32,695 nucleotides of DNA from a virus. Made by a program: the position numbers and the translations under genes. Positions 1 to 32,695 of this stretch are shown here, piece by piece. Position 1 is the first letter of the stretch. Every line of letters begins with the position of its first letter. The stretch spans positions 1 through 32,695 of the IMG/VR virus record IMGVR_UViG_3300044591_000494. One strand, written 5' to 3'. The notes under the pieces were generated by a model, which had not been told where the DNA came from, searched no databases, and was given only the letters and a program-made list of their open reading frames with translations.

Positions 1-1
1 T

Positions 2-331
2 TATTATGTTAAAACTGATGAGACTTCTGATAAATTTTGCGTAGCACAAGAAAAAAATCCTAATGAATGTGTTGGTGATTTGTTCATGGAAGCAATGCAA
101 AGAAATTTAATTACTGGATATAATAAGTATAATTGTAATGTTTATAGTATTACTCCTATTGAAGGTAGTGTTGTAATATTTCCAAGTAAAATTGGTCATT
201 TTACTCAAAAGTTTACCGAACGACAAGGGGAGAGGTTAGTTATTCCTGGAGATATTCGAGTTACTTTAAAACCACAAAATCCAGATTATCATCAAGGGTC
301 TACACATCCTTCTCAATGGTTACAACTTTGA
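2..331 (+). CDS. 2OG-Fe(II) oxygenase-like protein, 3' part only
   Basis: The frame is open from the first bases of the window, so the start lies upstream and only the last 109 codons are present. The visible part carries GSVVIFPSKIGHF followed by an ERLVIPGDIRVTL strand. This resembles the end of phage 2OG-Fe(II) oxygenase domains, where the second iron-binding His follows 'FPS..(x)H' and a downstream Arg binds 2-oxoglutarate. The HxD motif would lie upstream and cannot be checked. The last 32 nt overlap the 3' end of the convergent minus-strand gene. The family call is inference from the C-terminal pattern; the substrate is unknown. Confidence 0.5.
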   Translation, partial: YYVKTDETSDKFCVAQEKNPNECVGDLFMEAMQRNLITGYNKYNCNVYSITPIEGSVVIFPSKIGHFTQKFTERQGERLVIPGDIRVTLKPQNPDYHQGSTHPSQWLQL

Positions 332-1058
332 GAGGGTCGTGTTTTTTATAGATCTTTTGGACCTCTGACATCCAAGGTTCATCTCTCATCATCCAATCCA
401 TATCATAATCAAGTGTGATATGCTCTGGACCAATATACCTGTCGATGTATGATTTGATTAGGGTTTCTCCAAGAGAGACATCACCCCAATCATTATCGTG
501 CATCTCTTTTGTTTTCGTATATAATTTAAGATATTTTTTCATCCAATAACAGTTACCATGGGCAAAGTAATCCACGTAAGAATCTTCTGGATTACACGGT
601 CCTGGATGAACTTTCCATGCTGGTAGGACTAAATCTTTATCTGGTTGAAGTTTAAAATTTTTAATAGAAAAGTCGCCTCTACATTTGATAATAGTGTCAT
701 ATTCCATGGGATTAAAAAGACGCAATCCCAAATAATTAGAATACCATTGTCGGAGGATTCTATATGACCATTCTCTTCCATTTATTTCTAACCCATTTGA
801 TTTGAATTTAAATTCTGGAAGAGTCTCTTTATCTCTAAACAAGTAGTTTTTAGGTTTATATTCTTTTATTATTTTATCTATATCTATCCGAACTATTCCA
901 GATCCCATGTAAAGTTCGGAATAATTGTAAGAACTGATATATACATCAGTTGAATACTTGTCAATAATATTAGATTTTATGTTTTGGAAGTGGTTCTCCC
1001 AATTTCTCATGTATCCAGTCAATAATAATGCTATTTTCATTTCATTTTTAAATATCAT
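300..1058 (-). CDS. Glycosyltransferase-like protein, only minus-strand gene
   Basis: Encodes 252 aa with a second possible start at codon 7 (ATG at 1040-1038). From there the protein opens with MKIALLLTGYMRNWENHF and then a DVYISSYNY strand. This pattern is seen in viral and bacterial glycosyltransferase-like proteins that begin 'KIAl.lsG..R' and continue with 'DvfihtW'. A KCRGDF segment near the middle recalls the conserved acidic motif of such enzymes. It is likely cytoplasmic, with no signal peptide or membrane segment. It is the only gene on this strand, convergent with the preceding gene and divergent from the next. A role in glycosylating DNA, virion or host surface is possible but not shown by the sequence. 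Confidence 0.5.
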   Translation of the reverse strand: MIFKNEMKIALLLTGYMRNWENHFQNIKSNIIDKYSTDVYISSYNYSELYMGSGIVRIDIDKIIKEYKPKNYLFRDKETLPEFKFKSNGLEINGREWSYRILRQWYSNYLGLRLFNPMEYDTIIKCRGDFSIKNFKLQPDKDLVLPAWKVHPGPCNPEDSYVDYFAHGNCYWMKKYLKLYTKTKEMHDNDWGDVSLGETLIKSYIDRYIGPEHITLDYDMDWMMRDEPWMSEVQKIYKKHDPLKVVTIEKDV

Positions 1059-1086
1059 ATATATAAAATTATAATGATAATTTAAA
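1059..1086. promoter_or_regulatory. Compact divergent promoter region with palindromic -10
   Basis: Only 28 bp separate the outermost start codons of the divergent genes. The 8-bp palindrome ATTATAAT (1069-1076) gives a TATAAT -10 hexamer on both strands. No clear -35 box is seen on either side. A plus-strand start near 1081 would leave a very short leader. A minus-strand start near 1062 would favour the inner ATG at 1040 as the translation start. Confidence 0.35.
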
Positions 1087-1881
1087 ATGTCTGAACTTGT
1101 AAATTTATTAACTTTAGAAGCATCTCAATTAGAACAGAACTCTGATGGACTTCCAGAGTATCGTGATAGGGCTGCTGGATTAGCTGCTTCTTATAGATTG
1201 CCATCAAAACAATTTGATGATTTGGCATTAAATCTTTTAACTTCTGCAAATGCTGCAAAAGCTACTGCAGTATCTTTAGGTGGCAATACTGGATTAAATA
1301 CATCTTGTTATACTGCAGATACTGCTTGGATTACTTCCACTTATGGAAGTCTTGTTGCTAGTGTTGGTGTTGCATCTGCGGCGTCTTTAGGGATTGTTGG
1401 ATTAGGATCAATACCAATTGCATATGGTATAATTAAGGGTGATGCACTAGAAGCATATACATACCCTAAAGTGGATAATTTAGACGTAAGTGTTGAGAAT
1501 CCATTTGAAGGTGAAGGATATGTCACTGTAAATTCAGGAAATTCTGGTATTGGTAAAAATACTCGATATACTGTAAACGGTGGATCTACAATTGGTAATG
1601 TATTTTCAATATCAAGTTCACCGATTCCAATATTCGGTGGAACTTGTCCTGGGTCTACTATAGCATCAGGTGTATCACCATTAATAACTCAATATTCAAA
1701 TTCATCTGCTGGAATATCTTCGTATAATACTTTAGCAACTAAAGTGAAAAAATATAAAACAGAATATGAATTTCATGTGTGGTCTTATAATAGAAAAATA
1801 AAAGAAAATGATGATGATTCTGCAGATCAACTTGTAGTAGCGGGAATTCTCACAGATCCTGTGTATGGTGGACCTTATTAA
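1087..1881 (+). CDS. Probable virion structural protein, Gly/Ser-rich
   Basis: Encodes 264 aa. The N-terminal 60 residues are helical and polar. They are followed by a long Gly/Ala/Ser-rich hydrophobic stretch (about residues 65-120, including SVGVASAASLGIVGLGSIPI), a beta-like region rich in Gly, Ser and Thr, and a charged C-terminus. No enzymatic motif is visible. The composition (few Cys, many Gly/Ser/Thr) and AGA-biased codon use match the large virion protein downstream, so a particle or tail-associated role is inferred. The hydrophobic stretch could be membrane-active or a trimer core. No family was recognised. Confidence 0.5.
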   Translation: MSELVNLLTLEASQLEQNSDGLPEYRDRAAGLAASYRLPSKQFDDLALNLLTSANAAKATAVSLGGNTGLNTSCYTADTAWITSTYGSLVASVGVASAASLGIVGLGSIPIAYGIIKGDALEAYTYPKVDNLDVSVENPFEGEGYVTVNSGNSGIGKNTRYTVNGGSTIGNVFSISSSPIPIFGGTCPGSTIASGVSPLITQYSNSSAGISSYNTLATKVKKYKTEYEFHVWSYNRKIKENDDDSADQLVVAGILTDPVYGGPY

Positions 1882-1901
1882 ATGGCATCCCCAGGGGGGG
1901 C

Positions 1902-1930
1902 TTGACAACCGTTTAAGATCTTGCTATTAT
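1902..1930 (+). promoter_or_regulatory. Sigma-70-type promoter with extended -10
   Basis: TTGACA at 1902-1907, a 17-nt spacer, and TATTAT at 1925-1930 preceded by TGC, giving an extended TGn -10. The predicted start near 1937 lies upstream of the ATG at 1964 and inside the longer reading frame that begins at 1865. The -35 is followed by ACC, as at two other promoters in the window. Confidence 0.7.
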
Positions 1931-1963
1931 AATCAGGTAAACAACGCAACAACCACAATAAAT

Positions 1964-2167
1964 ATGATTGATGAAAACGTTGATGAATATTTGACACGTT
2001 GCGTAGTTGATACAAGTACACGTACTTTTTTAATCTATTCAAATCTGGGAGATGAAAAAGTAATTGAATGTAACAATTCTCAAGAATTTTTAAACGTTCT
2101 TTCTTTTGTTAGGAGTGTGCTTGGATCTGATACTTTGGTTTATGCAGACCCCCTTGTAAAGGGGTAA
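1964..2167 (+). CDS. Small conserved-looking protein, unknown function
   Basis: Encodes 67 aa from the ATG at 1964. The frame is open back to 1865, but a strong promoter lies between (predicted start near 1937) and the upstream part overlaps the previous gene, so the 1964 start is preferred. The protein opens MIDENVDEYLTRCVVD and looks like a small alpha/beta protein with no recognisable motif. It ends 5 nt before tRNA-Gly and is probably cotranscribed with it from the 1902 promoter. An ATAAATA sequence overlaps its start codon, which may be coincidental. Confidence 0.7.
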   Translation: MIDENVDEYLTRCVVDTSTRTFLIYSNLGDEKVIECNNSQEFLNVLSFVRSVLGSDTLVYADPLVKG

Positions 2168-2172
2168 TATAT

Positions 2173-2243
2173 GCGGGTGTGGTGTAGCGGTAACATACCA
2201 TCCTTCCAAGTTGTAGTCACGGGTTCGATTCCCGTCACCCGCT
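2173..2243 (+). tRNA. tRNA-Gly (anticodon TCC)
   Basis: Acceptor arms GCGGGTG and CACCCGC pair fully. The D stem GTGT/ACAT, the T arm ACGGG-TTCGATT-CCCGT and the anticodon loop CTTCCAA (anticodon TCC at 2205-2207) are all present. The 3' CCA is not encoded. The anticodon stem CCATC/GTTGT holds two non-pairs (U-U and C-U), which is weaker than usual for a functional tRNA. Bacterial and phage tRNA-Gly(TCC) genes share this overall layout. Confidence 0.85.
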
Positions 2244-2264
2244 TACCAAAATAGAATTTTGGTA
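2244..2264 (+). terminator. Hairpin just after tRNA-Gly
   Basis: A perfect 9-bp inverted repeat, TACCAAAAT / ATTTTGGTA with loop AGA, starts immediately after the tRNA discriminator base. The sequence that follows is AT-rich, but the T run is not immediate. It may act as a weak terminator or as a processing signal for the tRNA 3' end. Confidence 0.45.
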
Positions 2265-2289
2265 TCAAAAATTTTTACAAAATCTTTTT

Positions 2290-2508
2290 ATGAATCCTTA
2301 TAAAATTTCTTATAGGACCCTATGTGAATCTGTGGTTAAAACAACCCCAGAAAATGTAAAAGAGGCAAATGAAGGTTTGTTTTATTGTACCATGACTTTG
2401 CCAGCTGCTGCTAAGCATTGTGGCATGTCACAAAAAGAAATGAAATTGACTTTTTATGAATATTTAAAATACAATCCTGCATCTTATATCGATGATAGGG
2501 GGGAATAA
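2290..2508 (+). CDS. Small protein with possible helix-turn-helix, unknown function
   Basis: Encodes 72 aa starting MNPYKISYRTLCESVV. The middle segment TLPAAAKHCGMSQKEMKLTF has the pattern of a helix-turn-helix: a helix, a Gly turn, then 'S..E....F'. This may indicate a small DNA-binding protein, but it is too short to assign. It lies between the two tRNA genes among small genes of the same orientation. Function is unknown. Confidence 0.65.
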   Translation: MNPYKISYRTLCESVVKTTPENVKEANEGLFYCTMTLPAAAKHCGMSQKEMKLTFYEYLKYNPASYIDDRGE

Positions 2509-2543
2509 CTAAAGGGATTGAGTATAACTCTCCGCCCCCCATA

Positions 2544-2551
2544 TATAAATA
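2544..2551 (+). promoter_or_regulatory. T4-type late promoter TATAAATA
   Basis: An exact match to the T4 late -10 element. By T4 geometry transcription would start near 2557. That places the ATG at 2553 outside the message and favours the in-frame ATG at 2565 for the next gene. Confidence 0.6.
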
Positions 2552-2564
2552 AATGGTGATTCTT

Positions 2565-2834
2565 ATGGCGTACAGAATCGATGCCACGTACTGTTGGTAT
2601 AATAAAGGAAGTATGATTGTAAAAATGTATTTTATTAATCATATACCATTTACTTTTGATGAACTTCCCGCCATTTCTATAGAAGATCCAGAATTAATTT
2701 CTATTGCTGATAAAAATAGAAGATACGATCCTGAAGATTTATACAAAACTTCTTTTTATTTGATTGATGAGGAAGCACATCCTTGTTTATTCCCAATAGA
2801 ATTAGAAAATCCTGAAGATCTTCCTGTAGATTAA
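2565..2834 (+). CDS. Small acidic protein, unknown function
   Basis: Encodes 89 aa from ATG 2565 (MAYRIDATYCWYNKG). An in-frame ATG at 2553 would add four residues but lies upstream of the expected late transcription start. The first half is predicted beta-rich with aromatic residues. The second half is acidic (PIELENPEDLPVD at the end). It ends one base before tRNA-Thr, so its mRNA probably continues into the tRNA. No family recognised. Confidence 0.65.
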   Translation: MAYRIDATYCWYNKGSMIVKMYFINHIPFTFDELPAISIEDPELISIADKNRRYDPEDLYKTSFYLIDEEAHPCLFPIELENPEDLPVD

Positions 2835-2835
2835 T

Positions 2836-2907
2836 GCCTTTCTAGCTCAGTGGTAGAGCACTCGCCTTGTAAGCGAGCGGTCATCGGTTCAAGTCCGATG
2901 GAAGGCT
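2836..2907 (+). tRNA. tRNA-Thr (anticodon TGT)
   Basis: A complete cloverleaf: acceptor GCCTTTC/GGAAGGC with one G-U pair, D stem GCTC/GAGC, anticodon stem CTCGC/GCGAG with loop CTTGTAA (anticodon TGT at 2868-2870), and T arm ATCGG/CCGAT. CCA is not encoded. The anticodon reads ACA and related Thr codons, which are frequent in the large AT-rich structural gene downstream. Confidence 0.95.
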
Positions 2908-2923
2908 TGAGTTTATTACTCTT

Positions 2924-3079
2924 ATGTCACTAATTTCACAACGAGATCGAGATATTACTATTGAAGCACTCGATTTTTATATCTTTAGTAAAGGTGTTGA
3001 TTTTACTGAGGAAAAAAGAATGGAAATCAATGCCCTTATTAATTGGTTGAAGTTGGAGAAATTTAAAAATGAAAATTAA
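2924..3079 (+). CDS. Small helical protein, 51 aa
   Basis: An ORF of 51 codons (MSLISQRDRDITIEALDFYI at the N-terminus, KFKNEN at the end), predicted almost wholly helical and charged. It starts 17 nt after tRNA-Thr, and its last 11 nt overlap the next gene, which suggests translational coupling. No recognisable family. The tight packing and codon use like its neighbours support it as a gene. Confidence 0.6.
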   Translation: MSLISQRDRDITIEALDFYIFSKGVDFTEEKRMEINALINWLKLEKFKNEN

Positions 3080-3233
3080 TTTGTGGTATTGTACTGAAAT
3101 GAAGCAATGGAGATGGACATTAACTGATGATCATCGTCCAGTTGTTAAACAAGAATCTGGACAACAACCAGAATTAAGAGTTGCTATGAATGATATTGCA
3201 AATACTGTAGAATATATGCTTGACAACCATTAA
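3069..3233 (+). CDS. Small protein, 54 aa, unknown function
   Basis: Encodes MKINLWYCTEMKQWRWTLTD followed by a polar linker and a helical C-terminus. The Trp-rich N-terminal strand pair looks like a small beta hairpin. It overlaps the preceding gene by 11 nt. Its last codons hold the -35 box of the consensus promoter at 3220-3248, so the coding end and the promoter share sequence. Function is unknown. Confidence 0.65.
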   Translation: MKINLWYCTEMKQWRWTLTDDHRPVVKQESGQQPELRVAMNDIANTVEYMLDNH

Positions 3234-3248
3234 AATTTATCTTATAAT
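3220..3248 (+). promoter_or_regulatory. Consensus sigma-70 promoter (TTGACA-17-TATAAT)
   Basis: Both hexamers match the bacterial consensus exactly and the spacer is 17 nt, so it should be read by unmodified host RNA polymerase. The -35 is followed by ACC, as at 1902 and 9224. The predicted start is at 3254-3256, directly at the first base of a hairpin. No ORF of useful length starts between here and the terminator at 3295. Confidence 0.85.
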
Positions 3249-3253
3249 TAATA

Positions 3254-3320
3254 TGCGATACTAATTCGCAGTGACCCAAAAAGTGTGACGGTAGAACCCT
3301 CCTTGTGAGGGTTTTATTGT
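3254..3320 (+). ncRNA. Candidate small non-coding RNA of about 65 nt
   Basis: A perfect promoter (3220-3248) and an intrinsic terminator (3295-3315) delimit a short transcript with no plausible ORF: the only ATG opens a three-codon frame. The RNA would begin with hairpin TGCGA-(7 nt)-TCGCA (3254-3270), continue through an unpaired purine-rich middle containing two GTGAC repeats, and end in the terminator hairpin. Promoter strength and the lack of coding support a small RNA. The alternative is a leader and attenuator that keeps early transcription out of the fibre gene. The target is unknown. Confidence 0.55.
3295..3320 (+). terminator. Intrinsic terminator ahead of the fibre gene
   Basis: Stem AACCCTC (3295-3301) pairs with GAGGGTT (3307-3313) around loop CTTGT and is followed by a T-rich but interrupted tract (TTTTATTGTATTT). 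It ends the transcript from the 3220 promoter and separates it from the late promoter at 3345. Confidence 0.7.
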
Positions 3321-3344
3321 ATTTCTATTGCGGATTTTTAAGTG

Positions 3345-3352
3345 AATAAATA
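3345..3352 (+). promoter_or_regulatory. T4-like late promoter (AATAAATA)
   Basis: Contains the ATAAATA core typical of T4-like cyanophage late promoters. The predicted start near 3358 gives a leader of about 24 nt before the ATG at 3382. It is the likely promoter of the giant virion gene. Confidence 0.55.
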
Positions 3353-3381
3353 AATCATAATAGAAATCTTAGTATAATAAA

Positions 3382-6300
3382 ATGGGTCTTAGTCGCTTAG
3401 ATAATTTCTTAAAGAATAGTAGAGGTGATATTTTATATGTTGATCCCTCAAGTATAGATTCAACTGACAGTATTGAGAATCAAGGTAATTCTCTGGTCAG
3501 ACCCTTTAAAACTATTCAAAGAGCCTTAATAGAAGCCGCAAGATTTTCTTATCAAAGAGGTCTGGATAATGATCGCTTTGGTAGAACAACAATTATCGTT
3601 TATCCTGGAGAACATTTAATTGATAATAGGCCAGGATGGATACCTATACATGATAATCCAGTAGCTGGTAATAATTGGTTAACCAGAGGTGGGGCAGTAT
3701 CTAATGAATTCCCAGAATTTAATTTAAATTCTAACTTTAATATTAATGATGATACTAATGATCTTTATAAAATGAATAGTGTATATGGGGGTATTATTAT
3801 TCCTCGTGGTACATCTATTGTTGGTATGGATCTTAGAAAAACTAAAATCCGTGCTAAATTTATTCCCAATCCAGAAGATTCTACAATTGATAGAACATCA
3901 ATTTTTAGAGTAACTGGATCTTGCTATTTTTATCAATTTACATTTTTTGATGCGGACCCAAATAGTGTTGTATTTAAAGATTATGGTCCTACTAAGTTTG
4001 TTCCAAATTTCTCTCACCACAAACTTACGTGTTTTGAATATGCTGATGGTGTAAATCCAGTAATTATTGATGATGATTATATTACATATAAAACCACAAA
4101 GACTGATTTAGATTTATATTATGATAAAATAGCTCTTACATATGGATCTTCCAGTGGAAGATTGATAAGTCCAGATTTTCCAAATAGTGGAGTTGATGTT
4201 CAAACAAAAATTGATGAATATAGAATTGTTGGATCAAAAGGACAAAATGTTGGTATTACAAGTATTAAAGCTGGTGATGGTGTAGTATCTTCAACCACAA
4301 TCACTGTTGATATCGAAGAATCAATCGGTGGATTGGATGTAGATACTCCAATTAGAATTGAGGGTGTTCCTACTGCTGGTTATAATGGTCAATATGTTGT
4401 AAGTACTTCGGAAAGTTCTACTAGAATTACTTATAAAACATCTTCTGCTCCTGCTAATCCTCTACCAACAATTGTTAGTGGAACTCCAACTCTTAATATT
4501 GTTGTAGATACTGTTACCTCTGCATCTCCATATATCTTTAACTGTTCTCTTAGATCAGTATTTGGTATGTGTGGTCTTCATGCTGATGGTAATAAAGCCG
4601 ATGGATTTAAGTCCATGGTTGTGGCACAATTTACAGGCATTGGTCTACAAAAAGATGATAATGCATTTTTAAAATATAATTCTACTTCTGGTGTATACGA
4701 AGATAAAACAGCAGTATCGAATATTCATACAAATTCTTCTGCGGTATATAAACCAGAATATGAAAACTTCCACATTAAGGCATCCAACGATGCATTCTTA
4801 CAGTTAGTTTCTGTATTTGCTATTGGATATGCAAATCACTTCTTAGCGGAAAGTGGTGGTGACCACTCTATTACAAACTCTAACTCAAACTTTGGTGCAA
4901 AATCTCTTGTCGCTAGGGGATTTAAAAAAGAAGCATTCCCAAGAGACGATACTGGATTTATAACACATATTATTCCTCCTCAAGAAATTCAGAGTGAAGA
5001 TATTAACATTGAATACACTTCTATTGACGTAGAAGCAACAGTAGGTATTGGAAGCACTACAAGATTATATCTTTACAACGAAACCGATTTAGCTAATCCC
5101 CCATTATCTGTTGTTGATGGATATAGAATTGGATCTAAAATAAATGATGAACTGAAAGTTCTTCTTAATATAAACGGACAATCTACAACAAAAACATCGA
5201 AAATTATAATGCCAAATACCCAAGGAAGGGGTATTTATGAAAGTTCTTCTTATAAAGAAGCTATTGTTGGCCGAACAAATATTGGTATTAATAGTATTTC
5301 TTCTAATACTTTTACTTTAACTGCACCCCACCAATTTATACAGGGTGAATCTTTAAGAGTTTATAGTAGTGATGGTGAACTTCCTGATGGATTAAATCAT
5401 AACCAAGTTTATTATGCTATTACTGCGGGAATTAATTCCAATCAAGTTAAACTTGCACAAACTTTTAATGATACAATTACTGAAGATGCTGTAATTGTTA
5501 ATAATAAGGGTGGTATTTTAACATTTGAAAGTAGAGTATCTGACAAAAAATCTGGAGATATTGGGCATCCAATTCAATTTGATAGTGGTAATGGGCAGTG
5601 GTATATTACTGTCAGTGGAATATCTAGTTACAATCAAATATATTCTAGTGTTGTTGGTCTTGGAACTACGACTCTGGGAAGAACAACTCCAAGAACATTT
5701 ATTACTAGAAAGTCTGATACTAGATCATTAACCGATAAGATTTATAAAGTTCGTTATGTAATACCAAAAGATTCTGCAGTTGTTGCAAGACCACCTAGAG
5801 ATGGATTTGTAATTCAAGAATCTAATACTACTATTGGTGCAACACAAGAAGAAATTGGAAAATATAATAGTGTTGATGCTGTAATTTTAAATAATTCATC
5901 GGAATTAAGGAATTATAGATTTATATCTAATGCTATTTGGGATTCCGTTGGTATTGCAACTCTTACTACTGAAATTCCACATGAATTATCTGTGGGATCA
6001 TTGATTCAGATCAATAATATTAAATCTGGATTTAATACTACTGGTATTGGTAATAGTGGATTTAATGGTGAATATTATGTAACTTCTAAACTTTCTAGAA
6101 GAGAATTCACAATTGGATTAACTACAAATCCAGGATTATTCCAAAGTGATACCTCAACTAGAGATATAAATTTACCATATTATAAGAGAGTTAGATTCAA
6201 TAATACTTTTGTAATATACAAATCAGAAGAAATTCAGCAGTATGTTCCAAATACCAAAGACGGTGTTTATCACTTAACTATTGTTGATTCTTCCAATTCT

Positions 6301-9210
6301 CCTTCTGTTGAACCATTTACTCAATTAAGGTTCTCACAACCAGTAAAAAATCTTTATCCACAATTAGATAGAGACAATATTAATTCTGATCCAGATCCAA
6401 CAGTATCTTTTGCATTACCTTCTCCATTAGGATTAGTTGAAGTTAATAATCCTCAAAATTCTATTACTAGAGAAAGTATTGTAAGAAGCATTAATGATTT
6501 TGCTGTAGGTTTTGGATTAACAGATATTCAGTCTTCTTCTGGATTAGCACATACATTATACACTAGAATTGATCATGGATTGAATAGAATTACTAGAGTT
6601 GGTATTGTAAGTGCTGGTGAAAATTATGGATCTGGATCTGGATCTATTGAAACCCTTTATAATGCTAAATTAGTAGGATTTGCTGGATCTACAACTGGAA
6701 ATTATGCCACTGCAAATATTAAAGTTGATGCCTTAGGTAGAATAACAGATGTTAGAGTTATTGATGGTGGATCTGCTTATGGAATTGGCAATACTCTTTC
6801 TGTAGTTGGTGTAGGTACAACTTTAGGTCATATTGTTGGTGTAGTATCTGTAACTCAAATTAATAATGATATTGGTAATGTAATTTCTATAAGTGGTTTA
6901 TACGATAAAGTTTTTGGGTCTTATAATAATCTTTATAGAATTACTGGAATTAATGTAGGACAGACCAATCAAATTCAAGTTGTATCTTCTTCTGAGGTAA
7001 TAGCACAATATCCATTTACTGGATCTACCCCTATTGCTGGAGTTAATACCAATGGATTGAGTAAAATTAATGCCACTCTTTTAAATACAGTTGAATCTTA
7101 TGTTACTGGTAATTCTTTAGGGATTACATCATTTACATATAATAATGTAACTGGAATTGCAAGTGTTACAACACTTCAATCTCATGGATTTGTGAATGGT
7201 ACTAAATTCAAAGTTGGTGGATTTAATCAAAGCGTTTATAATGGTAATTTCATTGCATCAAAAATTGTTGGATTAAATGATTTTGAATTTAATATTGGAA
7301 TAGGTACGACCTCACCAATATCTTCTGGAACTGCATACATTTATATACCAGGATTTGCCGCACAAGGTGGATTGCTGTCTGTAGATAATGAAGCAAATTC
7401 GAGTAGACTTGTTGCTCAATATGCTGGAATTACAACTACTTTAGATGTTGCATTAGTAGATCCAACAATCAATACTCTTACAGTTACAAATGCATTAGAT
7501 CGTAACTGGCAAGCTGGTGATTATATTATTGTTAATACCGAAATAATGCGTATTAGTGAAACTGTTGTAATTAATACTGCAATAGATGTATTCCGTGGAT
7601 TATTTGGAACTTCGAAGCAATCTCATCCAGCAGGATCTGTTGTTAAGAGAGTAAGATTTAAACCTATTGAATTTAGAAGAAACTCTATCTTACGTGCTTC
7701 TGGACATACATTCGAATATCTTGGATATGGCCCAGGTAACTACTCCACAGCACTTCCTGAAAGACAAGATAGACAGTTTATTGATGTTGAAAGAGTCTTA
7801 TCTCAATCTGTAAGTGATGACGGTGGAACTCCAATTTATAATGGATTAGATGATAATGGTAATACCTATACAGTTAATAAAGTAACAAACGCATCTACTG
7901 GTCAAGACTTATTAACTAAAGCACCAATTCCAACTGTTAGAGGTGAAGACATTACCTCTAATACACAAGCAGTAGGTTTTGATGTAGATTCTACAGATGA
8001 CCTGACAGTTGCTAGAGGATTAAAAGTTGAAGGTGGAACTGAGTCTACTATCATCTCAGAATTCAATGGACCAGTAATTTTTACTGAGAAAATAACATCA
8101 ACTTCTGAAGATGGAATTTTAGCGTCTTCTTTATTCCTCCAAGGTGAATCTACAACTTCTAGAAAATATACTGTAGGAATTGCTACTCCAGGATTATCTG
8201 GAAATGCTGGAGATATTGTCTATAAAGCAGATCCTAATGGTGGAGTTGCTGTTGGTTGGGTTTATACATTAGAGAATTCCTGGCAAGAATTCGGTCCTAT
8301 TAAATCTGTAGGAACAGAAAGATATTGTGGTATCTTTAGTGGTGCATTTGTTGGTGATGGATCTGGTCTCGATAATGTATCTGACGTTTGGGTATTTGAT
8401 GGTATTGGTATCTCTACCACAAGAGCTGTTGGTATGGGAACAACTTCATCTGTTCCAAGTGTTGCACTATATGTTGGTGGTAATGCTATATTTGCTGGTG
8501 TTACTACAATTAGAACAAACCAGTTAACTTTTGACGTTCCAAATGGATTCCTTGTTAATACTGGTATAACCACATTTAATCAGCAAGTTAATGTTAATAC
8601 ATTAAGAACAATTGGTATTTCAACATTCCAAAATGATGTTATTATTACAACAAATCCAGCAACTACTGGTGATACTGCTGGTAATTTCCTAAGATTTGTT
8701 CAATCTGATACATCAATTACTTCTGCCTACCAGTATGGTGGAATTAATTGGGAGGGTAATGATATTGGTAATAATGGTGTAAGAGGATATATTAGAGGTG
8801 TTGCTGAAGGTAGTACAGGACAATTTGCTATTACATTCGGAACACAACAATCTGGACCTTCTGCACCAATTGAGCAACTTAGAATTGCTTCTGATGGTAA
8901 TATAACTGCTAGTGGTGAAATTACTGCACTATCTGATGAAAGATATAAAACAAACGTAAAAAATATTGATGATCCTCTTGCTAAAGTTCTACAACTTCGT
9001 GGTGTAGAATATGATAGAATTGATAAAGAACAACATACTATTGGACTCATCGCTCAAGAAGTAGAAAAAGTCCTCCCAGAATTAGTTCATGAAAATCATG
9101 AGGGAGTAAAATCAGTTGCATATCAAAATATGGTTGCAATTCTGATTGAGGCGATTAAGGAACAACAAACACAAATTGAAGATCTGAAGAAGCGACTAGA
9201 CAATCTATAA
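3382..9210 (+). CDS. Giant virion/tail fibre-like protein with C-terminal S74 intramolecular chaperone
   Basis: Encodes 1942 aa. The N-terminus has DILYVDPSSID and RPFKTIQRALIEAARF followed by TTIIVYPGEHLIDN, a pattern of proteins that open into a right-handed beta-helix like pectate lyases. The middle is beta-rich, with repeated GIGTT-type turns and several copies of a module containing 'YNG.Y.V'. A segment near residues 1360-1430 has EIMRI and VFRGLFGTS...H..G, common in cyanophage structural proteins. The end (from about residue 1848) has SDERYK (S1851) and IGLIAQEVEKVLPELV, the Peptidase_S74/endosialidase chaperone domain, which assists trimer folding and cuts itself off before that Ser. 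A long terminal helix follows. AGA-biased codons and a late promoter fit a structural gene. Receptor specificity cannot be read from sequence. Confidence 0.85.
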   Translation: MGLSRLDNFLKNSRGDILYVDPSSIDSTDSIENQGNSLVRPFKTIQRALIEAARFSYQRGLDNDRFGRTTIIVYPGEHLIDNRPGWIPIHDNPVAGNNWLTRGGAVSNEFPEFNLNSNFNINDDTNDLYKMNSVYGGIIIPRGTSIVGMDLRKTKIRAKFIPNPEDSTIDRTSIFRVTGSCYFYQFTFFDADPNSVVFKDYGPTKFVPNFSHHKLTCFEYADGVNPVIIDDDYITYKTTKTDLDLYYDKIALTYGSSSGRLISPDFPNSGVDVQTKIDEYRIVGSKGQNVGITSIKAGDGVVSSTTITVDIEESIGGLDVDTPIRIEGVPTAGYNGQYVVSTSESSTRITYKTSSAPANPLPTIVSGTPTLNIVVDTVTSASPYIFNCSLRSVFGMCGLHADGNKADGFKSMVVAQFTGIGLQKDDNAFLKYNSTSGVYEDKTAVSNIHTNSSAVYKPEYENFHIKASNDAFLQLVSVFAIGYANHFLAESGGDHSITNSNSNFGAKSLVARGFKKEAFPRDDTGFITHIIPPQEIQSEDINIEYTSIDVEATVGIGSTTRLYLYNETDLANPPLSVVDGYRIGSKINDELKVLLNINGQSTTKTSKIIMPNTQGRGIYESSSYKEAIVGRTNIGINSISSNTFTLTAPHQFIQGESLRVYSSDGELPDGLNHNQVYYAITAGINSNQVKLAQTFNDTITEDAVIVNNKGGILTFESRVSDKKSGDIGHPIQFDSGNGQWYITVSGISSYNQIYSSVVGLGTTTLGRTTPRTFITRKSDTRSLTDKIYKVRYVIPKDSAVVARPPRDGFVIQESNTTIGATQEEIGKYNSVDAVILNNSSELRNYRFISNAIWDSVGIATLTTEIPHELSVGSLIQINNIKSGFNTTGIGNSGFNGEYYVTSKLSRREFTIGLTTNPGLFQSDTSTRDINLPYYKRVRFNNTFVIYKSEEIQQYVPNTKDGVYHLTIVDSSNSPSVEPFTQLRFSQPVKNLYPQLDRDNINSDPDPTVSFALPSPLGLVEVNNPQNSITRESIVRSINDFAVGFGLTDIQSSSGLAHTLYTRIDHGLNRITRVGIVSAGENYGSGSGSIETLYNAKLVGFAGSTTGNYATANIKVDALGRITDVRVIDGGSAYGIGNTLSVVGVGTTLGHIVGVVSVTQINNDIGNVISISGLYDKVFGSYNNLYRITGINVGQTNQIQVVSSSEVIAQYPFTGSTPIAGVNTNGLSKINATLLNTVESYVTGNSLGITSFTYNNVTGIASVTTLQSHGFVNGTKFKVGGFNQSVYNGNFIASKIVGLNDFEFNIGIGTTSPISSGTAYIYIPGFAAQGGLLSVDNEANSSRLVAQYAGITTTLDVALVDPTINTLTVTNALDRNWQAGDYIIVNTEIMRISETVVINTAIDVFRGLFGTSKQSHPAGSVVKRVRFKPIEFRRNSILRASGHTFEYLGYGPGNYSTALPERQDRQFIDVERVLSQSVSDDGGTPIYNGLDDNGNTYTVNKVTNASTGQDLLTKAPIPTVRGEDITSNTQAVGFDVDSTDDLTVARGLKVEGGTESTIISEFNGPVIFTEKITSTSEDGILASSLFLQGESTTSRKYTVGIATPGLSGNAGDIVYKADPNGGVAVGWVYTLENSWQEFGPIKSVGTERYCGIFSGAFVGDGSGLDNVSDVWVFDGIGISTTRAVGMGTTSSVPSVALYVGGNAIFAGVTTIRTNQLTFDVPNGFLVNTGITTFNQQVNVNTLRTIGISTFQNDVIITTNPATTGDTAGNFLRFVQSDTSITSAYQYGGINWEGNDIGNNGVRGYIRGVAEGSTGQFAITFGTQQSGPSAPIEQLRIASDGNITASGEITALSDERYKTNVKNIDDPLAKVLQLRGVEYDRIDKEQHTIGLIAQEVEKVLPELVHENHEGVKSVAYQNMVAILIEAIKEQQTQIEDLKKRLDNL

Positions 9211-9217
9211 ACTGTCA

Positions 9218-9242
9218 GGGGGGTTGACAACCCCCCTTTTTT
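9218..9242 (+). terminator. Strong intrinsic terminator after fibre gene, contains a -35 box
   Basis: GGGGGGTT (9218-9225) pairs with AACCCCCC (9229-9236) around loop GAC, then a run of six T. It lies 8 nt after the stop codon of the giant structural gene. The TTGACA of the following promoter forms the apex of the hairpin, so the same bases end one transcript and begin the next. Confidence 0.9.
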
Positions 9243-9254
9243 ATGGTGTATAAT
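9224..9254 (+). promoter_or_regulatory. Sigma-70-type promoter inside the terminator
   Basis: TTGACA at 9224-9229 and TATAAT at 9249-9254, with a 19-nt spacer (slightly long) and TG directly before the -10. The predicted start is near 9261, which supports GTG 9281 rather than TTG 9266 as the start of the next gene. Confidence 0.6.
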
Positions 9255-9280
9255 AATGGAGTAGTTTGATTTTATTATCT

Positions 9281-12200
9281 GTGTCCCTGGTCAATATCTA
9301 CGTTGATAGTCTTAAAAGCGGCGTAAATTCTTTCAACGTTGGTCAGACAATTTATACTTATGATCATCGTCATCGCAATAGTGACTATGGTAAAGCAAAG
9401 CAGACGCTTGCTCAAACAAAAGACCAGTACATTAATTACGCCTGGTGGACAAATGTATCTACTCGTGATGATGGTAAGGACGCTGGACACGATAAGATTA
9501 TTCATTCTTGGTTGGATACTCTTCCTGGGATGAAAAGGATTGGTGCAAAAAATAGTGAGACTTTTGAATTTGATCCAAAATTTTATAATCTTGAGATCAT
9601 CGTTCAAATGATCTATGAGAAATTTTTCTCTGGTAAGGAAAAAGTATATACTGAATTTAAACCTCGCCCATATCAACAGAAGTTTTTGCAAAAAATTGCT
9701 TCTGCATGGAATGTTAGTGAAGAATTTTTGTTGTTTGCCAAGTGCCGTGCAGGTAAGTCTGCTATGGTTCTCAAGCATATTGTAGATAGTAATTATAAAC
9801 TTTCTCTGGTTTGTTCTCGTCAAAGGTCACCAGAAGCTTCTTGGGAAAATGATTCTAACGAATTCTTTCCTACAATTAAATACATTTCTGTTCAAGATCC
9901 TTCTTGGGAAACGTATCTTGAATACTGGATGGAACGTGATGTAAATATTGTTCTATGGGGTACTGTACAGAGCTTTATTACACGTATTGATAGGATTCAT
10001 AATATTGATTTTGTTGCTTTTGATGAAGCACATATTGGTGGTACTGCTAAACAGTTCACCACTCTTCGCAACAAAATTAAAAGTCGTATCTGCTATATTT
10101 CTGGGACTGCTCATAAACTTTGCTGGATGTTCCCTGATGAACGCCAAAAGTTTGTGTATACTTATTTTGATGAACAATTTGATGTTCAAAATGGTGTTTT
10201 TAAGCGTCCTAAAATGAACATTGCTTTCGCAAAATACCAAACTTCTGCATATCAGGAAATTTTTGGTGATGATCCTGATGCTATGAAGAATATCTTCACA
10301 ATGGAAGATGATAAGTTTTTGTATGAGATTCTTGTTCGGGAATTTATTCACAAATACTTTGGTCCCCAACGAGAGATTCGCATTGGAGATCGTCTTTTAA
10401 GGGGTACATATCACATGATGGCACTTCCTAGTGTCAAAGCATGTCATGCATTTCAAAAGTTGGTGCATTGTTATTATCCTTCCCTAGTTGTTACTTCAGA
10501 TACTAATAAAGATCAAGATGATATTAACCGATTTCTTGAAGAAAATTCAAAAGCACTTATCATTACACAATCTGCAAACGTTCTTGGTGTAACTGCCAAA
10601 AAAATTGATACCGTTATTAATTGTAAAGGTGGTGAATCTATTGAGTTTTGGACTCAATTTGCTTTCCGTGGTGGTTCTGGTGTTCATGATTGGTGGGTGA
10701 TTGATTTTGATGCTCAGAGGTGTCTCCGTGCCATTCACACAGCATTCCAACTTGCATGTGATAATAATCCTGCACTATCTCAATATAGTGTAGTTGACTT
10801 TACCAATATTCACGAATGGAATGATGGATTTAAAGAACTCAGTAAAGAACTTTTTGAAGATGCCCTCGCCGCTGATGTTGAGGGAAGCATCTCTACCATT
10901 ACCAGTATCGTAGAATCTCTGGACCTTAGTAAGATTAGCGATTTTAATCTAAAACTCAAAACCGATCTTTCCACGGTTATGAAAGAATCACAACTTAACG
11001 ATGAGGGTGCCAACAACAAAAGTTGTATCGTTCGGGAGACTGAGCGTGTAAAAAAGTCTAATGACCTTGACACTTTGAAGAAGCAGACTGTCAAGGCACT
11101 TCTTGAGTCTATTCCTCTGACCATGTTCTACATCATTCGTAATGGTCAAAATGTATATTCAATCAATGATGTTATTGGTTCTGCAGTTTATCCTTCTGTT
11201 ACTGGTGACTGTGAGGGTATTCTTGATGATGTGATTAGTAAGAACCCTCATAGCATTGAACTTTTAACTCGTCGTATTGGTATTGTTTCTAATAGTATTC
11301 AAAAGAGTATTAGGAATTCCGTTTCTCATACTATTAATGAGTTGTCTGTGTCTTCTCAAATTCAACAGTCTATTCCTGTCGAACTTTTTGATCTTATGAT
11401 TGATAACTGCAATGATCTTTCTAACGTCTACATGTTTGGTGATCCTAGTGGATCTCACACTGCCCGTCTTTTAGAGCGACAAGTGGATCCAAATAACATT
11501 ACCGTATGGGAGAGTTGCAATAGTCATCGTAATCGTGTAAAATATATCAATGATAGTATTAATATTGTTGACTCTCATCCAGATATGAAGTTTACCGCCA
11601 TTTTAGCAAATCCTCCATATAACGATCCCACCAAAAAAGCAAAGAACAATAAACTTTGGCCTATTGTGGTTGAACAGCACCTTGAACTGGTTGCTCCTGG
11701 AGGAGACATTTGTGAAGTTACTCCTTCATCTGTTCTTGGAACAACAGGTAAAGGTAAAAAGTTTATGAAGTTGTTCTCTACAAAGTATAATCTAAAAATG
11801 ATTGATTATACTGCAGATGATTACTTTACTGAGGGTGTTGCTATTTGTCGTTGGCATCTTACAAATGAACCTTATCAGGGTAAAACCACTGTCATTACTC
11901 ATGATGGTTCCTTTACTTGGGATTTGCGAGATGGTCTTCCTCTTGTTGGAGATTCTGCTCTTAAGCATTCTATCCTTAATAAGATTGCTAACTCTAACCA
12001 TCCACGTATTCCTCTAAAGATGGGTCAAGCAATTGCTAAAGAAGATCATATTCCTGATGGCAAGTATGAGATCTACCACTCTTCTAAAAAAGTTAAACGC
12101 ACCAATATTGTTCCTACAACTGGAGATGTGCTAAAGTTTATTGTTCCATTCTCTTCTACGTATAAGAATGGTGGCATCTTTACCTCTAGCGGATTTGTGG

Positions 12201-12436
12201 GTATGTTTAATTGTTGGTGTCCAATTACTTCGGAAGAAGAAGGGGATCGTCTTAGTAAAATCTTTGACAATAAAATTATTCAGTTCTTTATTGATAATTA
12301 CAAAAAGACTGCTGGATTTACTCCCGCCATTAAAAATGGTGAAGTACCTGACATTACAGACTATGCTAATTTGTCTGATCAATTTGGTTTTACTGAAGAA
12401 GAAGTTGAGTATTTAAAGAAAAATAATGCCATCTAA
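9281..12436 (+). CDS. GIY-YIG/T5orf172-like + SF2 helicase + N6-adenine DNA methyltransferase fusion
   Basis: 1051 aa from GTG 9281 (TTG 9266 is the only in-frame alternative nearby; there is no early ATG). Residues 1-100 show NIYVDS, FNVGQT, HRHR, DKIIH (71-75) and ETFEF, matching the order of T5orf172/GIY-YIG nucleases (YV, KIGkT, R, E..lH, EwF) but with Asp in place of the catalytic Glu. The SF2 helicase core has Walker A CRAGKS (155-160), FDEAH (247-251), SGTAH (274-278) and a motif VI-like QFAFRGGSG (about 460). The methyltransferase has a motif I-like GDPSGS (720-725), an acidic residue in VWES, and NPPY (777-780), the N6-adenine signature. About 250 residues follow that could recognise DNA. 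The layout recalls single-chain type ISP/IIG restriction-modification enzymes with a different nuclease. Restriction activity is inference. Arg codons are mostly CGT/CGC, unlike the upstream gene. Confidence 0.75.
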   Translation: MSLVNIYVDSLKSGVNSFNVGQTIYTYDHRHRNSDYGKAKQTLAQTKDQYINYAWWTNVSTRDDGKDAGHDKIIHSWLDTLPGMKRIGAKNSETFEFDPKFYNLEIIVQMIYEKFFSGKEKVYTEFKPRPYQQKFLQKIASAWNVSEEFLLFAKCRAGKSAMVLKHIVDSNYKLSLVCSRQRSPEASWENDSNEFFPTIKYISVQDPSWETYLEYWMERDVNIVLWGTVQSFITRIDRIHNIDFVAFDEAHIGGTAKQFTTLRNKIKSRICYISGTAHKLCWMFPDERQKFVYTYFDEQFDVQNGVFKRPKMNIAFAKYQTSAYQEIFGDDPDAMKNIFTMEDDKFLYEILVREFIHKYFGPQREIRIGDRLLRGTYHMMALPSVKACHAFQKLVHCYYPSLVVTSDTNKDQDDINRFLEENSKALIITQSANVLGVTAKKIDTVINCKGGESIEFWTQFAFRGGSGVHDWWVIDFDAQRCLRAIHTAFQLACDNNPALSQYSVVDFTNIHEWNDGFKELSKELFEDALAADVEGSISTITSIVESLDLSKISDFNLKLKTDLSTVMKESQLNDEGANNKSCIVRETERVKKSNDLDTLKKQTVKALLESIPLTMFYIIRNGQNVYSINDVIGSAVYPSVTGDCEGILDDVISKNPHSIELLTRRIGIVSNSIQKSIRNSVSHTINELSVSSQIQQSIPVELFDLMIDNCNDLSNVYMFGDPSGSHTARLLERQVDPNNITVWESCNSHRNRVKYINDSINIVDSHPDMKFTAILANPPYNDPTKKAKNNKLWPIVVEQHLELVAPGGDICEVTPSSVLGTTGKGKKFMKLFSTKYNLKMIDYTADDYFTEGVAICRWHLTNEPYQGKTTVITHDGSFTWDLRDGLPLVGDSALKHSILNKIANSNHPRIPLKMGQAIAKEDHIPDGKYEIYHSSKKVKRTNIVPTTGDVLKFIVPFSSTYKNGGIFTSSGFVGMFNCWCPITSEEEGDRLSKIFDNKIIQFFIDNYKKTAGFTPAIKNGEVPDITDYANLSDQFGFTEEEVEYLKKNNAI

Positions 12437-12842
12437 AAATAAACATAACAAAAAGCATGGATCTCAACTTGAGAGATCTGATGAGAGAATCAAACAGACG
12501 CAGGAGGTATTTACTCCTCCTGCCCTAATTGATAAAATGATTTTGGATATTCCAGAAGAGGTTCTTAAAGATCCAAGTTCTAAATTTATTGATAACTGTG
12601 CTGGTGACGGTAATTTTTTAGTTCAATTACTTAAAGCACTTAGACAATATCATACTGAACAGCATATTGTAGATAATATGTTATATGCTGTGGAGTTAAT
12701 GGAAGATAATCATAAAGAATTATGTAAAAGAATTGGGGTGTCCACCTCCCATCCTCACTATGTGTGCTATGATGCCCTGGAATATCATTACCGATTTGAT
12801 GGTACGTTAGGACCAATTACCTTAGACCAATTTTTGAACTGA
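12426..12842 (+). CDS. Half methyltransferase: SAM-binding part without the catalytic motif
   Basis: Encodes 138 aa and overlaps the previous gene by 11 nt, so the two are probably translated together. It contains QEVFTPPALIDKMI (motif X-like, typical just before the SAM pocket of N6-adenine methylases), DNCAGDGNFLVQLL (motif I) and YAVELMEDNHKEL (motif II). The protein ends at TLDQFLN before any NPPY/DPPY motif IV. The N-terminus is Lys/His-rich. It is either a natural fragment, a subunit that completes or regulates the methyltransferase of the upstream fusion, or a SAM-binding decoy. The domain identification is firm from motifs; the role is inferred. Confidence 0.75.
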   Translation: MPSKNKHNKKHGSQLERSDERIKQTQEVFTPPALIDKMILDIPEEVLKDPSSKFIDNCAGDGNFLVQLLKALRQYHTEQHIVDNMLYAVELMEDNHKELCKRIGVSTSHPHYVCYDALEYHYRFDGTLGPITLDQFLN

Positions 12843-12849
12843 CCACTCT

Positions 12850-12882
12850 GCTGCCCCAGGGCGGCATATTTTGCTGTATAAT
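12850..12882 (+). promoter_or_regulatory. Hairpin plus T-rich tract, then TATAAT
   Basis: GCTGCC (12850-12855) pairs with GGCGGC (12860-12865) around CCAG and is followed by ATATTTT. TATAAT at 12877-12882 follows 11 nt after the hairpin. No -35 box stands at 17 nt. The arrangement echoes the terminator/promoter composites at 9218 and 30704 and probably lets the helicase gene have its own transcript. Confidence 0.45.
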
Positions 12883-12903
12883 AACTTTATTGAGATTGAG
12901 ACC

Positions 12904-14133
12904 ATGATTCTTCGCCCCCACCAGCACGAAGCATTGCAGATCATGCTTAAGGAGCGTCTTGGCATCGTTGTATTCCCCACTGGTGGCGGCAAGAGTCTTG
13001 TTGCCATTATGGATGCCAAGCGTCAATTTGACGAGGGTAATAAAACTATTGTTGTTGTTGCTCCTCGCCTCATGCTTGCTCGGCAATTGTCTTCCGAGTT
13101 TCTTGAGCACATCACCAATGCTTCTGTGATGCATGTTCATTCTAAAAGTGATCTTCCCTACTTTACTACTACAGATCCTAATCAGATCTATGCTTGGAAT
13201 TATCATACTAATGGTAATAAATTGATTGTTACCACTTATCATTCTCTTCATCGTATTCAAGAGTCTGGTATTAAGGTTGATAGCATTTACTTTGATGAAG
13301 CACACAACTCTACTAAAAGGAATTTCTTCGATTCCACTAAGTATTTTTCTGTTAATTCTGATCGCTGTTATTTCTTTACTGCTACTCCTAAGTATTCTGC
13401 TACTTCTTCCAAACCAGGTATGAATAATAGTGATGTTTATGGTCGGGTTATTTGCAATGTTCCTGCACCTGCACTGGTCAATAATGGATCATTGATTCCT
13501 CCTAAAATTAATCCCATTAATATCGGTAGCATTCGTCTTAAGGGCGAAGAGGCGGCAGAACGCGATTGTATGACTTTGTTGGATACTATTTGTAATGAAG
13601 ACCATATGGATAAAGTTTTGATTGCTGCTCCTAACACTAAGGTTATGGTCCGTATGCTTGCTGAGACTGATTTTATGAAAGAAGTGCGGTCTATGGGGTA
13701 TGATCTCCTCTGGATTACCAGCAAACATGGTGCATTTTTGAATGATCAGAAAATCTCCCGTGAACAGTTTTTTCAATTGGTCAATCAGTTTGGTGCAGAT
13801 CCTGACAAAAAATTTATCGTCATGCATTATTCTATTTTGAGTGAAGGTATCTCTGTTCCTGGTCTTACTTCTTTGATTATGATGCGTCAAATGAATGTTA
13901 TTGAGATGTGCCAATCTGTTGGTCGTGTTTTGCGTCTTCATCTTGATGATGTCAAGCGTATTCAGAATGGTACACTTACTCCAGGCAAACTTAGCGACTA
14001 CACCAAATCATTCGGTCTAGTTCATGTTCCTGTTTACAGTAATGTTGGTATTGCTACTGTTAAGCGTCTCCAAAATATCGTAGATACGGTATTTGTACAA
14101 GGTCAACCTGCAATTTCTACTATTAAGCGATGA
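12904..14133 (+). CDS. SF2 DEAH helicase
   Basis: 409 aa from ATG 12904; the frame is open further upstream, but that part overlaps the -10 element. It opens MILRPHQHEAL (Q-motif-like), then FPTGGGKS (Walker A, residues 24-31), VVAPRLMLARQL (Ia), YFDEAHNS (II), FFTATPKYS (III), and MCQSVGRVLRLH (VI). Both RecA-like domains are present and no extra domain is visible. This is the layout of UvsW/type III Res-like ATP-dependent helicases or translocases. It lies in the same CGT-biased block as the helicase-methyltransferase fusion and may work with it. Alternatively it serves recombination or replication-fork remodelling, as UvsW does in T4. Confidence 0.85.
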   Translation: MILRPHQHEALQIMLKERLGIVVFPTGGGKSLVAIMDAKRQFDEGNKTIVVVAPRLMLARQLSSEFLEHITNASVMHVHSKSDLPYFTTTDPNQIYAWNYHTNGNKLIVTTYHSLHRIQESGIKVDSIYFDEAHNSTKRNFFDSTKYFSVNSDRCYFFTATPKYSATSSKPGMNNSDVYGRVICNVPAPALVNNGSLIPPKINPINIGSIRLKGEEAAERDCMTLLDTICNEDHMDKVLIAAPNTKVMVRMLAETDFMKEVRSMGYDLLWITSKHGAFLNDQKISREQFFQLVNQFGADPDKKFIVMHYSILSEGISVPGLTSLIMMRQMNVIEMCQSVGRVLRLHLDDVKRIQNGTLTPGKLSDYTKSFGLVHVPVYSNVGIATVKRLQNIVDTVFVQGQPAISTIKR

Positions 14134-14303
14134 AAGAAGGATTTATTACTAAAGATGGTTATGCCGCCGTTCCATTTGGAAATCAACTTATGGTCATTTA
14201 TGATGGACAGCAGTTAAAGGTCTGTAGGACCGAACGTTCTGCCCGCAATTTTATCAAACAACATTCGTCTCAACCCAAATCTGGAACTGTTTTTATTAAT
14301 TAA
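14130..14303 (+). CDS. Small protein, 57 aa, coupled to the helicase
   Basis: An ORF whose ATG overlaps the helicase stop codon (ATGA). The protein, MKEGFITKDGYAAVPFGNQL at the N-terminus, has a beta-rich first half, a CRTERSARNFIKQH helix and the end SGTVFIN. It shares the CGN-type Arg codons of the preceding block. The tight coupling suggests it belongs with the helicase operon. No family recognised. Confidence 0.7.
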   Translation: MKEGFITKDGYAAVPFGNQLMVIYDGQQLKVCRTERSARNFIKQHSSQPKSGTVFIN

Positions 14304-14306
14304 ATT

Positions 14307-14501
14307 ATGAAATCTAAATTCATCTACGTCTCTCCTATCACCAAAAAAGCAAAGTACAACTTTTCTTCCATAATGAATTCCCTTCATTCTTGTAGGGTTA
14401 AAGATGAAAAGGATGATATGATTTATTTGGAATCTCTTAATAAGATGTATTATTTTTGGGTCAACAAAAAGAAAGATCCTAATTGGAAAATTGAAAAATA
14501 A
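14307..14501 (+). CDS. Small basic protein, 64 aa
   Basis: Begins MKSKFIYVSPITKKAKYNF three bases after the preceding stop. It is Lys-rich and ends KKKDPNWKIEK. There are no Cys pairs or catalytic motifs, and it may bind nucleic acid through its charge. It is transcribed with its neighbours. Function is unknown. Confidence 0.65.
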   Translation: MKSKFIYVSPITKKAKYNFSSIMNSLHSCRVKDEKDDMIYLESLNKMYYFWVNKKKDPNWKIEK

Positions 14502-14502
14502 T

Positions 14503-14982
14503 ATGTGGCAGATAAAACATCTTGAATATGATTATGCAGATTATTTTGACAAATGGATATCATATTTTAAATATAAATCTGATTTACTTCAAGATACTAC
14601 AAACAACTGCCTATCTAAAAATTGCTTTGCAACAAAAAATCTGCTAAAATTTGTAGGTGATGTTGAATTTTTAGATATTATTGAAGAATTAAAATCTACT
14701 TGTGAGGAATATGTAAATAAAAAACTAAAATACTTTTATTTGCATATGATTGATTATGAAAATGGTGGTGAAATGGCACCACATAAACACGATCATAATG
14801 AAGACTATAGTTTTATTCTTTATCTTAATTCTTGTAATGATGGAGATACCGTTCTCCATCTTGATTCTGAAATAAAAATAAAACCAGTTAAAAATAAAAT
14901 GGTATTATTTTCTTCGGATATTGTTCATTCTGCTATTTTTTCCAATCAAAAAAGAATTCTTGTTGGGGGACTAAAACTATGA
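14503..14982 (+). CDS. 2OG-Fe(II) oxygenase-like protein
   Basis: 159 aa from ATG 14503, one base after the previous stop (an in-frame TTG at 14491 is less likely). The double-stranded beta-helix core is recognisable: HKHDH (94-98) with Asp101 in DYSFILYLN, then GDTVLHL, a buried strand KMVLFSSDIVHSA with the second His at 142, and Arg151 in KRILVGG for the 2-oxoglutarate carboxylate. Exact ligand assignment within the His-rich stretch is uncertain. This is the compact form of the superfamily common in marine myoviruses. The substrate could be nucleic acid, protein or a small molecule. It is followed by an ATGA-coupled gene. Confidence 0.75.
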   Translation: MWQIKHLEYDYADYFDKWISYFKYKSDLLQDTTNNCLSKNCFATKNLLKFVGDVEFLDIIEELKSTCEEYVNKKLKYFYLHMIDYENGGEMAPHKHDHNEDYSFILYLNSCNDGDTVLHLDSEIKIKPVKNKMVLFSSDIVHSAIFSNQKRILVGGLKL

Positions 14983-15344
14983 AATCTTATGAGATTACTC
15001 ATTTTTCTTATCGGCACTGGCCTTCATACCATGATGAGGGATGTTATAAATTAAATCTTGTCTTTCGTGCTTGGGAGGTTGAAGAATATTCATACATAAA
15101 GCAAAGATTTATGGATGAATGTAATGAATGGAAAAAAACAGAAATAGTTACTGATCTTGATCTCTATGAAAAATATAGAGATGGCATAAGAATGCTAGAT
15201 GCAGATACTGGTAGAGAACTTCTTAGTGAAAAAAGGACTGAAGAAGAAAAGGCACTAGACGACAGGAAATATATTCCAATTCAATTTGTAAATGATAATA
15301 ACTTGGAGAGAGAAGAGGTATATACCAAGTTTTCAATTTTATGA
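14979..15344 (+). CDS. Charged protein, 121 aa, unknown function
   Basis: Starts with ATGA overlap on the preceding oxygenase gene. The N-terminal third (SYEITHFSYRHWPSYHDEGC) is aromatic and beta-like. The rest is helical and highly charged, with a run of Glu/Lys around residues 80-95. No catalytic motif recognised. Translational coupling suggests a link to the oxygenase, but that is inference. Confidence 0.65.
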   Translation: MKSYEITHFSYRHWPSYHDEGCYKLNLVFRAWEVEEYSYIKQRFMDECNEWKKTEIVTDLDLYEKYRDGIRMLDADTGRELLSEKRTEEEKALDDRKYIPIQFVNDNNLEREEVYTKFSIL

Positions 15345-15480
15345 ATATTTTAAAATCAATTCAGTCACAAAAGGTATAATTCAATACATAGAAGAACTTA
15401 AAAAGGTAGAAAATCCTGATACATATTACGCAGAGCAATTGTATCATGCTATTAAATGTTTAGAACATTGGTGGGACTGA
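15292..15480 (+). CDS. Small protein with uncertain start, possible frameshift
   Basis: The frame from ATG 15292 gives 62 aa but overlaps the previous gene by 53 nt. The C-terminal 45 residues (from KINSVTKGIIQYIEELKKV to LEHWWD) look like a real helical protein. A better-placed ATG at 15341 overlaps the preceding stop as ATGA, but its frame ends after 12 codons. It would join the good frame by a -1 shift at TTTAAAA (15349-15355). Either an unusual start, a frameshift mutation or a programmed shift could explain this. Function is unknown. Confidence 0.45.
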   Translation: MIITWREKRYIPSFQFYEYFKINSVTKGIIQYIEELKKVENPDTYYAEQLYHAIKCLEHWWD

Positions 15481-15512
15481 ATCAAGATATATAATAAAGT
15501 TGTTATTTTATA

Positions 15513-15758
15513 ATGTTAACTCAATTACAATTAATCTTTCTTACTATATTTGCATTTGTTACTTATGCTATGGTAACAGATCCAAATGTGGTAAGATTTT
15601 TTGATTTATGTATTAAATTATTAAAAATAAACACAGAAAGATTTTTTTGGATGATAAGATTTCATCCTTTAGTTACGACCAATCCTGTAAGTCAATGGTT
15701 GATGATGCGTAAATATATGAAACAAGCAGAAAAACTACAAAAAGAATTAAATGAGTGA
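15513..15758 (+). CDS. Small membrane protein, one N-terminal TM segment
   Basis: Encodes 81 aa. Residues 5-21 (LQLIFLTIFAFVTYAMV) form a clear hydrophobic helix with few charges before it, and residues 30-55 are amphipathic and aromatic. The C-terminus is a Lys-rich helix (RKYMKQAEKLQKELNE), probably cytoplasmic. A TATAAT lies at 15490-15495 without a matching -35. Small membrane proteins like this may alter the host envelope or exclude other phages, but nothing here is specific. Confidence 0.6.
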   Translation: MLTQLQLIFLTIFAFVTYAMVTDPNVVRFFDLCIKLLKINTERFFWMIRFHPLVTTNPVSQWLMMRKYMKQAEKLQKELNE

Positions 15759-15768
15759 GAGTTATTAA

Positions 15769-16485
15769 ATGGAAGAAGATTTAAGAGTTAAACATGCAGA
15801 TATTTTAAAAGATCCAGATGGTCCTTTAAATCATTATAATGTAATATATCCAGATGATCCAAGAACGCACAATCATTTTGATTTTTGTGGTAATACAATT
15901 TATAGGGCATATAATGTATTAAGTTTAGAAGATCGTCAAGCATTGTTAGAAGAGATTGACGATGAATTGTCTAAAAATCCTAATTGGGATTTGTCGGTAG
16001 AAGCAACTAAAGAACTTAGTACTAGAAAGTTAAAAAATAAAGAATGTTGGGTTAATTTTTTTAAAATGGTGAAAACCCATTTGTACAATTATGCAAAGAT
16101 AACAAATAATCCAAAAATTCTGGAATTAAAAATTCAATCTTATTGGGCAAAAAGATTGAGAGATGTTTCTGAGGAAAAATATGCAGAAGAATTGTATATA
16201 AACTACGGAAATACTCATAGTCATCAACATTTTGATTTGGGATTAATTTTTTATTTGCAAAATCCTTCAAGGATTTATGGAACATTGATTGAAAATAATG
16301 GACGTGAAGTTGTAATTCCTGGTGACGAAAATTCTTTGCTTTTACATCATTCTGCAGTAAATCATCAACCAGCACATCCACCTCCGATAGTCGCAAAAGA
16401 TTATTATAGATGTGTCATCGTTGCAGATTTTATGTATCCAGATAAAGATAAAAAAATGAGAGTTGCGGATGACAGAAAAAGATAA
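15769..16485 (+). CDS. 2OG-Fe(II) oxygenase-like protein, 238 aa
   Basis: The C-terminal half carries the iron site: HSHQHFD (150-156; H154 and D156 fit HxD), LGLIFYLQ, then IPGDENSLLLHHSAVNHQP with the distal His at 199 or nearby, and Arg214 in YYRCVIV. The N-terminal half is charged and helical, with no known domain. Length exceeds the minimal fold by about 100 residues. It is the second oxygenase-like gene within 1.5 kb. A likely host-metabolite, glycan or nucleic-acid modifying enzyme; substrate unknown. Confidence 0.7.
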   Translation: MEEDLRVKHADILKDPDGPLNHYNVIYPDDPRTHNHFDFCGNTIYRAYNVLSLEDRQALLEEIDDELSKNPNWDLSVEATKELSTRKLKNKECWVNFFKMVKTHLYNYAKITNNPKILELKIQSYWAKRLRDVSEEKYAEELYINYGNTHSHQHFDLGLIFYLQNPSRIYGTLIENNGREVVIPGDENSLLLHHSAVNHQPAHPPPIVAKDYYRCVIVADFMYPDKDKKMRVADDRKR

Positions 16486-16702
16486 AAAAATTTATAAAAA
16501 TATTTTTAAAAAAATATTAGAGAATAAAAAGGATACCATGTCCTATGAGGAAGGGACATGGTTGATGGAACGACCAGAAATGATGGATCTTGCAAAAAAA
16601 TTAAATGCAAAGGTAAAAATAATGGCTAGATTTCCAGAATATAAAAATACCATAGAAGAAATACTTTTTATTCTTGACTTATCAGACAGGTTTTTAAGAT
16701 AA
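16469..16702 (+). CDS. Small helical protein, 77 aa
   Basis: ATG 16469 overlaps the end of the preceding gene by 17 nt; a TTG at 16463 is a less likely start. The N-terminal half is Lys-rich (TEKDKKIYKNIFKKILENKK). The rest forms further predicted helices ending DLSDRFLR. No family recognised. Confidence 0.6.
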   Translation: MTEKDKKIYKNIFKKILENKKDTMSYEEGTWLMERPEMMDLAKKLNAKVKIMARFPEYKNTIEEILFILDLSDRFLR

Positions 16703-16770
16703 GAATAATTTATACCCTGTTGTCTTTTTGATCTTTTTTTGCTACCATTGGAACATAGTAAACCAGAATC

Positions 16771-17913
16771 ATGCATTACAAATTTCCAACAATTACACAT
16801 TTGGATCAAGTTAAGAATGCTATTGAAGGTTATGACGAATTTCGTGTAACTGATAAAGGATTCTATACTGTTGTAAATTATGCTGTAGCTTTTGATAATA
16901 CTTTTGATATTAATGATGAAAATGATATTAATGGTATGATTCGTAGGGAATGTCGGGGATTAATTTTTGATGTTGATGGTAATTTGATTTCGCGTCCCTA
17001 TCATAAGTTTTTTAATTTAAATGAAAGAGAAGAAACTCATATTGATACTGTAGGATTTGATCTTCATACTGTTCTTGAAAAAATGGATGGATCAATGATT
17101 CGTCCTATTCCAACAGAACATGGATTTAGACTTGCCACAAAAGCAGGAATTACTGATGTTGCAATAAATGCTGAAATTTTTATTTCAGATAAACCAGAAT
17201 ATGCAAATTTTATTAATCATTGTATTGCTCGGAATTTAACTGCAATCTTTGAATGGTGTTCTCGTAAAAACAGAATTGTTGTTGATTATCCAGAAGATAA
17301 ATTAATTCTTACTGCTCTAAGAAGTATTAAAAATGGATCTTATTGTTCATATAATAATCTGCGTCTTCTAACAGAACAATATAATATTCCTCTGGTTAAA
17401 AAATGGCCAGATAATATGAATATCCAAGAATTGGTTGAGTATGTTCGTAATCTTGAGGATGAAGAAGGTATTGTTCTAAGGTTTGACAATGGACATATGT
17501 TGAAAATTAAAGCGGAAGAGTATGTACTTCGTCATAAAACTAAAGAGCAAATCAGTCAAGAAAAAAATGTTTTGGATGTAATTATTGAAGATAAAGTTGA
17601 TGATGTAATTCCTTTGCTATTAGATTCTGATGCAAGTAGATTGAAATATTTTCAAAAAGCATTTTGGATTAATGTGGATGATGTTGCATTTAATTTAGCT
17701 GAGACATATCAAAAAGGAAAACACTATCAAGATAAAAAATCCTTTGCTGTAGAATTTGTTCAAAAACTTAGTCCTCATTTACAACCATTCATGTATGCAA
17801 TGAATTCTGGAAAAGGTTCTAAAAGTCTCTTGGTAGAATCTATTAAAAAATCATTAACCTCACAAACTAAAATAGACCAATCTCGTTGGATGTGGGGAAA
17901 CTTAGTTTGGTAA
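16771..17913 (+). CDS. rnlA: T4 Rnl1-like RNA ligase
   Basis: Encodes 380 aa, close to T4 RNA ligase 1 (374 aa). It has the nucleotidyltransferase motif I KMDGS with Lys104 as the predicted AMP-accepting residue, preceded by ECRGLIFD as in T4. FEWCSRKNRIV follows (motif III-type), then EEGIVLRF (motif IV) and LKIKAEEYV (motif V). The C-terminal third is helical, as in Rnl1. The enzyme joins 5'-phosphate to 3'-OH RNA ends, classically repairing tRNA cut by host anticodon nucleases. It is followed by an HNH gene and then a PNK-like kinase and a phosphatase that would heal the ends. The 68-nt gap upstream shows T-rich sequence but no clear promoter. Confidence 0.9.
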   Translation: MHYKFPTITHLDQVKNAIEGYDEFRVTDKGFYTVVNYAVAFDNTFDINDENDINGMIRRECRGLIFDVDGNLISRPYHKFFNLNEREETHIDTVGFDLHTVLEKMDGSMIRPIPTEHGFRLATKAGITDVAINAEIFISDKPEYANFINHCIARNLTAIFEWCSRKNRIVVDYPEDKLILTALRSIKNGSYCSYNNLRLLTEQYNIPLVKKWPDNMNIQELVEYVRNLEDEEGIVLRFDNGHMLKIKAEEYVLRHKTKEQISQEKNVLDVIIEDKVDDVIPLLLDSDASRLKYFQKAFWINVDDVAFNLAETYQKGKHYQDKKSFAVEFVQKLSPHLQPFMYAMNSGKGSKSLLVESIKKSLTSQTKIDQSRWMWGNLVW

Positions 17914-17917
17914 ATTT

Positions 17918-18394
17918 ATGGAAACCATATTACTAGAACCACATAAAACAATATTAGTTCTTAATGCAAGTTATGAACCAATAAATTTTTGTAATTGGAA
18001 AAGGGCTATTGTGCTTCTTTTAAAAGAAAAAGCACAACTACTGTCATCTAGAGTAATTCGTTTAATTAATTACATACAGTTACCAATTTCTAAAATAATG
18101 TCATGTAAACCATCAAGACAGTTGGTTTATAAAAGAGATGATAATCGTTGTCAGTATTGTGGATCAATAAAACAACTTACTATTGATCATGTAATACCAA
18201 AATCTAAAGGTGGTAAAGACACCTGGGAAAATTTAGTTGTTGCTTGTATGTTATGTAATACGAAAAAAGGTGATAGGACACCAGAAGAGTGGGGAGTTCC
18301 ATTGCATCAAAAACCAAAGGCACCATTTAATAAAATGACAATTAGTTTAAAAACCTCTAATGTTCCTGAATGGAAGGAGTATGTTTATGCCTGA
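17918..18394 (+). CDS. HNH endonuclease-like protein
   Basis: Encodes 158 aa. The N-terminal ~60 residues (VLNASYEPINFCNWKRA) match the domain that precedes HNH in many cyanobacterial and phage HNH proteins. The HNH core is CQYCG ... TIDHVIPKSKGG ... ENLVVACMLCNTKKGD, with two CxxC pairs for a structural zinc and the DH and N residues for metal and catalysis. It lies between the RNA ligase and the kinase. It could be a free-standing homing-type endonuclease inserted in the RNA repair operon, or a DNA-processing nuclease. All key residues look intact. Confidence 0.85.
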   Translation: METILLEPHKTILVLNASYEPINFCNWKRAIVLLLKEKAQLLSSRVIRLINYIQLPISKIMSCKPSRQLVYKRDDNRCQYCGSIKQLTIDHVIPKSKGGKDTWENLVVACMLCNTKKGDRTPEEWGVPLHQKPKAPFNKMTISLKTSNVPEWKEYVYA

Positions 18395-18875
18395 ACTTTT
18401 AATGCTTTGTGGTATTCCTACCTGTGGGAAATCCACATATGTTGAAAAACTGAAGAACTTGGACTACTGGAAGGATGCAGTAGTTCTTTCTACTGATAAT
18501 TACATTGAAAAACAAGCACAACGAATGGGTCTGACTTATAATCAGATTTTTGATGATGTGATTGATGATGCAACTAGGGAACTTGAACTTGAGTTGAATA
18601 TGGCAAAGGATAAAGGAAAGAACATCATTTGGGATCAGACAAACTTATCAGTCAAGACCCGAAAGAAAAAACTTTCTAAAGTCCCTTCCATTTACCGCAG
18701 GGATGCTGTATACTTTGTCATATCACTAGAGGAGGCACTGGAACGGAACGATCACCGTGAAGGGAAGTTTATTCCAAAAAGCATCTTAAAGAGGATGTGG
18801 CATCAATTTGAAATTCCAACTCGCAATGAGGACTTTGATTATGTTGAAAAAGTTGAGGTTCAAGGAACCGTATAA
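18387..18875 (+). CDS. Polynucleotide kinase-like P-loop kinase (5'-OH healing)
   Basis: 162 aa from ATG 18387, chosen because AGGAG at 18375-18379 lies 7 nt upstream; ATG 18381 would be too close. The N-terminus MPELLMLCGIPTCGKST carries Walker A GIPTCGKS (9-16). VVLSTDNYIEKQAQ resembles the kinase segment of T4 PseT that holds the general-base Asp, and WDQTNLSVKTRKKKL follows. These features match the 5'-kinase domain of PseT/AAA_33 kinases. Unlike T4 PseT it ends here, with no phosphatase domain; that domain is encoded two genes downstream. Together with the ligase this forms an RNA repair set. Confidence 0.8.
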   Translation: MPELLMLCGIPTCGKSTYVEKLKNLDYWKDAVVLSTDNYIEKQAQRMGLTYNQIFDDVIDDATRELELELNMAKDKGKNIIWDQTNLSVKTRKKKLSKVPSIYRRDAVYFVISLEEALERNDHREGKFIPKSILKRMWHQFEIPTRNEDFDYVEKVEVQGTV

Positions 18876-19071
18876 TCATCATATTGAATATACAAATGAT
18901 ATTGACCGCATCGTGAAGATCTTTGCGGATCGTGGATATGAAATCTCACACTCTGATGCAATCCGTGCCTGGGAAGAATTTTCTGATAGTATGTGTGCTG
19001 GATGGATGTGTCTTGGAGAAGATGATGAAGTGTTCCACGATGCTTTTTATTATTTTGAGGAAGTGGTGTGA
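18841..19071 (+). CDS. Small protein between split kinase and phosphatase
   Basis: 76 aa from ATG 18841; starts at 18826 or TTG 18853 are alternatives. It overlaps the kinase gene by 35 nt and the phosphatase start by 4 nt. The core reads IVKIFADRGYEISHSDAIRAWEEF, predicted helical, then an acidic stretch GEDDEVFHDAFYYFEEVV. No family recognised. Its place inside the split kinase/phosphatase pair suggests a linked function, but it may simply be a tolerated insertion. Confidence 0.6.
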   Translation: MLKKLRFKEPYNHHIEYTNDIDRIVKIFADRGYEISHSDAIRAWEEFSDSMCAGWMCLGEDDEVFHDAFYYFEEVV

Positions 19072-19520
19072 CTGAACGTAATTGTTTTATTTTTGATTTG
19101 GATGGAACTATTTGTAATGTCCATCATCGCAAACAATATGTTGCCACTAAGCCCCGTAATTGGGATGCTTGGAATAAAGGTCTGGTAAATGATACTCCTC
19201 ATTTAGCAGTTCAAAAAGTATTTCAAGCACTTCGTAATGATTGTGAAGTTGATTTAATTATTGTTTCTGGTCGTTCGGATGATTATAAGGAACAAACAGT
19301 TCAATGGTTGACTGACAATCAAATCTTTTATGATGAGATTTATATGAGAAAGTATGAGGATCATCGTGATGATTGTATTGTCAAAGGTGAAATTGCTGAC
19401 GAAATTCAGAAAACTCATAATATTATTGGAGTTTTTGATGATCGGCAGCGTGTGGTAAATATGTGGATTCAGCGTGGTATCTTTGTATTTGATGTTGCAC
19501 AAGGTCTGGGGAACTTCTGA
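19068..19520 (+). CDS. PNKP-like 3'-phosphatase (HAD family)
   Basis: 150 aa from GTG 19068, which overlaps the preceding TGA. It has FDLDGT with nucleophile Asp10 and Asp12 (HAD motif I), VSGRSDDYK (motif II region), MRKYEDHRDDCIVKGEI and GVFDDRQRVVNMW (acidic motif). The order and the phrase 'R..D..DCIVK.EI.DEI' match the C-terminal phosphatase domain of T4 PseT, which removes 3'-phosphate or 2',3'-cyclic phosphate from broken RNA. It stands alone rather than fused to the kinase. It fits with the ligase and kinase as a complete end-healing and sealing pathway. Confidence 0.85.
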   Translation: MTERNCFIFDLDGTICNVHHRKQYVATKPRNWDAWNKGLVNDTPHLAVQKVFQALRNDCEVDLIIVSGRSDDYKEQTVQWLTDNQIFYDEIYMRKYEDHRDDCIVKGEIADEIQKTHNIIGVFDDRQRVVNMWIQRGIFVFDVAQGLGNF

Positions 19521-19522
19521 TT

Positions 19523-19837
19523 ATGATTGACACACTTATTGCTGGATTGACTTGCGGAATTGCAACTTTTTACGGAATTGGAGACGGATTTCATGGACAA
19601 ACAACTGCTAACGGTGAGCGGTTTGATGCTTATCGTTGGACTGCAGCTCATCCTTATCTACCTATGGGTAGCAAAATTAGGGTAACGAACCAAAACAACG
19701 GAAAACAAGTTATTGTAAGAGTAAATGATCGTGGTCCATATAGTCATGCTGATTTGGATCTTTCTTATGCTGCCTTTGCTCATATTTCTTCTACGAGTAA
19801 GGGTAACGCTACTGTATGTTGGAGAGTAGTTGGATGA
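19523..19837 (+). CDS. RlpA-like double-psi beta-barrel protein
   Basis: Encodes 104 aa. It shows GIATFYG, TANGERFD, TAAHPYLPMGSKIRVTN, VIVRVNDRGPY and LDLSYAAFAHI. These are the conserved blocks of RlpA/expansin-like lytic transglycosylases, with His43 and Asp69 at the expected catalytic positions. The N-terminus is slightly hydrophobic, with no clear signal peptide and no lipobox, unlike bacterial RlpA lipoproteins. It may cut or remodel host peptidoglycan during lysis, or be carried on the virion. Flanked by the RNA phosphatase and a metallophosphoesterase. Confidence 0.8.
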   Translation: MIDTLIAGLTCGIATFYGIGDGFHGQTTANGERFDAYRWTAAHPYLPMGSKIRVTNQNNGKQVIVRVNDRGPYSHADLDLSYAAFAHISSTSKGNATVCWRVVG

Positions 19838-20634
19838 AAGTTCGTTTAGTCAGTGATTTACATTTGGAAATGTGTGAACACGGGCATGGAGTTCCTGACC
19901 TTGGAGAGGGTGAAGTTCTGATCCTTGGTGGGGATATTCTCTGTGCTCGCCACTTCAAAAAGAATGGTTCTCTCAAAGAAGTTTATACTAACTTCCTAAA
20001 GAAGTGTGCTGACAATTTTATGCATGTTCTGTATATCACAGGGAATCATGAAGCATATGGATACAACTATGAAGGAACCTGGAATGTTCTAAAAGAGAAT
20101 CTTCCTGAAGGTATTCAACTGATGGAAGATAATGTGGTGAAGATTGCTGATTGGGTTTTTATCGGTTCTACTTTTTGGACTGACTTCCGTAATGGAAATG
20201 CCCTGGAAATGATGGAAGCGGCACAGTGTATGAATGATTATAAGACTATTCGTATCACTCCAAAGTATCGTAAGATGAATCCTGATGATACATATGGTTT
20301 CCATCGTAAATCTAAGCAGTTTCTTCTGGAACAGTTAGAACTTTTTAAAAACCAGAAAATCTGGGTTCTCACGCACCACGCACCTTCTTACCAGTCCGTT
20401 CACGAAAAATACCGAAAATCGGGCATCGCAAACGGTGCCTATGTCAGCGATCTTGACGGTCTCATCCTGGACAACCCTGAGATTAGGGTCTGGTCCCACG
20501 GTCACACCCATACTTCATTTGACTATAAAATCGGTGAATGTCGGATTGTTTGCAATCCCAGAGGATACTACAATGGTTACAACAATAGAGATTTGAACTT
20601 GGACTTTGACCCTAACTTTGAGATTGAGTTATGA
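19834..20634 (+). CDS. Calcineurin-like metallophosphoesterase
   Basis: 266 aa from ATG 19834, an ATGA overlap with the RlpA-like gene. All five metal-binding blocks are visible: SDLHLE (7-12), ILGGDI, ITGNHE, LTHHAP and WSHGHTHT. The reaction is hydrolysis of a phosphomonoester or phosphodiester at a two-metal site. The substrate is not predictable, but the position beside the RNA kinase, phosphatase and ligase makes a cyclic phosphate or nucleic-acid end possible. Length is normal for the family and no extra domain is seen. Confidence 0.85.
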   Translation: MKVRLVSDLHLEMCEHGHGVPDLGEGEVLILGGDILCARHFKKNGSLKEVYTNFLKKCADNFMHVLYITGNHEAYGYNYEGTWNVLKENLPEGIQLMEDNVVKIADWVFIGSTFWTDFRNGNALEMMEAAQCMNDYKTIRITPKYRKMNPDDTYGFHRKSKQFLLEQLELFKNQKIWVLTHHAPSYQSVHEKYRKSGIANGAYVSDLDGLILDNPEIRVWSHGHTHTSFDYKIGECRIVCNPRGYYNGYNNRDLNLDFDPNFEIEL

Positions 20635-20828
20635 ATTACAAAACTTTTGATGATTGGTTTGATGAGTTGGAGGGATTTTCCTATCGATCTGAGCGGTTTT
20701 GGGATGATTTTGAGTATGCGTCTCAAACTAAAGATTATTCTATGATCAAAAAATGGTTAAAAACTGCTTGGGAGATTGGATATCAAAGCTCAGAAAGTAA
20801 ATTTTATGGTGGGACAAAAAATGATTGA
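20631..20828 (+). CDS. Small acidic protein, 65 aa
   Basis: Starts with ATGA overlap on the metallophosphoesterase gene. Its sequence is acidic and aromatic (NYKTFDDWFDELEGFSYRS at the start), mostly helical. No motif recognised. It is translationally coupled on both sides. Confidence 0.6.
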   Translation: MNYKTFDDWFDELEGFSYRSERFWDDFEYASQTKDYSMIKKWLKTAWEIGYQSSESKFYGGTKND

Positions 20829-20988
20829 TACTGTTAGATTTCCTTATCCGAATTTTCCATTTAGATTGGAGTATGAAGAAAATAAGGTTAAGAAAGTTTG
20901 TCATTTTGAATGTAAAGAACATCTCGATAAATATTTGGAACGACATAAACTTAAAAAAAATAAAGTTAAAATAGAAAATCGTAAATGA
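20821..20988 (+). CDS. Small Lys-rich protein, 55 aa
   Basis: ATG 20821 overlaps the end of the previous gene by 8 nt; the longer TTG-initiated form is unlikely. The protein reads MIDTVRFPYPNFPFRL, then VCHFECKEHLDKYLERH, and ends strongly basic. The Cys/His group could bind a metal but is not a standard zinc finger. The last codons overlap the radical SAM gene by 4 nt, so it may belong to that operon. Confidence 0.6.
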   Translation: MIDTVRFPYPNFPFRLEYEENKVKKVCHFECKEHLDKYLERHKLKKNKVKIENRK

Positions 20989-21818
20989 AAACCTTTAAAG
21001 TTCCGCACATAGAATTACATGTAACGCATACTTGCAATTTTAGTTGTGAAGGATGTTCTCATTATTCAAATCACGGACATTCTGGAACTTTATCTCTAAA
21101 AGAATGTGATGAATGGTTGTATTCTTGGAGTAGAAGATTGCAACCAGAATTGTTTACTATATTGGGTGGAGAACCAACTCTTAATAAGAATTTAATTGAT
21201 ATAATTTATCTGGTAAGAATGATGTGGCCAGATACTGCAACTGCAATTGATTTAGTATCAAATGCAAGTTTTTTGCATATGCACTCTGATTTACCACAAG
21301 CGTTGCTTGATACTGATACTACTTTAGCAATTTCAATTCATAGTAAAATACATCCTGGGTATGTAAATAAATTTAAAAAAGGATATAGATTGGCTAAAGA
21401 ATGGAGAAAGCAGTATGGAATAAATTTAGAATTTTGGGACTTTACAACAGATACATGGATGCCCCAATATAAAGGATTTGGCAATAATATGATGCCATAT
21501 GAAGATAATGATCCAAGAAAAAGTTGGGAAAAATGCTTATCTAAAAAGGCTCTACAAATACATGAAGGTAAATTGTGGAAGTGTCCACCTCTGGCATATT
21601 TACCGATGCAAACAAAAAAATATGAACTTGACAAAAAATGGGATCCTTATTTAAAATATAAACCATTGGATATAAACTGTTCTGATCAAGAACTTGAAGA
21701 ATTTTTAAATAGGGAAGATGAGTGTTTTTGTGCTATGTGCCCAGCAAATATTGACAATCCATATCAAAAAAATGATCCAACTCTTCCTGTAAGTTATTGG
21801 GAGAAGTTAAACTCATGA
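20985..21818 (+). CDS. Radical SAM protein
   Basis: Encodes 277 aa. CNFSCEGC (residues 17-24) is the CX3CX2C motif that binds the radical-generating 4Fe-4S cluster. LGGEPTL is the GGE motif contacting SAM. The C-terminal part has further Cys (in SWEKC, WKCPP and ECFCAMCPA), suggesting an auxiliary cluster of SPASM type. It begins with ATGA overlap on a small gene and ends with ATGA overlap on the carbamoyltransferase. With that enzyme and two SGNH-like proteins it probably modifies a peptide, sugar or lipid. Family call firm; substrate unknown. Confidence 0.85.
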   Translation: MKTFKVPHIELHVTHTCNFSCEGCSHYSNHGHSGTLSLKECDEWLYSWSRRLQPELFTILGGEPTLNKNLIDIIYLVRMMWPDTATAIDLVSNASFLHMHSDLPQALLDTDTTLAISIHSKIHPGYVNKFKKGYRLAKEWRKQYGINLEFWDFTTDTWMPQYKGFGNNMMPYEDNDPRKSWEKCLSKKALQIHEGKLWKCPPLAYLPMQTKKYELDKKWDPYLKYKPLDINCSDQELEEFLNREDECFCAMCPANIDNPYQKNDPTLPVSYWEKLNS

Positions 21819-23239
21819 TTACCTGGGGAATATCATCAGAAAGTCACAATGCAGCTCTCTCTGTATTTGTTAATGACACATTAGTTTTTGCTAGTGAAAG
21901 TGAAAGATTTAGTGGTATAAAAAATGATGCATATTTGAATGATGATATTATTAACTATGCACTAAAGTTTGGAAAACCAGAACTGGTCTGTTGGTATGAG
22001 AACCCGTATAAGAAAACACTTAGACAACTTCTTGCAGGTCAAGGATGGATCCAAAACGTCAAGAAGTATGTTGATGTTCCAATCAAGTATTATGATCACC
22101 ATTATACTCATGCTTGTGCTGGTTATTTCACCAGCAAGTTTGATGAATGTTGTGTGGTGGTTATTGACGCTATAGGTGAATTTCAGACACTCACTATCTG
22201 GGAAGCAAACGGTAATAGATTAAAACTTAAGTTTCAACGTAAATATCCACACAGCATCGGACTTTGGTACTCTGCGATGACTCAAAGGTGTGGATTAAAA
22301 CCAAATGAAGAAGAATATATCCTCATGGGCATGTCTGCTTATGGGGATAAACTTCTTTATGAAAATGATATCTACAGAGATTTTATAGGATTTAGGACTG
22401 CAACATTTAAAAAAAACTTACATAAAGGATGTAGAGATTGGAGACCTGACATTAAAAACACTTTTGATATTGCTGCTGCAACTCAAGACATTTATGAAAC
22501 AATGTTTAGAGATATTCTACAGAGAGCATCTAATATTGTTGATAGTAGAAACTTAGTTCTGATGGGTGGATGTGCATTAAACTGTGTTGCAAATCCAATT
22601 GCATATTATTACTTTGATGATGTGTGGATTATGCCTGCACCTGGTGATAATGGATCTGCCATTGGATCTGTTCTTGCTCATAAAAAACATCATATTGATT
22701 GGCATGGACCTTATCTTGGATATCATATTAAACCAGTTGCAACAAATGAAGAGATTGTTGATCATTTAATGGATCATGGTCTTTGTGGAGTTGCAAGGGG
22801 TCGTGCAGAGTTTGGTCCTAGAGCATTAGGTAATCGTAGTTTGCTTGCCGATCCTAGAGACCGAAAGATTAAATCAATGGTCAATGATATAAAACAGAGA
22901 CAACAGTTTAGACCATTCGCTCCTGTAATCATGGAAGAGTACGTGCATGACTATTTTAATATGCCTACAAATTCATCACCATATATGCAGTATGCGGTTA
23001 AATGTAGATATTCTAAAAAGTTTCCTGCAATTGTCCATATAGATAAGACAAGTAGAGTTCAAACTGTTAATAGACAACAGAATGCAGAACTCTATGATCT
23101 TTTAAAATTGTGGAATGAGAAAACTGGTTGTCCAATGTTATTAAACACAAGTTTAAACATCAAAGGAAAACCAATGGTAAATGATGAGAATGATTGTAAA
23201 GAATGGGAAGAGACTTATGGAGTGAAAATATTTTCATGA
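21815..23239 (+). CDS. Carbamoyltransferase (NodU/TobZ type)
   Basis: 474 aa from ATG 21815 (ATGA coupling). The N-terminus ISSESHNAALSVFVND and DHHYTHACAGYF (94-105) hold the metal-binding His residues of the ASKHA-fold domain. VVVIDAIGE, MGGCALNCVANP, RAEFGPRALGNRSLLADPR and LLNTSLNIKGKP follow in the family order. Such enzymes make carbamoyl-adenylate from carbamoyl phosphate and ATP and transfer the carbamoyl group to a hydroxyl of a sugar or small molecule. The C-terminus ends soon after KGKPMVNDENDC, about 30-60 residues shorter than in typical NodU proteins. It is preceded by the radical SAM gene and followed by an SGNH-like gene. Confidence 0.9.
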   Translation: MITWGISSESHNAALSVFVNDTLVFASESERFSGIKNDAYLNDDIINYALKFGKPELVCWYENPYKKTLRQLLAGQGWIQNVKKYVDVPIKYYDHHYTHACAGYFTSKFDECCVVVIDAIGEFQTLTIWEANGNRLKLKFQRKYPHSIGLWYSAMTQRCGLKPNEEEYILMGMSAYGDKLLYENDIYRDFIGFRTATFKKNLHKGCRDWRPDIKNTFDIAAATQDIYETMFRDILQRASNIVDSRNLVLMGGCALNCVANPIAYYYFDDVWIMPAPGDNGSAIGSVLAHKKHHIDWHGPYLGYHIKPVATNEEIVDHLMDHGLCGVARGRAEFGPRALGNRSLLADPRDRKIKSMVNDIKQRQQFRPFAPVIMEEYVHDYFNMPTNSSPYMQYAVKCRYSKKFPAIVHIDKTSRVQTVNRQQNAELYDLLKLWNEKTGCPMLLNTSLNIKGKPMVNDENDCKEWEETYGVKIFS

Positions 23240-23973
23240 ACATATTAGAAAATTTAAACAGTAAGAATTTTTTTCCGATAGATAAACCATCTAATAAATT
23301 TTGGTATGATCAAGATACGAAAGAAAGATATGTCCACAATCTAAAAGTTCAACCAAAAGAATGGCATTATAGGGATAAAATTGTTTATTATATTACAAAT
23401 TCTTTTGGATATAGGACCAAACAATTTAAAGACATTGATTGGAGAAAGTGTATAGTTTTGTTTGGTTGTTCTTACATTTATGGTGTAGGTAGTGCAGAAG
23501 ATGAAACCATATCAGGATATTTAGAAGAAATAACTGGAATTCCTGTGATTAATATGGGATCACCTGGATCTTCTCCAACATTTTCTTTACACAACTCTGC
23601 TATTTTAAGTGCAAAATATCCAACTCCTAAAGCAATAATTTATGGATGGTCTTCTCAATATAGGTGTCCTTTTTATACCAAAAATGAAGTAATTCATTGT
23701 GGTAATTGGTTAAAGGATTCTAAAAAAATGGGAGAAACGTGGAATAGTAATGAAGAACATCCTGCAGTAAACTTAAAATTATCATCCATAATTTCTAGAG
23801 AAATGTGGAATAATAGAACAAATTATTATGAGTTCACATTTTTTAAAACAGTTGCAGATACTCTTTCTTGTGATTATATTAAACAAGTTGATTATGCAAG
23901 AGATTTAGGACATGCTGGAAAAGAAACCAATAAAATTGCAGCAGAAACTATTGCTAAAAATTTAAATTTGTGA
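23236..23973 (+). CDS. SGNH-hydrolase-like protein, copy 1
   Basis: 245 aa from ATG 23236 (ATGA overlap with the carbamoyltransferase). FGCSYIYG holds the predicted nucleophile Ser79 in a GCS version of the GDS motif, followed by VINMGSPGSS (Gly block II) and, near the end, DLGH (Asp223, His226), the usual DxxH of SGNH esterases. The Asn of block III is not obvious. Members of this fold remove or add acyl groups on polysaccharides or lipids. It is closely related to the protein at 24429-25235, with three small genes between. Its role with the carbamoyltransferase and radical SAM protein is inferred. Confidence 0.65.
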   Translation: MNILENLNSKNFFPIDKPSNKFWYDQDTKERYVHNLKVQPKEWHYRDKIVYYITNSFGYRTKQFKDIDWRKCIVLFGCSYIYGVGSAEDETISGYLEEITGIPVINMGSPGSSPTFSLHNSAILSAKYPTPKAIIYGWSSQYRCPFYTKNEVIHCGNWLKDSKKMGETWNSNEEHPAVNLKLSSIISREMWNNRTNYYEFTFFKTVADTLSCDYIKQVDYARDLGHAGKETNKIAAETIAKNLNL

Positions 23974-24000
23974 TATCATTTAATTTTAACAGTAAGATTT

Positions 24001-24126
24001 ATGGCAACAAGAACTTACACTCAAAAAGATGGTACTATTTGGGAATGGGAAGAAACTCCAGAACTCTTAAATATTCTTGCCCAAATTCACAATTCCCAAA
24101 ACAATGAACAACAAAAATCTAATTGA
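24001..24126 (+). CDS. Small protein, 41 aa
   Basis: Starts at ATG 24001 and encodes MATRTYTQKDGTIWEWEETP followed by a short helix and a Gln/Asn-rich tail. It overlaps the next gene by 23 nt. No motif recognised. Packing and orientation support it as a gene, weakly. Confidence 0.5.
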   Translation: MATRTYTQKDGTIWEWEETPELLNILAQIHNSQNNEQQKSN

Positions 24127-24319
24127 TGATTCTTTTTATGTTGAGCGTTCTAGATGGGGAACGTGGAGATCCTTTGATGCAAATGGAAAAGAATTAATTA
24201 CTACCTTAACGGAAGAAAATTGTATATCGGCAACCCGATTTTATTTGAAAGGAATGCAAGAAGGATGGTCTACTGATACTTCAGTTAAATATGAAGGTGT
24301 TGTTGGTGGTAAATTGTAA
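24104..24319 (+). CDS. Small protein, 71 aa
   Basis: ATG 24104 is preferred over an upstream TTG. It encodes MNNKNLIDDSFYVERSRWG, then a helical middle (SATRFYLKGMQEGWS), ending GVVGGKL. It overlaps genes at both ends (TAATG at its stop). Function is unknown. Confidence 0.6.
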   Translation: MNNKNLIDDSFYVERSRWGTWRSFDANGKELITTLTEENCISATRFYLKGMQEGWSTDTSVKYEGVVGGKL

Positions 24320-24432
24320 TGGGTAATTCAATACAAAAAATCTTTATACATATTATTGAATATTTTGAAAAAGTGAAACTAAAAAAATTGGAAAACAAAA
24401 TTAAAAAAGAAGATAACTTCATATATAAATGA
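24319..24432 (+). CDS. Very small Lys-rich protein, 37 aa
   Basis: The ATG overlaps the previous stop (TAATG) and its own stop overlaps the next start (ATGA). The sequence MGNSIQKIFIHIIEYFEK followed by a basic helix suggests an amphipathic peptide. The sense strand near its end holds TATATAAATGATAAA, an imperfect late-promoter-like sequence. Support comes from the two-sided coupling rather than any family match. Confidence 0.5.
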   Translation: MGNSIQKIFIHIIEYFEKVKLKKLENKIKKEDNFIYK

Positions 24433-25235
24433 TAAATCGATTTAATTTAAAGTTTAATAATAGAAATATTATTAAGTCAATTAATAATAATCAATTTTTA
24501 CCTCTTGCAAATCATACAGTTTATAATGAAGGCAAATCTATAAATTCTAATAGATTATGCTTAAAAGGTACTTGGGATTATTCTGGGACAGATTCTCATT
24601 ATCTCTATAATAATAATTTAAAAGTTCAACCAGAAAATTGGTATTATCGTGATAATAAAGTAGGATATACTTTAAATTCTGAAGGATATAGAACCAAAGA
24701 ATTTGATGAAGTAGATTGGAAAAATTCTATTGTTATATTTGGATGTTCTTATGTATTTGGAACGGGAGTTGATGATAAGCATACAATCTCTTCTTTTTTA
24801 GAAGATTTGACAGGTATGCCAGTTATTAATATGGGTGTAGGTGGTTCATCTATTCAATTAGCACTGCACAATTCTATGATTTTAAATGATCGTTATGGTC
24901 CACCTGCTGCTGTTGTATATGGGTGGACTTCATTAATGAGATATCTTGTATATCATCCACTTTATTTTGATAATAAAATACCGACAGATAGTATTAACGT
25001 AAAATCTGCAGAACACTTAGTTCCTTTTAATATGATGAATGTCAAAATAGTTCGTAATCTGTGGAAAGACTGTTGTAAATATTATGAATTTAGTGTTTTT
25101 AAAACCACTTCTAGTATTTTGAATTGTGATTTTTATCAACCAAAAGATGATTATGCAAGAGATATGAAGCATTGTGGTAAAGATACTAATAAAGAATTTG
25201 CAGAACTAATAAACGTAAATCTTTCATTACTATGA
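24429..25235 (+). CDS. SGNH-hydrolase-like protein, copy 2
   Basis: Encodes 268 aa, a clear paralogue of the 23236-23973 product. Both have NLKVQP, W.YRD, GYRTK, then FGCSY, TIS..LE..TG, PVINMG, GSS and LHNS in the same order. The predicted nucleophile is Ser107 and the DxxH pair is Asp245/His248 (DMKH). The N-terminus is about 25-30 residues longer and Asn-rich. It is coupled to the preceding 37-aa gene and followed by another ATGA-coupled gene. Tandem retention of two diverged copies suggests two substrates or a heteromer. Confidence 0.65.
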   Translation: MINRFNLKFNNRNIIKSINNNQFLPLANHTVYNEGKSINSNRLCLKGTWDYSGTDSHYLYNNNLKVQPENWYYRDNKVGYTLNSEGYRTKEFDEVDWKNSIVIFGCSYVFGTGVDDKHTISSFLEDLTGMPVINMGVGGSSIQLALHNSMILNDRYGPPAAVVYGWTSLMRYLVYHPLYFDNKIPTDSINVKSAEHLVPFNMMNVKIVRNLWKDCCKYYEFSVFKTTSSILNCDFYQPKDDYARDMKHCGKDTNKEFAELINVNLSLL

Positions 25236-25375
25236 ACTATCATGTATTAGATCCAACAACACCTTGGTATGAATTTTTATCATATCAAGAATGTTGTCTT
25301 AGTTTAGGTAGACCTTGTAGATTAGGTAGTTTTCTTCGTTATCATTCATATCTAAAAGAGATTGGAGTAAAATAA
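25232..25375 (+). CDS. Small Cys-containing protein, 47 aa
   Basis: Coupled by ATGA to the SGNH-like gene and by TAATG to the next gene. It encodes MNYHVLDPTTPWYEFLSYQE, then CCLSLGRPCRLGSFLRYH. Three Cys close together (CC...C) and several Arg could bind a metal or nucleic acid, but no standard motif is seen. Function is unknown. Confidence 0.6.
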   Translation: MNYHVLDPTTPWYEFLSYQECCLSLGRPCRLGSFLRYHSYLKEIGVK

Positions 25376-25647
25376 TGATTAAAAATATCATTAATAAATT
25401 CTTTGATCGAATTTTAGAAGAATATGATGTAAAAACTCACAATGTTAATTTGGTAGATAGAACGAATTTTAAAATTTCCCTTGCGGATGAAATTGCCAAT
25501 CTTCATTCCAGAATACGTTATCTTGAAAAAGAAAATGTTTGTATGGCAAATGCAATGTATGAACTTGAAAATAGATTACAATCGAAAATTGACAAAATTA
25601 ATCCTCCAGTGTTAAATTTAAATGACTTTACTTTAGGGGAATCATAA
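25375..25647 (+). CDS. Small coiled-coil protein, 90 aa
   Basis: Residues 38-75 (ADEIANLHSRIRYLEKENVC onward) show heptad spacing of Leu, Ile and Met typical of a coiled coil. The N-terminus is a basic helix and the C-terminus is short and acidic. It overlaps the start of the next gene. It may be an oligomerising accessory or scaffold protein; no family recognised. Confidence 0.65.
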   Translation: MIKNIINKFFDRILEEYDVKTHNVNLVDRTNFKISLADEIANLHSRIRYLEKENVCMANAMYELENRLQSKIDKINPPVLNLNDFTLGES

Positions 25648-25838
25648 TGTACGAATCTTTGACTGAATTTGAACGTGCTTTGGCAAGATTTGGTGATAAA
25701 GTTCAATATATTGTTGGTCTTGAGATTTCCAACAAAATGAACCCAGAAACTGCATATCAAGAGATTAAAACTTTAATGAAGGAACTAAAAAAACTTCGTA
25801 AAAGAGAAAAAAATGACTGGGAAGAAGATGACAAATAA
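25647..25838 (+). CDS. Small helical protein, 63 aa
   Basis: The start overlaps the previous stop by one base (TAATG). The protein MYESLTEFERALARFGDKVQ continues as helices and ends with a highly charged KKLRKREKNDWEEDDK. No motif recognised. It probably forms a helical hairpin. Function is unknown. Confidence 0.6.
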   Translation: MYESLTEFERALARFGDKVQYIVGLEISNKMNPETAYQEIKTLMKELKKLRKREKNDWEEDDK

Positions 25839-26007
25839 AAAAGATAGTTTAAGAGTAACTGAAGAGAAAGATGGTAGTTTTACAGTTGAATGGGATTCTG
25901 ATGATCCTACATACTCTTGGTTAAATGGAAAGACAGAAGACGAATTAACAAAAATTTTAACAGAACAAATAGAAAATTATTTAAATCAACTTAAAGAAAA
26001 TGGATGA
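25828..26007 (+). CDS. Small acidic protein, 59 aa
   Basis: ATG 25828 is chosen because GGGAAGAAG lies just before it; ATG 25813 would add five residues with a larger overlap. It encodes MTNKKDSLRVTEEKDGSFTV, then WDSDDPTYSWLNGKTEDELT and a helical end. It looks like a small beta hairpin plus helix. It overlaps the AbrB-like gene that follows by 8 nt. Confidence 0.6.
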   Translation: MTNKKDSLRVTEEKDGSFTVEWDSDDPTYSWLNGKTEDELTKILTEQIENYLNQLKENG

Positions 26008-26233
26008 TAAAGTAATCAAATGGTCTTTACCAGTACAATATGATTTAGAATCTGGTGATTATTTTATTAACTTTCCAGAAGATCTTTTAAATGCAGCAAA
26101 TTTAAAAGAAGGTGATCAAGTATTTTGGATTGATAATAATGATGGTTCTTTTACAATAAAAAAAGTAAAAGAAGATCAACCTAAAACATATCAAGATATG
26201 ATTGCAGATGGATTCTGGATAAAGGAGAATTAA
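26000..26233 (+). CDS. AbrB/SpoVT-like small protein
   Basis: Encodes 77 aa. Residues about 20-55 read YFINFPEDLLNAANLKEGDQ, then VFWIDNNDGSFTIKK. This follows the swapped-hairpin AbrB pattern: 'i.lP.el...l.l..GD.v.....dg...i.k'. Proteins with this fold bind DNA as dimers, often as antitoxins or transition regulators. No toxin gene is adjacent, so a phage regulator is more likely. The resemblance rests on one short domain and should be treated as tentative. Confidence 0.5.
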   Translation: MDDKVIKWSLPVQYDLESGDYFINFPEDLLNAANLKEGDQVFWIDNNDGSFTIKKVKEDQPKTYQDMIADGFWIKEN

Positions 26234-26240
26234 AATTCCA

Positions 26241-26247
26241 ATAAATA
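26241..26247 (+). promoter_or_regulatory. T4-like late promoter (ATAAATA)
   Basis: ATAAATA at 26241-26247 lies in the 45-nt gap before the tail-collar genes. A start near 26253 gives a 26-nt leader, similar to the layout before the giant structural gene. Confidence 0.55.
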
Positions 26248-26278
26248 AGTAAATAAAAGAAAATAATATCGTTATAAA

Positions 26279-26839
26279 ATGGCAGTATTAACCGCATCTG
26301 GTATTCTATTTAATGATAGTACATCATTAAATTCAAGATATGATGTTATTCCACAATCATCAGTAGCAGTTTTTTATCAATCTTCTGCACCTACAGGGTG
26401 GACTAAAGTAACGACACATAATGATAAAGCACTTAGAGTTGTTAGTGGGACTGGTGGTGGTTTTGGATATGGTGGAGTATCTGGTGCTGGAGGATTAACA
26501 TTTTCTTCTGCATTCCCTTCAGATTTAAAAAACCTTAACATTCCAATTAGCATCACTGCAAATATTGCTGGAACTGTAGGAAATACGACTCTTTCTGTTT
26601 CACAAATACCAGATCACACTCATGATAGCTTAACTGGTGGTACTAGTTCTGCATCATCTGGGGGTTCTTCTTTTAGAACTCCAGGAAATACTGCTACTGG
26701 TGGAGTAGTAAGTCCTGGAGGAACTGGTGGATCACATAACCATCCTTGGTCAGGAAGTGTTGGGATTACTTCAACTGCTACTGGATCTTTGGATTTGAGG
26801 GTACAATACATAGATGTAATTATCTGCAGTTTCGACTAA
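26279..26839 (+). CDS. Tail-collar domain protein, copy 1
   Basis: Encodes 186 aa with the phage tail-collar signature APTGWTK near residue 38 and the block SQIPDHTHDSL. A second His pair, GGSHNHPWSG, is followed by VQYIDVIIC at the end. HxH pairs in related short tail fibres (T4 gp12) coordinate a metal along the trimer axis. The middle is Gly/Ser-rich and beta-like. A late promoter stands 32 nt upstream. A fibre tip or baseplate accessory role in host attachment is likely. It is the first of two adjacent paralogues, one base apart. Confidence 0.8.
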   Translation: MAVLTASGILFNDSTSLNSRYDVIPQSSVAVFYQSSAPTGWTKVTTHNDKALRVVSGTGGGFGYGGVSGAGGLTFSSAFPSDLKNLNIPISITANIAGTVGNTTLSVSQIPDHTHDSLTGGTSSASSGGSSFRTPGNTATGGVVSPGGTGGSHNHPWSGSVGITSTATGSLDLRVQYIDVIICSFD

Positions 26840-26840
26840 T

Positions 26841-27398
26841 ATGGCAGCTTTAACTGGTAGCGGGATAAGATTTAGTTTAACTGATTTTACCGATGTAATA
26901 GATTCTTTTTATTGGATATATCCTGCTGGAACTAAAAAAATATTTTATCAAGCAGATGCACCTACTGGTTGGGTGAAAGATACAACTCAAAACAATAAAA
27001 TGTTGAGAGTTGTTAATGGATCTGGAGGAGTTTCTGGTGGAACTATATCTGCATCTAACGCTTTTATATCTACTGGTACAGAAGTATCTTTTCCATTTTC
27101 TGGATCCTATTCGGTAGATGGGGCAGTTGGAAATACAACACTTTCTTTAACACAACTACCAAATCATACTCACACTGGAACTATGGGTTCTAATGGTGGT
27201 GCAGATGCAACTCCTTTTAGTAATGCTGGATCTAGAACTTTTTTTGGTAGTGTCGCCACAAGCGGTATGCTTGAATCTACTGGTGGTGGATCTCATACTC
27301 ACCCTTGGAGTGGTACTCTTAGTCTAAATTCTAATATTGCTAGTACCACAGATCTGAGTGTTCAATATGTTGATGTGATTATTTGCACATTATCATAA
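26841..27398 (+). CDS. Tail-collar domain protein, copy 2
   Basis: Encodes 185 aa, a paralogue of the preceding product. It shares MA.LT.SGI, APTGW.K, GNTTLS..Q.P.HTH, GGSH.HPWSG and VQY.DVIIC. The two differ most in the central Gly/Ser-rich stretch between the His pairs, as expected if that part contacts the host surface. Only one base separates the genes. A fibre or adhesin role is inferred from the family. The two may form mixed trimers or serve different receptors. Confidence 0.8.
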   Translation: MAALTGSGIRFSLTDFTDVIDSFYWIYPAGTKKIFYQADAPTGWVKDTTQNNKMLRVVNGSGGVSGGTISASNAFISTGTEVSFPFSGSYSVDGAVGNTTLSLTQLPNHTHTGTMGSNGGADATPFSNAGSRTFFGSVATSGMLESTGGGSHTHPWSGTLSLNSNIASTTDLSVQYVDVIICTLS

Positions 27399-27410
27399 AT
27401 ATGTTATACT
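27383..27410 (+). promoter_or_regulatory. Mixed promoter: TTGCAC-16-TATACT with ATAAATA
   Basis: TTGCAC at 27383-27388 and TATACT at 27405-27410 (TGT before it, an extended -10) sit around CATAAATAT at 27394-27402, a late-type motif. Early and late polymerase forms could both start here, upstream of ATG 27437. The -35 lies inside the end of the preceding coding region. Confidence 0.5.
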
Positions 27411-27436
27411 AATTATTAAAACACTTTGCACTAGTT

Positions 27437-27778
27437 ATGAAAATTGAGCCTGGTAAATATTGTCCTCTTCTTAAAAAAGATTGCATTGGTATAAAATGTT
27501 CTTGGTATACTCATGTTAGGGGAGTAAATCCTAATACTGGACAAGAAGTTGATGAATGGTCTTGTGCTATTACTTGGCTTCCTATGATGCTAATTGAAAA
27601 TTCTCAGCAACAAAGATCTACTGGTGCTGCTGTCGAATCATTTAGAAATGAAATGGTAAAGGCAAATCAAACCAATATTAATGTCTTATCTGCTGCAGCA
27701 CAAATGCTTCAAGCAACTATGGATGAAAAAACAAATAAAATTCTACCAACAGATGTAAAAGAGGTAACAGATCAATGA
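27437..27778 (+). CDS. Cys-rich small protein, possible metal binding
   Basis: Encodes 113 aa. The N-terminus YCPLLKKDCIGIKCSWYTHV places three Cys at 9, 16 and 21, with a fourth at 43 in WSCAITW. This spacing resembles an Fe-S or zinc site (CX6CX4C...C). The C-terminal half is helical, with no Cys. It overlaps the next gene by ATGA. Function is unknown; a small iron-sulfur or zinc protein is the best guess. Confidence 0.65.
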   Translation: MKIEPGKYCPLLKKDCIGIKCSWYTHVRGVNPNTGQEVDEWSCAITWLPMMLIENSQQQRSTGAAVESFRNEMVKANQTNINVLSAAAQMLQATMDEKTNKILPTDVKEVTDQ

Positions 27779-28557
27779 AAGTAACTGTTATTTACCCTGA
27801 CAAATTTATCAGTGTTGATGGCAAAGGAATGTATTTTGCCGAAAATTGGCCTTTTGAAGAAACTGATATTCATGCAATTCAGTGGCATGGAGATAAAGGA
27901 GAATTAGAATATAATACACCAATCCCAAATAAAGAACTTAGTGATAAATCAGAAATTAAAAAATATGTAGATTTATTTACTGAAGGATATCAAAAGTGGA
28001 TGAAAGAGCAAGAAATCCTTGCAGAGATTGAAAAAGAAAAGTTAATGACATGGGAAGATGCCATGAAAGAACTTGAACTTCAATTAGATGTCATGCAAAA
28101 AAATCATGAATTTGAATTGGAGCAAATGCTGAGAGAGCAAGATAAGCATTTGGATGGAGTTAAAGAAGAATTTGAATTGCAAGTAGAGCAAATTTATAAT
28201 AAGGTTCAAGAGAATCAACTCAATCTTTACTATGCAGAAAATGCAATTGAAGATGAATCTAAAGAGAAGAGTTATGATAGTATGACTATTTTTGATAGTA
28301 ATATTGACCCTTCTCTCTTTGATGATAGTGTAGATCCAACAGAATATGATGCAGAAGAAGAAACTGATGAAGAGGAATCTGGAGTAGATGAGACTTCTAA
28401 TATTCAAGACTTCAAAAACTTTGATTTAAGTTTATTAGAAGATGAATTTAATTTAGAAATGTTATTTGAAGATGAAGATTCTCCAATTGTAAATGAAATT
28501 GAAGAACTCATTGAACAAGAACACCAAGTAGACGCAGCACAAATTCCAGATAACTGA
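27775..28557 (+). CDS. Coiled-coil acidic protein, 260 aa
   Basis: The N-terminal 65 residues (MKVTVIYPDKFISVDGKGMY) form a compact beta-like domain with several Trp. Residues about 75-155 are a continuous Glu/Lys/Leu-rich coiled coil (AEIEKEKLMTWEDAMKELEL and onward). The rest is very acidic, with many Asp and Glu. No catalytic motif. It may be a virion-associated or fibre-assembly protein, suggested by its position beside the tail-collar genes. It is translationally coupled to the preceding Cys-rich gene. Confidence 0.65.
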   Translation: MKVTVIYPDKFISVDGKGMYFAENWPFEETDIHAIQWHGDKGELEYNTPIPNKELSDKSEIKKYVDLFTEGYQKWMKEQEILAEIEKEKLMTWEDAMKELELQLDVMQKNHEFELEQMLREQDKHLDGVKEEFELQVEQIYNKVQENQLNLYYAENAIEDESKEKSYDSMTIFDSNIDPSLFDDSVDPTEYDAEEETDEEESGVDETSNIQDFKNFDLSLLEDEFNLEMLFEDEDSPIVNEIEELIEQEHQVDAAQIPDN

Positions 28558-28574
28558 TAAATTGTTATTTTATT

Positions 28575-29741
28575 ATGAATCAATCTTTACTTGAAAATGG
28601 GTATGTTGTAGTACCTAATTTTATATGCTCAGAGAGGGCAAAAAAATTATCAGAAGAATTTATAAAAATATGTAATGAAAATAATCTAAGTGGAGATTCA
28701 CAAGTTCCAACTTCAAAATCTCAATACAATTATATTTCATTTTTAGAATTGTTGTGTGAAAAAACACCAAATGTATCATCAATTATTGGTGAAACTGTTT
28801 TACCAACTTATAGTTATGCTAGAGTGTATGAACAGGGAAGTGTTTTGTCATCACACACCGATAGAAAAGAATGTGAAATATCAATTACGGTTAATTTAGA
28901 TTCTGATATAGTTTGGCCTATTTGGGTTATAATGCCAAATGGAAAACAAAAGAAGATTACTCTAAATCCAGGTGATGGTTTAATTTATTTGGGTATAGAT
29001 ATAGTTCATTGGAGAGAAGAATTCGCAGGAAGTTATTGTTCTCAAGTCTTCTTACATTATGTAAGAAGTAGAGGTCCTAATGCATCTTTATATTTTGATA
29101 AAGATAATAAACAGTTTTGTAATTTTACCGAAATTAAAAAAAGTCCAGAAGTGATAGTAAAAACAGAAAACTATAAAAGTAAAAACCCTTTAGACTCATA
29201 TATTAAAATATATTATTCTGCAATTCCTGAAGATGTATGTGATTTAATTTTGAAAGAATATCAAAACTGCGAGGATTGGAATCCAAGCAGAACTGGAAAT
29301 GGTGAAGTAAATAAATTTATTCGTAATTGTGATACAATTGGATTGTCTATGCCAGATGTAATCAATAAAAATATTGATGCTAGAAAACAAATTGATTCTT
29401 TATTATTTGAATATTCTGGTAATACTCTTAAACAATATGTTGAAGAATTTCCACATTGTCAATTAATTTCGGATAGTGGATATGATCTTTTACGGTATGA
29501 TCCTGGGGGATATTATTCCATCCACACTGATTCTCACAAAACAACTCCAAGAACAGTATCTTGTTCTTTTAATTTAAATGATGATTATGAAGGTGGGGAG
29601 TTTGCCTTTTTTGATAGAGAAGTAATCATTAAAGCACCTAAAGGTTCTGCTATTGTATTTCCCTCAAACTTTATGTATCCTCATGAAGTTATGGAAGTTA
29701 AATCTGGATCTAGATATTCAATTGTTACATGGTTCGTTTAA
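28575..29741 (+). CDS. Protein with two tandem 2OG-Fe(II) oxygenase domains
   Basis: 388 aa holding two catalytic cores. Domain 1 (about 1-165) has SSHTDR (His94, Asp96), NPGDGLIYLG and IVHWREEF (His145). It then has SQVFLHY where the 2-oxoglutarate-binding Arg would be expected, so its co-substrate site is unusual. Domain 2 (about 205-388) has YYSIHTDS (His317, Asp319), EGGEFAFFD, KGSAIVFPSNFMYPHEV (His370) and SRYSIVTWF (Arg380), a complete prolyl-4-hydroxylase-like site. The two halves are too different to be a recent duplication. The product could hydroxylate two sites or use one half as a binding domain. AGA-rich codons. Confidence 0.8.
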   Translation: MNQSLLENGYVVVPNFICSERAKKLSEEFIKICNENNLSGDSQVPTSKSQYNYISFLELLCEKTPNVSSIIGETVLPTYSYARVYEQGSVLSSHTDRKECEISITVNLDSDIVWPIWVIMPNGKQKKITLNPGDGLIYLGIDIVHWREEFAGSYCSQVFLHYVRSRGPNASLYFDKDNKQFCNFTEIKKSPEVIVKTENYKSKNPLDSYIKIYYSAIPEDVCDLILKEYQNCEDWNPSRTGNGEVNKFIRNCDTIGLSMPDVINKNIDARKQIDSLLFEYSGNTLKQYVEEFPHCQLISDSGYDLLRYDPGGYYSIHTDSHKTTPRTVSCSFNLNDDYEGGEFAFFDREVIIKAPKGSAIVFPSNFMYPHEVMEVKSGSRYSIVTWFV

Positions 29742-29748
29742 CCGTACA

Positions 29749-29777
29749 TTGACAAAGTAACAATATTAAACTAACAT
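29749..29777 (+). promoter_or_regulatory. Possible sigma-70 promoter
   Basis: TTGACA at 29749-29754, a 17-nt spacer and TAACAT (4 of 6 matches) at 29772-29777. The predicted start near 29784 precedes ATG 29800. The weak -10 lowers confidence. Confidence 0.45.
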
Positions 29778-29799
29778 TAAAATAAATTGGTATTAAAGT

Positions 29800-30021
29800 A
29801 TGGCATTATCAAAATCTGTTGAAGAATCTTTAAAAGAAGCAGAATCTTCCCTTCGCAATGCCCTTGCCTTTGCAGCAAGGCAAGAAAAACCATTTGTTGG
29901 TAAACATATTGCTTGTATGATTGCTGATCTTGAAGCACTTATTAAAACTGATGAACTAATGGATAAACTTGAAGGTCGGATGAAAGGTGATAGGGGAATT
30001 TGGGGACCATTTGGAGAATAA
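29800..30021 (+). CDS. Small helical protein, 73 aa
   Basis: Encodes MALSKSVEESLKEAESSLRN, then further helices (ADLEALIKTDELMDKLEGRM) and the end GDRGIWGPFGE. It is mostly alpha-helical, without Cys. It has its own likely promoter. No family recognised; the length and regular helices suggest a small accessory or regulatory protein. Confidence 0.65.
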   Translation: MALSKSVEESLKEAESSLRNALAFAARQEKPFVGKHIACMIADLEALIKTDELMDKLEGRMKGDRGIWGPFGE

Positions 30022-30075
30022 TAAGATTTGCAATACCAATAATTAAGAGACTATTAAAAATCCCATAGATAATCA

Positions 30076-30098
30076 TATAATGTGTTAAAATCAACACA
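30076..30098 (+). promoter_or_regulatory. TATAAT with inverted repeat over the start site
   Basis: TATAAT at 30076-30081 is followed directly by the inverted repeat TGTGTT / AACACA (30081-30098, 6-nt gap), which would cover the transcription start. No -35 box is evident. The repeat could be an operator or simply a hairpin in the leader of the 50-aa gene. Confidence 0.3.
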
Positions 30099-30113
30099 GT
30101 TACGTAAAAACAA

Positions 30114-30266
30114 ATGGAATTAACTCAAGAAGAATGGGATGAGTTGGTTGCTCTTAAAGATGCAATTAATTACAATCCGTCTCAAGTTCATTATGAAAAA
30201 ATGGAAAGATTTACTGAATTGTTTGTTAGAACATTGGAAGGAAAAGGTGACAATTATCCAATGTGA
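30114..30266 (+). CDS. Small acidic protein, 50 aa
   Basis: MELTQEEWDELVALKDAINY opens a short helical protein ending GKGDNYPM. It is preceded by a -10-like element with an inverted repeat. No motif recognised; the gene is supported by context and codon use only. Confidence 0.6.
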   Translation: MELTQEEWDELVALKDAINYNPSQVHYEKMERFTELFVRTLEGKGDNYPM

Positions 30267-30295
30267 TACATAATTAATAAAGTATCATAAAATAA

Positions 30296-30691
30296 ATGGA
30301 TTTAGATTTTACTACTCAATCTATTTTACTGAAGACAGGACTTCTTTGTTTAAGACTAACTACAAATTATTTTAATGAAGTCTCTAGCATTGCGAAAAAA
30401 CAAATTAGAGATAATATCAATGTTAGGGACAATAATTTTAAGTTAAAAGAACTTGAAAATTATCTTGAATTGGGATCTTTTTTTATTGAAGAATCTAAAA
30501 AGTACTATAAGATTCATCAATTTACTGACGAATCTGATTCAAAAATTCACTGTTTTGTCGATAAAGAGAATGGATTAGTTTATAAACCAGTTAATAGAAA
30601 TTCTCCTAATAAGAAAAGATCTTATCAAATTGATACATGTATAGATTGTGCTGATTGGAGAGGTTATTACTTGAGTGATGTTCCAATTTGA
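30296..30691 (+). CDS. Protein of 131 aa, unknown function
   Basis: The N-terminal 70 residues are helical (LLKTGLLCLRLTTNYFNEVS). The C-terminal part is beta-like with KRSYQIDTCIDCADWRGYY, where a CxxC pair could bind metal with other ligands. AGA-biased codons, unlike the gene after the next terminator. It ends just before the terminator/promoter composite and is probably the last gene of its transcript. Confidence 0.6.
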   Translation: MDLDFTTQSILLKTGLLCLRLTTNYFNEVSSIAKKQIRDNINVRDNNFKLKELENYLELGSFFIEESKKYYKIHQFTDESDSKIHCFVDKENGLVYKPVNRNSPNKKRSYQIDTCIDCADWRGYYLSDVPI

Positions 30692-30703
30692 TAACTGTCC
30701 ACT

Positions 30704-30727
30704 CCTCCTTGACGGGAGGTTTTTTTT
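30704..30727 (+). terminator. Intrinsic terminator with a -35 box in its loop
   Basis: CCTCC (30704-30708) pairs with GGAGG (30715-30719), followed by eight T (30720-30727). The loop contains TTGAC. It lies 12 nt after the stop of the preceding gene. Confidence 0.85.
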
Positions 30728-30737
30728 GTCTTATATT
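30709..30737 (+). promoter_or_regulatory. Sigma-70-type promoter starting in the terminator loop
   Basis: TTGACG at 30709-30714, a 17-nt spacer that includes the T run, and TATATT at 30732-30737 (TATTAT two bases on is an alternative). The predicted start near 30743 leads into ATG 30761. This is the second composite of this design in the window. Confidence 0.6.
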
Positions 30738-30760
30738 ATGGGAGTCAAACAAACACACCA

Positions 30761-31048
30761 ATGATTTCTCTTCCAAACTTTGCAGAATTTGCCGAGAGCG
30801 TCAATACTGACGAAGAACTGAACGCAGATAATTATTGTAATCAACAACCTGTTGCCATGGAGTTTACGTTTGAAGAGCACGATCTTCTGAATAGTATTCT
30901 GGTTCATGCTCTTGATGGAATGGATCTTGCAATTCCGTGCATTTATGATTTTCCAGAAGACTCTGAAATTCGTCAGCGATATATGATGCTTGATGAGATG
31001 AAGAATCGTTCTTACTCCATCTGGTCTCAGCGTTTTGGTAACAAGTGA
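30761..31048 (+). CDS. Small acidic protein, 95 aa, first gene of a host-like codon block
   Basis: Encodes MISLPNFAEFAESVNTDEEL, then an acidic helical region and the end SYSIWSQRFGNK. Two Cys are far apart and no motif is recognised. Arg codons are mostly CGT/CGA, unlike genes before the terminator. It starts the transcript that continues into four small genes and the lipoprotein gene. Function is unknown. Confidence 0.7.
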   Translation: MISLPNFAEFAESVNTDEELNADNYCNQQPVAMEFTFEEHDLLNSILVHALDGMDLAIPCIYDFPEDSEIRQRYMMLDEMKNRSYSIWSQRFGNK

Positions 31049-31530
31049 TGACTACTTGGAAAGCTGATGTATTTGTCAATTCTCAAGTTGGCAAAATCTC
31101 AACAGAAGTTGAAGCTGCAACGTTTTCTGGTGCTAAAGAACAAATCTATGCAAAGCATGGTGACGTTCAGCAGATTTATAATCTGAGGCAAGTATCTTCA
31201 GACTCTTCTTCTGGATTTACTTCATCTTCTGGTGGTAGTACCTCTGGTAGCATTGCACTTGTTGGTCTTGTTGCTGCTGGATGGGCGTTTATTACGTTTA
31301 CTCCCTGGATCCTAATGTTTGGCGGTGGTATAGCATCAACCTGGATTATTCAAAAACTTCTTAGAACTGATTTAGAGTCTGCATCTGATTCGGGTAATAA
31401 TGGTGCTGTAGCATTAATTCTTGGTACTGCCATTTTGTTTGGTGGTGTTGGATTTGTACAAGGCGAGTTTATTCGCAAATCTTTTGAGACAACCGAAACA
31501 CCTCCTACGCAAATTCAAAAACAACAATGA
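31048..31530 (+). CDS. Membrane protein with three hydrophobic segments
   Basis: 160 aa from ATG 31048; a GTG at 31045 is an alternative. Residues 1-45 form a soluble domain (WKADVFVNSQVGKISTEVEA). A Ser/Gly linker (SSGFTSSSGGSTSGS) follows, then hydrophobic segments at about 67-86, 87-105 and 121-138. The tail is short and polar. It is probably inserted in the host inner membrane. No family recognised. Together with the next genes it forms an envelope-directed set. Confidence 0.65.
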   Translation: MTTWKADVFVNSQVGKISTEVEAATFSGAKEQIYAKHGDVQQIYNLRQVSSDSSSGFTSSSGGSTSGSIALVGLVAAGWAFITFTPWILMFGGGIASTWIIQKLLRTDLESASDSGNNGAVALILGTAILFGGVGFVQGEFIRKSFETTETPPTQIQKQQ

Positions 31531-31817
31531 AATTCTCTGATCTTGATTTCCAACCTCACACTAACTATCCTGACCGTGGTATTGCTGCCCGTCAATTCTT
31601 TGATAATGGATATGGTGTAAGTATTGTACGTTTTACAAGTCCTTTTGGATTTGGCGGTTCATATGGTGCTGATGAAGGACTGTATGAGGTAGCAGTCATC
31701 AAAGGAACTGAAGATGATTGGAATATCTGCTATGGTACTCCTATCACTGATGATGTTCTTGGGCATCTATCTGAGGAAGAAGTTGAAGTCCTGCTCTATG
31801 AAGTTAAAAATCTCTGA
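31527..31817 (+). CDS. Soluble protein, 96 aa, in the membrane-protein block
   Basis: Coupled by ATGA to the membrane protein gene. It encodes MKFSDLDFQPHTNYPDRGIA, with a Gly/Phe-rich middle (TSPFGFGGSYGADEG) and an acidic helix at the end. No signal peptide or membrane segment. It may be a beta-sandwich-like small domain. Function is unknown. Confidence 0.65.
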   Translation: MKFSDLDFQPHTNYPDRGIAARQFFDNGYGVSIVRFTSPFGFGGSYGADEGLYEVAVIKGTEDDWNICYGTPITDDVLGHLSEEEVEVLLYEVKNL

Positions 31818-31823
31818 GGTATT

Positions 31824-32003
31824 ATGAAAATTCTCACTCTTGCTTTTGGTGTAATTGTCCTTGCTGTTGCTGGACTATTCTTTGAAGCGTGGTTGCTTGG
31901 ACTTATTCTGTCTTGGTTTGGTGTATCCCTTTCCTTCTGGCAGAACTTTGCTATCATCTTCCTTGCTAATGCTATCTTCAAAACCAACGTATCTTCTAAA
32001 TGA
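31824..32003 (+). CDS. Small hydrophobic membrane protein, 59 aa
   Basis: An ORF of 59 codons starting MKILTLAFGVIVLAVAGLFF, with a second hydrophobic segment near residues 35-50 (SLSFWQNFAIIFLANAIF). A TGAGG sequence just upstream of the ATG is a fair ribosome site. Two membrane helices with a short loop fit a small inner-membrane protein, possibly holin-like. There is no charge pattern that proves this. The stop overlaps the next start (ATGA). Confidence 0.65.
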   Translation: MKILTLAFGVIVLAVAGLFFEAWLLGLILSWFGVSLSFWQNFAIIFLANAIFKTNVSSK

Positions 32004-32317
32004 AACCTATTCTTGCTATTGTCGGTGGTGTCGTTGGATTGGGTGCCCTGACTTGGGGTATTGCTTACCACGAATTGATCTTTACGTCATTCTTTGCTCC
32101 TAAGTTTGAGAATGTTCGGAGGAATACTTTTGAACAGTCAAAGTCCTTCCGAACTGGTGCTGTTCAAGAACTGCAAAATATGCAGTTTGAATACATCAAA
32201 GCATCACCCGAACATAAGAAAGCACTTGCAGATATTATTCGGCATCGTGCTGTAGAAGTTCCTGCTGATGCTATGCCTTCTGACCTTCAATCCTTTATCT
32301 CTAATCTCCCCCAATGA
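32000..32317 (+). CDS. Membrane-anchored protein, 105 aa
   Basis: ATGA-coupled to the previous gene. The first 30 residues (MKPILAIVGGVVGLGALTWG onward) form one membrane anchor or uncleaved signal. The rest is helical and charged (NVRRNTFEQSKSFRTGAVQE and SPEHKKALADIIRHRAVEV), probably outside the membrane. It is followed by the lipoprotein gene, again by ATGA overlap. Function is unknown. Confidence 0.65.
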   Translation: MKPILAIVGGVVGLGALTWGIAYHELIFTSFFAPKFENVRRNTFEQSKSFRTGAVQELQNMQFEYIKASPEHKKALADIIRHRAVEVPADAMPSDLQSFISNLPQ

Positions 32318-32695
32318 AAACCATCGTTTCTGTTGCTGCACTTACTGTTCTTGGTCTTACTCTGACTGGTTGTGAAATTGAACAAAATTCTGATGATACT
32401 CAGCGTTCACAACAAGAGCGAATTCTGAAGGAAGGTACTGCTCAAAGTGGTATGCCTGCCATTAAGAACTTCCGTGAACGTAAGTTGCTGAAGCAGATTA
32501 TTGAAATGCGTGACCAAGATGGTCTGGTGACTTATACTTACACTGTTCCCGAAACTACTGGTCGTCCAGTGTTTCTGTGTAATTCTATTGGGTATGGTCT
32601 TCCTGCTGCCACTCAATACACTAATCCAGAGAAGTATGAATACACTGGCACAACTCTTCCACAGGCAGATCCTAATGGTCTCTTCTCTCCTGACA
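32314..32695 (+). CDS. Lipoprotein, cut by the window end
   Basis: 127 complete codons are visible and the frame runs off the window. The signal peptide MKTIVSVAALTVLGLTLTGC ends in a lipobox (LTGC) with Cys20 as the lipidated residue. A polar linker rich in Gln and Asp follows, then a charged helical and beta region (TYTYTVPETTGRPVFLCNS). The gene is coupled by ATGA to the preceding membrane-protein gene. Envelope lipoproteins of phages are often exclusion factors that block receptors (for example T5 Llp). That role is inferred here, not shown. Confidence 0.75.
   Translation, partial: MKTIVSVAALTVLGLTLTGCEIEQNSDDTQRSQQERILKEGTAQSGMPAIKNFRERKLLKQIIEMRDQDGLVTYTYTVPETTGRPVFLCNSIGYGLPAATQYTNPEKYEYTGTTLPQADPNGLFSPD

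What the first reader, a model, noticed from the sequence alone, without database searches (positions are those of the whole stretch)
9281..12436. Phage gene fusing a GIY-YIG/T5orf172-like domain, an SF2 helicase and an N6-adenine methyltransferase
One 1051-aa chain holds, in order, FNVGQT...DKIIH...ETFEF (T5orf172/GIY-YIG-like), CRAGKS/DEAH/SGTAH/QFAFRGG (SF2 motor) and GDPSGS/NPPY (N6-adenine methylase) plus a long C-terminus. This is the logic of single-chain type ISP restriction-modification enzymes with a different nuclease. A lytic phage carrying one could restrict rival phages, degrade the host chromosome while sparing its own methylated DNA, or act as an unusual mobile element. The nuclease-like part has Asp where Glu is expected, so it may be inactive or altered. 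The domain order is seen; the activity is inferred.
Basis: partly seen in the sequence, partly recalled or inferred. Interest (0 to 1): 0.75.

Follow-up and report, generated by a model that had tools for sequence, protein, structure and literature searches.

The report
Phage restriction enzyme with split methylase
A virus that probably infects cyanobacteria appears to carry its own DNA-cutting and DNA-marking machine, in which the marking half is divided between two neighbouring genes, giving it a possible way to destroy foreign or host DNA while sparing its own.

Summary
Among PDB folds its model's best Foldseek match is the Type ISP enzyme LlaBIII. 'GDPSGSH' is not a normal SAM-binding motif I. 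The overlapping next gene (12426-12842, 138 aa, called S) carries a canonical methylase N-half (motifs X, I, II) and stops before NPPY. In the 80 viral loci most like this S, the overlapping upstream gene has NPPY in 76 (63 distinct proteins), against 7 of 444 other gene pairs; in 41 of the 76 it starts at NPPY with no motif I. Four phage contigs encode both halves as one ORF. Nuclease-motor and S co-occur in 56 of 59 loci. Most likely this is an ATP-dependent restriction-modification enzyme whose methylase is split in trans, carried by a T4-like cyanophage. Activity, target site and what it cuts are inferred. Whether S replaces or supplements the window chain's own degenerate SAM fold is unresolved, and one bacterial relative fits an accessory role for S. 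New variant of a known kind.

The parts
9217..9237 (+). intrinsic terminator behind the tail-fibre gene (AGGGGGGTTGACAACCCCCCT then TTTTT)
   Evidence: 3 overlapping terminator-like sites found in 8900-9500, mean 0.2 in shuffles
9224..9254 (+). sigma-70-like promoter candidate TTGACA-N19-TATAAT, its first box inside the terminator. The spacing is longer than the scan tool's 16-18, so that tool did not list it; chance level not computed.
   Evidence: a TATAAT-like box behind a T-run is seen by eye in at least 22 of the 27 upstream regions printed; not listed
9281..12436 (+). large chain, 1051 aa, GTG start: nuclease + SF2 motor + catalytic half of the m6A methylase + C-terminal region
9281..9637 (+). 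residues 1-119: T5orf172/GIY-YIG-like nuclease domain (Y7, G21, T23, R30, D71, H75, E93)
9641..10840 (+). residues 121-520: SF2 translocase/helicase core (AKCRAGKS, DEAH, SGTA, QFAFRGG)
10841..11416 (+). residues 521-712: link (558-594 low confidence) and helical region
   Evidence: boundaries inferred
11417..11584 (+). residues 713-768: degenerate beta1-beta3 SAM fold with GDPSGSH in place of DPxxGxG; absent from L059
11585..11920 (+). residues 769-880: catalytic methylase half from motif IV (MKFTAILANPPY)
   Evidence: 3' boundary inferred
11921..12433 (+). residues 881-1051: C-terminal region, probable target-recognition domain
   Evidence: function inferred
12426..12842 (+). S chain, 138 aa: SAM-binding methylase half (motif X TQEVFTPP, motif I FIDNCAGDGNFL, motif II YAVELMEDN), no NPPY; overlaps the large gene by 11 nt
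3382..9210 (+). upstream neighbour: tail-fibre protein (context only)
12871..14133 (+). downstream neighbour: UvsW-like DNA helicase (context; 'UvsW' is a recalled name, the family calls it DNA helicase)

Best explanation
The locus encodes a two-subunit, ATP-dependent restriction-modification enzyme of a T4-like cyanophage. The large chain carries a T5orf172/GIY-YIG-like nuclease, an SF2 translocase, the catalytic (NPPY) half of an N6-adenine methylase and a C-terminal recognition region. The overlapping 138-aa gene supplies the SAM-binding half. The two halves together form one methylase that marks a specific site on phage DNA. On unmarked DNA the motor runs and the nuclease cuts, as in Type ISP and Type III enzymes. 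Shown by sequence and models: domain order, the missing canonical motif I, the partner gene, its linkage, the natural fusion. Inferred: complex formation in this phage, methylation, cleavage, and that the substrate is host or rival DNA.
For: Among the 80 S loci kept, S has motif I in 80 and NPPY in 0; the overlapping upstream ORF has NPPY in 76 against 7 of 444 other ORF pairs in the same loci. Near-copies are included: 65 distinct S, 63 distinct partners, 31 partner clusters at 90% identity. By the pattern used, none of the 76 partners has a canonical motif I before NPPY, save one hit that lies in the nuclease domain; 41 start at NPPY, e.g. Prochlorococcus phage P-SSM2 036/037. L059 keeps the window's methylase half and C-terminal region (57% identity) plus S between the same neighbours, without nuclease, motor or the degenerate fold; all seven loci L059-L065 have both neighbours. 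Natural single-ORF fusion in an Aeromonas phage and four IMG/VR contigs; VIA-align of its model gives ranges that span both halves (1-371) for beta-class methylases: MboIIA Z 11.2 (rmsd 3.0, 143 aligned), M.BceJIV 10.8. Pfam N6_Mtase profile is covered in complement, both below cut-off: S 21-89, large chain 109-234. Nuclease-motor and S in 56 of 59 loci. Whole-chain fold: LlaBIII. Fused and separate motor-methylase states change at least 7 times on a 49-row tree.
Against: GDPxGxH-like sequences are conserved in divergent large chains, so that fold may be functional. Bacterial L180 has a large chain matching the Eco57I profile at 1-170 of 171 and still has an S-like gene, which fits an accessory role. 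L149 has motor and methylase but no S in the 13.6 kb held. The window protein itself has no Pfam GIY-YIG or T5orf172 hit. Fusion model confidence is middling (pLDDT 74, pTM 0.69), it has no Foldseek match at E 0.001, and other rows match only one half (M.TaqI and CamA the NPPY half, Trm14 the S half); a range shows only the first and last aligned residue. The 80 loci are those most similar to the window's S, not a random sample. No activity data.
Confidence: 0.65

Rival explanations
1. The large chain is a complete methylase whose GDPSGSH fold binds SAM in an unusual way; S is an accessory or regulatory subunit, or the pair forms a pseudo-symmetric heterodimer.
For: Own beta1-beta4 order predicted in the large chain; GDPxGxH-like sequences in divergent large chains; bacterial L180 keeps an S-like gene beside a large chain with a near-complete Eco57I match.
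Against: 41 of 76 S partners start at NPPY and have no such fold; L059 keeps the same methylase half and S without it; natural fusions join NPPY half and S half without it.
Confidence: 0.2
2. Modification only: the pair protects phage DNA against host restriction, and the nuclease-motor is inactive or acts in repair or recombination.
For: Methylase-S pairs without nuclease-motor in the overlapping gene are common (L059-L065, P-SSM2 type). The Asp replaces the usual Glu.
Against: Nuclease residues G21, D71, E93 are invariant in 49 of 49; a Walker A-like pattern is found in 46 of 49 and SGTA in 49 of 49; sequence conservation across all domains. No dN/dS test was made. DExH pattern found in only 42 of 49.
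Confidence: 0.1
3. A mobile (homing-like) cassette that uses the GIY-YIG domain to spread.
For: GIY-YIG domains occur in homing enzymes (passages of PMC1564403). The family does not keep one genome slot: the window's downstream helicase is found in 36 of 59 nuclease-motor loci and its tail-fibre gene in 28 of 59, and neither in MA10, S-CAM7 or ACG-2014f (many loci are cut). ACG-2014f isolates differ at one place, C16 with nuclease-motor and C90 without.
Against: Close relatives keep the slot (helicase in 18 of 19, tail fibre in 16 of 19); motor and methylase would be unexplained; nuclease-motor and S stay linked across divergent loci. Flanking repeats and target sites were not looked for.
Confidence: 0.06

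Closest known systems
[quoted passage not shown]
   Same: Nuclease, translocase, methylase and C-terminal recognition in that order in one long chain (definition in passages of PMC3874165); top Foldseek match of the model
   Different: N-terminal nuclease is GIY-YIG-like, not Mrr-like PD-QxK; canonical SAM half is a separate gene; encoded by a phage
Type III restriction-modification (Res + Mod; EcoP15I, Mbo45V)
   Same: SF2 motor plus N6-adenine methylase; fusion model aligns with Mod, range spanning both halves (Z 9.1)
   Different: Mod is one complete methylase; here the methylase is divided and its catalytic half is fused to the motor
PADLOC REase_MTase_IIG model PDLC03626 and bacterial chains L180, L186, L192 with neighbouring S-like genes
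   Same: ResIII motor and NPPY methylase with a small S-like neighbour; MUG113 above cut-off in L192, T5orf172 weak in L186
   Different: Window chain does not match that model; S-like gene precedes the large gene in 16 of the 24 bacterial loci; L180's own methylase may be complete
Naturally split cytosine methylases such as M.AquI (recalled)
   Same: One methylase in two chains
   Different: C5 class; here an N6-adenine methylase divided before motif IV and linked to a nuclease-motor
GIY-YIG restriction enzymes (Eco29kI, recalled and seen in a search listing; GIY-YIG/HsdR and GIY-YIG/methylase fusions noted in PMC1564403 passages)
   Same: GIY-YIG nuclease in a restriction or methylase context
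   Different: No SF2 motor with split methylase in the passages seen

Membership tests
Type ISP R-M enzyme | N-terminal Mrr-like PD-(D/E/Q)xK nuclease | tested here: not met
   N-domain is T5orf172/GIY-YIG-like
Type ISP R-M enzyme | SF2 DNA translocase following the nuclease | tested here: met
   ResIII weak in window (16.4 bits, cut-off 22.5), above cut-off in six homologous chains scanned; SF2 fold matches
Type ISP R-M enzyme | complete gamma-class N6 methylase in the same chain | tested here: inconclusive
   NPPY and Eco57I domain present; motif I degenerate, GDPSGSH
Type ISP R-M enzyme | C-terminal target-recognition domain | tested here: inconclusive
   conserved C-terminal region in close relatives; alignment to LlaBIII ends at model residue 888
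Type ISP R-M enzyme | ATP-dependent translocation and cleavage between two sites | not testable with these tools
   needs protein
GIY-YIG / T5orf172 nuclease | domain score above curated cut-off | tested here: not met
   window protein none; homologous chain L160 25.2 bits, cut-off 20. Hence '-like'.
GIY-YIG / T5orf172 nuclease | conserved active-site pattern (Tyr, xxGxT, Arg, acid...His, Glu; pattern recalled) | tested here: met
   Y7 43/49, G21 49/49, R30 42/49, D71 49/49, H75 46/49, E93 49/49; the acid is Asp in all
Split N6-adenine methylase (large chain + S) | motifs X-II on one chain, motif IV on the other | tested here: met
Split N6-adenine methylase (large chain + S) | the halves form one fold | tested here: inconclusive
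   suggested by model for the natural fusion only; window pair not co-folded
Type III R-M | separate complete Mod methylase subunit | tested here: not met
   neither the large chain nor S has both motif I and NPPY in canonical form

The most novel reading that the evidence does not exclude
T4-like phages and some bacteria use a modular half-enzyme system: one generic SAM-binding subunit (S) pairs in trans with interchangeable catalytic-recognition halves, free-standing or fused to a GIY-YIG nuclease, with or without an SF2 motor. One S may serve several partners: four of the 59 nuclease-motor loci (L143, L151, L153, L157) hold two methylase-half genes before one S, and ACG-2014f has an NPPY-start gene some 100 kb from its S. 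In cyanophages, reported to lack denA, ndd and denB (PMC2984593, passages), the nuclease-bearing form could be an undescribed host-DNA degrader.
Probability: 0.25. Interest if true: 0.87.

Novelty: new variant of a known kind. Interest (0 to 1): 0.7.

Why it matters
If true, it adds a two-gene architecture for adenine methylases in which the SAM-binding half is a separate small gene, usually left as 'hypothetical protein' in the phage records opened, so that such methylases annotated from one gene would be incomplete and might test inactive alone. It also gives a candidate for a question left open for marine T4-like cyanophages: a review notes they lack T4's host-DNA degradation genes denA, ndd and denB, and so either degrade host DNA less efficiently or use an undescribed method (PMC2984593, passages read). 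A phage-borne enzyme that cuts unmarked DNA and spares its own would also bear on exclusion of rival phages.

Tried and rejected
Internal start at Met769 giving a methylase-only product: the Met aligns with the start of free-standing halves, but no ribosome-site-like sequence precedes it by eye; not pursued. Late-promoter motif ATAAATA (recalled when searched; later seen in passages of PMC2984593): 7 in the window against 21 expected, none just before this gene. Phage-only origin: the scan of bacterial genomes with the nuclease-motor confirmed none of 139 candidates, but the S scan found 24 loci, so phage-only was dropped. PDB sequence search of the large chain: one chance-level hit, E 0.37; of bacterial L180: none. 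Foldseek on the fusion model: no hit at E 0.001, best 3.5e-3. VIA-align on the full model listed mostly helicases, so nuclease and C-terminal parts were barely tested there. A look at phage S-SCSM1, which has a similar tail fibre, showed structural genes after it and no methylase. For bacterial loci only plus-strand ORFs within the flanks held were tabulated. Literature: ten searches listed no paper whose title or abstract start describes a split phage adenine methylase or a phage GIY-YIG-SF2-methylase; the library lacks most subscription journals, so this is weak. Papers: passages only of PMC3874165, PMC12707154, PMC1564403, PMC2984593; all others only as search listings. REBASE was not available.

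Rows dropped: the tree has 49 rows, being the window, three phage records and 45 of the 59 loci; fragments and near-copies were left out. The tally concerns the 80 loci kept of at least 394 confirmed and includes near-copies and the window's own or an identical virus (L033); distinct counts are. The first tally was faulty, because short spurious ORFs overwrote partners, and was replaced.
Full report
What is there. Pfam finds Eco57I methylase above cut-off (29.7 bits against 25.3) and ResIII below it (16.4 against 22.5); PHROGs places residues 15-707 in a family of unknown function (4.6e-205), 720-1041 in a DNA methyltransferase family and 93-476 in a DNA helicase family (1.1e-15). The window is a 32.7-kb virus record; an IMG/VR contig of 38.5 kb encodes the identical protein (L001). 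Its nearest annotated relatives are Synechococcus phages MA10, MA01, ME01, MC09, S-CAM7 and ACG-2014f (the three opened are Kyanoviridae), so it is very likely a T4-like cyanophage (inference). One annotator calls the MA10 gene 'type II restriction-modification system restriction subunit'.

Nuclease domain. The window protein itself has no Pfam nuclease hit. In 49 aligned nuclease-motor chains, window included, Y7 is kept in 43, G21 in 49, T23 in 47, R30 in 42, D71 in 49, H75 in 46 and E93 in 49. Three homologous chains, L160, L166 and L167, carry a canonical-looking T5orf172 domain on the same motor; of these only L160 was scanned, with 25.2 bits against a cut-off of 20. Five other homologous chains scanned in the same call gave no nuclease hit. 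In the L160 group, as in the window, an Asp stands four residues before the His. Profile comparison of the two sets gives E 5.8e-5 but only 65.6% probability. The model's N-domain has the order strand, strand, helices, strand, helix, then two short strands and a helix, which fits a GIY-YIG fold (recalled). The Asp is therefore a family trait.

Motor and whole fold. SGTA is found in 49 of 49, the Walker A-like pattern in 46, the DExH pattern in 42 and QFAFRGG-like in 46. The model of the whole chain (57-row alignment; pLDDT 81.9, pTM 0.70) has LlaBIII, a Type ISP enzyme, as best Foldseek match in the PDB (9.2e-18). VIA-align gives LlaBIII Z 22.4, rmsd 8.4 over 630 residues, model 105-888, which leaves most of the nuclease out; it ranks 27th, and helicases such as RadD score higher (25.6).

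The methylase lacks a normal SAM motif. Where other N6 methylases have DPxxGxG (recalled), the window and its relatives have GDPSGSH or kin. NPPY is present, with NAPY in L019.

The partner gene. The next gene, 12426-12842, overlaps the large gene by 11 nt and encodes 138 aa with motif X (TQEVFTPP), motif I (FIDNCAGDGNFL) and motif II (YAVELMEDN), ending before motif IV (motif names recalled). Nineteen aligned phage sequences, window included, all keep among others S18, R21, T25, E27, F29, T30, G60, G62, N63, E90, D94 and N95. Pfam N6_Mtase matches this protein at profile positions 21-89 (E 0.001, below cut-off) and the large chain at 109-234 (E 0.041, below cut-off). I call the protein S.

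S and the NPPY gene go together. A scan of IMG/VR found at least 394 confirmed S relatives; the 80 best were kept. Of these 80, the ORF overlapping the start of S has the NPPY motif in 76. Of the four others, two are cut by the contig end (L056, L109) and two have a helicase gene in that place (L073, L088); in L073 an NPPF methylase lies one gene further up. S has motif I in 80 of 80 and NPPY in none. Among 444 other ORFs in the same loci with an ORF ending near their start, 7 have an NPPY-like upstream ORF. Near-copies are counted in both: the 80 hold 65 distinct S and 63 distinct partners, in 31 clusters at 90% identity. In 41 of the 76 the partner begins at NPPY (within 15 residues) and has no room for motif I; in 35 NPPY is internal, in 29 of these after a DPxGxH-type sequence. 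By distinct partners this is 35 and 28. The first group includes the P-SSM2 type, where 036 begins MKFTLAIGNPPY and 037 is S.

Modules change around the pair. L059 has tail fibre, a methylase half with the window's C-terminal region starting at NPPY, S, and the UvsW-like helicase, with no nuclease-motor; L060-L065 have partners of the same size and both neighbours. S-SKS1 (by eye, no Pfam hit for that domain) and Klebsiella phage PKO111 have GIY-YIG-like domains fused directly to the NPPY or NYPY half, followed by S; PKO111's scores 57.1 bits for LEM-3_GIY-YIG, cut-off 27. Bellamy and ACG-2014f have S, an NPPY gene, a helicase and a small gene that may be a PD-(D/E)xK nuclease (by eye; Mrr_cat only E 0.12 in the ACG-2014f gene, none in Bellamy's).

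Natural fusion. Aeromonas phage AsFcp_4 gene 239 is a single ORF with the NPPY half first and the S half last. Four IMG/VR contigs hold it, at 69-99% identity. Its model (29-row alignment; pLDDT 74.3, pTM 0.69) has no Foldseek match at E 0.001. VIA-align gives ranges of about 1-371, spanning both halves, for single-chain methylases whose motif order is likewise IV first (class order recalled): MboIIA Z 11.2, M.BceJIV 10.8, TTHA0409 10.5, M1.HpyAVI 10.4, CcrM 9.5, and for Type III Mod subunits at 9.1; M.TaqI and CamA match only the NPPY half and Trm14 only the S half. How many aligned residues fall in each half is not reported. A profile search finds HsdM of EcoR124II at E 0.0071, S part at 194-251, with a non-significant NPPY part at 292-306, i.e. 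the halves in the opposite order. Two genes that are one gene elsewhere are expected to work together.

Nuclease-motor, methylase and S form a unit. A scan with the nuclease-motor found 59 viral loci. S lies in 56; L137 and L174 run to the contig end, and L149 has none in the 13.6 kb held. The methylase half was found by HMM in all but L169, L170 and L174; in L169 an INPPF frame is open, L170 was not read. Motor and methylase are fused in some and separate in others, with at least 7 changes forced by well-supported branches of a 49-row tree. The slot is not fixed: the window's downstream helicase is found in 36 of the 59 loci and its tail-fibre gene in 28, in 18 and 16 of the 19 closer loci L002-L020, and in none of MA10, S-CAM7 and ACG-2014f (many loci are cut). 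In the window a terminator follows the tail-fibre gene and a TTGACA-N19-TATAAT pair lies between it and the GTG; TATAAT-like boxes behind a T-run recur in at least 22 of 27 upstream regions, by eye. The unit thus looks separately transcribed by host-type polymerase, which would allow early expression (inference).

Bacteria. The nuclease-motor scan of GTDB genomes confirmed none of 139 candidates; the S scan confirmed 24 loci. L176 is phage DNA by its content. In L192 and L180 an S-like gene overlaps or abuts a large chain with ResIII and NPPY; 16 Gram-positive loci have the S-like gene first and a large Walker A chain after it, many cut by the flank. L192's large chain scores MUG113 22.5 (cut-off 22.3) and has a broken motif I (DMACKDPSF, by eye), whereas L180's matches the Eco57I profile at 1-170 of 171. 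PADLOC's REase_MTase_IIG model matches the large chains of L180, L186 and L192 (170, 73 and 34 bits). So the architecture is not confined to phages, and the bacterial cases do not all support the split reading.

What remains open. The window chain's own degenerate fold is predicted as strands before beta4 in the usual order. Either S displaces it, or S sits beside it. The free-standing NPPY halves and the natural fusion favour displacement or replacement; the conservation of GDPxGxH and L180 favour an added role. Methylation, target, cleavage and biological use are all untested. Use against host DNA is attractive because cyanomyoviruses are reported to lack denA, ndd and denB (PMC2984593, passages; the review also allows that they simply degrade host DNA less efficiently), but nothing here shows it.

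Verdict. New variant of a known kind; interest 0.7.

Noticed in passing
L143, L151, L153, L157: Two methylase-half genes precede a single S gene (both motifs read by eye in L151): one SAM half may serve two catalytic halves.
   Followed up: partly
L176-L199 (GTDB genomes): S-like small genes without NPPY next to large Walker A/NPPY genes in Prevotella, Lactobacillus, Streptococcus, Lactococcus, Gordonia and others; L177 is a single-ORF fusion, L199 has normal motif order.
   Followed up: partly
L027:3445-4008 and L028:4482-5084 (Bellamy gp87, ACG-2014f gp52): Small genes near S with a pattern like a PD-(D/E)xK nuclease, a possible alternative nuclease module; family evidence very weak.
   Followed up: no
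L059:4157-5411 (and L060-L065): Between the same neighbours as in the window there is only a methylase half and S, without nuclease-motor: a natural methylation-only version. L059 was read; L060-L065 only by partner length and neighbours.
   Followed up: partly
window 2173-2243 and 2836-2907: tRNA-Gly(tcc) and tRNA-Thr(tgt) genes.
   Followed up: no
window 16771-17913 and 17918-18394: RNA ligase / tail-fibre attachment catalyst followed by an HNH endonuclease gene.
   Followed up: no
window 21797-23239: Nol-like carbamoyltransferase gene (344 bits).
   Followed up: no
window 28575-29741: 388-aa gene matching ferrochelatase families in its N half and ferrochelatase / 2OG-Fe(II) oxygenase families in its C half.
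   Followed up: no
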